From assembly GCF_030282845.1 (NCBI RefSeq), contig NZ_JASTWE010000014.1, forward strand, positions 1 through 64,000: 64,000 nt of DNA, read 5' to 3'. Origin of the DNA: Pseudodesulfovibrio pelocollis. Its GTDB lineage: Bacteria > Desulfobacterota > Desulfovibrionia > Desulfovibrionales > Desulfovibrionaceae. Under the pieces are notes generated by a model that saw only the letters and a list, made by a program, of their open reading frames with translations, was not told the origin of the DNA and did not search any database. The position numbers were made by a program, and so were the translations under genes. Positions 1 to 64,000 of the stretch are shown here, piece after piece; the stretch's first letter is position 1, and each line of letters opens with the position of its first letter.

Positions 1-181
1 ACTTGGCATATAGAGTAGATAAAGAAAAGGAACTCTACGGGTCATAAACGCCACTGATGAATAGGTTGCTTCCTTCAATGATAGCAACCGGGGAAAACAT
101 TTTTCCCATAAGATCAACCTTTATTCTTAATAAAGAATACTGGTTGCGATTTTTTTTGGCGTTTTCCTCAACATTTATGGG
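1..181. other. AT-rich non-coding stretch
   Basis: No convincing gene is visible. The sequence is much richer in A and T than the genes beside it and holds several small inverted repeats, for example GGTTGC at 64-69 with GCAACC at 84-89, and a GGGAAAA/TTTTCCC hairpin around 93-109. A short open frame on the minus strand (35-220) runs through the terminator hairpin and has no ribosome binding site, so it is not called. The stretch may be the 3' end or leader of a gene outside the window. Confidence 0.5.
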
Positions 182-212
182 AAAGGCCGCCCCCTGCCGG
201 GAGCGGCCTTTT
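182..212 (-). terminator. Rho-independent terminator of the TauE/SafE operon
   Basis: A hairpin with arms AAAGGCCGC and GCGGCCTTTT around a short C/G-rich loop lies 25 bases beyond the stop codon of the minus-strand exporter gene. The A and T runs on both sides mean it could stop transcription from either direction. Confidence 0.75.
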
Positions 213-236
213 CCTTCCATTCAATGCAACAACCCA

Positions 237-1037
237 CTACACAAACACGGTCCAGAGCATCCGCGTGCCAACCAAAATGAGCAGGACGGCGAAGACGCGC
301 TTGAGCTTGTCCACGGGCAGGCTGTGGGCCAGCTTGGCGCCCAGGGGGGCGGTGAGCATGCTCATGGCGATGATGCCGAGGAAGGCCGGGATGTAGACAT
401 AGCCGATGTGCGGGCCGGGGATGCCCGGCACGCTCCAGCCGCCGACCACGTAGCCCGCCGTGCCGGACAGGGCTATGGGCAGCCCCACTGCCGCGGCCGT
501 GGCGATGGACACGTGCATGGTCTGGTTGCACCAGGAGAGAAAGGGCACGGTCAGGGTGCCGCCGCCGATGCCCACCAGGGCCGAGAACACGCCGATGCCC
601 GTGCCCGCCGCCGAGGTGCCGACCACGCCGGGCAGCTCGCGGTTGGGCTTGGGCTTGATGTTCAGCAGCATCTGCACGGCCACATAGTAGAGGAAGAAGC
701 CGAAGAACGCCTTGAGAAACCCGGTGGGCAGGGCCGAGGCGAGCATGGCCCCGATATAGGTGCCCAGCACGATGCCCGGGGCCAGCCGCCAGAAGGCGGG
801 GTAGTTGATGGCCCCGCGCCGGTGGTGGGCGTACATGCTGGAGATGGAGGTGAAGATGATGGTGGCCATGGAGGTGCCCAGGGCCACATGCTGGATGTGC
901 TCCTGCGGGAAGCTCTGCCACTCGAAGGCGATGTTGAGCATGGGCACGATGACCAGCCCGCCGCCGATGCCGAGCAGCCCGGCCAGGATTCCGGCCACGG
1001 CCCCGAGCACCATATAAATGATGTATGTCGTCAGCAT
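237..1037 (-). CDS. TauE/SafE family sulfite/organic anion exporter
   Basis: A 266-residue integral membrane protein. The N-terminus carries the family's glycine-rich first repeat (AGILAGLLGIGGG followed by a VPML segment). A second copy (SALVGIGGGTLTVPF) appears near the middle, giving the usual two-repeat, roughly eight-helix layout. Family members move sulfite, sulfoacetate or other small organic anions across the inner membrane; the substrate here is not visible. GGAG precedes the ATG at good spacing. It is the last gene of an operon with the alpha-hydroxy-acid dehydrogenase (49 bases upstream) and the GntR regulator, so a role in exporting or importing a hydroxy- or sulfo-acid handled by that enzyme is a reasonable inference. 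A small GC hairpin (1048-1065) sits in the gap between the two genes. Confidence 0.9.
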   Translation of the reverse strand: MLTTYIIYMVLGAVAGILAGLLGIGGGLVIVPMLNIAFEWQSFPQEHIQHVALGTSMATIIFTSISSMYAHHRRGAINYPAFWRLAPGIVLGTYIGAMLASALPTGFLKAFFGFFLYYVAVQMLLNIKPKPNRELPGVVGTSAAGTGIGVFSALVGIGGGTLTVPFLSWCNQTMHVSIATAAAVGLPIALSGTAGYVVGGWSVPGIPGPHIGYVYIPAFLGIIAMSMLTAPLGAKLAHSLPVDKLKRVFAVLLILVGTRMLWTVFV

Positions 1038-1086
1038 TGTTACTCCGGCCCGCCTTGCGGCGGGCGATTCCCTGGATCTGGCGTCC

Positions 1087-2109
1087 CTAGCCGTTAAACA
1101 GGATGCGGGAACTCACCGAGGCCATGTCCGGGGTCCCGGTCAGGATCATGGCCTGGATCAGTTGCGCCTTGATGGTGGCCAGATACTGCTCCACAGCTTC
1201 CTGCAATCCGCCCACAGCGGCCACGGACACCGGGCGCCCGATCATGACCGCGTCCGCGCCCAGGGCGAGCATCTTGAGCACGTCCGCGCCGTCGCGCACG
1301 CCGCCGTCCACCAGCACGGTCAGCCGTCCGCGCACTGCCGCCGCCACCTCGGGCAGCACCTCGGCCGTGCCCGGAGTGTGGTCGAGCACGCGCCCGCCGT
1401 GGTTGGAGACCACAATGGCGTCGGCCCCCACTCGGGCGGCCAGCATGGCCTCATCCGGGGTCATGATCCCCTTGAGGATGAACTTGCCGCCCCAGCCGTG
1501 GACCCGGGCGATGATCGCCTCAAGCTCGGCAGGGGTCTTGGGCGACACCGGGCGGCCCATCTGGCGCAGGGTGATCAGCCCGGCCGCGTCCACGTCCATG
1601 CCGAAAACGGTGCAGCCCGTGGCCCGTGCCTTTTCGAGTTTCTCGTCCAGCTCGCCGCCCTCCCAAGGCTTGATGAAGGGGATGCCGTAGCCCTCGCAGG
1701 CGGTGATGGCCCCGAAGCCGGACTCATGGATGACCGGGGGCACGCCGTCGCCGGTGCAGCCGATGACTCCCGCGTTGCGACAGCCCGAGACCACGGCCTC
1801 GATGTAGTCCTCCTCGCTCACGCCGCCGCCCATGTTGAAGGACACGCCGCCGATGGGCGCGGCCAGCACGGGCATGGAAAGATCAAGCCCCAGAAGGGAC
1901 ACGGACGTGTCCGGCGCGGTGACCCCGTGCAGCAGGCGCATGTTGAGCCGCACCCAGGCCAGGGCCGTGACGTTGTTCTTGAACGAGGCGGCAGTGCCCA
2001 GCCCGCCCATGCCGGGCACCTCGCCCGCGCACGCCTTGCCGTCGCACACCCTGCACACGCGGCAGTATCCCTTCATCAGTTCCCTTGCCTTGTCGCGCGT
2101 TTCTTTCAT
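1087..2109 (-). CDS. FMN-dependent alpha-hydroxy-acid dehydrogenase (lactate oxidase-like)
   Basis: A 340-residue TIM-barrel flavoenzyme of the FMN-dependent alpha-hydroxy-acid dehydrogenase family. Visible family features are the barrel strand MPVLAAPIGG, the catalytic histidine region VVSNHGGRVLDHTPGTAEVLPE, split here as VVSNHGGRVLD plus the following stretch, and the FMN-phosphate loop LVDGGVRDGADVLKMLALGA, followed by GRP. It should oxidise a 2-hydroxy acid such as lactate to the 2-oxo acid in the cytoplasm. The N-terminus is odd: cysteines at 16, 19, 22 and 27 could bind a metal or an iron-sulfur cluster. GGAGG precedes the ATG. The start overlaps the GntR regulator stop as ATGA, so the two are translationally coupled, which points to local regulation by substrate. 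Confidence 0.85.
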   Translation of the reverse strand: MKETRDKARELMKGYCRVCRVCDGKACAGEVPGMGGLGTAASFKNNVTALAWVRLNMRLLHGVTAPDTSVSLLGLDLSMPVLAAPIGGVSFNMGGGVSEEDYIEAVVSGCRNAGVIGCTGDGVPPVIHESGFGAITACEGYGIPFIKPWEGGELDEKLEKARATGCTVFGMDVDAAGLITLRQMGRPVSPKTPAELEAIIARVHGWGGKFILKGIMTPDEAMLAARVGADAIVVSNHGGRVLDHTPGTAEVLPEVAAAVRGRLTVLVDGGVRDGADVLKMLALGADAVMIGRPVSVAAVGGLQEAVEQYLATIKAQLIQAMILTGTPDMASVSSRILFNG

Positions 2110-2831
2110 GATTCCTCCATGGTTTGCGCCCCGGACCCGGAATCCCGGGCAAAGACGATGGTTTCTATTTCCTCAAGATGGTCGCGCATGGCCCGCTCGG
2201 CCTGCATGACATGGCCGCCCCTGACAGCCTCGACAATGGCCCGGTGCGCGGCCAGCGATGCCTCCCGCCGCTCCTGCGACTGGAGGGCCTCGACCCGGCT
2301 GCGGGTGAAATCCTCGTGCAGGGCCTTGACCACCTCGCCCAGCACCACGTTGCCCGACGCCTCGGCCAGCAGTACGTGCAGCAACTGGTCGTGATCTGCG
2401 GCCGGATCGCCGCGATGCACGGCCCGCTCCTGATCGGCCAAAGCGGCTTCGATGCGCGTGATGTCGCGCGGCGAGGCATTGCGCGCGGCCAGGGCGGCTA
2501 TCTCCGGCTCGATGAGCTTTCTGGCCTCGAAAATATCGCGCAGGCCGGGCTTGGCACGCATGATCACCCCGGCCAGGGTGGCGGCAAAACGCGCCTCGTC
2601 CACGCTGCGGACAAAGGTGCCCGCGCCCTGGCGGCTCTCCACCAGCTCCTGCTCGGCCAGGGCCTTGATCGCCTCGCGCACGGTGTTGCGCGAGACCTCG
2701 AACATCTCGGCCAGCATGCGCTCGGGCGGCAGCCGATCACCGGGCCGCAGCTCGCCCCGGTCGATCATGGCCCGAATCTGGAGCACGATGTCTCCGTATA
2801 TGCCCTTGCGGCTCACCGGCCTGACGTCCAT
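2106..2831 (-). CDS. GntR/FadR-family transcriptional regulator (FCD type, LldR-like)
   Basis: A 241-residue repressor-type regulator. Residues about 5-75 form the GntR winged helix-turn-helix (GELRPGDRLPPERMLAE, then SRNTVREAIKAL and GAGTFV). The rest is an all-helical FCD ligand-binding domain of the FadR subfamily. I chose the ATG at 2831 because TGGAG lies seven bases before it; a GTG four codons earlier has no such site. The gene leads the operon with the hydroxy-acid dehydrogenase and the exporter. Two TGGT-N3-ACCA-like boxes lie over its likely promoter (3073-3118), as expected for FadR/LldR autoregulators. By family and context it probably senses a hydroxy acid such as lactate. Confidence 0.88.
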   Translation of the reverse strand: MDVRPVSRKGIYGDIVLQIRAMIDRGELRPGDRLPPERMLAEMFEVSRNTVREAIKALAEQELVESRQGAGTFVRSVDEARFAATLAGVIMRAKPGLRDIFEARKLIEPEIAALAARNASPRDITRIEAALADQERAVHRGDPAADHDQLLHVLLAEASGNVVLGEVVKALHEDFTRSRVEALQSQERREASLAAHRAIVEAVRGGHVMQAERAMRDHLEEIETIVFARDSGSGAQTMEES

Positions 2832-2905
2832 TGACTGCTCCACTTTGCTCGCAGGTCTCTGCCCATCGCGTCACCTGCTGACCGATCTTTGCCGGGTCGT
2901 CCCTC

Positions 2906-3019
2906 CAGCCCCGGAGTCGGCCAGACAACCACAGGCGCCCAGCCAGCCTCCGGGGTCGGCAGGCAACCACAGGCGTCCAACCAACCCCAGGTCGCCCAGG
3001 CAATCCCACGACCGCCCGG
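2906..3019. repeat. Three imperfect 38-bp tandem repeats
   Basis: Three degenerate units start near 2906, 2944 and 2982, sharing CAGCC(C/T)CCGG(A/G)GTCGG and CAACCACAGGCG cores. They lie in the leader between the GntR-gene promoter and its start codon and do not encode a supported protein. No function can be read from them. Confidence 0.6.
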
Positions 3020-3072
3020 TCCTGCACCATGCTCATGGGGCCTGACCCACACGGGCATGAAACCGCTGGCAT

Positions 3073-3118
3073 TGGTTGGACCACTGATCCTGTTAGACCA
3101 ATTCTCCCGGGTCGTCAA
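3073..3118 (-). promoter_or_regulatory. Promoter with two FadR/LldR-like operators for the GntR operon
   Basis: On the minus strand TTGACG (3118-3113) and TAACAG (3095-3090) form a -35/-10 pair with a 17-base spacer. TGGTTGGACCA at 3073-3083 fits the FadR/LldR-type pattern TGGT-N3-ACCA, and CTGTTAGACCA at 3090-3100 fits TNGT-N3-ACNA with one mismatch. The second box covers the -10 element and the first lies near the start of transcription, 17 bases away. Binding there would block transcription of the regulator operon. The assignment rests on pattern only. Confidence 0.55.
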
Positions 3119-3242
3119 CAGGCTGATGCACGCCTGGAGAAACCCGGACGCAATGCAACGCCCCACACGAGCACAGTCACCGGACATGGCGTGACATGGC
3201 GGGGACTGCGGCAAATGCGACCAAGGCCGTGGCGAACTTCGG

Positions 3243-4475
3243 CTAGGCGTCCATGCCAGAGGCACCGCCAGCGCCCGCCCTGAGGGTGTGCAGGGTAATC
3301 TCCGGGGCCGTGCCAAGGCGCATGGGCGGGCCCCAGTAGCCGGTGCCGGTGTTGATGTAGAGCAGAGTGGTGTCGTGCAGGTGCAGGCCGCGCACATAGG
3401 GATGGAAGAGATGGATGGCCAAGGTCCAGGGGAAGAACTGTCCGCCGTGGGTGTGGCCCGAAAGCTGGATGTCGAATCCGGCCCGGCTGGCCTCGTAAAT
3501 CGACACCGGCTGGTGGGCCAGCAGGATGGACACGTCGTGGTCGGGCGCGCCATGCATGGCCGCCAGCGGCGAGGACTGATGGACTGGATGAAGCCGGTGG
3601 GCGGTGTAGTCGGCCACCCCGGCCAGCAGGACGCTGCCCCGGCCCGTGTCGATGAGCACATGCTCGTCCACCAGGGGGCGCATGCCCAGGCGCTCGGCCT
3701 CGGCCATCCACTCCTCGACCCCGGCGTAATACTCGTGATTGCCAAGGCACATCCAGACCCCGTGAGGGGCTGCAAGGTCGGCCAGGGGGGCCACGTGGTT
3801 GCGCAGCGAGGCCACAGAGCCGTCCACCATGTCGCCGGTGTGCACCACCATGTCCGCGCCCAGGGCGTTGATCTCGTCCACCACCATGCGCATCCAGCCG
3901 CCCCGCAATGTGGGGCCGATATGGGTATCGGAGATCTGGGCGATGGTGAACCCGTCAAGGCCGGGCGGCAGTCCGGGCACGAACAGATCATTGCGGACCA
4001 CCTCGGGCGTGCGCCGGGCCTCGAATATGGAGTAGCCGGTCAGCGGCATGGCCACGACCATGATGGCCGCGTTGGAGGCGTTGAGCATGAAGCGCCGCCG
4101 CCGCAGATCCGGCTGGGTCGCGTCCTGGCACGATCGGCCGCGGCTGCCCCACCGCTCTCCGACCACGCACCGGAACAGGGCGAACACTCGCCCGGCAAGG
4201 AGGGGCAGATCGCGCAGGAGCATGAACATCACCACCATGGAAACCAGCCCGAGGAAGACGAAGACCACCCAGCTGAGTCCGTCGTAGAGCATGGTGTCCG
4301 CGCCGTCTTCGCGCAGGGTGCGCACCACGCGCTGGCCATAGAGCAGCGCACCCACGGCCAGCCAGGCCGCTATTCTGCGGCCCAGGCTCACGGGCAGAGG
4401 CATGATCAGCCGCCAGCCCAGGTACAGGGTCAGCAGCGTGGCAACGGTCAGGACGATATAGGACCACATGGCCAT
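3243..4475 (-). CDS. Membrane-anchored calcineurin-like metallophosphoesterase
   Basis: A 410-residue protein with three to four N-terminal membrane helices (roughly residues 1-125) and a C-terminal calcineurin-like phosphoesterase domain. All metal-binding motifs of the YkuE-type family are present in order: SDTHIG, GDMVDG, GNHEYY and SGHTHGGQ. The active site would use two metal ions; the substrate is unknown, and some relatives are linked to lipid or peptidoglycan metabolism. I use the ATG at 4475, which follows a GAGAGAG stretch and begins the first membrane helix. An earlier in-frame start (4550) would add 25 polar residues. The gene is divergent from the MscS-type channel, with a 142-base gap between them. 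Confidence 0.85.
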   Translation of the reverse strand: MAMWSYIVLTVATLLTLYLGWRLIMPLPVSLGRRIAAWLAVGALLYGQRVVRTLREDGADTMLYDGLSWVVFVFLGLVSMVVMFMLLRDLPLLAGRVFALFRCVVGERWGSRGRSCQDATQPDLRRRRFMLNASNAAIMVVAMPLTGYSIFEARRTPEVVRNDLFVPGLPPGLDGFTIAQISDTHIGPTLRGGWMRMVVDEINALGADMVVHTGDMVDGSVASLRNHVAPLADLAAPHGVWMCLGNHEYYAGVEEWMAEAERLGMRPLVDEHVLIDTGRGSVLLAGVADYTAHRLHPVHQSSPLAAMHGAPDHDVSILLAHQPVSIYEASRAGFDIQLSGHTHGGQFFPWTLAIHLFHPYVRGLHLHDTTLLYINTGTGYWGPPMRLGTAPEITLHTLRAGAGGASGMDA

Positions 4476-4617
4476 GGATACTCTCTCGGGTTGAATGGAG
4501 TGTTCATAGGAAATGGGTCGTGGCAGCCCGGTTGTCAATGCGTTGCACATGCCTGCACCCCTGGACGGTTCTCAGTCGGGATGCTTTGTGCTAGGTTCGG
4601 GTCAGCAAGGAGTGACA

Positions 4618-5838
4618 ATGATTGCAGACCCCATCCCGACCCTGGCCGAGACAGCCCCGGCTCTGGAAACGGCCATCCGGGCGGCCGTGCTGCTGGCGGC
4701 GGCGCTGGCCGCCTACCTCATCGCCCGGTTCGTGGCCGTTCGCCTGGCCCGGACCCTGGTCCCGCGTTCCCAGAGCGTCTTCGCCATCCTGCTCATGGAA
4801 GAGGGCGTGTTCGCCCGGGCCGCCCTGCTCGCGCCTGCCCCGGTGCTGTCCATGGGCGCGGAGCTGTTCCCGGCCTCGGCCACCCTGCTGCGCGAGGCCG
4901 TGGGCGTCTACCTGTCCGTGACCGTGGTCCTCATCCTCCTGCCCACCATCAACGCCCTGGTCCGGCTCTACGAAACCTACGAGGTCTCCCGGCGCAGGCC
5001 CATCAAGGGCTACGCCCAGCTCTTCAAGCTCTTCATCTCCATCCTCGGCGCGGTGTCGGTCATCGCCCTGCTGCTGGGCCAGTCGCCATGGGGCCTGCTC
5101 TCGGGCATCGGGGCCATGACCGCGGTGCTCATGCTCATCTTCCGCGACACCATCCTCTCCCTGGTGGCCGGGGTGCAGATCGGGGCCAACGACCTGCTCA
5201 GAAAGGGCGACTGGATCGAGATGCCGGCCATGGCCGCCGACGGCGACGTCATCGACGTGGCCCTGCACACGGTCAAGGTCCAGAACTGGGACAAGACCAT
5301 CACCGCCATCCCCACCCACAAGTTCCTGGATACGCCCTTCAAGAACTGGCGCGGCATGACCCAGGCGGGCGGACGGCGCATCAAGCGCTCCCTGCTCATC
5401 GACCTCTCGTCCATCCGCTTTGCCGACGACGCGCTGCTTGAGAGGCTCGCTGCTGTCCAGTCCCTGGCCCCGCACATCGCCCGGCGCAGGACGGAGATCG
5501 AGGAGCACAACGCGCGCGTCGGGGCCGACGCCAGATCACCACTCAATGGGCGGCGCATGACCAATGTCGGGCTCTTCAGGCTCTACGCCCTGGACTATGT
5601 GACCAACCACCCGGGCACGCGAACGGACATGACCTTGCTCGTGCGCCAGCTCCAGCCCGCGGCAGAGGGCGGCCTGCCCCTCGAGATATACTGCTTCACC
5701 AACGACACGGCCTGGAGCGCCTACGAGGGCATCCAATCGGACATCTTCGACCACCTGCTGGCGGCCCTGCCCCACTTCGGCCTGCGCGCCTACCAGCGCG
5801 ATGCCCTGGTGGACGTCCGGGCCACTGACTGCGCCTAA
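4618..5838 (+). CDS. Mechanosensitive ion channel, MscS superfamily (YbdG-like)
   Basis: A 406-residue inner-membrane channel. Four to five N-terminal hydrophobic helices are followed by the pore-lining helix and the MscS beta domain. Segments KGYAQLFKLF, VQNWDKTITAIPTHKFLD and GGRRIKRSLLIDL closely recall the YbdG (miniconductance) branch, and the length matches that branch rather than small MscS. It should open under membrane tension to release solutes during osmotic downshock. AAGGAG stands seven bases before the chosen ATG; the open frame starts earlier but has no ribosome binding site there. Confidence 0.88.
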   Translation: MIADPIPTLAETAPALETAIRAAVLLAAALAAYLIARFVAVRLARTLVPRSQSVFAILLMEEGVFARAALLAPAPVLSMGAELFPASATLLREAVGVYLSVTVVLILLPTINALVRLYETYEVSRRRPIKGYAQLFKLFISILGAVSVIALLLGQSPWGLLSGIGAMTAVLMLIFRDTILSLVAGVQIGANDLLRKGDWIEMPAMAADGDVIDVALHTVKVQNWDKTITAIPTHKFLDTPFKNWRGMTQAGGRRIKRSLLIDLSSIRFADDALLERLAAVQSLAPHIARRRTEIEEHNARVGADARSPLNGRRMTNVGLFRLYALDYVTNHPGTRTDMTLLVRQLQPAAEGGLPLEIYCFTNDTAWSAYEGIQSDIFDHLLAALPHFGLRAYQRDALVDVRATDCA

Positions 5839-6438
5839 CGGCCTGGCGAGCAGCAAGAGCCATGCCGCCCCAGAGGCACGGTCGCGGCCGCACAAGGCCG
5901 CCACCGCCCTGACCCCTTGGGGGCCGGGCACTGCCGGGAACCCGGGAAAATGTCACGATTTATCTGTTCCTTTCCCTGTGGATTCCTGCCACAAAGCTGT
6001 TCCCAACCCCTGTCCCTTGTGGTAAGACGTTTTCACGCATTCGCCACTATCATTTCCCACCCCGCCACAAGCCCCCGCTGTCGAAAACCGATCACCTCGG
6101 AATGGCCGATAATTTTTTCTAAACTTGTTCTAGAAAAAAGTTAAGAATATGGAGCAACAGCCGTTGCCAACATCTGTTGAAAAAAAACACCAATCACCCA
6201 TAATCGCTATAAACTGCCCATAAACACCTGCAAAGAACCGAGTGCCCGAATTTTTCCCAAAATCCCCCTGTACAAAAAGAGCCGCCTGGGTTAATTAAGC
6301 AGACACGTTCCGACAGCTTCTTCATCCACTTGAAGCGCACGGAATCGCGAGCGGCAGATGCGGGGGGAGCTGCGGCCGTTCGCCAGACCAGACCCCGGCG
6401 TTATCAACCCGGGTGATTTTTTTGAACCGAGGAGAGCG
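5839..6438. other. 600-bp intergenic region upstream of nrdG
   Basis: No gene is visible. The middle is distinctly AT-rich compared with its surroundings. It contains an inverted repeat TTTTTTCTA (6113-6121) / TAGAAAAAA (6131-6139) with a nine-base loop, and a GCGGCC/GGCCGC hairpin near 5885. The region must hold the promoter of the anaerobic ribonucleotide reductase operon. I looked for the 16-base NrdR box pattern and did not find a clear one. Confidence 0.5.
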
Positions 6439-7146
6439 ATGAGGACGAGCGAGCCCGCAGGGGCCTGGAAATACGTGCGGGGTTTCGAGAACCTGAGCCT
6501 GTGCGACTGGCCCGGCCGCCACTGCAGCATCCTCTTCCTGGGCGGCTGCAACCTGCGCTGCCCCACCTGCCACAACGCCCTGCTCGCCTGGGACATGCAC
6601 GCCCTGCCCGGCGTGGACCCGGCGCGCATCAAGGCATATTTGCGCGACAGGGCGGGGTGGCTGGACGGCGTGACCATCACCGGCGGCGAGCCCACCGTGA
6701 CCCCGTATCTGGCCGAACTGCTCCTTGAGGTCCGCAAGTGCGGCCTGCCCGTCAAGCTCGACACCAACGGCATGCGGCCCGACGTGGTCCGCGAGCTGCT
6801 GGAGCTGGGCCTCGTGGATGTCTTTGCCGTGGACGTCAAGGGACCATACGCCGCCTACCCGGCCCTGACCGGCCACGCTGTCTCCGAGATCGCGGCCCGG
6901 GCCAACCTCGAGCGCACCTTCGCCATGGCCGTTGCCCGGCCCGAGGCCTTCTACTTCCGCATCACCCGGGTGCCCGCCCTCTCGGACGGCGACATCGCCA
7001 CCGCGCAAGGCTACCTGCCCCCGAACTTCACGCTGACCATACAGAACTATGTAGCCCCCCAGACCCATCTGCCTTCAAGGAGGACGTCGGAGCATGCCCA
7101 GCCAGATCATGAAGAGAGACGGCCGGTTGGAAACGTGGTCAACTGA
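6439..7146 (+). CDS. nrdG: Anaerobic ribonucleoside-triphosphate reductase activating protein
   Basis: A 235-residue radical SAM protein. The cluster-binding motif CNLRCPTC lies near residue 40, followed by the glycine-rich SAM-binding segment TITGGEPTV. It uses S-adenosylmethionine and a [4Fe-4S] cluster to install the glycyl radical on NrdD. The start at 6439 follows GAGGAGAG at correct spacing; an upstream frame extension lacks a ribosome binding site. The 3' end overlaps nrdD by 53 bases in another frame, so the two are co-translated. It is somewhat longer than the Escherichia coli activase and resembles the pyruvate formate-lyase activase-like forms common in anaerobes; pairing with nrdD fixes the role. 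Confidence 0.92.
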   Translation: MRTSEPAGAWKYVRGFENLSLCDWPGRHCSILFLGGCNLRCPTCHNALLAWDMHALPGVDPARIKAYLRDRAGWLDGVTITGGEPTVTPYLAELLLEVRKCGLPVKLDTNGMRPDVVRELLELGLVDVFAVDVKGPYAAYPALTGHAVSEIAARANLERTFAMAVARPEAFYFRITRVPALSDGDIATAQGYLPPNFTLTIQNYVAPQTHLPSRRTSEHAQPDHEERRPVGNVVN

Positions 7147-9151
7147 CCGCATCGCCCAGGCCATTTTCAAGGCGCTCGCCGCCAGCGGGATCAAGGACCC
7201 CATCCTTGCCAAACGGCTCGCAAAAAAAGTCGAGAAAATGCTCGACGGCATGGAGATTCCCGAGCAGGAGCACGTCCAGAACACGGTCGAACAGATCCTG
7301 ATGGAGTCGCGCCAGTACGAGATCGCAAAGAAATACATTCTCTACCGCGAGAAACGCCGCCAGCTGCGCTCCCAGAAGGAGGCGTACCTCGACATCAAGG
7401 ACGTTATCGACACCTACCTTGATCAGGCCGACTGGCGCGTCAACGAGAACGCCAACATGACCCATTCCTTTCAGGGACTCATGCTCCACCTGTCGGGAAC
7501 GGTTCAGGCGCGATACGCCCTTGAGAAATATCCCGAGGAAATCCGGCAGGCCCACGAACACGGGTATTTCCACATCCACGACCTTTCCTTCGGCCTGGCG
7601 GGCTATTGCGCCGGGTGGTCCCTGCGCGACCTGCTCCTTGAGGGCTTCAACCTCGAAGGCCGCGCCTCGGCCGGTCCTGCCAAGCATTTCGACACTGCCC
7701 TGGGGCAGATGAACAACTTCCTGGGCACGCTTCAGAACGAGTGGGCCGGAGCCCAGGCCTTCAACAACGTGGACACCTACCTCGCGCCCTTTGTGCGCCA
7801 CGACGGCCTCTCCTACAAGCAGGTGCGCCAGTGCATGCAGAAATTCGTGTTCAACCTGAACACCACCTCGCGCTGGGGCGGCCAGTCGCCGTTCACCAAC
7901 CTCTCCTTTGACCTCGTGGCCCCCAAGCACATCGCCAGCGAGCCGGTGATCATCGGCGGCAAGCTCGATGACACCCTGACCTACGGCGACTTCGAGGCCG
8001 AAATGGCCATGATCAACAAGGCCTATATCGAGGTCATGCTCGAAGGCGACCACCACGCGCGCATCTTCTCCTTCCCCATCCCCACCTACAACGTGACCGA
8101 GGACTTCCCCTGGGATTCGGAGATCGGCGAGCTGCTCATGCAGTTGACCGCCAAGTATGGCGTGCCCTACTTCCAGAACTTCATCAGCTCGGACCTCAAG
8201 CCCGAGGATGTGCGCTCCATGTGTTGCCGCCTGCAGATGGACCTGCGCGAGCTGCGCAACAAGACCGGCGGCCTCTTTGGCGCGGGCGACCTGACCGGGT
8301 CCATTGGCGTGGTCACCTTGAACCTGCCCAAGCTCGCCTACCTTTCCCAGAGCGAGGACGACTTCCTTGAACTGATCAGCGAATACGCCGAGCTGGCCAA
8401 GGACTCGCTGGAATACAAGCGCAAGGTCATCAACAACAACCTTGATGCGGGCATGTTCCCCTGGTCGCGCCGCTACCTCAAGAACGGCTACAAGGGCCAC
8501 TTCTCCACCATCGGCCTGCTGGGCGGGCACGAGGCCTGCCTGAACCTCATCGGCAAGGGCATCGAGACCGAGGGCGGGGTGCGCCTCATGCAACGGGTGC
8601 TTCACCACCTGCGCCGCGTGACCGCGAGCTTCCAGGAGGAAACGGGCAACCTCTACAACCTCGAGGCCACGCCCGCCGAAGGCACCAGCTACCGGCTGGC
8701 CAAGATCGACAAGGCCCTCTACGCGGACATCAAGACCCAGGGCAATGGCACCCCCTACTACACCAACTCCACTGCCCTGCCCGTGGGCATCTCCGACGAT
8801 GTCCTGTACGCCCTGGAGCACCAGAACCAGCTCCAGCCGCTCTACACCGGCGGCACGGTCTTCCACACCTTCCTGGGCGAGGCGGTCCCGGACCCCAAGT
8901 CCCTCAAGAACTTCATCCTCAAGGCGTTCACCAAGACCAAGATTCCCTATGTCTCCATCACGCCGACGTTCTCCATCTGCAAGGAGCACGGCTACATCCT
9001 GGGCGAGCACTTCGACTGCCCCACCTGCGGCCAGGAGGCCGAGGTCTACACGCGCATCGTGGGCTATTACCGCCCGGTGAGCCGCTGGAACAAGGGCAAG
9101 CAGGAAGAGTACACCGACCGCGTGGTCTTCAGCGACTGCCTGTGCAACTGA
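7094..9151 (+). CDS. nrdD: Class III anaerobic ribonucleoside-triphosphate reductase
   Basis: A 685-residue oxygen-sensitive enzyme that makes deoxyribonucleotides under anaerobic conditions. The N-terminus has an ATP-cone regulatory domain (MKRDGRLETWS, about residues 5-95). The ten-stranded barrel follows, and near the C-terminus are the zinc-site cysteines (FDCPTCG) and the glycyl radical loop RIVGYYRPV, with the radical on Gly657. AAGGAGG precedes the ATG. It is activated by the product of the overlapping upstream gene nrdG. Use of class III reductase fits a strict anaerobe. Confidence 0.95.
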   Translation: MPSQIMKRDGRLETWSTDRIAQAIFKALAASGIKDPILAKRLAKKVEKMLDGMEIPEQEHVQNTVEQILMESRQYEIAKKYILYREKRRQLRSQKEAYLDIKDVIDTYLDQADWRVNENANMTHSFQGLMLHLSGTVQARYALEKYPEEIRQAHEHGYFHIHDLSFGLAGYCAGWSLRDLLLEGFNLEGRASAGPAKHFDTALGQMNNFLGTLQNEWAGAQAFNNVDTYLAPFVRHDGLSYKQVRQCMQKFVFNLNTTSRWGGQSPFTNLSFDLVAPKHIASEPVIIGGKLDDTLTYGDFEAEMAMINKAYIEVMLEGDHHARIFSFPIPTYNVTEDFPWDSEIGELLMQLTAKYGVPYFQNFISSDLKPEDVRSMCCRLQMDLRELRNKTGGLFGAGDLTGSIGVVTLNLPKLAYLSQSEDDFLELISEYAELAKDSLEYKRKVINNNLDAGMFPWSRRYLKNGYKGHFSTIGLLGGHEACLNLIGKGIETEGGVRLMQRVLHHLRRVTASFQEETGNLYNLEATPAEGTSYRLAKIDKALYADIKTQGNGTPYYTNSTALPVGISDDVLYALEHQNQLQPLYTGGTVFHTFLGEAVPDPKSLKNFILKAFTKTKIPYVSITPTFSICKEHGYILGEHFDCPTCGQEAEVYTRIVGYYRPVSRWNKGKQEEYTDRVVFSDCLCN

Positions 9152-9203
9152 TTTGACGAGATTTCCCCAGGCCCCATTGAGGAGTGGGGCTTGAGGATAG
9201 TGG

Positions 9204-9247
9204 AATGCGAGGCCTTTGACGCGCATGCGTCAAAGGCCTCGCGCATT
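9204..9247. repeat. 44-bp palindromic repeat, copy 1 (downstream of nrdD)
   Basis: A near-perfect hairpin: 14-bp arms at 9207-9220 and 9229-9242 around an eight-base loop, with outer AAT/ATT pairing. The same 44-bp element recurs at 12359-12402, after the cytochrome operon, differing only in the loop. Each copy lies 50-60 bases past a stop codon, so it may act as a transcription end or mRNA-stabilising element, or be a REP-type dispersed repeat. A smaller GCCCCA/TGGGGC hairpin precedes this copy (9171-9190). Confidence 0.8.
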
Positions 9248-9461
9248 TCCTGCCCGCCCCGGGGGACTGTTATAAATTTCCCCTTCTCATTGACACGTCG
9301 TCTCCTCCATGTATGTGTGAGATACTTTGGGGGATGCCCTGTGACTCGCTCTTTTCTTGTGGTTCCGCACGAGACGCGACCAACTGCGAACAACCGCAGT
9401 GAGACCTCGTGTCATTCGGCCGAATGGGCGCCTCTGCAAATGCAACACACGGGGGGTGTGG

Positions 9462-10778
9462 ATGATGACAAGCAGACAGATCATCGTTGTGACCACGGTC
9501 CTGATCATGTCCGCGCTGCTTTCAGCCTGCGGGCGGGAACCATCAGTGGACGTCAAAGCCGTGAAGGCCGAGCCCAAGACATTCGTCGGCTCGGACACAT
9601 GCCGCAACTGCCACCTGGAGCACTATGATTCGTGGAAAATGACCCTGCACAGCCGGATGCTGATCGACGTGAAGGAAAATCCTCACGCGATTGTTGCGGA
9701 CATGAACCCGGAGTTGATCCGGGCCGATCTCGAAAAAATCAAGGACAAGCTGAAGGTGCCCGTGGAGGACATCTACATTCCCGACCCGGCTGAGATCCTC
9801 TACGTCATCGGAACCCAGTGGAAGCAGCGGTATGTGATCAAGAAGGACGACATCTTCCATGTGGCGCCGGTGCAATACAACGTGGCATCCAAGCGCTGGG
9901 TCAACTACTATGAAGACGCCTGGGACAAGCGCGACTGGCTGGTGCGCTGCGGCGGATGCCACGCCACCGGCGTGGACCTGAAGAACTACACATTTTCGGA
10001 GTCGTCCATAGGCTGCGAGGCCTGCCATGGACCCGGCTCGCAGCACACCTCCATTCCCCGCACGGCCCTGTTTGAAAAACGGGAAACCATCATCAACCCG
10101 GCCAAGCTCACGGCTGGCGTGGCCGTGCAAATTTGCGGCTCCTGCCATACCCGCGGCAACTCCAAGGACCCCGACTTCAAAGAAGCGGGCTGGCCTGTCG
10201 GCTTCACGCCTGGCATGGTGCTTGAGCCCATCTATGAAAGCTCATACGACAAGGCCGACATGCGTCGGCTCTATCCCGATTTCGCGTCCCGTTCCCATCA
10301 TCAACAGTACATCGACTGGATGCAGTCCAAGCATGCGGAGCAAGGGGTAACGTGTACATCCTGCCACTCCGTGCATCGCATGGGCATCGCCCCCACCCGC
10401 TTCCAGACCAAGGAGGCAGGCTCAAGTCAGTGCCTGAGCTGCCACACCATGGTCAACGCCAACCGGGCGCACTCCATCCATTCATTCGCCAACTGCCTGG
10501 GCTGCCACATGCCGCGCATCGCCAGCACCGCTGAGCCCAACGACATCCGCAGCCACACCTTCAACGCCAGGGCTCCCATGGACGCCATCGACAACCCGGC
10601 CCTGCCGAACTCCTGCCAGGTCTGCCACTACCACAAGGATGACAGCCTGCAGGAACTGCAACGCAAGTACGAGATACTGACCCAGTTGCCCCAGCCGCAA
10701 GGAATGAGCATTCCTGCGGTGACCCGCGACACCTTCCCGCTGCCGGGTTCCGGCGGCAAGGCGGCTAAGACGGAGTAG
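9462..10778 (+). CDS. Octaheme c-type cytochrome lipoprotein
   Basis: A 438-residue exported cytochrome. The N-terminus has a signal peptide ending in the lipobox LSAC, so it should be anchored by lipid after secretion. Eight CxxCH heme-binding motifs are present (CRNCH, CGGCH, CEACH, CGSCH, CTSCH, CLSCH, CLGCH, CQVCH). CEACHGPGSQH is typical of the cytochrome c554-like multiheme family. It begins a three-gene operon with a triheme cytochrome and a cytochrome b, so it probably transfers electrons between the membrane quinone pool and a periplasmic acceptor or reductase. No catalytic signature lets me name a substrate. The start follows a G-rich site; a second ATG lies one codon later. Confidence 0.85.
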   Translation: MMTSRQIIVVTTVLIMSALLSACGREPSVDVKAVKAEPKTFVGSDTCRNCHLEHYDSWKMTLHSRMLIDVKENPHAIVADMNPELIRADLEKIKDKLKVPVEDIYIPDPAEILYVIGTQWKQRYVIKKDDIFHVAPVQYNVASKRWVNYYEDAWDKRDWLVRCGGCHATGVDLKNYTFSESSIGCEACHGPGSQHTSIPRTALFEKRETIINPAKLTAGVAVQICGSCHTRGNSKDPDFKEAGWPVGFTPGMVLEPIYESSYDKADMRRLYPDFASRSHHQQYIDWMQSKHAEQGVTCTSCHSVHRMGIAPTRFQTKEAGSSQCLSCHTMVNANRAHSIHSFANCLGCHMPRIASTAEPNDIRSHTFNARAPMDAIDNPALPNSCQVCHYHKDDSLQELQRKYEILTQLPQPQGMSIPAVTRDTFPLPGSGGKAAKTE

Positions 10779-10809
10779 ACCCGGAGGCGATCGCAACCCA
10801 GGGGGAACC

Positions 10810-11472
10810 ATGTGGAAGACAAGCTTGCCACCCCTGCTGATCGTGCTGATCCTCCTCCTGCCCCAGCCCGCGCCGGGGCAGGAGGAGATGTCCTCCCGAT
10901 ACTATCGGTATCGCAGCACGGAAATGAGCACAGGGGTCTACGAAGAATATGAAGTCCGTCCGCGAGGAGTCCAGGGACGCACCGACGGGGCGCGACAACA
11001 GGGGCGTGGCCTGAACAGAATTGCGGATGAGGAAGGCCGGGCGTTGAACCGGATATTCCTTAATGACGCCCATCGCGGGCTCGCCTACTATGAACAGCGC
11101 CGGTGCGTGGATTGTCACGCCCAGGAAGCCGAAAACAACCGGCACTATGTGCGCTACGGCATCACGTGCAGGCAGTGCCACGGCGAGGAGCCCATCGCCA
11201 GCAGCAACCACTTCTTCTCGCGGCTCAACAGTCTGCGCAGGCACACTCATGTCTGCGCCAAGTGCCATGAGGGAGCTGGCGTCTCCTTTGCCCTTTACGC
11301 CGTGCACGAGCCCAACCCGGCCAGCGCCGCCACGCTGGAGGTCATGCCCGTGCTCTCCTACGCCTTCTGGATCATGATCGCCGTGGCAGTGGGGACATTC
11401 GCCCTGTTCCTGCCCCACACCGTTTTGTGGGGGCTTCGCGAACTCCTGACCCGAAAGGTGGGACGAAAGTGA
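10810..11472 (+). CDS. Membrane-anchored triheme cytochrome c
   Basis: A 220-residue protein with an N-terminal signal peptide (residues 1-23, ending PAPGQ), a polar low-complexity stretch, three CxxCH motifs (CVDCH, CRQCH, CAKCH) and one C-terminal membrane helix (about 180-205). The heme domain faces the periplasm. It lies 31 bases after the octaheme gene and overlaps the cytochrome b gene by four bases (GTGA). This fits a linker between the cytochrome b and the octaheme protein. It resembles the small heme subunits of NapC/NrfH-like or Hmc-like redox complexes only in layout, so I give no name. Confidence 0.82.
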   Translation: MWKTSLPPLLIVLILLLPQPAPGQEEMSSRYYRYRSTEMSTGVYEEYEVRPRGVQGRTDGARQQGRGLNRIADEEGRALNRIFLNDAHRGLAYYEQRRCVDCHAQEAENNRHYVRYGITCRQCHGEEPIASSNHFFSRLNSLRRHTHVCAKCHEGAGVSFALYAVHEPNPASAATLEVMPVLSYAFWIMIAVAVGTFALFLPHTVLWGLRELLTRKVGRK

Positions 11473-12302
11473 CGACATCCGCCAAGACCCGGATCAAGCG
11501 CTTCACACCGATGCAACGCTTGTTCCATCTGACGCTCATGCTGACCTTTCTGATCCAGTCTGCAACCGGGCTGGCCAGAATGTATCATGAGACTGGCTGG
11601 GGGCAAGGGCTGGCGAACCTCTTCGGCGGGTTCTCCGGCGCCCTGACCATCCATATCGCCGTAGGGATATTCATGGTCTGCGCCTTTGTGGTTCATCTGG
11701 CCTACGCCATTTTCCTGCTCAGCAGGCGCGGAATGGTCGCGGGTCTCAGAGGCCCGGACTCCCTGATCCCCGGCCCGGGCGACATCAGGGAATTCATCAG
11801 CCATCTGCGATGGATTCTCGGGCTGTCGGCGCATCCGCCCCTTGACCGCTGGGGATATTGGGAAAAATTCGACTACTGGGCCGTGTTCTGGGGCATGATC
11901 ATCCTCGGCGGTACCGGGCTGCTACTGGCCACCCCGTTGGCCTCCAGCCAAGTCATTCCGGGATGGGGGCTCAATGTCGCCTTCTGGGTGCATCGGATAG
12001 AAGCAATCCTGGCCATGGCCCACATATTCATCATTCACTTCTTTGTGGTCCACCTCAGGCGGAGCCATTTTCCGATGGATTCTGCCATGTTTGATGGCAG
12101 CACAGATCTGGAAACAGCCCGAAACGAAAGATCCGCCTGGGTTGATCGGCTGACCGCCTCGGGTGAACTTGGCACGCGGCTGACAGTGGCCCCGCCCGCT
12201 CACAAGAAAATTATCCACCTGATCACGGGGCTCGGCGCCGTTGCCATTGGTCTCTTTCTGCTCGTGGGAAGCCTTATGCACGCGACCCGCATAACCTGGT
12301 AA
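11469..12302 (+). CDS. Di-heme cytochrome b membrane subunit
   Basis: A 277-residue integral membrane protein of the cytochrome b561 / formate dehydrogenase gamma-like group. It has about five hydrophobic helices with histidines positioned inside or next to them (for example MQRLFHLTLM, ALTIHIAVGIF and AMAHIFIIHFF), as expected for two b hemes. It likely exchanges electrons with menaquinone. The GTG start at 11469 overlaps the preceding stop codon and follows AGGTGGGA; starting further upstream would place coding sequence well inside the previous gene. It completes the octaheme/triheme/cytochrome b module. Confidence 0.85.
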   Translation: MTTSAKTRIKRFTPMQRLFHLTLMLTFLIQSATGLARMYHETGWGQGLANLFGGFSGALTIHIAVGIFMVCAFVVHLAYAIFLLSRRGMVAGLRGPDSLIPGPGDIREFISHLRWILGLSAHPPLDRWGYWEKFDYWAVFWGMIILGGTGLLLATPLASSQVIPGWGLNVAFWVHRIEAILAMAHIFIIHFFVVHLRRSHFPMDSAMFDGSTDLETARNERSAWVDRLTASGELGTRLTVAPPAHKKIIHLITGLGAVAIGLFLLVGSLMHATRITW

Positions 12303-12358
12303 CCCCTGGCCTTGAGCGACCGACACGACGAGGCCGGCGTTAATCCAAACACCTGCTG

Positions 12359-12402
12359 AATGCGAGGCCTTTGACACCCAAGCGTCAAAGGCCTCGCGCA
12401 TT
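12359..12402. repeat. 44-bp palindromic repeat, copy 2 (downstream of cytochrome operon)
   Basis: Second copy of the hairpin seen at 9204-9247. The arms (12362-12375 and 12384-12397) and the flanking AAT/GCATT are identical and in the same orientation; only the eight-base loop differs. It lies 57 bases past the cytochrome b stop codon. Confidence 0.8.
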
Positions 12403-12484
12403 GGCGAGGAATAATCCCGGGCGCGGGAGGGTCAACCCATCAGGGGGCTGTTCCGCCATGATTTTTTTTGCTAGAACAACGGAC

Positions 12485-12736
12485 ATGAAGTGTCCACGCT
12501 GCGGCAAGATCATCACGGCGGCAGCCGCCGCATGCAGGCACTGCGGGGTGCGCATCGCCAAGCCGTGCGAAAGGATCACGCGCAGGATGACGGCCAATGG
12601 CCGCATCGCCATGGCTTGCGGGGGCCTGCTCGCCTTCCTGGGCGTGGTCACCCTCATGGCCCAGGCCTATCCCGTGGGCATGCTCTTGGCCGTCATCGGC
12701 ATCACCTTCTGCGTCATCGGCAGGATGATGAGCTGA
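12485..12736 (+). CDS. Small zinc-ribbon membrane protein
   Basis: An 83-residue hypothetical protein. The N-terminus holds two CxxC pairs (CPRCG and CRHCG) forming a zinc ribbon; residues 40-80 contain two hydrophobic helices separated by a short turn (MAQAYPVG). The start is chosen at the MKCPRCG methionine because the upstream frame runs through the palindromic repeat. The ribosome binding site is weak. Function unknown. Confidence 0.65.
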   Translation: MKCPRCGKIITAAAAACRHCGVRIAKPCERITRRMTANGRIAMACGGLLAFLGVVTLMAQAYPVGMLLAVIGITFCVIGRMMS

Positions 12737-12790
12737 CCCCTCTGCCCTCCCGCCCGCCGACAGGCTGCCGGAACACTCCGGAGCAACGCC

Positions 12791-12988
12791 CTACTGCTGA
12801 CAATCGCGAAAACCCAGCTTGCGCAGCAGGGTCATGCCCGGGCACCAGTTGGTGAACCCGGATTGGAACAGATTGACGCCCACGACCGCCGCCAGCAGCA
12901 GCCACAGCCGCGAATAGCCAAAGGCCAGGACCAGACTCAGAAGTATCAGAAACCCGGCCAGGGAACGGAGTATCCTTTCCACAGTCAT
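12791..12988 (-). CDS. DUF2892-type small inner-membrane protein
   Basis: A 65-residue protein starting MTVERILRSLAGF with two hydrophobic helices and the NWCPGMTLLRKLG ending typical of the DUF2892 (YgaP membrane-part) family. These are often linked to rhodanese or sulfur-handling proteins, though no such partner is adjacent here. AAGGAGG lies just before the ATG, a strong ribosome binding site that decides this start over the longer open frame reaching 13174. Confidence 0.85.
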   Translation of the reverse strand: MTVERILRSLAGFLILLSLVLAFGYSRLWLLLAAVVGVNLFQSGFTNWCPGMTLLRKLGFRDCQQ

Positions 12989-13267
12989 ACGGCCTCCTTG
13001 TGTTTGGTGCCGTGAAGCGGTGCGCCCCGCAGGGGATGCCAGGGGGCAGACAACGACCATAGCACTGCGGCCGCGCCATGGGAAGCGGACGATGGCGACG
13101 GCAGGCCGCGCCTGAAAACAGGGGACAAATATGGGGGAAGAGGGGAAGGCAGTGAAGAGTTCTCCCGGCCGCACCGCAGCAGGGTGCCTCCCACGGGCAA
13201 GGGAAATACGGAACGGTGGAAGATCAGCCCCTGGCCGCTCCCGGACATCGGAAACGCGAGGGGAGCG

Positions 13268-13972
13268 CTAGGCCAGGATGTGGTACAAGGGGTAGGTCTC
13301 GGCGAAGACGACCTCGCCGTCGCTGCCCTTGATCTCCAGCCTGAGGCCGAAGACGTCCTTCTGCTCCACCCCGTCGGGCAGGGAAAAGGTGGTCTGCATG
13401 CGCTTGAAGCGCTGGATCTGGAAGGCGAGATCGCTGGCGTTGGTCTTGGCCATCTGCGTACCGCCGTCCTTCTTGACCAGGGCGATGGTCGCCTGTCCGG
13501 CTGCGGCCCGGGCCGACTGGAGGTTGTTCAGGTCGAAGCTGACAGTCATTTTGCGGCTGGACACCCTGGCCTGGAGGTTCTCCACGCTGACCAGCTGGGT
13601 GTCCACCCGGGTGAAAATGCGGTTGAGGTCCACGGCGTTCCCTTCCTTCTCCCGCTCCAGTTCCGAGGTGGCTGCGGCGAGCAGGGACTGCAACTCGGCG
13701 GGATCATAGGACTGAAGAATCTTCTCCATGTTGCCCAGCCGCTCAAGGCGGACCTCGGCATCGACCAGCCGCTGCTCAAGACTCTTGTTCTCCGTGCGCA
13801 GATCAACGTTGCGCTTGACCCCGCGCACCCCCATGAAGATGCCGCCCGCCGCGCACAGCAGCAGGAACACCTGAACGAAGATGAACATCTTGAGCCAGAA
13901 GGGGCTGACGCGATACCGGGTCACGTCCCGATCATCGCGCATGAAGAGAACGCTGTATTTCGAATTGCTCAT
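13268..13972 (-). CDS. Single-pass membrane coiled-coil protein, unknown function
   Basis: A 234-residue protein with a cytoplasmic N-terminus, one membrane helix near residues 30-52, a predicted coiled coil (about 58-110, rich in Leu, Glu and Arg), and a beta-rich C-terminal domain. I do not recognise the family. It is the last gene of the purB-pyrE-L,D-transpeptidase operon and overlaps the transpeptidase gene by ATGA, so the two may work together at the cell envelope. That start is preferred over the upstream ATG at 13987 because of the coupling. Confidence 0.75.
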   Translation of the reverse strand: MSNSKYSVLFMRDDRDVTRYRVSPFWLKMFIFVQVFLLLCAAGGIFMGVRGVKRNVDLRTENKSLEQRLVDAEVRLERLGNMEKILQSYDPAELQSLLAAATSELEREKEGNAVDLNRIFTRVDTQLVSVENLQARVSSRKMTVSFDLNNLQSARAAAGQATIALVKKDGGTQMAKTNASDLAFQIQRFKRMQTTFSLPDGVEQKDVFGLRLEIKGSDGEVVFAETYPLYHILA

Positions 13973-15225
13973 CGTCCCTGTCTCCACTCCTCGCTTTCGA
14001 TCTTCAACGCGCCGCCGTCCGGGACGAGGACAAGGGTCTTGCGACCAACATCGGAATAGCCAGAGGCATCCTGAAAGGTCTGCAAAAAGGCGACCTGGAG
14101 CCCGAGCGGATGCTGGCTCACAGTCAGTTCACCGATATCGAGTCTAACAGGCGCGGTTCTTGCCCACAATGTCTTTTTGAACTCCGTGATGGCTGCCGCG
14201 CTCCTGCGGGTGCCCTGGACCGCTCCCCGGGCGTAGAATCCGCTGTAGGCATCGGCGTCCATGGCGAGCCACGCGGCGCGCCATGCCTCCACGAACTCCC
14301 GCGACTGCTCGGTCTTGGCGGCCATGTACTTGGGGGTCAGGTCCTCGCTCGGACGAGTGTACTCGCGGCCCACGATGCGCCAGCGGCCCTGGTCGTCGCG
14401 CTGCCAGTAGAACCGCTTGCCCGTGTTGGTGGCCAGCCCGGTGGTGCGGTAGTACTGGTCGAACCAGGTCACCCAGTAGTCCGGCCCGGGGACGGCTTGG
14501 ATGTTGTCCACCATGACCTCTATCCACGGCTTGGAGGCGAAGACAGACTTCTTGTGCGCCTTGAAGGAGTTGAAGCCGTTGCGTTCGGACAGGGACATGC
14601 CCACCGGGTCGTAGTGCTCGAAAAAGGCATCGCTCATGCTCTCCCAGTCCCTGGCCCATTGTCTGAGCTGTCCGGCCAGGACCTCGGCCACCGCGTCCTC
14701 CTCGCCCGGCTCCTGGGTCCAGGTGAGGTCGTTGGCGATGATCACCGGGGTTCCCTGGACGAACTCGCGGGCCACATCGTGCATGTCGGGCACCTTGAGG
14801 GCCACGCACCCCTGGGTGTCGCGGGGCAGGAATTCCTTGCCCCGGCCGTGAATCCAGATACCGCTGCCCGTCTTGCCCTTGATGCGGTCAACGGGATTGG
14901 GATAATTGAGGGCGTAGGCGAGGTCGCCGTAGAGGTCCCAGTCCAGTTTCCAGTTGATGCGCTGGCCGATGAAATACACGCCCTCGGGGGTGCGCAGGTC
15001 GCCCTCCACCAGCTTGTCGCCGTCGGCCTGCCCCGTGGTGCAGGGGAAACGAAGCAGCTCGCGAAGCGGACTGAACCGCTCCAGCATGACCAGGGTCTGG
15101 GAGGTCTTGTCCACAGCCACTATCCGGGGCGGCCCGTAGGCGTGGGAGGACAGGGTGGAAACCCAGCCCTGGGCCAGGGCCGGCGCTGCGCACAGGATGT
15201 ATGTGAAAATGACAAGTAAACGCAT
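13969..15225 (-). CDS. L,D-transpeptidase family protein (YkuD domain, Cds6-like C-terminus)
   Basis: A 418-residue exported enzyme. A signal peptide (residues 1-18, ending APALA) precedes a YkuD domain with the active-site pattern HGRGKEF...RDTQGCVAL, the catalytic cysteine being in GCV. The remaining residues (about 215-418) form two NTF2/SnoaL-like segments, the arrangement seen in Cds6-type L,D-transpeptidases. The enzyme would cross-link or trim peptidoglycan stem peptides or attach proteins to the wall. A TTG five codons earlier also opens the frame, but the ATG at 15225 starts directly at the signal peptide. Confidence 0.82.
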   Translation of the reverse strand: MRLLVIFTYILCAAPALAQGWVSTLSSHAYGPPRIVAVDKTSQTLVMLERFSPLRELLRFPCTTGQADGDKLVEGDLRTPEGVYFIGQRINWKLDWDLYGDLAYALNYPNPVDRIKGKTGSGIWIHGRGKEFLPRDTQGCVALKVPDMHDVAREFVQGTPVIIANDLTWTQEPGEEDAVAEVLAGQLRQWARDWESMSDAFFEHYDPVGMSLSERNGFNSFKAHKKSVFASKPWIEVMVDNIQAVPGPDYWVTWFDQYYRTTGLATNTGKRFYWQRDDQGRWRIVGREYTRPSEDLTPKYMAAKTEQSREFVEAWRAAWLAMDADAYSGFYARGAVQGTRRSAAAITEFKKTLWARTAPVRLDIGELTVSQHPLGLQVAFLQTFQDASGYSDVGRKTLVLVPDGGALKIESEEWRQGR

Positions 15226-15291
15226 GCGGTTGCCAGACAACTCCTCGCCCTCAGGCTCCAGAACCCCCGAACAGGACCTTTGCGGGACGAT

Positions 15292-15852
15292 TCATCGTCC
15301 CCCGGCCGCCAACAACGCCTTGCGGGTGAAGATGGCGTCGAGCTTGAGGCCCGCCTCTTCCAGCCGTTCGCGCCCGCCTTCTTCGCGATCAAGCACGGCC
15401 AGGACCCCCGCTATCTCAAGCCCGGCGTCGCGAACGCGCTCGGCCGCCGTGAGCAGGGTGCCCCCGGTGGTGCAGACATCCTCCAGCAGCACGATCCTGT
15501 CGCCCTGCGCGAAGTTGGCCAGCCCTTCCAGATACTGTCCGGTGCCGTGCCCCTTGGCCTGCTTGCGGATGATGAATCCGGGCATGGGCCTCCCCTCAAT
15601 GTGGGAGACCACGGTCACGCTCGACACCAGCGGGTCAGCCCCGAGGGTCATCCCGCCAACCCCCTTGACCTCGAAATCCTTGAGCATTTCCACAAAGAGC
15701 CGCCCGATGAGGTAGCTCCCCTCCGGGTGCAGGGCGGTCTGCTTGCAATCGAAATAATAGTCGCTTTTTTTGCCCGAGGTCAACGTGAAGTCCCCTTCCT
15801 TGTAGGAAAGGTCCAGCAGCAGCCGGGCCAGCCGTGTCTTCAATTGGTTCAT
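15292..15852 (-). CDS. pyrE: Orotate phosphoribosyltransferase
   Basis: A 186-residue enzyme of pyrimidine synthesis that joins orotate to PRPP to give OMP. The PRPP-binding motif VLLEDVCTTGGTLL is intact, and the N-terminal KSDYYFDCK and the GMTLGADPL loop match the family. It follows purB by six bases, giving a small nucleotide-synthesis operon. The start is preceded by AGGGAT. Confidence 0.92.
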   Translation of the reverse strand: MNQLKTRLARLLLDLSYKEGDFTLTSGKKSDYYFDCKQTALHPEGSYLIGRLFVEMLKDFEVKGVGGMTLGADPLVSSVTVVSHIEGRPMPGFIIRKQAKGHGTGQYLEGLANFAQGDRIVLLEDVCTTGGTLLTAAERVRDAGLEIAGVLAVLDREEGGRERLEEAGLKLDAIFTRKALLAAGGR

Positions 15853-15858
15853 ATATCC

Positions 15859-17154
15859 CTATCCCTTGAACACCCGGGCGAAGATGTCGTTCTCGTAACG
15901 CTTGTAATACGAGGGGTCGAAGGCTTCGTCAAGGACGTTAGCCCCAAGCCGGGCCGTCACCGACGGATCTCTGCGGATTTCCTCCTCGAACTGGACGCGC
16001 TCGGACCAGCAGCGCATGGCCACCTTCTGGACCATCTCATAGGCCTCCTGGCGCTTGAGCCCGGTGGCGATGAGGGCGTTGAGCACCCGCTGCGAATAGA
16101 AGAGGCCGAAGGAGCCTTCAAGGTTGCGCCGGATGTTGTCCTCCTTGACCACCAGCCGATTGAGCACGCCGCTCATGCGATGCAGCATGTAGTCGATGAG
16201 GGCCGTGGTGTCGGGCATGATCATGCGCTCCACCGAGGAATGGCTGATGTCGCGCTCGTGCCACAGGGCCTGGTTTTCCATGGCCGCCAGGGAGTTGGAG
16301 CGGACGAGCCGGGCCAGCCCGCAGAGATTTTCGGCCGAGATGGGGTTCTTCTTGTGGGGCATGGCCGAGGAGCCCTTCTGCCCGGCGCTGAACCCCTCCT
16401 CCACCTCCAGCACCTCGGTGCGTTGCAGGTGGCGCAGTTCAAGCCCCAGCCGCTCGATGCCGCCAGCCAGTATGGCCAGGGCGGTGAAGAACTGGGCATA
16501 GCGGTCGCGCTGGACGATCTGGGTGGAGTGCGGGTCCGCCTTGAGGCCGAGCAGGGCGCAGGTGCGCTCCTCCAGTTCGGGACTCAGGTGGGCGAAGGTG
16601 CCCACCGCGCCCGAGAGCTTGCCCACGCGCACAGCCTCGCGCGCGGCCTCGAACCGCTCCTTGTGGCGCTGGAATTCGGCGTGAAAGCCCGCGAACTTGA
16701 GGCCGTAGGTGGTGGGTTCGGCGTGGATGCCGTGGGTGCGGCCCATGCACAGGAGCCCCTTGTGCTGGTGGGCCATGTTCTTGAGGACGTCCAGGATGGT
16801 GTCGATGCCCTCGGCGATGATGGCCCCGGCACGGGTCAGGAGCACGCCGTTGGCCGTGTCCACGATGTCCGACGAGGTGCAGCCCAGGTGAATGTAGCGG
16901 GAATTGGGGCCGACCTTTTCTTCCACTGCGGTCAGGAAGGCGATGACGTCGTGCTTGGTGGTCTCCTCGATCTCGAGGATGCGGTCCAGGTCGAAGTCTG
17001 CCTTGGCGTGGATCTCGTCGCAGGCGTCCATGGGCACCCTGCCCATGTCGGCCCAGGCGCGGGTCACGGCCAGTTCCACCTCAAGCCATACCCTGAACTT
17101 GTTCTCCAGGGTCCACAACTCTCTCATCGCCGGGCGGGAATATCTGTCGAGCAT
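15859..17154 (-). CDS. purB: Adenylosuccinate lyase
   Basis: A 431-residue member of the fumarase/aspartase superfamily. The superfamily signature GSSAMPHKKNP is present, as are the TSSDIVDT and GRTHG active-site segments. It catalyses two steps: SAICAR to AICAR, and adenylosuccinate to AMP. It heads the minus-strand run purB, pyrE, L,D-transpeptidase, coiled-coil protein. AAGGAAGAGAG precedes the start. Confidence 0.95.
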   Translation of the reverse strand: MLDRYSRPAMRELWTLENKFRVWLEVELAVTRAWADMGRVPMDACDEIHAKADFDLDRILEIEETTKHDVIAFLTAVEEKVGPNSRYIHLGCTSSDIVDTANGVLLTRAGAIIAEGIDTILDVLKNMAHQHKGLLCMGRTHGIHAEPTTYGLKFAGFHAEFQRHKERFEAAREAVRVGKLSGAVGTFAHLSPELEERTCALLGLKADPHSTQIVQRDRYAQFFTALAILAGGIERLGLELRHLQRTEVLEVEEGFSAGQKGSSAMPHKKNPISAENLCGLARLVRSNSLAAMENQALWHERDISHSSVERMIMPDTTALIDYMLHRMSGVLNRLVVKEDNIRRNLEGSFGLFYSQRVLNALIATGLKRQEAYEMVQKVAMRCWSERVQFEEEIRRDPSVTARLGANVLDEAFDPSYYKRYENDIFARVFKG

Positions 17155-17216
17155 GCTCTCTTCCTTGTGGAAATTCTCTGCGTGGAAATTCGATGCGGCG
17201 CGTGTGCCGTCAAGAA

Positions 17217-17240
17217 AAAAGGCAGCCGGGGCTGCCTTTT
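17217..17240 (-). terminator. Terminator of the FmdB-type gene
   Basis: A GGCAGC/GCTGCC hairpin flanked by A and T runs lies ten bases past the stop codon of the minus-strand zinc ribbon gene, with six T residues on that strand. It separates that gene from purB. Confidence 0.85.
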
Positions 17241-17250
17241 CCGCTGTTCG

Positions 17251-17661
17251 TCAGGATGCGGACCCTGCGGACGGCGTGTCCGCGGCCCCTTTCTTGCCCA
17301 CTGGGACCGCGTCGCCGCCACCGGCCTTGCAGTCTGCTCCGCCACCGGCTTTGCGATCTGGCCCGCCGCCGGCTTTGCGATCTGCTCCGCCACCGGCTTT
17401 GCAGCCGGGCGACGCGCAGTCTGCCGTGCCCGATACGGCCTTGCAGTCCGCGTCGGCGCAGGACGCCGGGACATCGGGCTTCTTGCCCGCGTAGTCGGTC
17501 ACATACCAGCCCGACCCCTTCAACTGGAAAGACGTGTGCGAGATGAGCCTGTTTGCGGGACAGCCGCACTCGGGACAGGCCATCTCACGCTCTTCAAAGC
17601 CGGACTGCCACTCCTCGAACACGGTGTCGCAGCCCGTGCATTGATACTCATAGATGGGCAT
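17251..17661 (-). CDS. FmdB-type zinc ribbon protein with repetitive tail
   Basis: A 136-residue protein. Residues 1-50 are the FmdB/CxxC_CXXC_SSSS putative regulatory zinc ribbon ([11 protein letters not shown], then CPECG). The C-terminal half is a low-complexity tail with several cysteines, encoded partly by four 24-bp repeats (17317-17412) that give KAGGGADR-like octapeptides. The family's function is not established; a role in gene regulation has been suggested from one amide-utilisation locus. The ATG at 17661 begins the conserved domain; the upstream TTG is less likely. Confidence 0.85.
17317..17412. repeat. Four 24-bp in-frame tandem repeats
   Basis: Units begin at 17317, 17341, 17365 and 17389 and differ by a few bases. 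They lie in the tail of the FmdB-type gene and encode repeats of Gly-Gly-Gly-Ala-Asp-(Arg/Cys)-Lys-Ala. Such in-frame repeats can change number by slippage. Confidence 0.85.
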
Positions 17662-17707
17662 AAGCAAGCCCCCTAGGACTTCAATGGATTACGATGATAA
17701 TAAAGGC

Positions 17708-17821
17708 TTACGCCTTGGCCTCGGCCTTGGCCTCGCGGATGCGTGCCTTGATCGCCTTCATCCGGCGGTGACGCTTGCGATCCAGCTCTTTCTTGCGCTC
17801 ATGCTTCTTGTGACGTGCCAT
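17708..17821 (-). CDS. Tiny basic protein (37 residues)
   Basis: A 37-residue open frame starting MARHKKHERKKELD and ending in alanine/lysine-rich sequence; over a third of residues are Lys, Arg or His. A strong AAGGAGG lies seven bases before its ATG, which makes translation likely despite the small size. It resembles ribosome- or nucleic-acid-associated small basic proteins in composition only. It lies 46 bases upstream of the FmdB-type gene on the same strand. Confidence 0.7.
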   Translation of the reverse strand: MARHKKHERKKELDRKRHRRMKAIKARIREAKAEAKA

Positions 17822-17993
17822 TTCGGCCTCCTTGGATATTTCCGCCCTTTCGGGCTTTCTCTCTTGCGAGCCGCATCTGATATAACACTTGCCGCCCCTT
17901 TGTCCAGCCCCGCGCGCAAGGATTTTCCCTTGACTCGACCGGGCAGGATGACCATATTCCCTGTTCCATTGTCACTTCAGATGAGGATGAACC

Positions 17994-18497
17994 ATGATCA
18001 GAAGCGTGAGTGTGAAGAGCGCCATCAAGGACGCCATCGAGATATTCCAGTTCGACCTGTGGCTCAGGTTCTACTTTGTCACCGAAGAGGACGACCAGCT
18101 CTGGATCAGGGTCCCCGACGAGGTCATGGGGCAGATAGAAAAGGATCACCTCGCCCTGCACCGGCTGGCCGACATGGTCAACAACGCGCCCATCGACTAC
18201 AAACGGGCGCAGGAAAACGTTTGCGCCTACGTCGGCGCGCGCCTGGACGGTCAAAAGTACGAGCACACGGTCCTGCCCCAGGTCTTTGACAGCTCGGCCT
18301 TCAAGATCGAGATGTACATCTTCAACCTGTGGCTGAAGATGCATACGCAGCACCTGGACGAGGAGTACATGGATTTCGGCGGCTGGCTGGAAATGTACGA
18401 AGGCTGGAACTCCCTTGACGAGGTCAAGGAATACCGCGCCAAGCTGGTGGACAGCGGCACCGATCCCGGCACCCCGGCCTGCCCGACGGCCCAGTAG
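17994..18497 (+). CDS. Conserved hypothetical acidic protein
   Basis: A 167-residue soluble protein with no signal peptide or membrane helix, rich in aromatic and acidic residues, ending in a Pro/Thr-rich tail. No known motif is visible and I do not recognise the family. A GAGGA element precedes the ATG, and a strong terminator follows immediately, so it seems to be a single-gene transcript. Confidence 0.7.
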   Translation: MIRSVSVKSAIKDAIEIFQFDLWLRFYFVTEEDDQLWIRVPDEVMGQIEKDHLALHRLADMVNNAPIDYKRAQENVCAYVGARLDGQKYEHTVLPQVFDSSAFKIEMYIFNLWLKMHTQHLDEEYMDFGGWLEMYEGWNSLDEVKEYRAKLVDSGTDPGTPACPTAQ

Positions 18498-18505
18498 TCA
18501 AGACC

Positions 18506-18569
18506 AGCTGGTGCCACGCAAAGGCCCCGCCCCCATTACGGGTGGCGGGGCCTTTGCGTGGTGCCAGCT
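18506..18569. terminator. Long bidirectional hairpin terminator
   Basis: Two 26-base arms (18506-18531 and 18544-18569), matching except for a swapped base pair, enclose a 12-base loop. The core GCAAAGGCCCCGCC/GGCGGGGCCTTTGC is perfect. It separates the converging genes 17994-18497 (plus) and 18568-18903 (minus) and even touches the stop codon of the latter. Confidence 0.85.
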
Positions 18570-18903
18570 ATTGTTGCGGGGGGTTTTCCGGTTCCGGCCC
18601 GGCCTCGCCGGGCTGCGTTTCGGCCTCGTCGGGCCCGGCCCCGCCACCCTCGCCATGGGTCTGTCCGGGCAGGGCCGTCGGTGCCCGCTCAACCCCGGTG
18701 ACCTTGCCGTCGCGCCCCTTGATCACCACGCGCCCGCCGGGCGGCGCGGGCTCGCCGTCTCCGTTCTGCCGCCCATGCGGCCCGGTGGCCGCATGGGCGA
18801 CCCCCTCCGGCAGGCCCGACAGCCCATCAGCCAAACCGGCCCCAAAAGGCGTCCCGATGACCGCCAGCAGGACGAGCACCAGGGATGCCACGAAACTCTT
18901 CAT
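18568..18903 (-). CDS. Small secreted proline/glycine-rich protein
   Basis: A 111-residue protein with a clear N-terminal signal peptide (hydrophobic residues 4-22) followed by a disordered, Gly/Pro/Glu-rich chain. GGAGG before the ATG and the terminator at its end support it as a real gene. Function unknown. Confidence 0.6.
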   Translation of the reverse strand: MKSFVASLVLVLLAVIGTPFGAGLADGLSGLPEGVAHAATGPHGRQNGDGEPAPPGGRVVIKGRDGKVTGVERAPTALPGQTHGEGGGAGPDEAETQPGEAGPEPENPPQQ

Positions 18904-19121
18904 GCAACGCCTCCCGCGATGACTTCGACAACGACTCCGCCGATGACCCGGCAGCGCCTGTGGACCATGCCCCGCCCCGGCTCAAGCAAGGAGTGTGCCC
19001 CGGCCGACGCACCACGCCACCGGGCAGGCAGACGGTTCCGGGAGACGTCCCGCGCCAAAAACTGCGCACGGACGACGAAACCTTCCCGGATCCCGAAGCT
19101 ACCCGCGCCGCCCGCCTGGTG

Positions 19122-19706
19122 TCAATCCTGGCGCAGACCGTGATCAAAGTACAGGGTGGAGACCACGTCGTCCACGGCCCGCAGGCCCGAGGCATCGCCG
19201 GAGGGCGCGATGCCCATGAAACGGAGCATGCCCGTGGTGGTGTAGACGATGTAGACCACGGAGACCACGGCGCGGCCGGACGGGTCCGTGCCGTCCAGTT
19301 CCAGGCGCAGCATGTTCCGGCTCTCGCTGAAGTTCGCCTTGCGCAGCCGAAGGGACGCTTCCCCGTCCGTGCGCGCACTGCGCAGCAGGCCTGCCACCAC
19401 GAAGCGATTGAAGTTGCCGATGTCGTCCTTGGACACCACCCGCCCCTGGAGCCGGGAGACCAGCAGCCAGACCGAGGCCTGGCTCGACGCGAGCACATAC
19501 CCCACTTCCTGGTCGGCCTGGGCCGGAACCACCGCGTTGCGCAGGCGGGCAAACCGGGCCAGGACAGCGTCGTCCGCCTCCAGCCAGCCGCCGGGCAGCC
19601 AGATGGTATAGCCGAGGTGTTGATTGTAATAGGGCAGCCCGGCCCAGGACGGGGCCGGAACCAGAAGACTGGCCGCCATCAGCATGGCGATGAATCGAAA
19701 GCGCAT
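19122..19706 (-). CDS. Exported hypothetical protein
   Basis: A 194-residue protein with a signal peptide (MRFRFIAMLM to PSWAG) and a compact alpha/beta mature region beginning GLPYYNQHLGYTIWLPGGW. That opening resembles periplasmic lipoprotein-like or PsbP-type domains, but I cannot place it in a family. AGAGGAAA precedes the ATG at 19706, which decides this start over a longer frame. It is divergent from the acylphosphatase gene. Confidence 0.72.
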   Translation of the reverse strand: MRFRFIAMLMAASLLVPAPSWAGLPYYNQHLGYTIWLPGGWLEADDAVLARFARLRNAVVPAQADQEVGYVLASSQASVWLLVSRLQGRVVSKDDIGNFNRFVVAGLLRSARTDGEASLRLRKANFSESRNMLRLELDGTDPSGRAVVSVVYIVYTTTGMLRFMGIAPSGDASGLRAVDDVVSTLYFDHGLRQD

Positions 19707-19890
19707 GGGATTTCCTCTGCTCCACGGTTGTGAAGCAGCCAGAGCAGACTCCCCGGATACGCCCATCCGGCGGCAAAGGCAAGCCCCCTGGACGCACAAG
19801 ACAAAAATCCATTCCCCCTTTTCAGGCGCTGATTTTTTCCGTATAGGTAAAGCACGATGGAATCACATACAGTTACGGGAGACAACCACC

Positions 19891-20163
19891 ATGAAGAGCT
19901 ACACCTGCATCGTTGAAGGCAAGGTCACGGGCGGCAAGTTCCAATCCTGGGTTCTCGACACGGCCCTTCGTCTCGGCCTCAAGGGCTGGGTCCGCAACAT
20001 AGACGACCGCAAGGCGGAAATCCTGGTCCAGGGCGATCCCGAGGCTTACGAGACCCTCAAGCAGGGCCTGGAGACCGAGGCCCCGGTGCCTGACCTCAAG
20101 AAGGTCACCTGCACCACCATCGACTACGACAAGGTTCACGAACGGTTCGAGGCGCGCGGCTGA
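19891..20163 (+). CDS. Acylphosphatase-like protein lacking the catalytic arginine
   Basis: A 90-residue acylphosphatase-fold protein. True acylphosphatases hydrolyse the carboxyl-phosphate bond of acyl phosphates using an arginine in the GxVxGVxFR loop and an asparagine in GWVxN. Here the asparagine is kept (GWVRN) but the loop reads GKVTGGKFQSW, with glutamine in place of the arginine. It may therefore be inactive, bind phosphates, or have a changed reaction. The start follows CGGGAGAC. Confidence 0.8.
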   Translation: MKSYTCIVEGKVTGGKFQSWVLDTALRLGLKGWVRNIDDRKAEILVQGDPEAYETLKQGLETEAPVPDLKKVTCTTIDYDKVHERFEARG

Positions 20164-20266
20164 TCGCGCCGAAGACAACCGCACGGCATGGCCGCCGACC
20201 CGCCGCGCACCCCGGTTCGCCGCGGTCGGCGGCCTTATCCGTGCTCCTCGCCCACACCCACACCCC

Positions 20267-21724
20267 ATGAAGAAGAGACGCGGCCCCTCTCTTGCGACCA
20301 AACTTTTGCTCTGGTCCTGCGCCCTCATCGTCGTCTTCGTGACCACCACCGCCTATCTTCTGCTCCAGGTGCGGCGCGACGCCGAGACGGCCAGCCGCAT
20401 CGTCAGCGTCAACCATGATCTCGATTCGGCCATCCAGCGCATGTTGGAGAGGCTCAAGGGCGTGCAGGACAACATCCGCCGCTACCGGCTCATGGGCAAT
20501 CAGGAGGCCGTGCGCTTCATTATCGAGGATCTGACCCGGTTCGGTGAGATTCTGGACGCCACCCTGGCCCGGCATCCGCACTACGCGGCGGACTGGCTGC
20601 CCCTGAGGAGCGAATTCGAAATCACCCTGACCCCGGCCGAGGCCCCGGGCGATACCCTGGCCCCGGACGCCACGGTCCGCGAGTGGTCGGACACCCTCGG
20701 CCACAGCCTGCTCGAAAACCAGATCGACACCGAGCGCGCCCTGATCCGGCTCCATCTCTCGGGCCAGCGCGCGGCAGACATCGGCCTGTATGGACTCATC
20801 GCCAGCCTGGCTCTGGGCGTGGGGGGCAGCCTGACCCTGGCCTGGCACCTCAACCGCTCCCTCTCCGAAGTGCGGCGCGGCCTGCGCGGCCTGGGCCACG
20901 GCGGCGAGGTGCGCGACGTGCGGGTGCTCTCCGGCGACGAACTGGGCGAGCTGGCCCGGGCCTTCAACGCCATGGCCGCCCGACTGCGGCGCGAGGAGCG
21001 CATGCGCGCCGACTTCGTGGCCATGCTCAGCCACGAGATTCGCACCCCCCTGACCAGCATCCGCGAGGCCGTGGACATGGTGGGCGCCGGGACCTTTGGC
21101 GAGGTCAACGAGCGCCAGCGCCGGTTCCTTGACATCGCGGAAAAGGAATCGGTGCGCCTTACGGAGTTGCTGACCCGGCTCATGACCGTCTCGCGTCTGG
21201 AATCCGGGGCCATGGACTTGTCGCATGAACCCACGGACTGCGCCGGGCTGGTGGCCTCGGCCATGGAGCGGCTGGCGCCCACGGCCCGGGCCAGGGACAT
21301 CACCCTGGCCGCGGACCTGCCCGGCGCGCCGGTCCGCTGCCTGTGCGACCCGAGCCATGTGCAGCAGGTGTTGCTCAACCTCGTGGGCAACGCCATCAAG
21401 TTCGGCCCGCCGGGCACGACAGTGACCATCGGGCTGGCCGCCGGTCCGCCCGCATACCCCGCTGAAGTCGCCTTCCGCGTGACCGATGCCGGGCCGGGCA
21501 TTCCCGAGGCGGAGCAGGAACTGGTTTTTCTCAAATACTACCGCGAGCCCGGGGTGCGCGACAGCGTGGACGGCGCGGGCCTGGGGCTGGCCATCGCCCG
21601 GCGCATCGTCGAGGCCCACGGCGGACGCATGACCCTTGAGAGCGAACCCGGCCAAGGCTCCACCTTTGGCTTCATCCTGCCCATGGACGGGCCTCCGGCC
21701 CAATCCCGCAAGGAATCCGCATGA
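20267..21724 (+). CDS. Membrane sensor histidine kinase
   Basis: A 485-residue inner-membrane kinase. Two membrane helices (about residues 12-35 and 172-195) enclose a helical sensing domain. A HAMP linker follows, then the dimerisation box MLSHEIRTPLTSI with the phosphorylated His256, and the ATPase domain with N, G1 (DAGPGIPE) and G2 (GAGLGLAIARRIVEAHGG) boxes. The next gene, an NtrC-type regulator, overlaps its end by ATGA, so the two form a cognate pair. The signal is unknown. No good ribosome binding site is visible. Confidence 0.9.
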   Translation: MKKRRGPSLATKLLLWSCALIVVFVTTTAYLLLQVRRDAETASRIVSVNHDLDSAIQRMLERLKGVQDNIRRYRLMGNQEAVRFIIEDLTRFGEILDATLARHPHYAADWLPLRSEFEITLTPAEAPGDTLAPDATVREWSDTLGHSLLENQIDTERALIRLHLSGQRAADIGLYGLIASLALGVGGSLTLAWHLNRSLSEVRRGLRGLGHGGEVRDVRVLSGDELGELARAFNAMAARLRREERMRADFVAMLSHEIRTPLTSIREAVDMVGAGTFGEVNERQRRFLDIAEKESVRLTELLTRLMTVSRLESGAMDLSHEPTDCAGLVASAMERLAPTARARDITLAADLPGAPVRCLCDPSHVQQVLLNLVGNAIKFGPPGTTVTIGLAAGPPAYPAEVAFRVTDAGPGIPEAEQELVFLKYYREPGVRDSVDGAGLGLAIARRIVEAHGGRMTLESEPGQGSTFGFILPMDGPPAQSRKESA

Positions 21725-23100
21725 CCGACACCCGCATCCCGACCATCCTGGTGGTGGACGACGACGAGACCATCCTGGAAGTGCTGGAGGCGCGGCTCCT
21801 CTCGGCCGGGCTGAGCCCGCTCCTGGCCGACCGGGCCGAGACCGCCCTGGAGATGCTGGCCTGCGAGCCGGTGGACCTCGTGGTCTCGGACGTGAAGATG
21901 CCGGGCATGGGCGGCCACGGGTTGCTGCGCGAAGTGCTCTCCCACTGGCCGCACATTCCGGTGATCATGCTCACGGCCCACGGCACCATCCCGGAAGCCG
22001 TGGACTCCATCCAGGCCGGGGCGGCCGACTATCTGACCAAGCCCTTTGACGGCAAGGAGCTGGTGCGCCGCATCCGGGCCATCCTCGACGCCGCCCCGAC
22101 AGAAGGCCAGCCTGGGCGCGCCGCCCACCCGGCACCCCGCGACACGCTCCGGGCCTCGGCCGACATCTGGGGCGGCGAGGCCCCGGCCATGGCCCGCTTC
22201 CTGACCCTGCTGGAGCGCGTGGCCCGGTCCACGGCCGGGGTGCTGCTGCTTGGCGAATCAGGCACGGGCAAGGAGCTGGCCGCGCGCTACCTGCACCGGG
22301 CCAGCCCCAGGGCCGACGGCCCCCTGGTGGTGGTGGACTGCGGCTCCACCCAGCCCAGCCTGCTCGAAAGCGAGCTGTTCGGCCACGTCAAGGGTTCCTT
22401 CACCCACGCGGTCAGGGACAAGCGGGGCCTCATCGAGGAGGCGGACGGCGGCACCCTGTTCCTGGACGAGATCGGCAACATCTCGCCCGAGATGCAGACC
22501 CGGCTGCTGCGCTTTCTTCAGGAGGGCACCATCCGCCGGGTGGGCGACACCCGGGAGCGGACCGTGTCCTGCCGGGTGGTGGCGGCCACCAACGCGGACC
22601 TGGCGGCCCGGGTTCGCGACGGACGGTTCCGGGAGGACCTCTACTACCGGCTCAAGGTGATCACCCTGACCATCCCGCCCCTGCGTCAGCGGGTGGAGGA
22701 CATCCCGCTCCTGGCCGAGCGGCTTGTGGAGGCCCTGTGCCGCGAGCAGGGACGCCCGGCCCCACGCCTCTCGGCCCGGGCCATGGACCGGCTCACGGCC
22801 CACCCCTGGCCTGGCAATGTCCGGGAACTCAAGCACGCCCTGGAGGCCGCCCTGGTCTTCTGCCCGGAAGACGAGATCGGCCCCGACGACATCCAGCTGG
22901 AACCTCCGGCATCCAACGAGGCCCCGGGGGCGACCCCGGACGCGGCCCTGTCCCTGGAGGAGAGCGAAAAACGGGCCATCATCGACGCCCTCAAGCGCCA
23001 CGGCGGCGTCAGAAAGGACGCGGCCGACGCCCTGGGCATCAGCCGCCGTGCCATGCATTACAAGATCAGGAAGTACGGCATCGGCCCCGGACACGGTTGA
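21721..23100 (+). CDS. NtrC-family sigma-54-type response regulator with altered GAFTGA loop
   Basis: A 459-residue regulator. The N-terminal receiver has its acidic pocket (VVDDDE) and phospho-acceptor Asp57 (SDVKMPG). The AAA+ domain follows with Walker A GESGTGKE (178-185) and Walker B LFLDEIGN. The C-terminus has a Fis-type helix-turn-helix (KDAADALGISRRAMHYKIRKYG). The loop that contacts sigma-54, normally GAFTGA, reads GSFTHA (225-230): the Phe and Thr remain, but the glycine is replaced by histidine. It may still activate sigma-54 promoters less typically. It is coupled to the upstream kinase gene. Confidence 0.9.
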   Translation: MTDTRIPTILVVDDDETILEVLEARLLSAGLSPLLADRAETALEMLACEPVDLVVSDVKMPGMGGHGLLREVLSHWPHIPVIMLTAHGTIPEAVDSIQAGAADYLTKPFDGKELVRRIRAILDAAPTEGQPGRAAHPAPRDTLRASADIWGGEAPAMARFLTLLERVARSTAGVLLLGESGTGKELAARYLHRASPRADGPLVVVDCGSTQPSLLESELFGHVKGSFTHAVRDKRGLIEEADGGTLFLDEIGNISPEMQTRLLRFLQEGTIRRVGDTRERTVSCRVVAATNADLAARVRDGRFREDLYYRLKVITLTIPPLRQRVEDIPLLAERLVEALCREQGRPAPRLSARAMDRLTAHPWPGNVRELKHALEAALVFCPEDEIGPDDIQLEPPASNEAPGATPDAALSLEESEKRAIIDALKRHGGVRKDAADALGISRRAMHYKIRKYGIGPGHG

Positions 23101-23222
23101 GTTGCATTATTATCTGCCGGTCGGCCCCGCCCGCGCACTTGCAAGGGGGGAGTCGCATGGTATAAGGGTGGTGGCTCGGCTCGCAGACCAACACCACGTG
23201 ATTTTCCCTGGAGACCCCTTTC

Positions 23223-24179
23223 ATGGCCGAAACCAAGATCCTGCTCGAATCCGGCACCAACGAGGTCGAGATCGTCGAGTTCTACCTCGACGAGGCGCGC
23301 CCTGTGGGCAGGTACAGGGGCTACTACGGCATCAACGTGGCCAAGGTGCTGGAAATCCTCCAGCAGCCGGAACTCACGGACATGCCCGAGGTCTCGCACC
23401 CGGCCGTGCTCGGCGCCTTCAACCTGCGCCAGGAGATCATCCCGCTGGTGGACCTGGCCGCGTGGCTGGGCAAGAAGCGCGATGAAAGCGAGCCGCCCAA
23501 GATCATCGTGACCGAGTTCAACCGCACCAAGAGCGCCTTCCTGGTCTCGGGCGTCACGCGCATCCACCGCATCAGTTGGAGCCAGGTGGAGGCGCCCACG
23601 GGCTACGTCTCCTCCCTCTCGGTCAACTCCATAACCGGCGTGGTCAAGTTCTCCGGCCGCATCGTCTTCATCCTGGACATGGAAAAGATTTGCGCGGACC
23701 TCAACCCGGACGCGCCGCCCATCCCGGAGCCGACCGAGGCGATGCGCAAGGAGATAGGCAGCCGCCACGTCAAGGCGCTGGTGGCCGACGACTCGACCAT
23801 GGCCCGCAAGATGATCGCAGGCATCCTGGAGAAGGCCGGATTCACCGTCCATCAGGTGGAAAACGGCGACCTGGCCTGGCGCTACCTGACCAATGCCCGG
23901 CGTAGCGCGGCCGAGCGCGGCCAGCCCCTCTCCGACTATGTGGACGTGGTGGTCTCGGATATCGAGATGCCGGTCATGGACGGCCACAGCCTGACCCGGT
24001 ACATCAAGGAAGAGCCTGCCTTCAGGGACCTGCCCGTGGTCCTGTGCTCGTCCATCATCACCGAAACTCTCCACCACAAGGGCGTGGCCGTGGGGGCCGA
24101 CGACCAGATTTCCAAGGCCGAACTCGGGGAACTCGTCCCCAGGATATTCCGCCTGCTCAGGCAGCCCGACCGGGGCTAG
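23223..24179 (+). CDS. cheV: Chemotaxis protein CheV (CheW-like plus receiver)
   Basis: A 318-residue two-domain protein. Residues about 10-165 are a CheW-like coupling domain that links chemoreceptors to CheA. Residues about 178-315 are a receiver domain with the VADDST pocket and the phospho-acceptor Asp in VVSDIEMPVMDG. CheV proteins adjust receptor arrays during adaptation. It stands alone here, with no other chemotaxis genes beside it. GGAG precedes the start by about ten bases. Confidence 0.92.
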   Translation: MAETKILLESGTNEVEIVEFYLDEARPVGRYRGYYGINVAKVLEILQQPELTDMPEVSHPAVLGAFNLRQEIIPLVDLAAWLGKKRDESEPPKIIVTEFNRTKSAFLVSGVTRIHRISWSQVEAPTGYVSSLSVNSITGVVKFSGRIVFILDMEKICADLNPDAPPIPEPTEAMRKEIGSRHVKALVADDSTMARKMIAGILEKAGFTVHQVENGDLAWRYLTNARRSAAERGQPLSDYVDVVVSDIEMPVMDGHSLTRYIKEEPAFRDLPVVLCSSIITETLHHKGVAVGADDQISKAELGELVPRIFRLLRQPDRG

Positions 24180-24204
24180 CCCCCACCCCAACCCGGACCC
24201 CTCA

Positions 24205-25788
24205 ATGAAGATCAAATCCGCCGATGCCTTTTTCTCGTATCTTGGCAAGCACTTTCCGGTCATGTGCGCGTCCGGGGCGTTCCCCCTCATGCCGCCCGTG
24301 GCCGCCTCGGCCGACTGGCTCGACCGGTTTGACGATCTCTCCCGCCGGTCCATTGCCAAGCATGTGGGCAAGCTCAACGGATTCCGCAAGGACTTCGAGA
24401 CCGCCGCAGCCAAGGCCGCCCCGCCCGAACGCGGGGTGCTGCTCGCCCTGGCCCGGTCCGCGGCCTGCGCCATCACCGAGCTTGACCGGGTACGAAGCTG
24501 GGAAAAATCGCCCGAACTCTTTCTGCTGGTGGCCTTCACCGGCCTGGAGCAGGCCGTGGACCTGCCGAGCAAGACCCCGGCCGCGCGCGAAAAACGCTTT
24601 CTCAAACGGCTCAAGGCGATCCCCTCCCTGCTCGCCCTGGCCCCGGACGCCATCGAGACCGTGGACCACGCCGCCCGCGCCCGCAGCCAGACCATGATCC
24701 GCGACTGCGCCAGATACGTGACCGGCCTGACCGAGACCGACCTGGGCAGGACGGGCAAGGCCGCACGGCTGCTGGACGAATGTCTGCACGCCCTCAGGGA
24801 TTTCGACCGCTTCGTGGCCTCCAGGCCCGAACCGGCCGATGCCGACGGCCCGTCCTTTGCCCACATGGCCGAGGGGCTCATCGACACCGAGCGCTCTGCC
24901 GAAAGCATATACGCCATCGCCGAGGCGGAATTCACCCGCCGGACCGAATGCCTGCGGGCGCTGGAAGCGCAGATTGGCAAGGGCTGGCAAGAGGCCCTGG
25001 CCGGATACGACGGCCCGGCCGATGCAGCCACTGACCCCATGGATGCCGTGGTCCGGGAGATTCACCGCCTGCGCGCCTTCACCCTGGACACGGCCCTGCC
25101 CGGCGTGTTTCGCGACAGCGGGCTGCGCGTCGATCCCCAGCCCACGCACATGGCCTCCACCCTGCGCCCCATCCACTACGACCCGGCTCTGGGCGCGTGG
25201 CCCGACGAGCCGTCGCGCTGCTACGTCAGCCCCCTGATGTTCGCCGGTCGCGGCTTCCGCGACGACCCGGCCAGGCTGGCCCGGATGCGGCGCGAGTATG
25301 TGTTCATGACCGCCCGGCAGACCTATCCGGGCCGCCACCTGCTCAATTCGATGCGCCGCGCCCTGGACGGCTCGCCCCTGTCGCAGATCACCAACCCGCT
25401 GTTCATGGCGGGCTGGTTCGCCTTTGCCGAGGACCTGCTGGACGAACTGGGCTATATCTCGTCCCCCCTGGACAGGATGGTCCTCCACCACCGGGGGCTG
25501 CGCCGGGCCGGGCTGGCCATGATCGACGCAGGGCTGGCCACGGGCTCGCTGGACCAGGACCGGTGCATGGCCATCCTGGCCGACTCGGGCCTCTCGCGCG
25601 ATGAGGCCCTGGAACAGGTGCTGGCCATCCGCATGGCCCCCACCAGCCGGGTCATGCCCGTGCTCGGCCTGCACGAACTCAATGCCCTGCGCAGGAACTC
25701 CGGCCTGGAGCTGGGGCAGTTCTGCGCGGCGGTGTTCGCTCAGGGCCAGCTGCCCTTCCCGGCCCTGGCCGAGCGCCTCGCCCCCTGA
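24205..25788 (+). CDS. DUF885-like protein with degenerate metal site
   Basis: A 527-residue soluble protein. The C-terminal half resembles the DUF885 putative metallohydrolase family: TYPGRHLL stands where members have YPGHHLQ, and FMAGWFAFAEDLLDELG where they have a VEGWALYAE-type segment. Two likely metal ligands (the first His and the Glu of VEGW) are thus replaced, so peptidase activity is doubtful. The N-terminal half is helical and not recognisable. It follows cheV by 25 bases and could be co-transcribed. No clear ribosome binding site. Confidence 0.7.
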   Translation: MKIKSADAFFSYLGKHFPVMCASGAFPLMPPVAASADWLDRFDDLSRRSIAKHVGKLNGFRKDFETAAAKAAPPERGVLLALARSAACAITELDRVRSWEKSPELFLLVAFTGLEQAVDLPSKTPAAREKRFLKRLKAIPSLLALAPDAIETVDHAARARSQTMIRDCARYVTGLTETDLGRTGKAARLLDECLHALRDFDRFVASRPEPADADGPSFAHMAEGLIDTERSAESIYAIAEAEFTRRTECLRALEAQIGKGWQEALAGYDGPADAATDPMDAVVREIHRLRAFTLDTALPGVFRDSGLRVDPQPTHMASTLRPIHYDPALGAWPDEPSRCYVSPLMFAGRGFRDDPARLARMRREYVFMTARQTYPGRHLLNSMRRALDGSPLSQITNPLFMAGWFAFAEDLLDELGYISSPLDRMVLHHRGLRRAGLAMIDAGLATGSLDQDRCMAILADSGLSRDEALEQVLAIRMAPTSRVMPVLGLHELNALRRNSGLELGQFCAAVFAQGQLPFPALAERLAP

Positions 25789-25907
25789 CCGGGCAACCCG
25801 CCCGCGCCTCCTTCACGCAAATGATGCGGCAGCCGCGTCGGCCTGCTCAGGCCAGCGCGATTTTCGTGCGCCATAAATCCGGCGCGTGCAGCAGCCTGAA
25901 GGCGGGC

Positions 25908-27641
25908 TCAGAGGGTGGCGAATCTGCCGATTTCGGAGAGGTGGGTGACGCGGGCGAACCTGACCCGGGCCGACAGGGCCTCGATGCGGGCCACATGGGC
26001 GCGGAAGAAGGTCACCAGGGCGTGGTCGAGCTTGCCCTGCTCGGCCTCGCGGTCGAGAATCCTGAGGGCCTCGCTGCGGGTGAAGGCGGGCTTGTAGTGC
26101 CGCTCCTGAGTCACGGCGTCGTAGATGTCCACGATGGCCATGATCCGACTCTGGACGAGGATGTCGTCTCCTTCCAGCCGGTCCGGGTAGCCGCTGCCGT
26201 CCATGCGCTCGTGGTGCTGGCGGATGATGGTCAGCATGTTGGCGTATCCCTCGTGCAGGGGGATGTGCTGGAGAATGCGCTCGCTCTCGGCCGGGTGGCG
26301 CTGGATTTCCATGCGCTCGTCATGGGTCAGATTGCCGTATTCGAGCAGCAGGGCGTCCAGCTCGTCGTCATAGAGCAGGGGCAGTTGCTCGCCCCCCCAG
26401 TGCATGGCCCCCAGCTGCCGGACATACTCCAGGTCGTCCTGGTCCGGGTTCATGGCCGTGTTGATGGCGCGCACCCGCTCATAGGCCTCGGCCCAGGCGA
26501 AGTCCGAGGTCAGGCCGTGCTGCCGGAACCGGGCGCGCACCACCTGCATGCGCCGCTCCGGCAGGCGCGAGTCCTTGGTCAGCACGTCTTCCTTGATGCC
26601 TATCTTGCCCACATCGTGCAGGATGCCCGCATAGTAGATCTCGCGCAGCTCCTGATCGTTGAACCGCACGCCGCAGGCCCCGCCCTCGCCCAGCAGGTAG
26701 GCAAAGGCCACGGCCAGATGGGCCACCCGCTCGGAATGACCGGCGGTATAGGGATCGCGCGAGTCGATGGCTTCGGCCAGCGCCTTGAGGATGGCGTTCA
26801 TCAGGGTCTGCACGCCCTCGAAATTGAAGGCGTTGCTCACCGAGATGCCCGTGACCGAGGCCAGAGTGGACAGGCTCTTGCGATGGGCTGCCTCGAACAC
26901 CCCTGGCGTGGCCGAGGCCAGGACCAGCATGCCCTCGCACCGGTTGGGCGACAGGAGCGGGATCAGGAGCATGGACGCGACACCGACCATCTCGCCATGC
27001 CAGCGGCAATCCCCGGCCAGGTCGTTGACTATCTCGCCGCGCCCTTTCTGGGCCACCTGGGTGAGCAGTTCGCACTCGGCCAGACCCTGGAGGTCGGCCC
27101 CGGAGGAAAAGCCGAACTGGGCCGCCAGCCGCAGCCTGCCGCTGCCCGGCTCGCACAGGAAGACCATGCCCATCTCGCCGGGATAGTTCTCCCGGCGGCA
27201 CTCGTCCATGAGCGCCCCCACCACGTCGCGCATGCGCAGGGAACTGTTGATGACCGGAACCAGCCGATGCAGCAGAGCCAGCTCGCGGTATTTGGCCAGC
27301 GCCTCGTCCGCGATGGAGCGGCGGGCGCGGCCCATGTCGATGAATTCCTGGATGGTGTAGGCTGCGAAATCGAGCAGCCGCCGAGCCTCGCCGATGCGGC
27401 CCGCTTCGGCGGGCATGCGCAGCCTGAGTTCGCCGTCCGGCCCTTCGCCAAGACGCAGCGGTGCACGCAGCACGTCCGGGTCGGACCTGTCGAACACGGC
27501 CGGGTCCTGGCTGCCCTCGGACGCCAACACCTTGCCCCCGTGGACCAGGGCCAGGGGGCAACGCTCCCCGGTCAGCTCGAAGGCCTTGCGCAGCAGCGTG
27601 CGCAGCGCCCCGGGGCGGATGAATTTCTTGAGTGGAGTCAT
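25908..27641 (-). CDS. HD-GYP domain protein with GAF sensor
   Basis: A 577-residue cytoplasmic protein. The middle (about 140-285) looks like a GAF domain. The C-terminal half is an HD-GYP phosphohydrolase with an intact site: AGHSERVAHL, YYAGILHDVGKIGI and HHERMDGSGYPDRL. HD-GYP enzymes split the second messenger cyclic di-GMP, which would link this signalling cluster to motility or biofilm control. It ends the run of five minus-strand signalling genes, 15 bases after a response regulator. A weak ribosome binding site suggests coupling. Confidence 0.88.
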   Translation of the reverse strand: MTPLKKFIRPGALRTLLRKAFELTGERCPLALVHGGKVLASEGSQDPAVFDRSDPDVLRAPLRLGEGPDGELRLRMPAEAGRIGEARRLLDFAAYTIQEFIDMGRARRSIADEALAKYRELALLHRLVPVINSSLRMRDVVGALMDECRRENYPGEMGMVFLCEPGSGRLRLAAQFGFSSGADLQGLAECELLTQVAQKGRGEIVNDLAGDCRWHGEMVGVASMLLIPLLSPNRCEGMLVLASATPGVFEAAHRKSLSTLASVTGISVSNAFNFEGVQTLMNAILKALAEAIDSRDPYTAGHSERVAHLAVAFAYLLGEGGACGVRFNDQELREIYYAGILHDVGKIGIKEDVLTKDSRLPERRMQVVRARFRQHGLTSDFAWAEAYERVRAINTAMNPDQDDLEYVRQLGAMHWGGEQLPLLYDDELDALLLEYGNLTHDERMEIQRHPAESERILQHIPLHEGYANMLTIIRQHHERMDGSGYPDRLEGDDILVQSRIMAIVDIYDAVTQERHYKPAFTRSEALRILDREAEQGKLDHALVTFFRAHVARIEALSARVRFARVTHLSEIGRFATL

Positions 27642-27656
27642 GGGGTCGAATTCGGT

Positions 27657-28037
27657 CTACAGCCCCAGCATATCCTTGGATACCTTGAGAATTTCGTCTG
27701 GGTCAAAGGGCTTGGTCATGTACATCTTGGCTCCCAGTTCAAGCCCCTGCTTGCGGTCCACCTCCTGTCCCTTGGCCGTGAGCAGGATGATCTTGACGTC
27801 ACGCAGGCCCTCGTCCTCCATGACGATGCGACAGACCTCGTACCCGTTCATCTTGGGCATCATGATGTCCAGAAAGACGAGGTCCGGGTGCTCGCCGCGA
27901 ATGAAGGCCAAGCCCTCCTCGCCGTCCGAGGCCGTGAACAGTTCCACATCGTACTCGTCCTCCAGCTCTTCGAGGGTCTGCTCAAGAAGCATCTTGATGT
28001 GTACCTCGTCATCGACAATGAGGATCTTCTTGGCCAT
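27657..28037 (-). CDS. Single-domain response regulator
   Basis: A 126-residue receiver with no output domain. All key residues are present: Asp9/Asp10 pocket, phospho-acceptor Asp57 (FLDIMMPKMNG), the LLTA threonine and Lys109 (TKPFD). AAGGAG precedes the ATG. It lies between a hybrid kinase and the HD-GYP gene, so it likely passes phosphate from the kinases to a target, perhaps the HD-GYP protein. Confidence 0.92.
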   Translation of the reverse strand: MAKKILIVDDEVHIKMLLEQTLEELEDEYDVELFTASDGEEGLAFIRGEHPDLVFLDIMMPKMNGYEVCRIVMEDEGLRDVKIILLTAKGQEVDRKQGLELGAKMYMTKPFDPDEILKVSKDMLGL

Positions 28038-28147
28038 GTCGCAACTCCTTGGAAACCTGAGTGGAATTATTTACCCCGACAGCCGCAGGGCGGGCCTTTC
28101 GGGTTCCAGCCGCATCCTAAGCCGTCCTGGCGGCGGCGGCAACCCCG

Positions 28148-30670
28148 TTATATTGTTTTTCCCCGCCCGGTTCGCGCGGGCATGATGATCACCGTCACTC
28201 CGGGTACCCGCGCGAGTAGATCGACGTCGATCCCCTCGGCCAGTTCGGCCGGAATCAGGACCAGCCCGCGAAACCCGCGCTCCACATGGCTCCATATCCG
28301 CTGCGGCGGGCAGAAGGTCGTATCGTCAGGACAGAAGACGGTCAGCCCTTCCACGGTGACGTCATCGAGATCGCCGAGCACGAGGCAGGAGTGGCGCACA
28401 TCCTTCCTGAGCAGCAGGGCGCGCACCACCTCCACCAGCCGCCGGTCGTCCACCGGTTTGGTCAGGGACAGGTCGCAGCCCGGGGTCGCGGTGTCGCTAA
28501 GGGCCGAGAGGACCAGGACCGGGATGTGCCGCGTGAAGGGGTTGTGGCGCAGGCAGCGGATGGCGGTGCGGCCGTCCATGCCCGGCATCATCAGGTCCAT
28601 GGTGATCAGGCTGGGCATGTGGTCCCTGGCCATGACCACGGCCTGTTCGCCGTCCGCGGCCACCATGACCCGGAACCCGTTGCCCTCGAAAAGTTCGGTG
28701 AAATAGGCCCCGAGGATGGGGTCGTCGTCCACCACCAGAATGAGCGGAGGCAGATTGCGCTCCTCGGGCAGGCGCATGAGCATGGCCGAATCCGGCTCGG
28801 GCAGCATGGCCCGGCAGGCGTCGTCGATGTCGCCGGTGCCAGCCCGGGCCACCAGGGCCGGGATGGTGAAGAAAAAGACGCTGCCCTCCCCCACCTCGCT
28901 CTCGACCCAGATGCGGCCGCCGTGGCGCTCCACGATCTGGCGGCAGATGGGCAGGCCCAGGCCCGTGCCCGAGGGCTTCTCGGTCAGGGTGTCGCCCACC
29001 TGCTTGAACTTGTCGAATATCTCGTCCATGGCCGAGGCCGGGATGCCGGGGCCATGGTCGGCCACGGACACGAGCACGTCGGCGCGGTCCAGATGCGCCC
29101 GGCAGGTCACCGGCCCGCGCGGGGCGAACTTGACCGCGTTGGAGATGAGGTTGACCAGCACCTGGACCAGCCGGGAATGGTCGCCGCGCACCGGCGGCAG
29201 GTCGTCCTCCATCTCGATGACCACCTCGATGCCCTTGGCGCTCCACAGCCCACGGGTGGCGTCCGCAGCCTGATGCATGACATCGCCCATGAACACGGCC
29301 CTGTCGTGCCAGACGATCTTCCCGGCCTCCATCTTGGCGATGTCGAGGACGTCGTTGATCAGGTCCGTCAGCCGCCGGGCCTCGGTGACGATGATGTCCA
29401 CGTTGTCCGCCACCTGGACGGCCACCCGTCTGGCCTCGGGATTGTCGCCAAGGGCGGGCAGCACTGCGGAATCGAGCTTCTTGCCGATGAGCCGGGCAAA
29501 GCCGAGGATGGAGGTCATGGGCGTGCGCAACTCGTGGGACACGGTGGAGATGAAATCCGTCTTGAGCTGGTCCAGGGCCTTCTCGCGGGTGACGTCGCGC
29601 ACGAGCACCACCCCGCCGAGGCAGCGGGCCACGGGGGCGGCCACCATGATGGAAGAGCCCACGGCCATGCCGATGCGCCCCTCGGCCAGGGGAATCTCGG
29701 CCGACTGGATGACCCCTTCGCAACTGCGGATGGCCCGGGCCAGGTCCGATACCTCCACCGGAAACACGTCGGCCGCCGAAAAACCCGAGTAGTCCTTGTC
29801 GCCCAGGCCGAAGAACTCCCGCATGGCCGGGTTGACCACGGACACGGCCCCGGTGGGGCTGACCACCAGGAGGCCGTCGGCCAGGTTGTCGATGATGGCC
29901 GAGAGGTAGACCATGTGCTCGCGCAGTTCGCCCGTGGCCTTGTTCACCTCGGATTCCATGTCCGTGAAGAGCCGGGCCAACTCGCGGGCCATGGCGCGCA
30001 TGGTCCGACCCAGGTGTCCCACCTCGTCGCGCGAGGTCAGCTCGATGTCGGCCGTGAAATCGCGCGAGGCCAGCCGGTCCGCGTACTCGGTCAGCTGCTG
30101 CAACGGCCGCGAGATGCGCCGGGTGACCACGAAGAGCACGCCCACGCAGACCAGCAGGGCGACGAAGAGCAGCGCCTGCATCCTGATCACCGTGGCCCAG
30201 AAATATCGCATGATCAGTTCCTTGCTCATGCCCACATGCACATACCCGGCCACCCCGGCCAGGACCGGCGCGCCCACGTCGATGACGCGGCCGAGGGACT
30301 CCACGGTCATCCCGACCACCCGCACGCCGTCTTCGGGCTCGGCCAGGGTGGCCAGCCTGGCTGGCATCTCGGGCACAAAGGTGTGCGAGACCACGATCCG
30401 GTCGGCATCGCGCACAAAGACGTAGGCCACGCCCTCGATCTCCAGGTACTGGTCGATCATGGCCTGCACCGTGGCCGCGTCGCGATTGAGCAGGATGTCC
30501 TGGCTGGCTCCGGCGATGGACTGGGCGATGGCAGTGCCCTTGCTCACATACTCCGCCACCATCCGGTCATGGAGCATGTACGCGGCCAGGGCGGACGTGA
30601 GCAGGGCGACGACCCCGAAGAGGACCACCGCGAGGATGCCGGTCTTCTTGAAGATGGAGAGGCTTCTCAT
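28148..30670 (-). CDS. Hybrid sensor histidine kinase (Cache-HAMP-PAS-HK-receiver-tail)
   Basis: An 840-residue membrane kinase. A first helix (10-32), a Cache-like periplasmic sensor, and a second helix near 165-185 are followed by HAMP, a PAS domain (about 265-360), the phosphorylated His379 in VSHELRTPMTS, the ATPase domain (DHGPGIP, GTGLGLPICRQIVERHGG), and a receiver (VVDDD, MDLMMPGMDG, LTKPVDD). After the receiver comes an extra tail of about 80 residues also present in the kinase at 32070-34790. The start overlaps the binding-protein gene by ATGA, suggesting the two act together. The long plus-strand open frame over this gene is a shadow. Confidence 0.9.
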   Translation of the reverse strand: MRSLSIFKKTGILAVVLFGVVALLTSALAAYMLHDRMVAEYVSKGTAIAQSIAGASQDILLNRDAATVQAMIDQYLEIEGVAYVFVRDADRIVVSHTFVPEMPARLATLAEPEDGVRVVGMTVESLGRVIDVGAPVLAGVAGYVHVGMSKELIMRYFWATVIRMQALLFVALLVCVGVLFVVTRRISRPLQQLTEYADRLASRDFTADIELTSRDEVGHLGRTMRAMARELARLFTDMESEVNKATGELREHMVYLSAIIDNLADGLLVVSPTGAVSVVNPAMREFFGLGDKDYSGFSAADVFPVEVSDLARAIRSCEGVIQSAEIPLAEGRIGMAVGSSIMVAAPVARCLGGVVLVRDVTREKALDQLKTDFISTVSHELRTPMTSILGFARLIGKKLDSAVLPALGDNPEARRVAVQVADNVDIIVTEARRLTDLINDVLDIAKMEAGKIVWHDRAVFMGDVMHQAADATRGLWSAKGIEVVIEMEDDLPPVRGDHSRLVQVLVNLISNAVKFAPRGPVTCRAHLDRADVLVSVADHGPGIPASAMDEIFDKFKQVGDTLTEKPSGTGLGLPICRQIVERHGGRIWVESEVGEGSVFFFTIPALVARAGTGDIDDACRAMLPEPDSAMLMRLPEERNLPPLILVVDDDPILGAYFTELFEGNGFRVMVAADGEQAVVMARDHMPSLITMDLMMPGMDGRTAIRCLRHNPFTRHIPVLVLSALSDTATPGCDLSLTKPVDDRRLVEVVRALLLRKDVRHSCLVLGDLDDVTVEGLTVFCPDDTTFCPPQRIWSHVERGFRGLVLIPAELAEGIDVDLLARVPGVTVIIMPARTGRGKTI

Positions 30671-31947
30671 TGGCGCCACGCCTCCCAGCGGGCCTCGCCC
30701 ACGGGCACGAAGGCTCCCTGCTCCACGGTGGTGAAGTACACGCGGTCAAGCCCCTGGCGCCTGTCCGGCCCGAAGCTGACAGGCACGTCGATGCCAAGGT
30801 CCATCTCCCTGACCGATTCGGCCGCGCCCACAAGACCGAGAGCCGGGTTCTCGTCCAAAACTCGCAGCACCTGGGCCATGACCACGGCATTGAGATAGCC
30901 CTCGAACCCTGCGAAGCTGTAGCGGGAGGGCGCGGGGCACGGTCCGGCCCCTTCCGGCGGCCCGGGGTTCACGGCGTCCATGGCTCGGCGGTATTCGCGC
31001 ACGGCGGGCAGGCTCATGTCCTCGTAGCACGGCACCACCTGGGAATTGACCAGATCGCCGGTATAGTCGCGGCCGCGCTCCCGGCCCAGCAACGCGAGCA
31101 GATCGAGCATGTTCTCGCTGCCCACGAAGGAGAGATTGGCGATGGGCACGTCAAGCCCGGCGTCGCGGGCGTCGCGAATGAAGGCCGCGCTCGGGGCGTA
31201 GGTGCCCACGGCGATGACGGCGTCGGGCCGCGAGCGGGCCAGGATGCGCACCTGTTCGTCCATGGAGGCGTCGAACCCGGCACCGCGCCGGTAGGTGGCC
31301 TCGCCCGCCATGGCCAGCCCGTGGGCGGCCAGGGCCCGGCGCACGCCGTCCCAGCCGCTGCGGCCATAGGCGTCGGCCTGATAGAGGATGGCGATCCGCT
31401 TGCGGCCAAGGGAGACGAACCGGTCCACCAGCCCGGCCACCTCCTGGCGGTAGGAGGCGCGCAGGTTGAAAACGTTGCGGCTGTGGGGCGGCTCGCGCTG
31501 GGGCTGGGCCCCGGTGAAGGGAAAGAAGAGCGGCTTGGCCGTGCCCGCACCGCCGCCCAGGAGCGGCAGGATGCGCGTCACCGTGGGCGTGCCCACATAC
31601 CCGTACAGGCACAGGACATCGCCCCGGCGCATGAGATCGATGGTGTTTCGGATGGCCGGTTCCGGCTGATAGCCGTCGTCGAGGGTGACGAGGACCACGG
31701 GCCTGCCATTGATGCCCCCGTTTCTGTTGAGCTGGGTAAAATAGGCCACGGAGCCTCGATACAACTCCACCCCCAGGCCCCGGCTCTGTCCGCTGAAATC
31801 GGCCGACATGCCGAGCACGTAGCTTCCCGCGCCACCTGCCAGCGGCTCGGCGCGCGCCGGGCCGACACCCCACACGGCGCAGAGCGCAAGCAGCAGAAGC
31901 GCAATGCCCCGCCCCCCTGCGGGCGTCATGGCGTAACAGCGTCTCAT
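30667..31947 (-). CDS. Periplasmic branched-chain-amino-acid-type binding protein
   Basis: A 426-residue exported protein. A signal peptide (ending GPARA) precedes a type I periplasmic-binding fold like the LivJ/Peripla_BP_6 group: GMSADFSGQSRGLG near the start, a first-lobe IAILYQADAYGRSGWDG, and the crossing segments typical of the fold. No ABC permease or ATPase genes lie nearby; instead it sits between two membrane hybrid kinases and overlaps one of them. It therefore probably presents a small ligand to a kinase sensor rather than to a transporter. I use the ATG at 31947, preceded closely by GGAGGA. Confidence 0.82.
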   Translation of the reverse strand: MRRCYAMTPAGGRGIALLLLALCAVWGVGPARAEPLAGGAGSYVLGMSADFSGQSRGLGVELYRGSVAYFTQLNRNGGINGRPVVLVTLDDGYQPEPAIRNTIDLMRRGDVLCLYGYVGTPTVTRILPLLGGGAGTAKPLFFPFTGAQPQREPPHSRNVFNLRASYRQEVAGLVDRFVSLGRKRIAILYQADAYGRSGWDGVRRALAAHGLAMAGEATYRRGAGFDASMDEQVRILARSRPDAVIAVGTYAPSAAFIRDARDAGLDVPIANLSFVGSENMLDLLALLGRERGRDYTGDLVNSQVVPCYEDMSLPAVREYRRAMDAVNPGPPEGAGPCPAPSRYSFAGFEGYLNAVVMAQVLRVLDENPALGLVGAAESVREMDLGIDVPVSFGPDRRQGLDRVYFTTVEQGAFVPVGEARWEAWRQ

Positions 31948-32069
31948 GTTCCTCCGGCCCTGGCCGCGCAGCAGGATGCCACGCAGCACTCGGATGGCCC
32001 ATCTGGCTACCATGTTACAGCGGATATGAGAAGTCGTTTGTATCCGGCAATCCACCGGCCTGCCGGGAA

Positions 32070-34790
32070 TCAGCCGGAATGGGTTCCCTTGGCCGGGGTG
32101 TCGGCCGGGGTGTCAGGAAGAAGCAGCACCTGGACAGAGCCCATACCGCACAGGCGCGGCAGGTCCAGGGAATCGGCCATGGCCTCGGGCACCACCACGG
32201 TCCCCTCGAAGCCGTCGCCGAGCATGGCCCACAGCTCGTCCACCGAGCAGCGGGTGACGCTCTCGCCACACAGGCCGGGCAGGCGGCATGTCCCGGGCCC
32301 GGCCGCGCCGCCAAGGGCCAGGACCGGGCGCGGCGCGGCGCTGTCACCGATGAGGGCGTGAACCGCGCCGATGAAGGCGTCCGCGTTGACCGGCTTGATC
32401 AGGGTGGCGTCGCCGCCCGCGTCGTGGCACGCATCCATCACCGAGACCACGAGGATCGGGATGTCGGCCAGACGGCCGTCCCTGCGCAGGGCGCGGATGG
32501 CCTCCCGGCCGCCCATGCCGGGCATGAGGATGTCCATGGAGATCAGGGCGGGCCTGCGCCGGGCGGCCAGGACCAGCGCCTGCTCGCCGTCGCAGGCGGC
32601 GTGAACGCCGTAGCCCTCCCGCTTGAGCAGCATGGAGAGGTAGTCCCGGGTGGCCGGGTCGTCGTCCACCACCAGCACCAGGGGCCTGTCGCTGGGATCG
32701 GCCGGGGGCAGGGTCACGTTCATGATTGTGCCGCGCCCCAGCCGGGATTCCGCCCAGATCCGGCCCTGATAATGCTCGATGATCTGGCGGGAGATAGCCA
32801 GCCCCAGTCCGGTGCCCGAGGGTTTCTCGGTCAGGGTGTCGCCCCTGTGCGCCTGATGGAACTTGTCGAAAATCTGCTCGATATCCCGCCGCCTGATGCC
32901 CCGGCCCGTGTCCTCCACCCGCAGCCGGACCATGCCCTGGCCGTCGAGATAGAGATCAACCGCCACCTCGCCGAACTCGGTGAACTTGATGGCGTTGCTC
33001 AGCAGGTTCATGAGCACTTGGTGGATGCGGTCCTGATCGGCGTGGACCAGCGGAACCGGGTCCATTCGGCGGATGGTCAGGCGAACCTGGGACTTGGGCG
33101 CGAGCAGCCCGCTGGCCGCGCCCACGGCGCGGTTGACGCACCCGGCCAGATTGACCTCGGTAAAACGCCAGTCCTCCCGGCCGGACTCGATGCGGCTCAG
33201 GTCGAGCACGTCGTTGATCAACCGGGTCAGCCGCTCGCCCTCGCTGCCGATGATCTCGAGGTTGCTCTGGATGCGCTCGCCAAGCCGCCTGGCCTCCCCG
33301 GTGTCGGCCAGGGGCATGAAGACCTTGGTGAAGTCGCGACGGATGATCTTGGAAAAGCCGAGCAGCGAGGTCAGGGGGGTGCGCAGTTCGTGAGAGACCG
33401 AGGAGAGAAAGGCGGATTTCAGTTCATCAAGCTCCATGAGCCGCGTGTTGGCCTCGCGCAGCTCCATGGCCTTTTCCACGAGCACCTTGGTCCGCTCCCG
33501 CACCAGATCCTCAAGGTTGGAATTCCTGGTGGCCAGCACGTCGGCCGCGCGCTTGCGCTCGGTGATGTCGGTGACCACCACCACGGTCTCGCCCCGGCCG
33601 CTGCGATAGGTCTTGATGAGGGCCCAGCGGCCGTCGCTCAAGGGCTCGTCCACGGGCGGCCCCAGGGTACGATGCCGCTCCAGGCGCTCCCGGACCCACG
33701 CCTCCTCGCGGCCCATGGCGTTGAGGAAGAGGCCGCTTTCTGCCACATGGCGGCAGACCTCCTCCACGGTGGCTCCGGGCCGAAGCACCCGCTCGGCGCC
33801 GCGAAAAAGCTCCTTGGCCATGGTGTTGGCGATGATCAGCCGCTCGCGATGGTCGTAGAGCAGGAACCCCTCGGATATGGCGTCGATGGCCTCCACCAGC
33901 CTGTCGCTGGCCATGGCCGCCCGCCCCTCAAGGTCGTTGACCAGGGCGGTGATGCGGTGGGCCATGCCGTTGATGGAGTCTGCCAGCCTGCCAAACTCGT
34001 CGTCGCTGTCCACCATGGCCCGGGCTTCGAGGTTGCCGAGGCTCAGTTCCGTGGCCGTGCTGCTCAGGAGCACGACGCTGCGGGCCACCGTGCGGTGGAT
34101 GACGCTGATGATGCTGGCCGCCAGCATGAGGGCCAGAAGGACCGAGGCAATGAGCATGGAGCGGGCCAGCCCGCTTGACCGGGCTATCTCCTGGTGGGCG
34201 TCGCGCGCCCTGTCCGTGGCTGCGGTGGCCATCTGGCGGACCAGGGAGGTCAGCCGCAGGTACTCGCCCTCCATCTCGCCATGGGCTCGGATGAAGGCTT
34301 GGTTTTCAACCCCCACGGTTCCCGCGAGGTCCACGACCCTGGTGAAGAGGCTGCCATAGCGCTCAATGGACGCGCTCAGCTCCTCCAGCCGGGCTGCGGT
34401 ATCGGCCGCGAAGTCGCCCGGCGCGTTGCCGAACCGGCCCATGTCCCGGAGCCACGCGGCATTGCGCCCGGCCTCGCCCAGCCGCTGGGAGAACTCGGGC
34501 ACATAGACCCGGCGCGCCCCGGCCAGCCCGAGGTCGTTGATACGCTGGCGGAAATCCCGCTCGGCCTGACGCGCCAATTGGAGCCGGGAATCCATCTCCA
34601 GGGCCAGCCGCTGCAGGCGCATGGAATCGGCCACGATGTCCCCGGCCTTCTTCTCCAGCACAAAGAGGGAGGCGATACCCACCGCCGCCACGAGCAAGAT
34701 GAGGACGAGCATGGACCCGAGCGCCGCCGCAAACTTGCGCACGACCCCCATGGAACGCCATCTGGATTCGAAAAAATGAAGAATTTTCAT
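32070..34790 (-). CDS. Hybrid sensor histidine kinase (HAMP-PAS-HK-receiver-tail)
   Basis: A 906-residue membrane kinase that opens the minus-strand signalling cluster. One N-terminal helix (about 20-42), a long helical periplasmic region, and a second helix near 205-225 precede HAMP, a PAS domain (about 310-415), a coiled coil, His467 in VSHELRTPLTS, the ATPase domain (DTGRGIR, GTGLGLAISRQIIEHY) and a receiver (VVDDDPATRD, SMDILMPGMGG). Its last 80 residues match the tail of the second hybrid kinase (28148-30670). It lies 122 bases upstream of the binding-protein gene. Confidence 0.9.
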   Translation of the reverse strand: MKILHFFESRWRSMGVVRKFAAALGSMLVLILLVAAVGIASLFVLEKKAGDIVADSMRLQRLALEMDSRLQLARQAERDFRQRINDLGLAGARRVYVPEFSQRLGEAGRNAAWLRDMGRFGNAPGDFAADTAARLEELSASIERYGSLFTRVVDLAGTVGVENQAFIRAHGEMEGEYLRLTSLVRQMATAATDRARDAHQEIARSSGLARSMLIASVLLALMLAASIISVIHRTVARSVVLLSSTATELSLGNLEARAMVDSDDEFGRLADSINGMAHRITALVNDLEGRAAMASDRLVEAIDAISEGFLLYDHRERLIIANTMAKELFRGAERVLRPGATVEEVCRHVAESGLFLNAMGREEAWVRERLERHRTLGPPVDEPLSDGRWALIKTYRSGRGETVVVVTDITERKRAADVLATRNSNLEDLVRERTKVLVEKAMELREANTRLMELDELKSAFLSSVSHELRTPLTSLLGFSKIIRRDFTKVFMPLADTGEARRLGERIQSNLEIIGSEGERLTRLINDVLDLSRIESGREDWRFTEVNLAGCVNRAVGAASGLLAPKSQVRLTIRRMDPVPLVHADQDRIHQVLMNLLSNAIKFTEFGEVAVDLYLDGQGMVRLRVEDTGRGIRRRDIEQIFDKFHQAHRGDTLTEKPSGTGLGLAISRQIIEHYQGRIWAESRLGRGTIMNVTLPPADPSDRPLVLVVDDDPATRDYLSMLLKREGYGVHAACDGEQALVLAARRRPALISMDILMPGMGGREAIRALRRDGRLADIPILVVSVMDACHDAGGDATLIKPVNADAFIGAVHALIGDSAAPRPVLALGGAAGPGTCRLPGLCGESVTRCSVDELWAMLGDGFEGTVVVPEAMADSLDLPRLCGMGSVQVLLLPDTPADTPAKGTHSG

Positions 34791-35078
34791 GCCCTTTTGC
34801 CCATGCGTCGGCCAACATCCCCACCGCCGGGAACACCACCGCCAACGCAACCTCCCCAAGGCAGCATCACCCGGCGACTGGCAAGTCACCAATGCGTCAT
34901 CACCCCTAGTCCATATAATAATGGATGTCCAGAGGCCGCCGGAGAGTCGGGCTTGCCAAGGCAGGGCAGGTACAGTAATTCCTAGGACGCGGCCCGGCTA
35001 CGCCCTGCCCCGCCCCACGCCGGTGGAGCGAGGCACCCCCAGGACCGCCCAATATCTCACCAGGAGTTAACACCGCAC

Positions 35079-37904
35079 ATGTGTGGAATCGCCAGCTTTC
35101 TCAGCAACAGGCAGTGGACCGGAACCCCTGACACCGCATGGCTCGACCAGGTGGCCGAGGCCTTCGAGCAGGCCCTGTCCGGCCATGACCTCATGGAGGC
35201 GGCCGACCCGCTCGCCCAACTGACCGAGCGTTTTTACGACCTGATGGCCTTTGGCCTGCACCTGCGACTGGTGGCCGACCCGGCTACCCGGCAGCGCCTC
35301 GAAGCCATCCGCGACGCCATCCGCACCCTGCGCAACGCGGCCGCCGTCAAGCTGGAGCAAGGCCCGCGCACCGATGCCCTCGAAGCCCTGCGCGAGCAGC
35401 TCGACGACTACCTCTGGCAGATCGACCAGGAGGTGCTGGCCAACGTGGACCGCACCCTGGCCCTGATGCCGCCCGCCCTGGCTGCCAACCCCGAAGCCAG
35501 GGACCACCACTTCCTGGCCTGGGGCATGGAACTGGTCCTCGAATCCATCGACAAGCTCGAAGTGCGCGGCCGCGACTCGGCAGGCGTTGCCGTGGCCTTC
35601 ATCCTGCCTGCGGACATGGACCCGGAGCTACGCCTTTCCTCCACCCAGAAGGCGGAGTTCTGCGACCGCTGCTCCATCGCCCACGCCGACACCCGCCAGG
35701 TGCTGGTGCGCAAGCTCGACGACGGCCGCACCGCCTGCCGCTTCCTCTACAAGGTGGCCCAGCTGGTGGGCCAGCTGGGCGACAACGGCGCGGCCCTGCG
35801 CCGGTTCATCGTCGAGGACGAACTGCTCTGGACCATGGCCGAGGGATTCGAGACCCTGAACATCATCGCCCACACCCGCTGGGCTTCCAACGGCATCATC
35901 TCCGTGCCCAACTGCCACCCCGTGGACGGGCTGGTGGAGGGCGGCGTGTCCACCGGGCTTGAAAAGACCATGTTCGTGCTCAACGGCGACGTGGACAACT
36001 ACCGCACCCTGGTGGAGGAGACCGTGGTCTCCAAGGGCGCGTACATCCCGCCCATCATCTCCACCGACGCCAAGATCCTGCCCGTGCTCTTCCACATGGA
36101 CGCGCCGGAGAACGGCGACGCCGAAGAGCGCTTCCGCAGCGTGCTCACACGGTGCCAAGGCTCCCTGGCCGTGGTCATGCAGAATCTGAGCGACTTCGAC
36201 AGCCAGTTCCTGGCCCAGAAGGGCAGCGGCCAGAGCTTCTACGTGGGCCGCACCAACGACGGCTGGCTGGTGGCCAGCGAGGCATACGGCATGGCCGCCA
36301 GGGCGCGCGCCTCCTACCCCATCGCGGTGCACAGCCATGGCGGGGTCTCGGTCATCCTGCGCGACGACGACCCGGCCGACGCCGTGCCCATGGCCCGGTT
36401 CCTCGACTCGGGCGAATCCGTGCCGCTGAAGGCGGAGAAGATCGAGATCTTCTCCCGCGACATCTTCCGCGGCGAGTACAACCACTACATCGAAAAGGAA
36501 GTCCACGAGGCGGCCAATTCGGTGCGCAACACCCTGCACGGCAAATATCTCAAGCAGCAGGGGCGCGTGGCCTTCCTGCCTGAGGGGTTCGGCAACGGCC
36601 CCGGGCTGGTGGCCCGGTTCACGGCCGCGAGCGTGCCCGTGCGGCGCATCGTGTGCGTGGGCCAGGGCACGGCCGCCGTGGCCGCCATGGCCGTGGCCCG
36701 GCTGCTGCGCCGCTCCCTGGCGGGCAGCGACATCGCCATCGAGTCCTACACCGGCAGCGAGCTGGTGGGCTTCATGGGCGATGAGGGCATGGATGACGTG
36801 GTCCTGGTCCCGGTCTCCCAGTCCGGCACCACCACGGACACCAACCGCGTGGTGGACCTGTGCCGCGACAGGGGCGCCTGGGTCAACTGCATCGTCAACC
36901 GGCGCAACTCGCCCCTGGTCCAGAAATCCGACTCCTACATCTACACCAGCAACGGCCGCGACGTGGAGATGGCCGTGGCCTCCACCAAGGCCTTCTACTC
37001 CCAGGTGGCGGCGGGCAAGCTACTCGCCCTGTGGCTGGCCAGCGTGCTCGGCACCATGGACGAGGCCGCCGTGCTGACCGAACTGGAGGCCCTGGAGGGG
37101 CTGCCCGCCCACATCGAGCGGGTGCTTGACGGCAAGGAGGCCATCGCCGAGGTGGCCCGGAAATACGCGCCCGTCCACCGCTACTGGGCGCTGGTGGGCA
37201 ACGGGGCCAACTGCGTGGCCGCCCAGGAGGTGCGCATCAAGCTCTCGGAATTGTGCTACAAGTCCATCCCCTGCGATGTGACCGAGGACAAGAAGCACAT
37301 CGACCTCTCCACCGAGCCCCTGACCCTGGTCATGGCCAGCGACCTGCCCGAGCTGGTGGTCACGGACACGGTCAAGGAAGTGACCATCTTCAAGGCGCAC
37401 AACGGCTCGCCCATCGTCTTCTGCGCCGAGGACGAAACCCGGTTCGACGACGTGGCCGAGGCAGTCATCAAGGTGCCCCGCGTGGGCGGCGGGCTGGACT
37501 TCCTGACCGAGACCGTGGCCGGGCACTGGTGGGGCATCGCCGCAGCCCAGGCCATAGACGCCCATGCCGAGCCCTTCCGCGCCGCGCGCATCACCTTGGG
37601 CGACATGATCGCGGCCCCGGCCACCTGGGACCGCACCCTGGTCCTCAACCAGCTCAACAAATGCGTCGACCGCATCGCCTCGGGCGCCACAGATTCGGCC
37701 CTGCCCGCCCGCGTGGCCGCCGCCCTGGCCAACTACATGCTTTGGCTGGTCAACCAATCCCCCTCCATCTGCGCCACCGAGGCCCGGCTGGCCGACATCC
37801 TGACCATCCTCAACAAGGCCATCGAGGAAATGACCCGCCCCATCGACACCATCCGCCACCAGGCAAAAACCGTAACAGTGGGCATCAGCAGGCCCCAGGG
37901 GTAG
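35079..37904 (+). CDS. glmS: Extended glucosamine-6-phosphate synthase (GlmS-like)
   Basis: A 941-residue protein, against about 610 for usual GlmS. It begins MCGIASF, giving the Cys2 nucleophile of class II glutamine amidotransferases. A helical insertion of about 130 residues follows before the RGRDSAGVAV motif, and more extra sequence comes before HTRWASNG. The C-terminal part has the two SIS sugar-isomerase domains (for example VSQSGTTTDT) and ends KTVTVG plus six residues; usual GlmS ends near VTVE. It would convert fructose-6-phosphate and glutamine to glucosamine-6-phosphate for wall and glycan synthesis. AGGAG precedes the start. Its 3' end is the Tn7 attachment target. Confidence 0.85.
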   Translation: MCGIASFLSNRQWTGTPDTAWLDQVAEAFEQALSGHDLMEAADPLAQLTERFYDLMAFGLHLRLVADPATRQRLEAIRDAIRTLRNAAAVKLEQGPRTDALEALREQLDDYLWQIDQEVLANVDRTLALMPPALAANPEARDHHFLAWGMELVLESIDKLEVRGRDSAGVAVAFILPADMDPELRLSSTQKAEFCDRCSIAHADTRQVLVRKLDDGRTACRFLYKVAQLVGQLGDNGAALRRFIVEDELLWTMAEGFETLNIIAHTRWASNGIISVPNCHPVDGLVEGGVSTGLEKTMFVLNGDVDNYRTLVEETVVSKGAYIPPIISTDAKILPVLFHMDAPENGDAEERFRSVLTRCQGSLAVVMQNLSDFDSQFLAQKGSGQSFYVGRTNDGWLVASEAYGMAARARASYPIAVHSHGGVSVILRDDDPADAVPMARFLDSGESVPLKAEKIEIFSRDIFRGEYNHYIEKEVHEAANSVRNTLHGKYLKQQGRVAFLPEGFGNGPGLVARFTAASVPVRRIVCVGQGTAAVAAMAVARLLRRSLAGSDIAIESYTGSELVGFMGDEGMDDVVLVPVSQSGTTTDTNRVVDLCRDRGAWVNCIVNRRNSPLVQKSDSYIYTSNGRDVEMAVASTKAFYSQVAAGKLLALWLASVLGTMDEAAVLTELEALEGLPAHIERVLDGKEAIAEVARKYAPVHRYWALVGNGANCVAAQEVRIKLSELCYKSIPCDVTEDKKHIDLSTEPLTLVMASDLPELVVTDTVKEVTIFKAHNGSPIVFCAEDETRFDDVAEAVIKVPRVGGGLDFLTETVAGHWWGIAAAQAIDAHAEPFRAARITLGDMIAAPATWDRTLVLNQLNKCVDRIASGATDSALPARVAAALANYMLWLVNQSPSICATEARLADILTILNKAIEEMTRPIDTIRHQAKTVTVGISRPQG

Positions 37905-37911
37905 GAAATGT
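37872..37911 (+). other. attTn7 target site at the 3' end of glmS
   Basis: The last codons of glmS, encoding KTVTVG, correspond to the region that Tn7 TnsD binds in enteric glmS. The transposon starts 25 bases past the position that aligns with the Escherichia coli glmS stop codon, the same distance as in Tn7. The five bases 37907-37911 (AATGT) should be the left copy of the target duplication; the other copy would lie at the far end outside the window. Confidence 0.75.
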
Positions 37912-37977
37912 TGTGGGAGAACAATAAAGTTGTTAACAAGACAATAAAGTTGTTAACGACACAATAAAGTTGTTAAC
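37912..37977. repeat. Tn7-type right end with three TnsB-site repeats
   Basis: Starts TGTGGGAGAACAATAAAGT, nearly the same as the Tn7 terminus (TGTGGGCGGACAATAAAGT). The 17-base unit ACAATAAAGTTGTTAAC then occurs three times without a mismatch, at 37921, 37941 and 37961, exactly 20 bases apart. Closely packed TnsB sites next to tnsA and to glmS identify this as the counterpart of the Tn7 right end. Confidence 0.92.
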
Positions 37978-38026
37978 AAAAGCCGCTCCGGCTGCTATGA
38001 AAATGGCAAATCAGGAGCGGCTTTTT
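37978..38026 (+). terminator. Hairpin between transposon end and tnsA (terminator / RBS mask)
   Basis: Arms AAAAGCCGCTCC (37978-37989) and GGAGCGGCTTTTT (38014-38026) form a strong stem with a U-tract on its 3' side. It can end transcripts entering from glmS. The right arm also contains the AGGAG ribosome binding site of tnsA, nine bases before its ATG, so the same stem would hide that site in read-through RNA. Confidence 0.7.
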
Positions 38027-38851
38027 ATGGCCATGCGATATTCCCATTCCGAGGTAACCTTCCAGCGGTGGCTGAAGGAAGGTCGCGGCGACGGCAGACG
38101 AAACGAGTACAAGCCCTGGCTGACGGTACGGGACCTGCCCTCCCAGGGGCGCTCCCATCGCGTCTTCGGCCATAAGTCGCTACGGACCCACCACCTATTC
38201 TCGGATCTCGAACTTGCGGTCTTCCTTCTCTTGGAATGGCAACGAGACGTCATCGAGATCCGGGAACAGTTTCCGCTTCAAAGGGAACTCACCCTTGAGA
38301 TTGCCGAACAACACGGCATCCCCCACCCCGCAATCTCCGGCGTACCCCAATACATGTCATCGGATTTTCTCGTGGACACCTCCCGCTCCGATGAACCCCG
38401 ATTTGCCTTGCAGGCCAAATATTCCAGAGAGCTGCAGAAGCCCCGTGTGATCGAGAAGCTGGAATTGGAGCGCAGGTACTGGGAGCGCAAAGGGGTGCCG
38501 TGGCATCTGATCACGGAAAAGGAGATCCCGGTCGCCGTCCTTGCAAACATCAAATGGCTCTACCCGGCGCAACGTGACGAATTGCCTGAGATTGATCTGG
38601 CGCATAAAACGAATTTCTACAGCCACCATTTCGCCCAAAGCAAAGCCCCCACGATGATTGATCTGGCCAAATCCCTGGATGTCGCCTACGACCTCACCCT
38701 CGGCGAATCCCTTGGGGAAATCCGGCAACTGCTTGCCCAGCGTTGCTTCCTGTTCGACATTCACATCGCGTTTCGCAAACTCGCACCGACAGATCTGGTT
38801 CCCGCCGAAACCACCGCCATGCAGGAGATACTTCATGTTCAGGGTCAATGA
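38027..38851 (+). CDS. tnsA: Tn7 transposase endonuclease subunit TnsA
   Basis: A 274-residue protein (Tn7 TnsA has 273) aligning along its length with Tn7 TnsA: LKEGRGDG, PWLTVRDLPS, GRSHR, SDLELAVF, IREQFPL. The restriction-enzyme-like catalytic residues are kept: Glu62, Asp113 and Lys131, matching Glu63, Asp114 and Lys132 of Tn7. With TnsB it cuts the 5' ends of the element, giving cut-and-paste movement. I place the start at 38027, after AGGAG in the hairpin; the TTG at 37970 lies inside a TnsB site. It overlaps tnsB by 17 bases. Confidence 0.95.
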   Translation: MAMRYSHSEVTFQRWLKEGRGDGRRNEYKPWLTVRDLPSQGRSHRVFGHKSLRTHHLFSDLELAVFLLLEWQRDVIEIREQFPLQRELTLEIAEQHGIPHPAISGVPQYMSSDFLVDTSRSDEPRFALQAKYSRELQKPRVIEKLELERRYWERKGVPWHLITEKEIPVAVLANIKWLYPAQRDELPEIDLAHKTNFYSHHFAQSKAPTMIDLAKSLDVAYDLTLGESLGEIRQLLAQRCFLFDIHIAFRKLAPTDLVPAETTAMQEILHVQGQ

Positions 38852-40922
38852 AGTTCTCAAGTATGAAGGGAGACTGTTCCGGGTCCTCTCGCTGCTTGGG
38901 CCACAACTGGTCTGGATCGGCCTGGAGGATCCCAAAGGATTCCCCTCGCTGGTCCTGGTGGACGACCTGGCAAAAGCATTCGAGGACGAAATCCTTTTCC
39001 GGGTGGAAGATCCGCACGCCAAACTTGCACTGGAAATGCCTGAACAAGGCAGCCCGGCCCAAACCAAACGGGATGCAAACTTTACGCTGATCCGGGGGAT
39101 CGTCGGCGATCCAGAATATTACAACCGCAAGGTTTTGACCGCCCGCATCAAGGAAGTCCTGGAGACCGGGAAAGCCTCAAAGCCGCACTTGTACAAGTTG
39201 CTGCGGCGCTATTGGCAAAGGGGCCAAACACCCAATGCCTTGCTTCCTGATTACAAAAATTCCGGCGGCAAAGGGAAAAAGCGGGTCGCCACTGGCAAGA
39301 AACTCGGCAGGCGCCGCACGTTCACGCCCGGAATCGGGGCGACCATTGATGCTCAGACCGAACGGCTGTTCCGGATGGCCATCGACAAGTACCTGCTCAA
39401 GGACAAGGGATGCAGTTTCCCTTATGCACACAGGCGATTCAAGGACATCTACGAGCAGTATTTCCCGGACATCAAAGAATCGGAAATGCCTACGCGAAGG
39501 CAGATGCAGCACTTCTATCAGCGTGAGTACCAGTTGCCCGAGACGCTCAAGAAGCGAAAAAGCAGAATCGAATTCAACAAGGACACCAGGCCTATTCTCT
39601 CGACAGCTGCGGCAGACGCGCTTGGACCGGGCTCCCGTTACGAGATAGACGCCACCATTGCCGACATCTATCTGGTTTCGGACAGTGAAAGGCGGAACAT
39701 CGTCGGGCGGCCCGTGGTCTATTTCGTCATGGACGTATTCAGCCGCATGGTGGCCGGATTCTATGTGGGCTTTGAAAATCCCTCCTACCCCGCCGCCATC
39801 CAGGCCCTGACCATGGCCTTGGGCAACAAAGTGCGACTTTGCGAAGAATTCGGGTTCGAAATATCCGAAGCGGACTGGCCGGCAATCGGATTGCCGGACG
39901 CGATACTGGCGGATAGAGGCGAACTGTTGGGACACCAAATCGAATCCCTGGAAAGCAGCTTCTCTGTGCGGATCGAAAACACCCCTCCCTATCGGGGGGA
40001 TGCGAAAGGGATTGTGGAACGCAATTTCAGGACGATCCAAGCCGACTTCAAGCCCTTTGCCCCCGGCGTCGTGGGGGACACCATGGTACGGAAACAGGGC
40101 GGCAGGGATTACCGGCTGGATGCCAAGCTCTCCATACGAGACTTCAAGGAGATTATCCTGTCGTCCGTGCTGATGCATAACCAGTACGCCGTACTCGAAC
40201 GGTATGACAGGGAGCCGGACATGCCTGGGGATCTGGAAATGACCCCCTTGTCCCTTTGGAACTGGGGAATCCAACACCGGACAGGACGGTTACGCGCCGC
40301 CTCGGAGGATGCCATTCGCATCAGCCTGTTGCCGAGAACCAAGGCCACAGTCTCCGAAATGGGCGTTTCAGTGTTCGGAGTATACTACACGTCGCCGGAA
40401 GTGGTTGCCGAGGGTTGGCTCCATCGGGCCAGAGAGGTCAGAAGGCCTGCAGGGCTTCAGGCCGCCTATGACCCTGCCTGCGCTGATATCATCTACCTCT
40501 TCCCTGTCAAGAACTCCACGGAGTACTGGACTTGCCGCCTGACGCCCCGGTCGCGGGAATTCGCCGGCGCGTCCTTCTGGAACGTGTGGAATATCAAGAA
40601 CGAGCAGAAAAAAGCCTTAGCCAACAGCAAGATGCGCATGGAAACCCATAAGCGACAGCATGAGAAACATGTGGCCGCAATTATCGCCAAGGCCGAAGGG
40701 AAGCCTCTCCCTGAGGACGGAAGAACGAAAGCCGAGCGAATTCGCAGTATCCGTGCAAACAGGGAACGAGAGAAGGGCGAAGAACGCCGAACACTGAATA
40801 ATGGGTTCCAGCAGGCCACTCCACCATCCGTTGCGAAAACGGTTCCTTTCAAGGAGACGAAAAAGGAAACCTACGGTTTCCCGGATCACATCGATGCTCT
40901 ATTTGGCGATGAGGATACCTAA
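38835..40922 (+). CDS. tnsB: Tn7 DDE transposase TnsB
   Basis: A 695-residue transposase (Tn7 TnsB has 702). Its N-terminal part has the helix-turn-helix domains that bind the end repeats; the RNase H-like catalytic core carries Asp272 (YEIDAT), Asp360 (LADRGE) and Glu395 (GIVERNF), matching Tn7 Asp273, Asp361 and Glu396. It cuts and joins the 3' ends. AGGAG stands before the ATG at 38835, inside the end of tnsA; the longer open frame beginning at 38658 has no such site. Confidence 0.95.
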   Translation: MFRVNEVLKYEGRLFRVLSLLGPQLVWIGLEDPKGFPSLVLVDDLAKAFEDEILFRVEDPHAKLALEMPEQGSPAQTKRDANFTLIRGIVGDPEYYNRKVLTARIKEVLETGKASKPHLYKLLRRYWQRGQTPNALLPDYKNSGGKGKKRVATGKKLGRRRTFTPGIGATIDAQTERLFRMAIDKYLLKDKGCSFPYAHRRFKDIYEQYFPDIKESEMPTRRQMQHFYQREYQLPETLKKRKSRIEFNKDTRPILSTAAADALGPGSRYEIDATIADIYLVSDSERRNIVGRPVVYFVMDVFSRMVAGFYVGFENPSYPAAIQALTMALGNKVRLCEEFGFEISEADWPAIGLPDAILADRGELLGHQIESLESSFSVRIENTPPYRGDAKGIVERNFRTIQADFKPFAPGVVGDTMVRKQGGRDYRLDAKLSIRDFKEIILSSVLMHNQYAVLERYDREPDMPGDLEMTPLSLWNWGIQHRTGRLRAASEDAIRISLLPRTKATVSEMGVSVFGVYYTSPEVVAEGWLHRAREVRRPAGLQAAYDPACADIIYLFPVKNSTEYWTCRLTPRSREFAGASFWNVWNIKNEQKKALANSKMRMETHKRQHEKHVAAIIAKAEGKPLPEDGRTKAERIRSIRANREREKGEERRTLNNGFQQATPPSVAKTVPFKETKKETYGFPDHIDALFGDEDT

Positions 40923-42581
40923 ATGACGCTCCCACAACATATGTTCAAAGCCATTTACCAAGAAGCTGAAATACCCCAATACCGGGAAAACCCGTTCATC
41001 GAGGCTCTGCCCCCGTCCATGACACTTCAGCAGGTCAAAAAAGGACTTACCGGCACTATCCAATTCGATCCACGGGACATTACTGCGGATGGGCGGACTC
41101 GGGCACACATCATAGCCTCACTGCTCGACGATTTTTTCCAGCCCCTCTCGGCGCACCTGCAGCTCGAAGAGAAGATCTCCATCATGATCCGCCGGGGATA
41201 TGTCGGCCGCAACCTGAAAGACGGCTCGCTGCACTTGCACATGCAGAACGGATACGAACGGGTCATGACTGGTGACCTGGAGGTCTGCCGCTTCCATCAG
41301 GCCAAGTCCACAGCATTGAGCCTCTCGCTGATTGGATGCTCCGGGAGCGGAAAAAGCACAACCTTGAGCAGAATACTTTCCTTGTACCCGCAGGTGATCT
41401 TTCACGAGGAGCACAACTTCACCCAACTCGCCTATCTCAAAGTGGACTGCCCGCACGACGGTTCCCTCAAGAACCTCTGCATCCAATTCTTCCGGGCGCT
41501 CGACCAAGTGCTCCACACCGACTACGAGACCAAGTACACCGGTAAACGATATGGTTTAAACCCCCTCCTGGCAAAGGTGAGCCAGGTGGCCAACGCCCAC
41601 GCCATCGGCGTGCTGGTCATCGACGAAATACAGCACCTCAGTCGCAAACGATCAGGTGGCGTCGAACAAATGCTCAATTTTTTCGTCTCATTGGTCAATG
41701 TCATCGGCCTGCCGGTTGTTTTTGTCGGCACGCCAAAAGCCAGGCCCATCTTTGAAAATGATCTGCGTTCCGGGCGGCGCGGCGCGGGATTCGGCTCTCT
41801 CCTTTGGGAGCCGATGACAGCCCCGCCCGCCGTTGTCGACCATGCGACAGGAAAACCCCGCAAGACCGAATGGGTGGCATTCACCGACAAGCTCTGGTCC
41901 TATCAATGGCTGCAACGGGGCGGTGAAAGCCTGAGTGAAGAGGTGCGGGCTTGTTGGTACGACTTGTCACAGGGCGTCATCGACATCGTGGTGAAACTGT
42001 TCGTCCTCGCTCAACTACGCGCCATTGCCACGGGAGTGGAGAGGATTACGACCGGGCTCCTGGAAAAGGTCTACGAAGACGAACTGAAGCCAGTCCATCC
42101 CATGCTGGCAGCGCTTCGATCCGGTGATCCGGATCGCATAGCAGCTTTCTCAGACCTTATCGTCCCGGACATCGACAACAAGCTGCTTCGACTAACAGCT
42201 TCGATAGGGGTAAAGGAAATTAATGATAGCGCAAAGACAGGCTTTGAAGGGAACCCCAAAGCCCAGCGCCTATACAACCTGCTCGTGGCCATGGATTGCG
42301 AGCGAAGCACCATCACACCGCTGGTCAGGCGAGTTGTTCAAGAATACCCTGAGCTCGCGACGAAAGATATGGTTGCAATGGTCCTGTCTTGGTATGAATC
42401 AAATGAACTCCCTCGAGAAAAACCCAGGAAGAATCGATCCTCGATTCCTCGAAAGAAGTGGCATACGCTGGAATCAAAGGATCTCAGATTCATGTATTCC
42501 CAAGCGGACGCCGACATGTATGGATACCTGAAGCGGTCCTCCGTCATCTTCAACATGGAGGATTGGCTGAAAACGGGATAG
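40923..42581 (+). CDS. tnsC: Tn7 AAA+ regulator TnsC
   Basis: A 552-residue ATPase (Tn7 TnsC has 555). Walker A GCSGSGKS is at 138-145 and Walker B VLVIDEIQHL at about 230-239. TnsC joins the target selectors TnsD or TnsE to the TnsAB transposase and imposes target immunity. The ATG directly follows the tnsB stop codon. Confidence 0.94.
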   Translation: MTLPQHMFKAIYQEAEIPQYRENPFIEALPPSMTLQQVKKGLTGTIQFDPRDITADGRTRAHIIASLLDDFFQPLSAHLQLEEKISIMIRRGYVGRNLKDGSLHLHMQNGYERVMTGDLEVCRFHQAKSTALSLSLIGCSGSGKSTTLSRILSLYPQVIFHEEHNFTQLAYLKVDCPHDGSLKNLCIQFFRALDQVLHTDYETKYTGKRYGLNPLLAKVSQVANAHAIGVLVIDEIQHLSRKRSGGVEQMLNFFVSLVNVIGLPVVFVGTPKARPIFENDLRSGRRGAGFGSLLWEPMTAPPAVVDHATGKPRKTEWVAFTDKLWSYQWLQRGGESLSEEVRACWYDLSQGVIDIVVKLFVLAQLRAIATGVERITTGLLEKVYEDELKPVHPMLAALRSGDPDRIAAFSDLIVPDIDNKLLRLTASIGVKEINDSAKTGFEGNPKAQRLYNLLVAMDCERSTITPLVRRVVQEYPELATKDMVAMVLSWYESNELPREKPRKNRSSIPRKKWHTLESKDLRFMYSQADADMYGYLKRSSVIFNMEDWLKTG

Positions 42582-42585
42582 GCCC

Positions 42586-44097
42586 ATGCTCAATTTCCCC
42601 GTGCCATACCCTGAAGAGCTCATATACAGCACTGTGGCGCGAGCCGGAGTCCACTTCGGCATAACCAGCCCCAAGCGACTGCTCGACGAGGCCTTCGGCA
42701 ATCGAATGATCGTCGCCACGGTCGACCTGCCGTCCCACCTCGAAACCTTGTCCAAGCATTACCCACAGTCTCTGGGGCTCACCCCTGAGCAATTGGCATA
42801 CAAGCATACGCTGCTTCCGCTCTATGCGCCATTCGTCCCGGAAGCCCGGAGACAGAAATGCCTTCAATGGATGGCCCGCGCCTCCAAGGGGGCAGCCCAC
42901 CTATCCTTGGGCATCACCACTTCCCGAGTTAAACCCAGAAGGCATTTCAGACTATGCCCCTCTTGCCTGAATGAGCAGCTTGCTCGGTACGGGGAATATT
43001 ACTGGGAACGCCTATGGCAAGTTGCCGGCTGTGATGCCTGCCTCAAGCATGCAACGTTGCTTAAGACGCAACACAGGCTCCGCAACTATCACCGGCATGA
43101 ATTCATTGCGCTCACCCCGGAAAAGGCCATCGATCCCCAGCACAGCCTTCCTCCTCCGGTCGATAAGCGCATCGAACTCCGGGTCTTTGAGCTTCTCAAC
43201 CTCCCCTCCTCGCCATCTCCCTCCCTTGAACAATGGGGCCTCTTCTACAAGCACTTCGCTCACGACACGGGTATCACACGCGGCGACAAGGTCATATACG
43301 ATCTCCTCAAGCAGAAAATTCTAACCTGCTGGCCGGAGCGCCTGCTGCAGCGGATCGGGATTCTGATCGACGACAGCCAATCCTCTTGGTTGCGCTTGAT
43401 AATGCGCAAGCCCCGGAAGGCGTTCAGCTACATGGAGCATATCATCGTTCTGGAGGCTCTGCTGGGCCCAGATTGGCATATCCTCGAAGTGATGAACCAA
43501 GTGCGAAAACAGAAGCAAAGAAAAGCTCCTGCGGCCTCCCTCCACACCCCAAGAGTATCATCCGCCAAGCTCACCAGAATGCGCGAAACATGGATGGTCA
43601 TCCTGAAAACACACGGAACGAGGCAGGGAAGATTACTCGGTGCCGACTCCATTTACACCTGGCTTTACAGGCATGATAAAAAGTGGTTACTGGAAATCAA
43701 TGCGCGATATCGCAAATCAACTCGATCAGATGGGAAAAGGATTGATTGGCAAGCGCGGGACCTGGAAATTCTGGAACGGCTGGAGCATGTGAAAAGATCA
43801 CATGGGGACAAGCACACCGATCCACGACGAAGCGCGAACTGGTACCTCGCGCAAGCTGCTTGCCGGCACCTGTCGCGAAAGATGGACAAACTGCCGCTTT
43901 CGGCTGCATTTTTGAAAAAATACAGCGAAGACGTGGCCAGTTATCAGATTAGGCGGATTAACCGCGTTCTTCAGGACAAGGAATCATCAGCTGGCTCACT
44001 CCTCTACTGGGAACTCATGCGACTGTCAGGCCTGAACGAGCAGAGAATGACCAAGCGAACCAGAGAGTTCTTGCGCCAATCAGGGTGGTCAGCATGA
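42586..44097 (+). CDS. tnsD: Tn7 target selector TnsD (TniQ family)
   Basis: A 503-residue DNA-binding protein (Tn7 TnsD has 508). The TniQ zinc site is intact at Cys124, Cys127, Cys152 and His155, the same positions as in Tn7. TnsD binds the end of glmS and directs insertion just downstream of the gene, which agrees with where this element sits. It starts four bases after tnsC and overlaps tnsE by ATGA. Confidence 0.95.
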   Translation: MLNFPVPYPEELIYSTVARAGVHFGITSPKRLLDEAFGNRMIVATVDLPSHLETLSKHYPQSLGLTPEQLAYKHTLLPLYAPFVPEARRQKCLQWMARASKGAAHLSLGITTSRVKPRRHFRLCPSCLNEQLARYGEYYWERLWQVAGCDACLKHATLLKTQHRLRNYHRHEFIALTPEKAIDPQHSLPPPVDKRIELRVFELLNLPSSPSPSLEQWGLFYKHFAHDTGITRGDKVIYDLLKQKILTCWPERLLQRIGILIDDSQSSWLRLIMRKPRKAFSYMEHIIVLEALLGPDWHILEVMNQVRKQKQRKAPAASLHTPRVSSAKLTRMRETWMVILKTHGTRQGRLLGADSIYTWLYRHDKKWLLEINARYRKSTRSDGKRIDWQARDLEILERLEHVKRSHGDKHTDPRRSANWYLAQAACRHLSRKMDKLPLSAAFLKKYSEDVASYQIRRINRVLQDKESSAGSLLYWELMRLSGLNEQRMTKRTREFLRQSGWSA

Positions 44098-45698
44098 CCA
44101 AATACTTTCTCGACGGCATTGATGACAACGTGACGGTGTGGGAGATTGGCTCGCTCTTCAGAAGCCTCACTGGAAGCAAGTGGAACATCAACGTTAGCTT
44201 CTCACCACCTCAGTCAAAAAAATATACAAGTATATCTAACGCCTCGCTCCTAGCCAGAAGGCGGCTGCTCAGGGCAACTCAAACGTTCAAAAAACCCGGC
44301 CACCCGCTGAACTTCACCCTTTCGGGTACAAGCCATTGGGAAGTCAAAACGATCGGCCAATGCCCCATCGGTGATGGGTACTCAAAAAAACAAGAGTTCG
44401 GCCAATTCTGCTTCGTCTTCACAACCCCGGACGGCATAACCGTCTATCTCCCCCAGTTTGAACTGGCACGGATACTTTTCTTCCATGGAGGCTATCTTTC
44501 CAGAACCGCAATCGAATCGGACTGCTTGGAGACGGACTTCGCTGTGGAAATTGATGATAAAGACAACGCTGTCATTCGTGTGATGCCTTGTACCAGTTAT
44601 TCGCTCTCGCACCTCAATGATCCAACATGCCGCAATTATTTATCCTGGATATTGTTGAATGCCGACGTCAAAGGTTCCTACCGAAGTATCACAAAGTATC
44701 AACGGCTTTATGGGTACGACACCTACAAATACAGAAAATGGAAATTCCAATTTGATCCTCCACAACTTGAACAAGTCGATCTTTATGCACGCGGGCATTA
44801 TGAAACAAATTCCAAGTTGTTTTTTCTGTACGAAATTGACCGGATAGAAAACATCCCGAACACCCCGTTTCGGAGTGTCTCGATGGAACACCCAGAGTTT
44901 GAGAATACGATACATGGAGAAGGACATGGCGCTCGTCCTGCCGGAGGGGGATCAGATACTCCCACAATTGTCCATGATGATATCGTCTCAAATGCTAATA
45001 TCCAACCGGCAACATTGGAAAACGAACGCGTCACTATAACATTCAAACATCCATTCTACGTGGCTAAGGTCACCACAAAAGAAAAAAAAAGAGCCACATC
45101 GCACTCTGATCACGAAAACTCCGACTCCCAACCGCCCATAAGCACGGAAGAGGGAGTAGCAGATCACGGGCTCCCCGGAGGGGATTGGGCTACGTTGAAT
45201 GACGAAACGAACTACGATGATATTTTTGAGAACAAATTCAAATGCTTTTTGGCCATGATCAACGTTCTGATTGAAGCCCATGGATGCGTTCCCGTTTCAG
45301 AAAAGGTCATGCCCCTTCCCAGCGAAGGAAGGTGTACGAAGCACCAACTTTCAACAACGGGGGAACCAAGGAGCATGGCGATAATTGGTTTGGGTGTTGA
45401 CCACAAGACAGTATATCTACTTGAGGTCGACACCTCTGATGCTGAAAAGGCCCTGTCCACACAGCTGCTTGTCGTCGAGAACCAAGAGGACTGGGCCAAA
45501 AACCTTGATCGCCTCCAGCGGGAGATGCTTCGGGCATCCCTCAGATGGCCGAGAAAGCTGCTTGAAGAGCTTTGCGGGAAGGACCACCACATTGGGGTCA
45601 ATCACCCACAAACACCTTCTGACAACAAGGGCATTCTCCCTCCCGATTCAATTACTGGCTGGGCAGGACGGGTTTATGGGTGGATGCAGAATCTGTAG
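44094..45698 (+). CDS. tnsE: Tn7 target selector TnsE
   Basis: A 534-residue protein (Tn7 TnsE has 538) recognised from shared segments: QFELARILF, FQFDPPQ, NYDDIFENKF, VYLLEVDTSDAEKALST and GVNHP near the C-terminus. In Tn7, TnsE steers insertion to lagging-strand DNA during replication, especially on conjugating plasmids, by contacting the sliding clamp. The ATG overlaps the tnsD stop. It is richer in AT than the chromosome. A TAGGCCC/GGGCCTA palindrome overlaps its stop codon. Confidence 0.93.
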   Translation: MTKYFLDGIDDNVTVWEIGSLFRSLTGSKWNINVSFSPPQSKKYTSISNASLLARRRLLRATQTFKKPGHPLNFTLSGTSHWEVKTIGQCPIGDGYSKKQEFGQFCFVFTTPDGITVYLPQFELARILFFHGGYLSRTAIESDCLETDFAVEIDDKDNAVIRVMPCTSYSLSHLNDPTCRNYLSWILLNADVKGSYRSITKYQRLYGYDTYKYRKWKFQFDPPQLEQVDLYARGHYETNSKLFFLYEIDRIENIPNTPFRSVSMEHPEFENTIHGEGHGARPAGGGSDTPTIVHDDIVSNANIQPATLENERVTITFKHPFYVAKVTTKEKKRATSHSDHENSDSQPPISTEEGVADHGLPGGDWATLNDETNYDDIFENKFKCFLAMINVLIEAHGCVPVSEKVMPLPSEGRCTKHQLSTTGEPRSMAIIGLGVDHKTVYLLEVDTSDAEKALSTQLLVVENQEDWAKNLDRLQREMLRASLRWPRKLLEELCGKDHHIGVNHPQTPSDNKGILPPDSITGWAGRVYGWMQNL

Positions 45699-46420
45699 GC
45701 CCAAAAGGGCCTATACTCCAGGCCCAGAAACTCGTCTTATGCTTGATATAATTATCAAAAACTTCAATTAATCACGATTCAACTTTTTCGTTTCAATAAG
45801 ATTGAATCGCCAGCTTTTGTACGATTCTAACCTGTGCGAGGCCAGAGACAAAAAGAGGATCTGATGCTCAAAATTTCATTGGCCCTGATTCCCTTCGGTG
45901 ATTCGGACAAAACTCGCAATCTCGGTGAAATGAAAATCGGGAATGTAGGAAAGAAGGAATGCCACCAAGTGGCTATAGACCTACAACAAGGAAAGGCTGC
46001 AACATTGTGCTTACGTCCATGACCGCCACCTCGTTCTGTTTGGTGCTCAGGTGAGGATGTAAAGTCTAGACCTCTGCACGGCAAAAACCACACCTATCTC
46101 TTTAAATATCTGATTTATTATGCTATTATTCCTTCAGCAAAAAGAGGAAGGCATGGCTATTCGGCAGAAAAGACCTCGGCCTTGCACCTCAACAACTCCA
46201 TTAAAATCCTCCATGCCCTGCGATTGTGCTTGATCGTCTGAAAAGGCGCGCCTCCTGCCAAAAGCTACACTTCGACACTATTCGGCACAAACCGCTTGTG
46301 TTTGGCAAATCTTCATTGTAGTTTTGGAATGACTAATATTGAGTGTTGTATTCTGACTTCTTAGGCGGCAGATAGCCCTCGGGCTTTTACCGAAAACATA
46401 ATGAACGAAGGACGAAGGCT
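45699..46420. other. AT-rich spacer between tnsE and the defence operon
   Basis: About 720 bases, clearly poorer in G and C than either flank. Besides the possible gene remnant at 45864-46062 there are only short open frames, one with a fair ribosome binding site at 46154 (26 codons). The promoter of the BREX-like operon must lie in its last 300 bases; I cannot fix its -10/-35. An inverted CACAAAC/TTGTGTTTG-like stretch near 46287-46305 could be an operator. Confidence 0.5.
45864..46062 (+). pseudogene. Possible small decayed gene
   Basis: AAGAGGATCTG precedes an ATG at 45864 that opens a 52-codon frame starting MLKISLALIPFGDSD. A second frame continues with protein-like sequence (YNKERLQHCAYVHDRHLV) to a stop at 46060-46062, after an in-frame stop. 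This looks like a short gene broken by a frameshift, but both parts are too small to be sure. Confidence 0.3.
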
Positions 46421-46624
46421 ATGGATGAGAGATGGCTGACTGTCGATGACATTTGCAAATATCTGAATGTAAGCAACGAGACCGTTTACAAGTGGATCGA
46501 ACAGCGGGCTATGCCCGGTCATCGCGTCGGTCGTCGCTGGATGTTCAAACAAGACGAAGTGGACGAATGGGTCCGCTCCGGCGGTGCGGCTGACAAATCC
46601 GATAAGCCTGACACCGAGCAATAA
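46421..46624 (+). CDS. Excisionase-type helix-turn-helix protein
   Basis: A 67-residue protein built on one winged helix-turn-helix of the MerR/excisionase type (LTVDDICKYLNVSNETVYKW, then GRRWMFKQDEVDEW). Proteins like this act as regulators or DNA-targeting subunits. As the first gene of the BREX-like operon, nine bases before brxF, it is a likely autoregulator. GAAGG precedes its ATG. Confidence 0.85.
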   Translation: MDERWLTVDDICKYLNVSNETVYKWIEQRAMPGHRVGRRWMFKQDEVDEWVRSGGAADKSDKPDTEQ

Positions 46625-46633
46625 GGAGCGACC

Positions 46634-47131
46634 ATGGCCGAGCCGATTCACGACAAGATAAAACGATCCCTACAGGCAGCCGAAGGCTTGTATCACCGCC
46701 TGGTGCTGCTGGTGGGTGAGACCGGTTCCGGCAAGACCAGCGTTCTTCGGGCTATTGCCGAGGAATTCGGCTCGTCCGTCGTCAACGTCAATCTGGCGCT
46801 CTCGGGCGAACTGCTGGAACTGACAGCCAAGCAGAGGTCGCTTCGACTACCGGGCATTCTCGACCAGATCGCGGACCAGGCTCAGTCACCCGTGGTGCTG
46901 GATAATCTCGAGATCCTTTTCGACAAGGATCTCCAGCAGGACCCCTTGCGCCTGCTGCAGGGCATTTCAAGAAACCGGGCCGTGGTGGCTTCGTGGAACG
47001 GAACCATGAATTCCAGGAGGCTTTTGTACGCCGAAACCGGCCATCCCGAGTACCGCAGCTATGACTCGGTTGATGCCATGATTGTGGGCATGGATGGCAC
47101 GGCCACGGTCGATTCGGCAAAAAAACAATAG
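46634..47131 (+). CDS. brxF: BREX-3 P-loop protein BrxF
   Basis: A 165-residue ATP-binding protein with Walker A GETGSGKT at 28-35 and the Walker B-like VVLDNLEILF. Length, motif context and position just before brxC match BrxF, the marker of type 3 BREX systems. AAGGAG precedes the ATG. Its biochemical role is unknown beyond being a small ATPase-like component of the system. Confidence 0.88.
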   Translation: MAEPIHDKIKRSLQAAEGLYHRLVLLVGETGSGKTSVLRAIAEEFGSSVVNVNLALSGELLELTAKQRSLRLPGILDQIADQAQSPVVLDNLEILFDKDLQQDPLRLLQGISRNRAVVASWNGTMNSRRLLYAETGHPEYRSYDSVDAMIVGMDGTATVDSAKKQ

Positions 47132-50878
<3,747 letters not shown>

Positions 50879-50880
50879 GA

Positions 50881-50934
50881 GTGACTAAGCGAGTGACCAA
50901 CTTCGCCGAGTTTGGTCACCCGCAAAGTGACCAA
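50881..50934. repeat. Clustered GTGACCAA repeats between brxC and pglX
   Basis: The 85-base gap holds GTGACTAA (50881), GTGACCAA (50893), its inverse TTGGTCAC (50912) and GTGACCAA (50927). The central pair can form a hairpin with a loop of 11 bases. They may be a protein-binding array or a leftover of recombination at this junction. Confidence 0.6.
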
Positions 50935-50963
50935 GCTGAGACAAAAGACGAAAGCCAAGGATT

Positions 50964-53774
50964 ATGAAGATGAAAGAAACCAGTTTGTTCGACTCGCTGC
51001 TTGAAGAGACGCAGAAGCCCTCCGGCCCGGTGACTTGCCTCGGCATGACCTTCGAGAACGATGAGGCCCGCCGCGCCCACTTTACCGAGGAGCTGCGCAA
51101 GAAGCTGCGGGACCCGGAGTTCCGCAAGATCGAAGGCTTTCCCATCGGCAGCGACGAAGACATCCTGAACCTGAGCGATCCGCCGTACTACACCGCCTGC
51201 CCGAACCCATGGATTGCCGATTTCATAGCTGAATGGGAGGCGCAGAAGCCAGAGCAGCCTGAAGGCTATCACTATCACCGTGAGCCTTTTGCGGCCGACG
51301 TGAGCGAGGGGAAAAATGACCCCATTTACAACGCGCACTCCTACCACACCAAGGTGCCGCACAAGGCCATCATGCGTTACATCCTCCACTACACACAGCC
51401 GGGGGACATCGTGTTCGACGGATTCTGCGGGACCGGCATGACGGGCGTGGCTGCGCAGATGTGTGGCGATCGTGAAGTGGTAATGTCTCTCGGCTATCAG
51501 GTGAAGCCGGACGGGACCATTTTGCAGGAAGAGGTGGATGAAGGTGGCAAAAAGGTTTGGAAGCCTTTTTCAAAGCTTGGTGTCCGCAAAGCTGTACTAA
51601 ACGACCTTTCACCGGCGGCGACGTTCCTCGCGCATAACTACAACCTTTATGTTGATACGGCATCATTTGAAAATGAAGTTAAGAAATTCATCAAAATAAT
51701 CGAGCGAGAATGTGGATGGATGTATGAAACAACTCATACAGACGGGGTGACCAAGGCGAAAGTGAACTACACAATCTGGTCAGATGTATTTGTCTGTCCT
51801 GATTGCACTAATGAGATTGTATTCTGGAATGTTGCAGTCGACAAAGAATCTGAGACAGTAAACGATGAGTTTCAATGTCCTAATTGCCAGGCCAGCTTAA
51901 CAAAGCGCAATATGGACCGTGCTTGGGTTACCACTTATGACCGATTCTTGGGAGAGACGATTCGGCAGGCCAAGCAGATACCTGCTTTGATCAATTATAG
52001 CGTTGGTGGAAAACGATATGAGAAGAAACCTGACGAGGGTGACTTCGAAATTTTGGAGAAGATAGAAAACGAGGGATTAGACGGATGGTTTCCTATCAAT
52101 CGCATGATTGAGGGGCATGAGTCTAGGAGAAATGATCCGGTTGGTATCACGCACACTCATCACTTTTATTCACCTCGAAATCTATCAGTGATGTCGAAGA
52201 TTTTGTATTTGGCTGACAAATCTGAACTTACTCCCTTCAAGTTCGGTTTTCTGAATACCTCTTGGCACGCCACGCAGATGAGGCAATACAACCCAGGTGG
52301 CGGGCACAGACCTAGAACGGGTACTTTGTATATGCCTTCCATCCATAGTGAAGGTAACATGATTCCCGTTTACAAGAAAAAGCTGAACCAGCTTGTTCAG
52401 TTTTATAAAGTCAAGTCTCATCGAGATCGGGTTGCCATTATTCAGACCATGTCGTCTACGGTGGACTCATCTATCGAAGCGGGTTTGGACTATGTATTCA
52501 TTGATCCGCCTTTCGGCGCAAATCTGAACTACTCAGAACTAAATTCAATATGGGAGGCATGGCTTAAAGTAGGTACGAATAATGCCGAGGAGGCAATTGA
52601 AAATAGGTCACAGAACAAGGGGATTGATGAATACCGATCTCTTATGACTCAGTGCTTTCGACAGGCATACAACCAATTGAAACCTGGGCGCTGGATGACT
52701 GTAGAGTTTTCTAATACAAGCGCTGGTATTTGGAACAATATTCAGACGGCAATATCAGACGCTGGATTTATTGTCGCGAATGTCTCTGTTCTAAATAAAA
52801 AGCAGGGGTCGATAATGGCTTACACTACCCCAACTGCGGTCAAACAAGACCTCGTCATCTCGGCCTACAAACCTAATGGTGGGTTTGAAGACCGTTTCCA
52901 GAAGGAGGCGCAGACTGAAGAAGGCGTGTGGGATTTTGTCCGCACGCACTTGAAGTATCTGCCGGTAACCAAGCTCCAAGGCGTTTTGTTGCTAATGGTG
53001 CCCGAGCGCGATCCGCGCATCCTATTCGACCAGATGATCGCATTCTATGTCCGCAAGGGTTACCCGGTGCCGATCTCAAGCCAGGAATTTCAGATCGGGC
53101 TGGCACAACGCTTCATCGAGCGTGACGGCATGTATTTCCTGCCGGATCAGGTGGCCGAATACGACCGCAAGAAGATGACTTCCGGTGCCCCACAGCAGCT
53201 TTCGATGTTTGTCTCCGACGAGGCCTCGTCGATCCAATGGCTCCGTCAGCTCATCAAGGAAAAGCCGCAGACCTTCTCCGACATCACCCCGCAGTTCATG
53301 CAGCAACTCGGCGGCTGGAGCAAGAACGAGGCCCAGCTCGATCTGCGCGAACTCCTGAACCAGAACTTCCTCTGCTACGACGGCAAAGGCCCGGTGCCCG
53401 AGCAAATCCACGCCTACCTTTCCACCAATTGGAAGGAACTGCGCAACCTGCCCAAGGATGACCCGGCGCTGGTGACCAAAGCCCGTGACCGGTGGTATGT
53501 GCCCGATCCCAAAAAGCAGGGGGACCTCGACAAACTGAGGGAGCGAGCCCTTCTTAAGGAATTTGAGGAGTACAAGCAGCGAGCCAAGAAGTTTACCACC
53601 CGAGAGAAATTCCGTTTGGAAGCTGTCCGCGCCGGATTCAAGAAAGCCTGGCAGGAACGCGACTACGCCGTCATCGCCGCCGTGGCCGACAAGATCCCCA
53701 ACAACGTCCTTGAAGAAGATCCCAAACTGCTCATGTGGTACGACCAGGCGGTAACACGGATGGGAGGGGAATAA
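50964..53774 (+). CDS. pglX: BREX-type adenine-specific DNA methyltransferase PglX
   Basis: A 936-residue methyltransferase. The SAM-binding motif FDGFCGTGMTG has Asp152 as its first acidic residue; the catalytic DPPF motif is at 514-517. Two CxxC pairs (CPDC, CPNC; about 275-310) suggest a zinc site in between. In BREX systems PglX methylates adenine in one strand of a short asymmetric site to mark self DNA. GC content changes inside the gene: the first ~500 and last ~850 bases are GC-rich while about 51600-52910 is AT-rich, which suggests exchange of the central part. The stop overlaps the nuclease gene start as TAATG. Confidence 0.88.
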   Translation: MKMKETSLFDSLLEETQKPSGPVTCLGMTFENDEARRAHFTEELRKKLRDPEFRKIEGFPIGSDEDILNLSDPPYYTACPNPWIADFIAEWEAQKPEQPEGYHYHREPFAADVSEGKNDPIYNAHSYHTKVPHKAIMRYILHYTQPGDIVFDGFCGTGMTGVAAQMCGDREVVMSLGYQVKPDGTILQEEVDEGGKKVWKPFSKLGVRKAVLNDLSPAATFLAHNYNLYVDTASFENEVKKFIKIIERECGWMYETTHTDGVTKAKVNYTIWSDVFVCPDCTNEIVFWNVAVDKESETVNDEFQCPNCQASLTKRNMDRAWVTTYDRFLGETIRQAKQIPALINYSVGGKRYEKKPDEGDFEILEKIENEGLDGWFPINRMIEGHESRRNDPVGITHTHHFYSPRNLSVMSKILYLADKSELTPFKFGFLNTSWHATQMRQYNPGGGHRPRTGTLYMPSIHSEGNMIPVYKKKLNQLVQFYKVKSHRDRVAIIQTMSSTVDSSIEAGLDYVFIDPPFGANLNYSELNSIWEAWLKVGTNNAEEAIENRSQNKGIDEYRSLMTQCFRQAYNQLKPGRWMTVEFSNTSAGIWNNIQTAISDAGFIVANVSVLNKKQGSIMAYTTPTAVKQDLVISAYKPNGGFEDRFQKEAQTEEGVWDFVRTHLKYLPVTKLQGVLLLMVPERDPRILFDQMIAFYVRKGYPVPISSQEFQIGLAQRFIERDGMYFLPDQVAEYDRKKMTSGAPQQLSMFVSDEASSIQWLRQLIKEKPQTFSDITPQFMQQLGGWSKNEAQLDLRELLNQNFLCYDGKGPVPEQIHAYLSTNWKELRNLPKDDPALVTKARDRWYVPDPKKQGDLDKLRERALLKEFEEYKQRAKKFTTREKFRLEAVRAGFKKAWQERDYAVIAAVADKIPNNVLEEDPKLLMWYDQAVTRMGGE

Positions 53775-55609
53775 TGTTTCTCAGAGAAGTCGTTCTTCAA
53801 AATTTCCGTGGCTACAAGAATCAGCATCGAATTCAGATAGACCAGCTCACGGCGTTTATCGGAAAAAATGATGCGGGAAAGTCCTCCATATTTGATGCCT
53901 TGGCCGTTTTTTTTGACCACCCATTGGGCAAAATTGACGCTTCAGATATTTGTGTTCATGCCGGGGGCAGCGGCGAATTAAGAATCGGCTGCGTTTTTTC
54001 GGATTTTCCTGATTCGATCACCATTGACGCGTCTTCTGTCACAACGCTTGCAGACGAGCATCTACTGAATGTCGATGGCTTACTTGAAATCCATAAGGTC
54101 TACGAGTTTTCCGACGGAGCGCTAAAGAAGCCAAAGGTGTTTGCGATTGCCAACCATCCAACGGCCAACGGCTTCGATGGTCTGTTATCAAAAAAGAACG
54201 CTGAATTGAAAAAAGCTGGTGAGGCTGCGAATATCGATGCCGGAGTAGATAAACGATCTAATGCAGCCCTTAGAAAGGCCATTTGGGGGAGCGCAGCCGA
54301 TCTGGAATTTGGGCCTTCCGAAATCCAACTAGACAAGGAAGATGCCAAAGCCATCTGGGAACAGCTCTCCAAATACCTACCCGAATACGCCCTTTTCCGA
54401 GCAGACCGCCCGTCAACAGACGAAGACTCAGAAGTCCAGGACCCTCTCAAGGTCGCCATAAAACAGGCAATCGAAGAAGTGCAAGCTGAACTGGACGCAG
54501 TGAAGGAAAAGGTCAAAGCACGCACGCTTGATGTAGCCAATCGTACCATTACGAAGCTTGCTGATTTCGATAGTGCGCTTTCATCGCAACTCAACCCGAA
54601 TTTCAAATCAGACCCAAAATGGGACGGACTTTTCAAACTCTCTCTAACAGGAGACGATGAAATACCAATCAACAAGAGGGGCAGCGGTGTCCGGAGATTG
54701 GTTCTGTTCAGCTTCTTCCGTGCTGAAGCGGAACGGCTTCGAGAAGAGCATAAGAAAGGGAATATTATTTACGCAGTGGAAGAGCCGGAGACTGCACAGC
54801 ATCCAGACAACCAGCGAAAGGTCATTGAAGCATTGCAGGCTATCGCCGAAGCCGATGGTTGCCAAGTTATGCTTACCACACACGTCCCTGCTTTGGCGTC
54901 ACTATTACCAATCACTTCCATTCGATATGTCTGTTCTCACGACCTAAATGGCAGAGATGTCTGTATTGCAGATGATGATGTAATCAAGACGGTTGTCGCT
55001 GATCTGGGAATCATCCCTGACAAACGGGCAAAAGTTTTGGTGTGTGTAGAAGGTCCGCATGACCTGCAATTTTTGAAGCGTATTAGTGGCCATCTCCGAG
55101 CGGAGGACGCATCCGTCATTGATATGTTTGCAGATCCAAGAGTTGCGTTGGTCGTCTTGGGTGGAAGCACCTTGAAGGAATGGGTAAATCAGCATTACCT
55201 AAAAAATGTGGGGCTTCCAGAAGTCCATATTTACGACCGTGACGAACTGAAGAACGGAAAATACAAATACCAGGACGATAGAGATGCTGTAAATGCAAGA
55301 GGAGACGGGTCCATTGGATTTTTGACTTCAAAGCGGGAAATGGAGAATTACCTACACATTGATGCAATAAGTGAAGCATTGCAGCCTGTCGTTGGCTTTA
55401 ACTTCACGTTTGGGCTTTCAGACGACTGTGATGTTGAAACCGAAATAAAAACACTGTTGAACGGGCAAGGAAAAATCCAGAGGCGTTCGATTAAACATTG
55501 GCTTAACGAAGACGCGGCAAGTCGTATGACCATAGATCGCTTGAAAGAGCGAAACGGCTATGAAGAGATCAAAGGCTGGTTCACTGAGATCGCAAATAGG
55601 GTCGTTTGA
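53774..55609 (+). CDS. OLD-family ATP-dependent nuclease (ATPase plus TOPRIM)
   Basis: A 611-residue protein. The N-terminal ABC-type ATPase has Walker A GKNDAGKS (30-37) and Walker B YAVEEPETAQHP. The C-terminal TOPRIM nuclease domain has Glu426 in VCVEGPHD and the acidic pair Asp488/Asp490 in YDRDE. OLD nucleases (relatives include GajA of Gabija) cut DNA and serve in phage defence. It lies between pglX and the helicase, a position outside the standard BREX-3 gene list, with one-base overlaps on both sides. It is notably AT-rich compared with brxC and the helicase. I start at 53774 rather than the upstream GTG at 53735, because of the TAATG coupling. Confidence 0.9.
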   Translation: MFLREVVLQNFRGYKNQHRIQIDQLTAFIGKNDAGKSSIFDALAVFFDHPLGKIDASDICVHAGGSGELRIGCVFSDFPDSITIDASSVTTLADEHLLNVDGLLEIHKVYEFSDGALKKPKVFAIANHPTANGFDGLLSKKNAELKKAGEAANIDAGVDKRSNAALRKAIWGSAADLEFGPSEIQLDKEDAKAIWEQLSKYLPEYALFRADRPSTDEDSEVQDPLKVAIKQAIEEVQAELDAVKEKVKARTLDVANRTITKLADFDSALSSQLNPNFKSDPKWDGLFKLSLTGDDEIPINKRGSGVRRLVLFSFFRAEAERLREEHKKGNIIYAVEEPETAQHPDNQRKVIEALQAIAEADGCQVMLTTHVPALASLLPITSIRYVCSHDLNGRDVCIADDDVIKTVVADLGIIPDKRAKVLVCVEGPHDLQFLKRISGHLRAEDASVIDMFADPRVALVVLGGSTLKEWVNQHYLKNVGLPEVHIYDRDELKNGKYKYQDDRDAVNARGDGSIGFLTSKREMENYLHIDAISEALQPVVGFNFTFGLSDDCDVETEIKTLLNGQGKIQRRSIKHWLNEDAASRMTIDRLKERNGYEEIKGWFTEIANRVV

Positions 55610-58503
55610 TGAATCAACCGCTTTGGCAATACAGCACCGTTCATAACGGCGCCTGCAAGGTCATCGAAGAACAGACCTTGTGGGGGCAGACGGTGTGCCG
55701 AGTCTGGTTGCCGAACCAGGACGCGGTGGTGCGCGTGCCCCGCTCCGCTTTGCGGCCGTTGAGTGCCGACCTGCGGCCAGAGATCGAGGCCGGACGCATT
55801 GCCTATGTGGCCGCCGCAGCAAAGGTAGCCGAGGTGCTTGAAGGCTCCACCAGCGCCACCGACGGTCATGTGCTGCTGGCTCCCATGGAGTCCAACGTCA
55901 TTCCGCTACCGCACCAGATCCACGCCTTGTCCCGGGCCATCTCCGGCGACCGCGTGCGCTACCTGCTGGCCGACGAGGTGGGTCTCGGTAAGACCATCGA
56001 GGCCGGTCTGGTCATGCGCGAGCTCAAGCTGCGCGGGCTGGTTCGACGAATTTTGGTCGTCTCTCCCAAAGGCATCGCTACCCAGTGGGTGGCGGAAATG
56101 CAGACCCATTTCAACGAACAGTTCCAGCTCGTGCTGGGCGACGACATCGGCACATTGCAACGCCTGGCTCCAGGGGCGGATCACCGGAGCTCAGCCTGGT
56201 CGATGTTCGATCAGGTCATCGTTTCCCTGGATTCGGTCAAGCCCATGGACAAGCGGCGCGGCTGGACCGCCGAGCGCGTTGCCGAATACAACCGCAGCCG
56301 ATTCGAGGATCTGATTACCGCCGGTTGGGACCTGGTAGTGGTGGACGAAGCGCACCGCCTGGGTGGAAGCACCGATCAGGTCGCCCGCTACAAACTCGGC
56401 AAGGGCCTGGCGGAGGCCGCGCCCTATGTACTGCTCCTTTCGGCTACACCCCACCAGGGGAAGACCGATGCCTTCCATCGGCTGATGAACCTGCTGGATG
56501 ACGATGCCTTTCCGGATATGGACAGCGTCTCCCGCGACCGGGTGGCTCCGTATGTCATCCGTACCGAGAAGCGCAAGGCCATCGATGCCGACGGCAAGCC
56601 GCTCTTCAAACCCCGGCGGACGCAGATGGCCCCGGTGGCCTGGGAGAGCCGTCACCAACTGCAGCAGCTTCTCTACGAGGCGGTGACCGACTATGTGCGC
56701 GAGGGCTACAACCAGGCCCTGCGCGAGAAGAAGCGCCACATCGGCTTTCTGATGATCCTGATGCAGCGCCTGGTGGTCTCCAGCACCCGGGCGATCCGCA
56801 CCACTCTGGAGCGTCGGCTTGCGGCACTCAAGGATGGTGAGCAACAAGCCAGCCTGCGCCTGGCGGAACTCGAAAATAGCGCGGAGGGATCGGAAAGCCC
56901 AGACGATGAAATAGCCGAGCTGTACGACATGGACGGCCAGGAATTGCTCGATGAGCTGCTGAAATGCCATGTGTCGGCTCTGCAGAGCGAAGGCAGCCAT
57001 GTTGAGACCCTGCTCGACGCGGCGGTCCGTTGTGAACAGGCTGGCCCCGACGCCAAGGCCGAGGCGCTGATCGAGTGGATCTACAAGCTACAAGCCGAGG
57101 AAAACGAACCGGATCTGAAGGTGCTGATCTTCACGGAGTTCGTTCCCACCCAGCAGATGTTGAAGGAGTTTCTGGAAGCCCGGGGAATCTCTGTGGTCAC
57201 CTTGAACGGCTCCATGGACATGGGGGAACGTGGGGCAGCCCAGGATGCCTTCCGTAAATCGCATCGCGTATTGGTCTCCACCGATGCGGGCGGTGAGGGC
57301 CTGAACCTGCAGTTCGCCCACGTCATCATCAACTACGACATCCCCTGGAACCCCATGCGGCTGGAGCAACGTATCGGTCGTGTGGACCGTATTGGTCAGT
57401 CAAAAACCGTACAGGCGATCAATTTCGTTTTTGAAGATTCGGTCGAGTTCCGCGTGCGCGAGGTGCTGGAGCAGAAACTCTCGGTGATCTTCGAAGAGTT
57501 CGGCATCGACAAGACCGGTGACGTGCTCGACTCGGCCCAGGCCGGTGAGTTGTTCGAGGATGTGTTCGCCTCGGCCATCCTTAATCCTGACGGTATCGAG
57601 ACCTCCGTCGAGAACACGGTGGCCAAGATTCGTGATGAGATTCAGCAGGTGCGCGAGTCCTCCGCCATCTATGGCATCTCCGAAGAGCCGGATGTTCAAA
57701 CCGCTGAACGTCTGCGCTCCCATCCGCTACCCCATTGGGTGGAACGGATGACGGTCGGTTACCTCAACTCCCATGGCGGTGTGGCCAGTCGCAAGCGCTC
57801 CTGGTGGGACCTGAATTGGCCGGACGGTCAGGAACACCGCAAAGCCGTATTCAGCGCCCGAGAAGCGAATCGCTTGACCGATGCAACCCTGCTCAACCTT
57901 GAAAACAGCCGTGTCCGTGGTCTTGCCCTGAACCTGCCCCAGGTCGCGGCAGGTCAGCCATTGCCTTGCGTAACCGTGAGCGGACTACCGGCCAGCATTA
58001 CGGGTTTCTGGGGGCTGTTTGAGATTCGTCTTCAGGCCGGAATGCACCAGAAGACACAACTCCTGCGCATCCCCATGGTGCGGCGTGGCTATGTCAGCGT
58101 GTTCTTGAGCGAGGAAGGCAAACTGTTTCTGCCCACGGCTCGACATATCTGGGATGCGCTGCAGACTGCGGAAGCCCAGGTGCAGGCATCCCTCGGCCAG
58201 GATGAATCCATCACCGCCCATGAGCGGTTGCAAGAAGCGGCCGAACAGGCCGGACAGGAGCTGTTCGACGCATTAAAGCAGGCACATCTCTACTCTGTGG
58301 TTCGCGAAGAGAAACGTGGCGTCGTATCCTTTGCCTCGCGCCGCAAGGCCATAGAACGGGTTGGACTGCCGGAGGTGCGGCAGTTCAGACTGTCCCGTTG
58401 CGATGCGGACGAATCCGAGTGGCGGCATGAACTACAATCAGCACGGCAGGTCGTGCCGGAGATTCGGCCGCTGTTGGCGTTACGAATAAACAACCACATG
58501 TAA
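55609..58503 (+). CDS. brxHII: SNF2-type helicase, BrxHII-like
   Basis: A 964-residue DEAD/DEAH superfamily 2 helicase of the SNF2/RapA kind. Motif I is DEVGLGKT (ending at Thr129), motif II is DEAH (246-249), motif III is SATPHQGKT, and motif VI is QRIGRVDRIGQ. Length and neighbours fit BrxHII of type 3 BREX, which would remodel or translocate on DNA for the system. An alternative is DrmD of DISARM, but brxF and brxC speak for BREX. The gene after it is not pglZ, as would be usual, but a sugar epimerase that begins in the TAATG overlap. Confidence 0.88.
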   Translation: MNQPLWQYSTVHNGACKVIEEQTLWGQTVCRVWLPNQDAVVRVPRSALRPLSADLRPEIEAGRIAYVAAAAKVAEVLEGSTSATDGHVLLAPMESNVIPLPHQIHALSRAISGDRVRYLLADEVGLGKTIEAGLVMRELKLRGLVRRILVVSPKGIATQWVAEMQTHFNEQFQLVLGDDIGTLQRLAPGADHRSSAWSMFDQVIVSLDSVKPMDKRRGWTAERVAEYNRSRFEDLITAGWDLVVVDEAHRLGGSTDQVARYKLGKGLAEAAPYVLLLSATPHQGKTDAFHRLMNLLDDDAFPDMDSVSRDRVAPYVIRTEKRKAIDADGKPLFKPRRTQMAPVAWESRHQLQQLLYEAVTDYVREGYNQALREKKRHIGFLMILMQRLVVSSTRAIRTTLERRLAALKDGEQQASLRLAELENSAEGSESPDDEIAELYDMDGQELLDELLKCHVSALQSEGSHVETLLDAAVRCEQAGPDAKAEALIEWIYKLQAEENEPDLKVLIFTEFVPTQQMLKEFLEARGISVVTLNGSMDMGERGAAQDAFRKSHRVLVSTDAGGEGLNLQFAHVIINYDIPWNPMRLEQRIGRVDRIGQSKTVQAINFVFEDSVEFRVREVLEQKLSVIFEEFGIDKTGDVLDSAQAGELFEDVFASAILNPDGIETSVENTVAKIRDEIQQVRESSAIYGISEEPDVQTAERLRSHPLPHWVERMTVGYLNSHGGVASRKRSWWDLNWPDGQEHRKAVFSAREANRLTDATLLNLENSRVRGLALNLPQVAAGQPLPCVTVSGLPASITGFWGLFEIRLQAGMHQKTQLLRIPMVRRGYVSVFLSEEGKLFLPTARHIWDALQTAEAQVQASLGQDESITAHERLQEAAEQAGQELFDALKQAHLYSVVREEKRGVVSFASRRKAIERVGLPEVRQFRLSRCDADESEWRHELQSARQVVPEIRPLLALRINNHM

Positions 58504-59432
58504 TGAAAAAAAATAGAATCCTGATCATCGGCTCATCTGGTCTTGTCGGCACTGCTCTCACTTCAGCTCTTCTTTCCAAGGGAAACGATGTCGTTTGCTT
58601 TGATCTGCGGGCACAAGGAGAAGAACAAGGTGATATTTGTGACCGAGACCGAGTGCGAGATGCTGTATCGGGTGTCGACGGCATAGTCCATTTGGCCGCC
58701 GTCTCGCGTGTTCTCTGGGGGGAACGCGACCCCGATCTCTGTTGGGCGACCAACGTTGGCGGACTGAGTAACGTGCTCTATGCCGCAGCGCAATCAGTAC
58801 GTAAGCCTTGGCTAATTTTCACCAGCAGCCGCGAAGTATACGGGCAACCCGAATCGCTACCGGTTACTGAAGAAGCTCCGCTACGCCCGGTGAACGTATA
58901 TGGGCGCGCCAAGGTGGAAGGCGAACGGCTCGTCGCGGAGGCACAACGCGCTGGCATCAGAGCCTGCACCATTCGGCTGTCGAACGTATTCGGCTCGACC
59001 TGCGACCACGCCGACCGGGTAGTCCCTGCATTCACCCGTGCCGCTGCTCTCGGAACGGAGTTGCGAGTTGACGGGCGCGATCACACTTTCGACTTCACGC
59101 ACATCGATGACGTCACCCGCGGCATAGTCGCTCTAATCGAACTGCTGGGCATGGGAGACTCGCCGCCCCCTCCGATCCACTTTGTCAGTGGACAGCCAAC
59201 GACGCTATGGGAGCTCGCTAACTTGGCCGCTCAACTCGGTCAGCAGGACTCCCCAATCCGACTTGCGGCTCCTCGCAACTTCGACGTTGAGAGCTTCGTC
59301 GGAGACTCCTCGCGAGCAAAGGCACTGCTCGGGTGGCATCCGTTGGTTTCTTTAGAGGAAGGCATCTCCCGGCTCATTCAGGGGTTTCGTGACGTTCGCC
59401 CGACCGTCAAGGTGCGGGAGGTCGCGCGATGA
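58503..59432 (+). CDS. NAD-dependent nucleotide-sugar epimerase/dehydratase
   Basis: A 309-residue extended short-chain dehydrogenase. The NAD-binding motif GSSGLVG is at 10-16; the catalytic pair is Tyr133 and Lys137 (YGRAK) with the Ser/Thr at FTSSREVYG. Such enzymes change nucleotide-activated sugars, by 4-epimerisation or dehydration. The ATG shares a base with the helicase stop, and the 3' end overlaps the next gene by ATGA. Codon choice differs from both the chromosome and the BREX genes. As the first of four overlapping genes it would supply a sugar donor to the glycosyltransferase. Confidence 0.9.
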   Translation: MKKNRILIIGSSGLVGTALTSALLSKGNDVVCFDLRAQGEEQGDICDRDRVRDAVSGVDGIVHLAAVSRVLWGERDPDLCWATNVGGLSNVLYAAAQSVRKPWLIFTSSREVYGQPESLPVTEEAPLRPVNVYGRAKVEGERLVAEAQRAGIRACTIRLSNVFGSTCDHADRVVPAFTRAAALGTELRVDGRDHTFDFTHIDDVTRGIVALIELLGMGDSPPPPIHFVSGQPTTLWELANLAAQLGQQDSPIRLAAPRNFDVESFVGDSSRAKALLGWHPLVSLEEGISRLIQGFRDVRPTVKVREVAR

Positions 59433-61780
59433 AGATATTAAAGGTCATCCACGGCTACCCAATGCGCTACAACGCCGGGTCCGAGGTGTACAGTCAGACA
59501 CTATGCCACGCACTCGCTGATCGCCACGAGATTCATGTGTTCACCCGGGAAGAAGACGCCTTTGCGCCTGACTTCCAACGTCGTGTGGAGCAGGACGCCG
59601 ATGACCCTCGCGTCACCGTGCACGTGGTCAACAACCCCCGCTTCAAGGATCGCTACCGCGCAGCGGGGATCGATCATCGCTTCGCTGAGGTTCTCGAACT
59701 TGTGTGTCCTGACATCGTTCATGTCGGTCACCTGAACCACCTCTCCACCTCACTCGTGCGAGAAGCCGAGCTTCGCGAAATCCCGATCGTCTTCACGCTC
59801 CACGACTACTGGCTGATGTGCCCCCGTGGTCAGTTCATGCAAATGTTCCCCGAGGATTCTAACAACCTCTGGGCTGCGTGCGATGGACAGGAGGACCGCA
59901 AGTGCGCCGAACGCTGCTACGCCCGCTACTTCAGCGGAGCGCCTAATGAGTTAGACACGGATGTCGCCTATTGGACAGACTGGGTCGCGCGCAGGATGCG
60001 GCATGTCCGAGAGATGGCCGAGCTCGTCGACCTCTTCATCGCGCCCGCGCGATACCTTCTTGACCGATACCGCGACGATTTCGGACTGCCTGAGCGCAAA
60101 CTTGTCTACCTCGACTACGGATTCGCGCGAGAGAGAATGGCCGGGCGTTGTCGGGTCGACGCCGAACCTTTTACGTTCGGATACATCGGTACACACATCC
60201 CCGCGAAGGGGATTCACCATCTCATCCGAGCCTTCGGCTCGCTTCGGGGGGAGGTGCGGCTTCGCATATGGGGTCGGCCCCGCGGACAGGACACCGACGC
60301 ACTCCAACGGATCGCAGGGGCACTTCCAAGAGACACAGCGGGCCGAGTCGAGTGGCTCCCAGAATACAAGAACCATGAGATCGTCCGCGACGTGTTCGAC
60401 CGATGCGACGCGATCATCGTACCCTCGGTGTGGGTAGAAAACTCCCCACTCGTCATCCACGAGGCACAACAGGCTCGCGTCCCTGTCGTCACCGCCAACG
60501 TTGGTGGGATGGCGGAGTATGTCCACCACGAGGTCAACGGGCTGCTCTTCGAGCACAGGTCAGTGGCGTCACTTGCCGAGCAGATGCAGCGCCTCGTCGA
60601 CGACCCGAGGCTCGCCGCACAACTCGGTGACCGAGGATACCTGTTCAGCGACTCAGGAGACATCCCGGCGGCCGAGGAACACGCTCGCAACGTCGAAGCT
60701 GTATACAAGCGCATCATCAAACGGCGTGCCTCGGCGCAAGTGCTTCGTCAGGCTGGCCCCTGGCGTGTCACGTTCGACACGAATCCGGACACCTGCAACC
60801 TACGGTGCTTGATGTGCGAAGAGCACTCACCACACAGTTCGCTTCAGATACAACGAAAAGAAGGTGGGAAGCCACAACGCCTCATGCCTTTTGAAATGAT
60901 CGAGCGCGTGATCGCGGAGACGGCACATCACGGTCTCCGCGAGGTTATCCCTTCTACGATGGGAGAACCTCTGCTGTACGAGCACTTCGAGGGCATCATC
61001 GATCTTTGCCACCGCTACGCCGTCAAGCTGAACCTGACTACGAACGGAACCTTCCCTCGACTCGGTGCCTCGGCATGGGCAGAGCGGATCGTCCCGGTCA
61101 CTTCGGACGTGAAGATTTCCTGGAACGGTGCTACTAGGGCTACCCATGAGGCCATCATGCTCGGGAGCCGCTGGGAGAAGGCGATCGAGAACGTTCGCGA
61201 CTTCATCATGGTGCGCGACGCCCACTCCGAGGCCGGAGGGAATCGCTGCCGAATCACCTTCCAGCTCACCTTCCTCGAGGCAAACGTGGCTGAGCTAGCC
61301 GACATGGTGCGTTTAGCCATCGGCCTCGGTGTCGACCGCGTGAAAGGGCACCACCTCTGGACGCACTTTGACGAAATTCATGAACAGTCGATGAGGCGTA
61401 ATTCCGACGCAATTGAACGCTGGAACCAAGCTGTACTAGCGGCGCGAGATGCTGCTGCCGAGCGGACTCTACCGAACGGGAGGCACGTGCTCCTCGAAAA
61501 CATATTCTTGCTGGACCCCTCGGCGACGGATAATCTGGCACCCGGCGGACCTTGCCCCTTCCTGGGGCAGGAGGCTTGGGTTAGCGCTGTCGGACGCTTC
61601 AACCCCTGCTGTGCCCCCGATGCGCAGCGGCGGACGCTCGGAGAGTTCGGCAACCTTACCGACCAGAACTTCATGAAAATTTGGAACGGGGAAGCTTACC
61701 GCGAGCTCATGGCCACATACCATAACCACTCACTCTGCCTCAGTTGCAACATGCGCAAGCTGGCTGGAGGTAAAGAATGA
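59429..61780 (+). CDS. GT4 glycosyltransferase fused to a SPASM-type radical SAM enzyme
   Basis: A 783-residue fusion. Residues 1 to about 430 are a GT-B fold glycosyltransferase of family 4, with FGYIGTHIPAKGIHHL and the acidic site ENSPLVIHEAQ. Residues about 440-783 are a radical SAM domain with CNLRCLMC (Cys456, Cys460, Cys463) and the TMGEP glycine-rich strand, ending in a SPASM-like region (GRFNPCCAP, then CLSCNMRK with Cys770 and Cys773) for extra Fe-S clusters. One chain could thus add a sugar and then change it by radical chemistry, or act on the same acceptor twice. I know of no characterised protein with this exact pairing. Confidence 0.88.
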   Translation: MKILKVIHGYPMRYNAGSEVYSQTLCHALADRHEIHVFTREEDAFAPDFQRRVEQDADDPRVTVHVVNNPRFKDRYRAAGIDHRFAEVLELVCPDIVHVGHLNHLSTSLVREAELREIPIVFTLHDYWLMCPRGQFMQMFPEDSNNLWAACDGQEDRKCAERCYARYFSGAPNELDTDVAYWTDWVARRMRHVREMAELVDLFIAPARYLLDRYRDDFGLPERKLVYLDYGFARERMAGRCRVDAEPFTFGYIGTHIPAKGIHHLIRAFGSLRGEVRLRIWGRPRGQDTDALQRIAGALPRDTAGRVEWLPEYKNHEIVRDVFDRCDAIIVPSVWVENSPLVIHEAQQARVPVVTANVGGMAEYVHHEVNGLLFEHRSVASLAEQMQRLVDDPRLAAQLGDRGYLFSDSGDIPAAEEHARNVEAVYKRIIKRRASAQVLRQAGPWRVTFDTNPDTCNLRCLMCEEHSPHSSLQIQRKEGGKPQRLMPFEMIERVIAETAHHGLREVIPSTMGEPLLYEHFEGIIDLCHRYAVKLNLTTNGTFPRLGASAWAERIVPVTSDVKISWNGATRATHEAIMLGSRWEKAIENVRDFIMVRDAHSEAGGNRCRITFQLTFLEANVAELADMVRLAIGLGVDRVKGHHLWTHFDEIHEQSMRRNSDAIERWNQAVLAARDAAAERTLPNGRHVLLENIFLLDPSATDNLAPGGPCPFLGQEAWVSAVGRFNPCCAPDAQRRTLGEFGNLTDQNFMKIWNGEAYRELMATYHNHSLCLSCNMRKLAGGKE

Positions 61781-63438
61781 GCTGGCGATCTTTCCAGGTC
61801 TCATCCTGCGGCACGCATCACCTCGATGAAGGCGGGCAGCCCGTGTACAGCGAACGCTTCGATGAGGTCCTGAAGTTCCACGCGCCCGGGTTGGCTCCCG
61901 TCCTCCGCTGTGGTTTGGCGTGGCACGTGCTGAGCGATGGTACAGCCGCATACGACCGGCGCTTCATCCGAACCTTCGGTTTCTACGAAGAACTGGCCGC
62001 CGTTGTGGCCCCAGATGGTTGGCATCACATCTTTGCCGACGGGAACAACGCCTATACGCGCCGCCACGCCTGGTGCGGCAACTTTCAGCAGGGGCGCTGC
62101 GCCGTTCGTGACCACGACGGTAACTACTTTCACATCACGCCATGTGGTAAGGATGCCTACCCGACCCGATGGCGCTATGCAGGCGACTATCGCGACGGAA
62201 TCGCAGCCATACAGACAGCCGATGGGTACTCCACCCACATCGAACTCGAAGGTTCGCTTCTCCACGGGGAGTGGTTCGTCGACCTCGACGTATTCCACAA
62301 GGGCTTCGCGCGCGCCCGTGACGAAGACGGTTGGATGCATGTCGACTTCCAGGGTCGACCGGTCTACGCACGACGCTTTCAAACCGTCGAACCATTCTAC
62401 AATGGCCAAGCACGTGTAGAGCGTTTCGATGGAACACTTGAAATCATCGACGAGACCGGGGCGAGCTTAGTCGAGCTACGACCAGCGCGGTGCTCGGAAT
62501 TTGCAAGCCTCTCCGGAGACATGGTGGGGTTTTGGCGAACCCAGACCATCGGCACCGCCGTCGAACTCGGCGTCTTCGATGTGCTGCCAGCGGCCGAACG
62601 CGAGGTCGCTGATCAGTGTGGACTCCACACCGACGGAGCTCGGCGACTTCTCCGAGCACTTGGTGAGCTGGACCTTGCCACGCGGCAGGAAAATCAGTGG
62701 ACGCTCACGGCGCGTGGGGAGCTGCTCCAGGCCGACCATCCCCTCACGCTTGCCGACGCCGCGGTCGAGTACGCAGGGCCGTTCACTGTGATGTGGGGAC
62801 GCCTGCCCGATGCGCTCCGAAAGAGCACTTGTTGGACCGCACCAGACGTGTTCGGTGAGGTCGCACGCGACGACTCACGTCGTCTCGGCCACCACCGCAT
62901 GCTGCGAAGTTATGCGCGGCACGACTACGCTGAGGTCTGCCGCGCCCTTGATCTCTGCGGCGACGAGCGCCTGATCGATGCAGGAGGCGGGCTAGGTGTA
63001 CTCGCGCAACTGATCCTGGACGCGCACCCGTCCGTCTATATTACCGTCCTCGAGCGACCGGAGGTGGTGGCGATGGCGCCATCTGCTTCCAGGGTGTGCT
63101 GGAGGAGCGGGAACCTGTTCGAACCTTGGGAGATAGAAGCGGATGCCGTGGTCTTGTCGCGCGTACTCCACGACTGGAACGACACAGAGGCGATGCAAAT
63201 CCTCAGGCATGCACGGGCCGCGCTCCCCCGCCACGGGCGGCTCTTCATCGTGGAGATGTTGCTCCTAGACCAAAGCGTGTCCGGTGCGCTATGCGATCTA
63301 CACTTGCTTATGGCTACCGGCGGGCGCGAACGTTCGGCGGAACATTTTGGGCGACTTCTCGCTGCCACCGGCTTCGAGTTCGCCGCAGTTCGAAGACTAA
63401 CGGCCCTTCCGTCGGTCATCGTGGGGGTGGCGTCATGA
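61777..63438 (+). CDS. WG-repeat domain fused to a SAM-dependent methyltransferase
   Basis: A 553-residue fusion. Residues 1 to about 235 contain roughly eight degenerate WG-type repeats (for example DGWHHIFADGNNAYTRR and DGWMHVDFQGRPVYARR), probably a beta-structured binding domain. Residues about 245-553 are an O-methyltransferase of the plant/antibiotic type: an N-terminal helical dimerisation part (GTAVELGVFDVLP) and the SAM motif DAGGGLG starting at Asp401, later LSRVLHDWND. The methyl acceptor is unknown. It overlaps both neighbours by ATGA. Confidence 0.88.
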   Translation: MSWRSFQVSSCGTHHLDEGGQPVYSERFDEVLKFHAPGLAPVLRCGLAWHVLSDGTAAYDRRFIRTFGFYEELAAVVAPDGWHHIFADGNNAYTRRHAWCGNFQQGRCAVRDHDGNYFHITPCGKDAYPTRWRYAGDYRDGIAAIQTADGYSTHIELEGSLLHGEWFVDLDVFHKGFARARDEDGWMHVDFQGRPVYARRFQTVEPFYNGQARVERFDGTLEIIDETGASLVELRPARCSEFASLSGDMVGFWRTQTIGTAVELGVFDVLPAAEREVADQCGLHTDGARRLLRALGELDLATRQENQWTLTARGELLQADHPLTLADAAVEYAGPFTVMWGRLPDALRKSTCWTAPDVFGEVARDDSRRLGHHRMLRSYARHDYAEVCRALDLCGDERLIDAGGGLGVLAQLILDAHPSVYITVLERPEVVAMAPSASRVCWRSGNLFEPWEIEADAVVLSRVLHDWNDTEAMQILRHARAALPRHGRLFIVEMLLLDQSVSGALCDLHLLMATGGRERSAEHFGRLLAATGFEFAAVRRLTALPSVIVGVAS

Positions 63439-64000
63439 CCGGGGTACAGTGGCAGATCCCACCATCGATGCTGCACCTCCTTGAACAAGCGCCAACTGAC
63501 CGCGCCGTCGTCGTTCTCCTCAGGCACTCAGTCCGTAATCACCTGCCGCCGGATGACGTAGGCTACGCTCTCCCAATCACCGATGTTGGGCAAAGACTCG
63601 CGCTCAAGCTGGGAGGCCTACTCCGCGGTCGGCTGTGCACGCTCCAATCGAGCCCTCTTTTGCGTTGCGTCCAAACAGCTCAGGCAGTCGCGGAAGGAGC
63701 TGGCACGGACATCACCGCTGTCCCAAATCGACTCCTTGGCGATCCGGGCGTGTTTGTCCTCGACGGGCGGCGCGCCTGGGCGAACTGGGAGCAGCTCGGC
63801 CACAAGGGCGTGATACGTCACCTCATCAACGAAACTGGGGCGCTGCCAGGTATGGCGCGCCCCGACGAGGCCGCGCGCTTCCTTGTTCAGTCGATGCTTG
63901 CCGAAGCCGCGAGCCGCCCCGGCATACATGTCTTTGTGACACACGACTCGCTCGTGATAGCAACGGCCGCACGCCTGCTCGGCAAGCAGTTCGGTCTCGA
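63435..64000 (+). CDS. Histidine phosphatase superfamily protein (cut by window end)
   Basis: The first 188 residues of a phosphoglycerate-mutase-like phosphatase. The catalytic LRHSVRNH motif gives His31 and Arg34; a second active-site histidine is in FVTHDSL. Members remove phosphate from sugars, small molecules or proteins. The start overlaps the methyltransferase stop by ATGA. The 3' end lies outside the window, so the full length is unknown. In this operon it could dephosphorylate a sugar or a pathway intermediate. Confidence 0.85.
   Translation, partial: MTGVQWQIPPSMLHLLEQAPTDRAVVVLLRHSVRNHLPPDDVGYALPITDVGQRLALKLGGLLRGRLCTLQSSPLLRCVQTAQAVAEGAGTDITAVPNRLLGDPGVFVLDGRRAWANWEQLGHKGVIRHLINETGALPGMARPDEAARFLVQSMLAEAASRPGIHVFVTHDSLVIATAARLLGKQFGL

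What the first reader, a model, noticed from the sequence alone, without database searches (positions are those of the whole stretch)
58503..64000. Unrecognised four-gene operon: epimerase, glycosyltransferase/radical SAM fusion, WG/methyltransferase fusion, histidine phosphatase
Four genes are locked together by four-base ATGA overlaps. Together they could make, transfer, radically modify, methylate and dephosphorylate a sugar. Two of the four are domain fusions I do not recognise from any characterised pathway. They ride on a Tn7 element directly behind a phage-defence operon. This could be a small-molecule or glycoconjugate defence or signalling system, or a secondary-metabolite cluster. 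That the steps act on one product is inference.
Basis: partly seen in the sequence, partly recalled or inferred. Interest (0 to 1): 0.88.

Follow-up and report, generated by a model that had tools for sequence, protein, structure and literature searches.

The report
Mobile sugar-modifying cassette inside BREX operon
Four overlapping genes that look like a small-molecule (modified sugar) production line sit inside an anti-phage BREX operon on a Tn7 jumping element, and the same core enzymes recur across many phyla, including in the unexplained "Undecim Cluster" of Wolbachia phage WO.

Summary
The four genes are real and form one operon, but not simply "behind" a defence operon. They are inserted between brxHII and pglZ of an otherwise complete BREX type 3 operon, as cargo of a TnsABCDE Tn7 transposon with both ends and a 5-bp target duplication. 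Three junctions are ATGA overlaps; the brxHII junction is TAATG. The fourth gene runs past the window and is a histidine phosphatase fused to a CCA-adding-type nucleotidyltransferase. The core (GT4 + twitch radical SAM + WG-repeat protein) is kept together in 84 of 86 related loci, by record titles spanning about a dozen bacterial and archaeal phyla. Variable partners are O-methyltransferase, phosphatase, nucleotidyltransferase, carbamoyltransferase, PhyH oxygenase, aldolases and an exporter. It travels on Tn7-like elements, prophages and plasmids. The endosymbiont form is the Undecim Cluster of Wolbachia phage WO, whose function is unknown and which already contains this GT/radical SAM fusion. 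Best reading: a mobile biosynthetic cassette for a radical-oxidised, O-methylated glycoside, here co-expressed with BREX. The enzymatic class is well supported; the product and an anti-phage role are inference. An O-antigen or capsule locus, and a classical RiPP with its own precursor gene, are disfavoured.

The parts
58503..59432 (+). NAD-dependent epimerase/dehydratase (SDR), first gene of the cassette; starts in the brxHII stop codon (TAATG)
59429..61780 (+). GT4 glycosyltransferase fused to a radical SAM/twitch enzyme; ATGA overlap with the epimerase. CxxxCxxC at residues 456-463; auxiliary-cluster cysteines C709, C727, C770, C773
61777..63438 (+). WG-repeat domain (about residues 1-240) fused to an antibiotic-type O-methyltransferase (about 241-553); ATGA overlap
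63435..64000 (+). Histidine phosphatase fused to a CCA-adding/poly(A)-polymerase-head nucleotidyltransferase; continues to contig position 64748, then overlaps pglZ by 13 nt; ATGA overlap with the methyltransferase gene
46634..47131 (+). brxF (BREX type 3)
47147..50878 (+). brxC (DUF6079, BREX type 3)
50964..53774 (+). pglXI / BrxXI DNA methyltransferase
53774..55609 (+). OLD-family/AriA-like ABC ATPase embedded in the BREX operon
55606..58503 (+). brxHII helicase; in reference operons followed directly by pglZ, here by the cassette
37912..37979 (+). Tn7 right end with three 20-bp TnsB-site-like repeats; 5-bp target duplication AATGT at 37907-37911
37997..45698 (+). tnsA, tnsB, tnsC, tnsD, tnsE (start of tnsA not refined)

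Best explanation
The four genes are a mobile small-molecule biosynthesis cassette inserted at the brxHII/pglZ junction of a BREX type 3 operon carried by a Tn7 transposon. Most likely route: the SDR prepares a nucleotide sugar; GT4 joins the sugar to a small, probably phosphorylated acceptor; the fused twitch radical SAM oxidises a C-H/alcohol carbon of the sugar or cyclitol (BtrN-like two-electron chemistry); the O-methyltransferase caps a hydroxyl while the WG-repeat domain holds the intermediate; the histidine phosphatase removes a phosphate and the nucleotidyltransferase adds a nucleotide to it or protects it. Having no exporter of its own and being co-translated with BREX, the product probably acts inside the cell as a chemical layer next to BREX. 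Shown: genes, domains, conserved linkage, insertion site, mobility. Inferred: order of steps, substrate, product, anti-phage purpose.
For: GT4 and WG flank the radical SAM in 84 of 86 loci, with repeated 4-nt overlaps. The tailoring set varies as in natural-product clusters: O-MT, PhyH, Thr aldolase/beta-eliminating lyases, carbamoyltransferase, ABC exporter. The phosphatase + nucleotidyltransferase function is kept although the protein changes: HisPh-NTase here, NTase + Tyr-phosphatase in Bacteroidota, archaea and one planctomycete, kinase + phosphatase in L014. The MT resembles DtpM, CalO1, MmcR and DnrK. The radical SAM profile hits BtrN with all four auxiliary-cluster cysteines aligned, and Cys spacing is identical in the 56 proteins where it could be read. 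Co-transcription with BREX is implied by the overlaps at both ends and by no promoter-like site in 57000-64000. Mobility/defence context: window Tn7 + BREX; Azospira TnsABC + TniQ directly upstream; prophage or phage contigs L090 and L089; recombinase element L095; Mza, type IIG, GajB-like or BrxF/BrxC neighbours; phage WO.
Against: No product or substrate is known. Of the loci examined only one other (L032) has BREX type 3 nearby, and there it is not nested, so the BREX link may be opportunistic. Defence-gene neighbours were not compared with a background rate. The BtrN match is weak (E about 1e-4). Most members lie in metagenome bins whose taxonomy can be wrong. No self-resistance gene or exporter was found in the window cassette.
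Confidence: 0.62

Rival explanations
1. The cassette makes a bioactive glycoside unrelated to phage defence (antibacterial or signalling, or a host-interaction metabolite as suggested for the Undecim Cluster), and sits in BREX only because Tn7 cargo hotspots collect genes.
For: Most of the 86 loci are not next to BREX. Endosymbiont versions are in plasmids or phage WO with an ABC exporter and no BREX genes among the annotated neighbours. The Undecim literature proposes LPS/antibiotic/host-interaction roles (PMC9203015).
Against: Insertion at one precise intra-operonic junction with overlapping reading frames, keeping downstream pglZ and brxA translated; repeated association with defence genes, Tn7 and prophages.
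Confidence: 0.4
2. The enzymes modify a macromolecule that BREX uses or protects (DNA, RNA, or a BREX protein) instead of making a free metabolite.
For: Nested among DNA-methylating BREX genes; one nucleotidyltransferase has a tRNA CCA-adding-like head.
Against: The MT is of the small-molecule O-MT family; the BREX methyltransferase PglXI is already present; the same core occurs without BREX in 84 of 86 loci; the nucleotidyltransferase matches only the head region of CCA enzymes.
Confidence: 0.12
3. RiPP or protein-maturation system: the radical SAM/SPASM enzyme modifies a peptide, possibly the WG-repeat protein itself.
For: SPASM/twitch enzymes often mature peptides; the radical SAM profile also matches the anaerobic sulfatase-maturating enzyme and YydG; the WG domain is highly conserved, with His/Gly/Tyr in register.
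Against: No precursor gene fits in the window cassette (all junctions overlap). WG is a folded domain (pLDDT about 97) fused to a methyltransferase. A GT4 + SDR + phosphatase + nucleotidyltransferase set points to sugars.
Confidence: 0.08
4. Part of an ordinary O-antigen or capsule locus.
For: Epimerase and GT4 are common there; two GTs lie near the G172 copy.
Against: No flippase, polymerase or further GTs in the window; flanked on both sides by BREX genes.
Confidence: 0.02

Closest known systems
Undecim Cluster of Wolbachia phage WO (WD0611-WD0621; PMC9203015), also on Rickettsia plasmid pREIS2
   Same: Epimerase, GT4/radical SAM fusion and WG-repeat/methyltransferase in the same order (38%, 49/53% and 48/22% identity); mobile-element borne; uncharacterised
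   Different: Undecim type adds PhyH oxygenase, two Thr aldolases and an ABC exporter, lacks HisPh-NTase, and its methyltransferase has lost motif I; the window type keeps an intact MT and adds HisPh-NTase, and is nested in BREX
Butirosin-type aminoglycoside enzymes (BtrN twitch radical SAM dehydrogenase with a GT4 step)
   Same: GT4 plus twitch radical SAM with four aligned auxiliary-cluster cysteines; chemistry on sugars/cyclitols (PMC9012708)
   Different: Weak similarity only; no 2-deoxystreptamine synthase or aminotransferases; adds SDR, O-MT and WG domain. The GT4 step in butirosin is recalled, not tested
BREX type 3
   Same: Complete core brxF-brxC-pglXI-brxHII-pglZ-brxA
   Different: 5.2-kb enzyme cassette inserted between brxHII and pglZ; a recent BREX survey (PMC12839542) lists only nuclease/ATPase auxiliaries, and a text search found no glycosyltransferase, radical SAM or epimerase
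Chemical anti-phage defence (aminoglycosides PMC9239200; anthracyclines PMC13250531)
   Same: Possible functional analogue: secondary metabolites that block phage
   Different: Those are classical antibiotic pathways; no link to BREX operons was seen

Membership tests
BREX type 3 | brxF, brxC, pglXI, brxHII, pglZ, brxA in one operon | tested here: met
   PADLOC near-full-length matches for all six; order as in L093 and L094
BREX type 3 | brxHII directly followed by pglZ | tested here: not met
   Four-gene cassette between them
Tn7 transposon | TnsABCDE, terminal TnsB repeats, TSD, insertion next to glmS | tested here: met
   Pfam TnsA, TnsC, TnsD, TnsE, with TnsB supported by a weak Mu-transposase C-terminal match; three repeats at right end; left end on contig C53 and TSD AATGT; glmS-like gene 35079-37904
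Undecim Cluster | Epimerase, GT/radical SAM fusion, WG/methyltransferase core | tested here: met
   BLAST against phage WO L102
Undecim Cluster | PhyH, ABC exporter, two Thr aldolases, eleven genes | tested here: not met
   Absent from window and contig
Known anti-phage systems (PADLOC 2.0) | Cassette proteins match a defence model | tested here: not met
   Only a weak generic radical SAM match to pVip (E 4.6e-6); other three none
O-antigen/capsule locus | Flippase, polymerase, several glycosyltransferases | tested here: not met
   None among neighbours 46634-71744
RiPP cluster | Precursor peptide gene | tested here: not met
   All cassette junctions overlap; no free ORF between genes
BtrN-like radical SAM dehydrogenases | Twitch domain with four-Cys auxiliary cluster | tested here: met
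   Profile alignment, invariant spacing 18/43
BtrN-like radical SAM dehydrogenases | Two-electron oxidation of a cyclitol/sugar alcohol | not testable with these tools
   Needs enzymology

The most novel reading that the evidence does not exclude
BREX type 3 here has recruited a complete natural-product pathway as a chemical anti-phage arm: a radical-SAM-made glycoside produced on the same transcript as BREX. The same pathway core, spread by phages, plasmids and Tn7 across bacteria and archaea, is what the Wolbachia phage WO Undecim Cluster derives from.
Probability: 0.27. Interest if true: 0.92.

Novelty: new variant of a known kind. Interest (0 to 1): 0.74.

Why it matters
It ties an unexplained, highly expressed gene island of insect endosymbiont phages to a widespread biosynthetic core, and gives free-living carriers, at least one a deposited strain (Azospira oryzae DSM 21223), where its product can be sought. 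If the product is anti-phage, it would be a case of a metabolite pathway built into a restriction-like defence operon; the recent BREX survey read here mentions none.

Tried and rejected
O-antigen/capsule locus: rejected, BREX genes on both sides and no flippase or polymerase. RiPP with a separate precursor: no room between overlapping genes. Known PADLOC system: no model beyond a weak generic radical SAM match. A strict BREX-linked system: only L032 has BREX type 3 genes nearby among 86 loci (L044 shows only a helicase match), so BREX linkage is not the rule. Literature for "WG repeat" with "radical SAM": none found in the held library. WG fold comparison: the PDB fold search listed only methyltransferases in its top rows and the WG profile hit no solved structure, so the WG ligand is unknown. 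Identifying the host organism through its glmS-like gene: uninformative.

Full report
Observation. The window is positions 1-64000 of a 71,744-base contig; the fourth gene ends at contig position 64748. Pfam confirms an SDR epimerase/dehydratase, a GT4 fused to a radical SAM/SPASM domain, and an O-methyltransferase with dimerisation domain. The N-terminal domain of the third protein belongs to the WG-repeat family: 25 of 25 stand-alone homologues match PF14903. AlphaFold2 gives pLDDT 93, Foldseek matches RosC/GpgP-type phosphatases and tRNA CCA-adding enzymes, and a profile of the C-terminal domain alone hits CCA-adding enzymes at E 8e-4. Junctions are ATGA at three places, TAATG between brxHII and the epimerase, and a 13-nt overlap with an AGGAGG before the GTG of pglZ.

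Where it sits. PADLOC identifies brxF, brxC, pglXI, an AriA/OLD-like ATPase and brxHII upstream, and pglZ, brxA and ZacABC downstream. In two reference BREX-3 operons on plasmids of Roseicitreum and Roseomonas, brxHII and pglZ overlap directly. The cassette therefore lies at that junction, inside the operon. The whole region is Tn7 cargo: TnsABCDE follow a glmS-like gene; the right end starts at 37912 with three 20-bp repeats; the left end is on contig C53 at position 142, with the matching 5-bp duplication AATGT. The stretch of cargo between the two contigs is unsequenced.

Relatives. A radical SAM alignment scan of GTDB genomes returned 80 stored loci of 444 confirmed relatives. In 84 of 86 loci examined the GT and WG genes flank the radical SAM; one exception (L077) is cut by its contig end and another (L014) has WG about 4.6 kb away. 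GT and radical SAM are fused or split; WG is fused to the methyltransferase or free. By record titles the loci span Pseudomonadota, Myxococcota, Planctomycetota, Chloroflexota, Cyanobacteriota, Nitrospinota, Gemmatimonadota, Verrucomicrobiota, Chlamydiota, Bacteroidota and several archaeal lineages; many are metagenome bins and some labels are doubtful. The cassette is sporadic: the window genome plus one other of 199 family members, and the window genome plus one other of 395 genomes of the phylum. The tree puts the window with Acidocella and the same-family genome G172 elsewhere, consistent with transfer (the G172 branch is long).

Modules. The phosphatase/nucleotidyltransferase step is kept while the protein changes: HisPh-NTase here; NTase fused to a tyrosine phosphatase in Bacteroidota, archaea and one planctomycete; P-loop kinase fused to phosphatase in L014. 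Carbamoyltransferases, PhyH oxygenases, Thr aldolase/beta-eliminating lyases and an ABC exporter are optional. This pattern, a fixed core with exchangeable tailoring, is that of a natural-product pathway.

Radical SAM. Auxiliary-cluster cysteines have invariant spacing in all 56 proteins where the pattern could be read. The profile aligns all four with BtrN, a twitch enzyme that oxidises 2-deoxy-scyllo-inosamine in butirosin biosynthesis (PMC9012708). Similarity is weak, so this supports "works like", not membership. The methyltransferase fold is closest to LaPhzM, DtpM, CalO1, MmcR and DnrK.

Known counterpart. The phage collection gave Wolbachia phage WO. Its region is the Undecim Cluster, WD0611-WD0621, described as an eleven-gene island of unknown function, highly expressed and transferred among endosymbionts; its UC3 is described as a GT/radical SAM fusion (PMC9203015; PMC12801941). 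Epimerase, GT/radical SAM and WG-MT are homologous in order. Two flavours emerge: a free-living type with intact methyltransferase motif I (30 proteins, the window included), and a group of 15 lacking it, mostly the Undecim type with PhyH and aldolases plus the two Chlamydiota and L048.

Context and function. Besides BREX/Tn7 here, the module is directly downstream of TnsABC and TniQ genes in Azospira oryzae. It lies between an endolysin-like gene and an integrase on a Bacteroidota prophage contig, and among phage replication genes on another; beside a serine recombinase, ImmA-like and HTH genes in G402 (from sequence); and near MzaABC, type IIG, GajB-like, NERD-helicase or BrxF/BrxC genes in several close relatives. 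No background rate was computed. A 2026 BREX survey lists nuclease and ATPase auxiliaries only, and the text search found no GT, radical SAM or epimerase. That antibiotics can block phages is published (PMC9239200, PMC13250531). I therefore commit to a mobile pathway for a modified glycoside at 0.62, with an anti-phage chemical role as the most novel reading at 0.27.

Noticed in passing
L002:5498-9744 (contig 67498-71744): A ZacABC-type candidate defence system follows brxA directly; zacC runs off the contig end.
   Followed up: partly
window 53774-55609: OLD/AriA-like ABC ATPase inside the BREX operon, where two reference operons carry a different (RNA-binding-domain annotated) gene between brxC and the methyltransferase; no separate AriB nuclease gene was noticed.
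   Followed up: no
window 35079-37904: Unusually long (941 aa) GlmS-like protein with SIS and glutamine amidotransferase domains, weakly similar to normal GlmS, next to the Tn7 right end.
   Followed up: partly
L101 (C53:1-147): Left end of the Tn7 element with TnsB-like inverted repeats and TSD AATGT on a separate contig, so part of the cargo is unsequenced.
   Followed up: yes
L005, L006: Reduced plasmids of Arsenophonus from louse flies carry an Undecim-like cassette plus SHMT-like and Thr aldolase genes beside the pantothenate genes; the text search of the plasmid paper found no mention of it.
   Followed up: partly
L057, L058, L062, L065, L068-L071, L073, L005, L006, L102: Undecim-type WG-methyltransferases have lost SAM motif I, so the methyltransferase half may be a scaffold there.
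   Followed up: partly
L032:3520-4035: A Myxococcales bin has brxF/brxC on the opposite strand a few kb from a cassette copy.
   Followed up: partly

What the first reader, a model, noticed from the sequence alone, without database searches (positions are those of the whole stretch)
59429..61780. Single chain joins a GT4 glycosyltransferase to a SPASM radical SAM domain
Both halves keep their key residues: the GT4 acidic site, and Cys456/460/463 plus C-terminal cysteines. Radical SAM dehydrogenases and epimerases acting on aminoglycoside sugars are known, but as separate enzymes. A fusion implies that sugar transfer and radical modification act on the same substrate.
Basis: partly seen in the sequence, partly recalled or inferred. 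Interest (0 to 1): 0.75.

Follow-up and report, generated by a model that had tools for sequence, protein, structure and literature searches.

The report
Sugar-transfer radical-SAM fusion inside BREX operon
The fused sugar-transferring and radical enzyme is real and already described in Wolbachia's phage WO, but here it belongs to a small four-gene metabolic cassette, found from free-living bacteria to insect symbionts, that moves as a unit and in this genome sits exactly between two genes of a BREX anti-phage operon, which raises a testable link between an unknown sugar metabolite and bacterial defence.

Summary
Confirmed: 59429-61780 is one intact 783-aa ORF with a GT4 glycosyltransferase (aa 1-435) and a radical SAM enzyme with a Pfam-SPASM tail (446-775). 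It is not a merged-gene artefact: 50+ full-length fused homologues exist (mostly 60-86% identity), about 22 other loci carry the halves as adjacent genes, and both halves are under purifying selection. The fusion is already in the literature as WD0613 (UC3) of Wolbachia phage WO's Undecim Cluster.

New here is the context. The gene is second in a four-gene cassette (SDR, GT4-rSAM, WG-repeat O-methyltransferase, His-phosphatase with a nucleotidyltransferase-like C-terminal half). Close copies in unrelated hosts share essentially only this block. In this genome it sits seamlessly between brxHI and pglZ of a BREX-3 operon, genes that overlap by 4 bp in cassette-free BREX-3 loci, near Tn7-like tns genes. 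Other copies lie beside type I restriction (some with hsdR fragments left upstream), Dnd, Wadjet and Gabija genes.

Most likely it makes a small soluble glycoside. A role in defence is plausible, not shown. The tail has cysteines for only one auxiliary cluster (Twitch/BtrN-like), so 'SPASM' is loose.

The parts
58503..59432 (+). Cassette gene 1: extended SDR, NAD-dependent sugar epimerase/dehydratase (309 aa); start codon overlaps the brxHI stop (ACATGTAATGAAA)
   Evidence: Pfam Epimerase 2e-43; nearest solved relatives include many nucleotide-sugar SDRs; junction sequence
59429..61780 (+). Cassette gene 2, the finding: GT4 glycosyltransferase fused to radical SAM enzyme (783 aa)
59429..60733 (+). 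GT4 half (aa 1-435); fold closest to sucrose-phosphate synthase (Z 36.3), MshA (35.5), HepE, BshA; invariant EX7E E337/E345; four invariant Cys (131, 151, 159, 163) in the N-domain
60764..61777 (+). Radical SAM half (aa 446-783): CxxxCxxC 456/460/463; auxiliary-cluster tail C709-x17-C727, C728, C770-x2-C773
61777..63438 (+). Cassette gene 3: WG-repeat domain (aa 1-240, nine invariant His, six of them in repeat phase) fused to a small-molecule-type O-methyltransferase (aa 245-553)
63435..64000 (+). Cassette gene 4, part inside the window: histidine phosphatase (RHS..H) with a nucleotidyltransferase-like C-terminal half (GG..DLD); runs on to 64748 of contig C14
   Evidence: the NTase reading rests on the motif only
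55606..58503 (+). BrxHI helicase of the surrounding BREX-3 operon (upstream neighbour; pglZ and brxA follow the cassette at C14:64736-67494)
   Evidence: PADLOC BrxHI 1642 bits, PglZ 1100 bits, BrxA 406 bits; synteny with BREX-3 of Leisingera
46634..53774 (+). brxF (46634-47131), brxC (47147-50878), pglXI (50964-53774)
37970..45698 (+). Tn7-like transposition genes tnsA, (tnsB), tnsC, tnsD/tniQ, tnsE next to the BREX operon
   Evidence: the tnsB ORF had no Pfam hit and is named by position only

Best explanation
The protein is a true bifunctional enzyme of a small mobile metabolic cassette. Proposed order: the SDR shapes a nucleotide sugar; the GT4 half transfers it to a small, probably phosphorylated, soluble acceptor; the radical SAM half abstracts a hydrogen from the glycoside or acceptor (dehydrogenation, epimerisation or a related step); the WG-repeat protein binds the intermediate and O-methylates it; the histidine phosphatase removes the phosphate. 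The product would be a small intracellular glycoside. The cassette moves as a unit and has repeatedly entered defence loci, here between brxHI and pglZ of a BREX-3 operon, so its product most likely serves in conflict with phages or other mobile elements. Shown: architecture, conservation, shared operon, unit of transfer, position in BREX. Inferred: every chemical step, the substrate and the role in defence.
For: Fused and split forms interchange within one operon, so both halves act in one pathway. The GT fold is nearest enzymes with small soluble acceptors: sucrose-phosphate synthase, MshA, BshA; the first two use phosphorylated acceptors and are followed by a phosphatase (established knowledge), and a phosphatase homologue is found in 64 loci. 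The methyltransferase is of the natural-product type (MmcR, DtpM, PhzM, CalO1). No room for a precursor peptide: the genes overlap. Unit of transfer equals the cassette: window/L007 58516-64742, L078/L079, L070/L074. Inserted at the brxHI|pglZ joint, which overlaps by 4 bp in cassette-free BREX-3. Other defence neighbours: type I R-M in L076, L077, L078; hsdR fragments upstream in L070, L074, L076, L077; DndC/DndD in L072, Wadjet in L068, Gabija in L066.
Against: No substrate, product or phenotype is known. Radical SAM similarity to BtrN is weak and limited to the tail; the core is nearer protein/peptide maturases. The defence link is uneven: none of the hsdR genes found in 44 further genomes, many of them Myxococcota, could be placed near the cassette, and random control regions also held some defence genes. 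The hsdR-linked copies are partly related to each other. Wolbachia and Arsenophonus versions lack the phosphatase and have degenerate methyltransferase motifs.
Confidence: 0.5

Rival explanations
1. Surface glycan modification: the cassette makes or decorates exopolysaccharide or LPS, as proposed for the Undecim Cluster of phage WO; it could still block phage adsorption.
For: Proposed in PMC9203015 and PMC4701759 (ExpE7-like GT domain, UDP-sugar genes); GT4 and SDR are common in such loci; HepE and WaaG folds match the GT half.
Against: No flippase, polymerase, priming transferase or transporter in the cassette or next to it in the window; several copies sit among defence genes rather than polysaccharide genes; natural-product type methyltransferase.
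Confidence: 0.2
2. Protein or peptide modification: the radical SAM and GT halves act on a protein, perhaps the histidine-rich WG-repeat domain encoded next door.
For: Core of the rSAM half is nearest sulfatase maturases and PqqE; the WG domain is the most conserved part of gene 3, with nine invariant His, and is kept where the methyltransferase is degenerate or replaced by an aldolase.
Against: No room for a precursor peptide between overlapping genes; GT fold is that of enzymes with small acceptors; the tail has cysteines for one cluster only.
Confidence: 0.13
3. Neutral or selfish cargo: an antibiotic-like or symbiosis-related metabolite cluster that merely settles in genomic islands, where defence genes also settle.
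For: Present in few genomes (2 of 395 of the phylum) and in symbiont plasmids and prophage; no defence neighbours seen near many copies.
Against: Insertion at the joint of two BREX-3 genes and beside hsdR, same strand with overlapping or closely spaced genes, is more than shared residence in an island; hsdR within 10 kb in 3 of 67 loci against about 0.2 expected.
Confidence: 0.13
4. Sequencing or assembly error that joins two genes.
For: None beyond the fact that some relatives have two genes.
Against: More than 50 fused homologues align across the joint; fused and split forms fall in supported clades.
Confidence: 0.005

Closest known systems
WD0613 / UC3 of the Undecim Cluster (Wolbachia phage WO, MN180251.1)
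   Same: Same full-length GT4-radical SAM-SPASM fusion, 50% identity over 779 aa; flanked by the same SDR (WD0612) and WG-repeat O-methyltransferase (WD0614)
   Different: No phosphatase; adds GlmU-like, phytanoyl-CoA dioxygenase, ABC transporter, two threonine aldolases; prophage of an insect symbiont, not a BREX operon; methyltransferase motifs degenerate
Sucrose-phosphate synthase, MshA and BshA (GT4 enzymes with small acceptors)
   Same: Fold of the GT half (Z 33-36, rmsd 2.5-2.9) and EX7E active site
   Different: 17-22% identity; not fused to a radical SAM enzyme; acceptor of this family unknown
BtrN and other Twitch/SPASM radical SAM enzymes
   Same: CxxxCxxC core and a C-terminal auxiliary-cluster tail with cysteines for one cluster; BtrN matched over the tail
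   Different: E about 0.01 only; no detectable full-length similarity; core nearer anSME and PqqE
BREX type III operon (Leisingera pBMJM1_5)
   Same: brxF-brxC-pglX-brxHI-pglZ-brxA order, 28-53% identity
   Different: Here the four-gene cassette is inserted between brxHI and pglZ, and an AAA ATPase gene between pglX and brxHI

Membership tests
GT4 retaining glycosyltransferase | GT-B fold with EX7E motif | tested here: met
   Pfam hits, E337/E345 invariant, GT-B structural matches
Radical SAM superfamily | CxxxCxxC motif and superfamily core | tested here: met
   C456/460/463 invariant; Pfam Radical_SAM above cut-off
SPASM-domain radical SAM (two auxiliary clusters) | about seven conserved C-terminal cysteines | tested here: not met
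   Five invariant Cys only (709, 727, 728, 770, 773) although Pfam SPASM scores above its cut-off
Twitch-type radical SAM (one auxiliary cluster, as BtrN) | cysteines for one auxiliary cluster in a shortened SPASM fold | tested here: inconclusive
   Cys pattern fits; BtrN profile hit over this part at E 0.0098; cluster content not measurable here
Undecim Cluster of phage WO | SDR + GT-rSAM fusion + WG-methyltransferase core | tested here: met
   38%, 50% and 32% identity in the same order
Undecim Cluster of phage WO | eleven genes within prophage WO | tested here: not met
   Only the three-gene core is shared; the window is a BREX/Tn7-like region
BREX type III (host operon of the cassette) | brxF, brxC, pglXI, brxH, pglZ, brxA | tested here: met
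   this classifies the surroundings, not the cassette
Prokaryotic viperin (pVip) | viperin-type radical SAM making ddhNTPs | tested here: inconclusive
   PADLOC pVip 4.6e-6 over the radical SAM core only, a level expected of general superfamily similarity; activity not testable here
Known anti-phage defence system | demonstrated protection | not testable with these tools
   Cassette proteins have no specific PADLOC model

The most novel reading that the evidence does not exclude
The cassette is an unrecognised chemical-defence module: it makes a small glycoside that blocks phages or other mobile elements, inserted into BREX, type I R-M and other defence loci to be co-expressed with them, and the same core was taken up by Wolbachia phage WO and other insect symbionts, where its product protects the symbiont or its host.
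Probability: 0.25. Interest if true: 0.85.

Novelty: new member of a known kind. Interest (0 to 1): 0.58.

Why it matters
The function of the Undecim Cluster, highly expressed in Wolbachia and transferred among insect symbionts, is unknown. Finding its three-gene core as a compact mobile cassette in free-living, partly culturable bacteria, and inside a BREX operon, gives a tractable system for finding the product and a concrete hypothesis (link with defence) that can be tested in laboratory strains. It also adds an uncharacterised enzyme set to the list of BREX cargo.

Tried and rejected
Sequencing-error merger: rejected by homologues and selection. RiPP maturase with a precursor peptide in the cassette: no intergenic room. 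Phage carriage in general: no match in IMG/VR to the patterns; in GenBank phages only Wolbachia WO records cover most of the protein. Insertion by its own recombinase: none in the cassette; direct repeats flank it in a few loci (L057, L067, L076, L077), and in L076/L077 they are hsdR 5' fragments, not transposon ends. Viperin: only a generic core match. General defence enrichment by PADLOC: flanking genes matched 262 families against 22 in random regions of the same genomes, but at the level of regions the controls also held CRISPR and type II R-M hits, so I do not rest the claim on it. BtrN was not seen in the structure-search list, which the GT half fills; this says nothing about the rSAM fold.

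Full report
Observation. The ORF at 59429-61780 is intact, 783 aa, with GT4 domains at aa 17-404, Radical_SAM at 455-591 and Pfam SPASM at 709-774. CxxxCxxC (C456, C460, C463), the GT4 EX7E pair (E337, E345) and the tail cysteines are invariant in 56 aligned fused sequences, one of them from phage WO. Against the nearest relative (L007, 86% identity) dN is 0.06 (GT), 0.08 (rSAM) and 0.22 (linker) at dS about 0.8, so both halves are kept by selection and the joint is real. AlphaFold2 models the chain with pLDDT 92 and pTM 0.87. The own genome holds only this copy; its other matches are weak GT hits.

A family with fused and split forms. A scan of one genome per species gave 80 loci in Pseudomonadota, Myxococcota, Planctomycetota, Verrucomicrobiota, Chloroflexota, Nitrospinota, Bacteroidota and one Hodarchaeota MAG. 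Of the GT genes, about 58 are fused to the radical SAM gene (in a few, such as L031, L035 and L036, to the SDR as well) and 24 are separate. Two of the 24 (L063, L065) may be assembly errors, since in L063 the SDR is broken as well. Separate genes overlap by 4 bp in several marine gammaproteobacteria. A tree of the GT part needs 6 changes between fused and split, at least 4 of them forced by supported branches. This interchange shows that both activities belong to one pathway; it does not show that they share a substrate.

The cassette. The gene order is SDR, GT4-rSAM, WG-repeat O-methyltransferase, histidine phosphatase. A phosphatase homologue was found in 64 loci; in 23 it carries the extra C-terminal half with a GG...DxD motif that I read as a nucleotidyltransferase from the motif alone. 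In this genome gene 4 runs beyond the window to C14:64748. In the window the four genes overlap at every joint.

What moves. Close copies in unrelated hosts share DNA essentially only over the cassette: L078/L079 (Pseudoalteromonas and Alteromonas, 92%) over 9073-14576, L070/L074 over 9097-14568, L018/L063 with some 500 bp of leader, and window/L007 over 58516-64742, from SDR codon 5 to the end of gene 4. The cassette has no recombinase of its own.

Where it sits here. Upstream are Tn7-like tnsA, tnsC, tnsD and tnsE, then brxF, brxC, pglXI, an AAA/AriA-like gene and brxHI; downstream are pglZ, brxA, zacA and zacB. In two cassette-free BREX-3 plasmids brxHI and pglZ overlap by 4 bp. In the window the cassette lies exactly at that joint, with the SDR start overlapping the brxHI stop and the pglZ start overlapping the end of gene 4.

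Other defence neighbours. Type I R-M genes lie near the cassette in L076, L077 and L078. Fragments of the hsdR 5' end, some 40-50 codons, lie directly upstream of the cassette in L070, L074, L076 and L077; in the first two no hsdR is nearby, which I read as scars of an earlier stay beside hsdR. DndC/DndD in L072, Wadjet JetA and JetD in L068 and Gabija in L066 are further cases. hsdR lies within 10 kb of the cassette in 3 of 67 searched genomes, against about 0.2 expected from the number of hsdR genes and genome sizes (my arithmetic by hand; Poisson about 0.001; L076 and L077 are related in the tree). In the 44 genomes, many of them Myxococcota, I could place no hsdR near the cassette. A PADLOC tally of neighbours against random regions was suggestive only.

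Chemistry. The GT half folds like sucrose-phosphate synthase and MshA (Z 36.3 and 35.5), enzymes with small phosphorylated acceptors that are followed by a phosphatase (established knowledge); the cassette has a phosphatase. The methyltransferase is nearest antibiotic-type O-methyltransferases. The radical SAM core is nearest sulfatase maturases and PqqE, its tail BtrN at E 0.01. The WG domain is better conserved than the methyltransferase (59% against 50% mean identity to the window) and has nine invariant His, six about 35 residues apart. In Wolbachia and Arsenophonus the methyltransferase motifs look degenerate while the WG domain is kept, and in L031 a class II aldolase follows a WG-like stretch in the gene after the cassette's WG gene. 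So the WG domain may be the constant part and the methyltransferase a variable one.

What is known. The fusion is described for WD0613: GT plus radical SAM plus SPASM (PMC4701759; PMC9203015), as is the KWG-repeat methyltransferase fusion WD0614; syntenic homologues in a few free-living bacteria were noted there. I found no paper in the held library that links this gene set to BREX or defence, but that library is partial.

Verdict. A real, conserved bifunctional enzyme of known architecture and unknown function; new are the cassette as unit of transfer and its place inside a BREX operon. It is rare: 2 of 395 genomes of the phylum, this one included.

Noticed in passing
53735-55609: AAA_15/AriA-like ATPase gene inserted between pglXI and brxHI of the same BREX-3 operon; a second cargo gene in that operon.
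   Followed up: partly
37970-45698: Tn7-like tnsA, tnsC, tnsD/tniQ and tnsE next to the BREX operon; TniB/TniQ genes near the cassette in L018 suggest carriage by such elements more than once.
   Followed up: partly
contig C14:67498-70535 (L088:7498-10535): ZacA and ZacB homologues downstream of brxA.
   Followed up: no
61777-62500 and relatives: WG-repeat domain with nine invariant histidines, six of them about 35 residues apart, one per repeat; possible metal or ligand site.
   Followed up: partly
L031, L035, L036, L033, L043, L054: Variant cassettes followed by carbamoyltransferase-like, class II aldolase or a second radical SAM gene; in L031, L035, L036 and L059 SDR, GT4 and rSAM form one chain.
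   Followed up: partly
L057:9792-9881 / 14785-14867; L067:9785-9929 / 14777-14924: Direct repeats of about 90-155 bp flank the cassette in two planctomycete MAGs; origin unknown.
   Followed up: no
L061: Split GT4 and radical SAM genes on a 9-kb contig of a Hodarchaeota MAG; binning error not excluded.
   Followed up: no
L087 (Arsenophonus plasmid CP132902.1): Cassette core on a 21-kb symbiont plasmid together with panB, panC and panE.
   Followed up: no
L072 and L073: Two contigs of one genome are 99.99% identical over 22 kb; probably one place counted twice.
   Followed up: yes
59819-59917 (aa 131-163 of the GT half): Four invariant cysteines (131, 151, 159, 163) in the N-terminal GT domain, possibly a metal site.
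   Followed up: no
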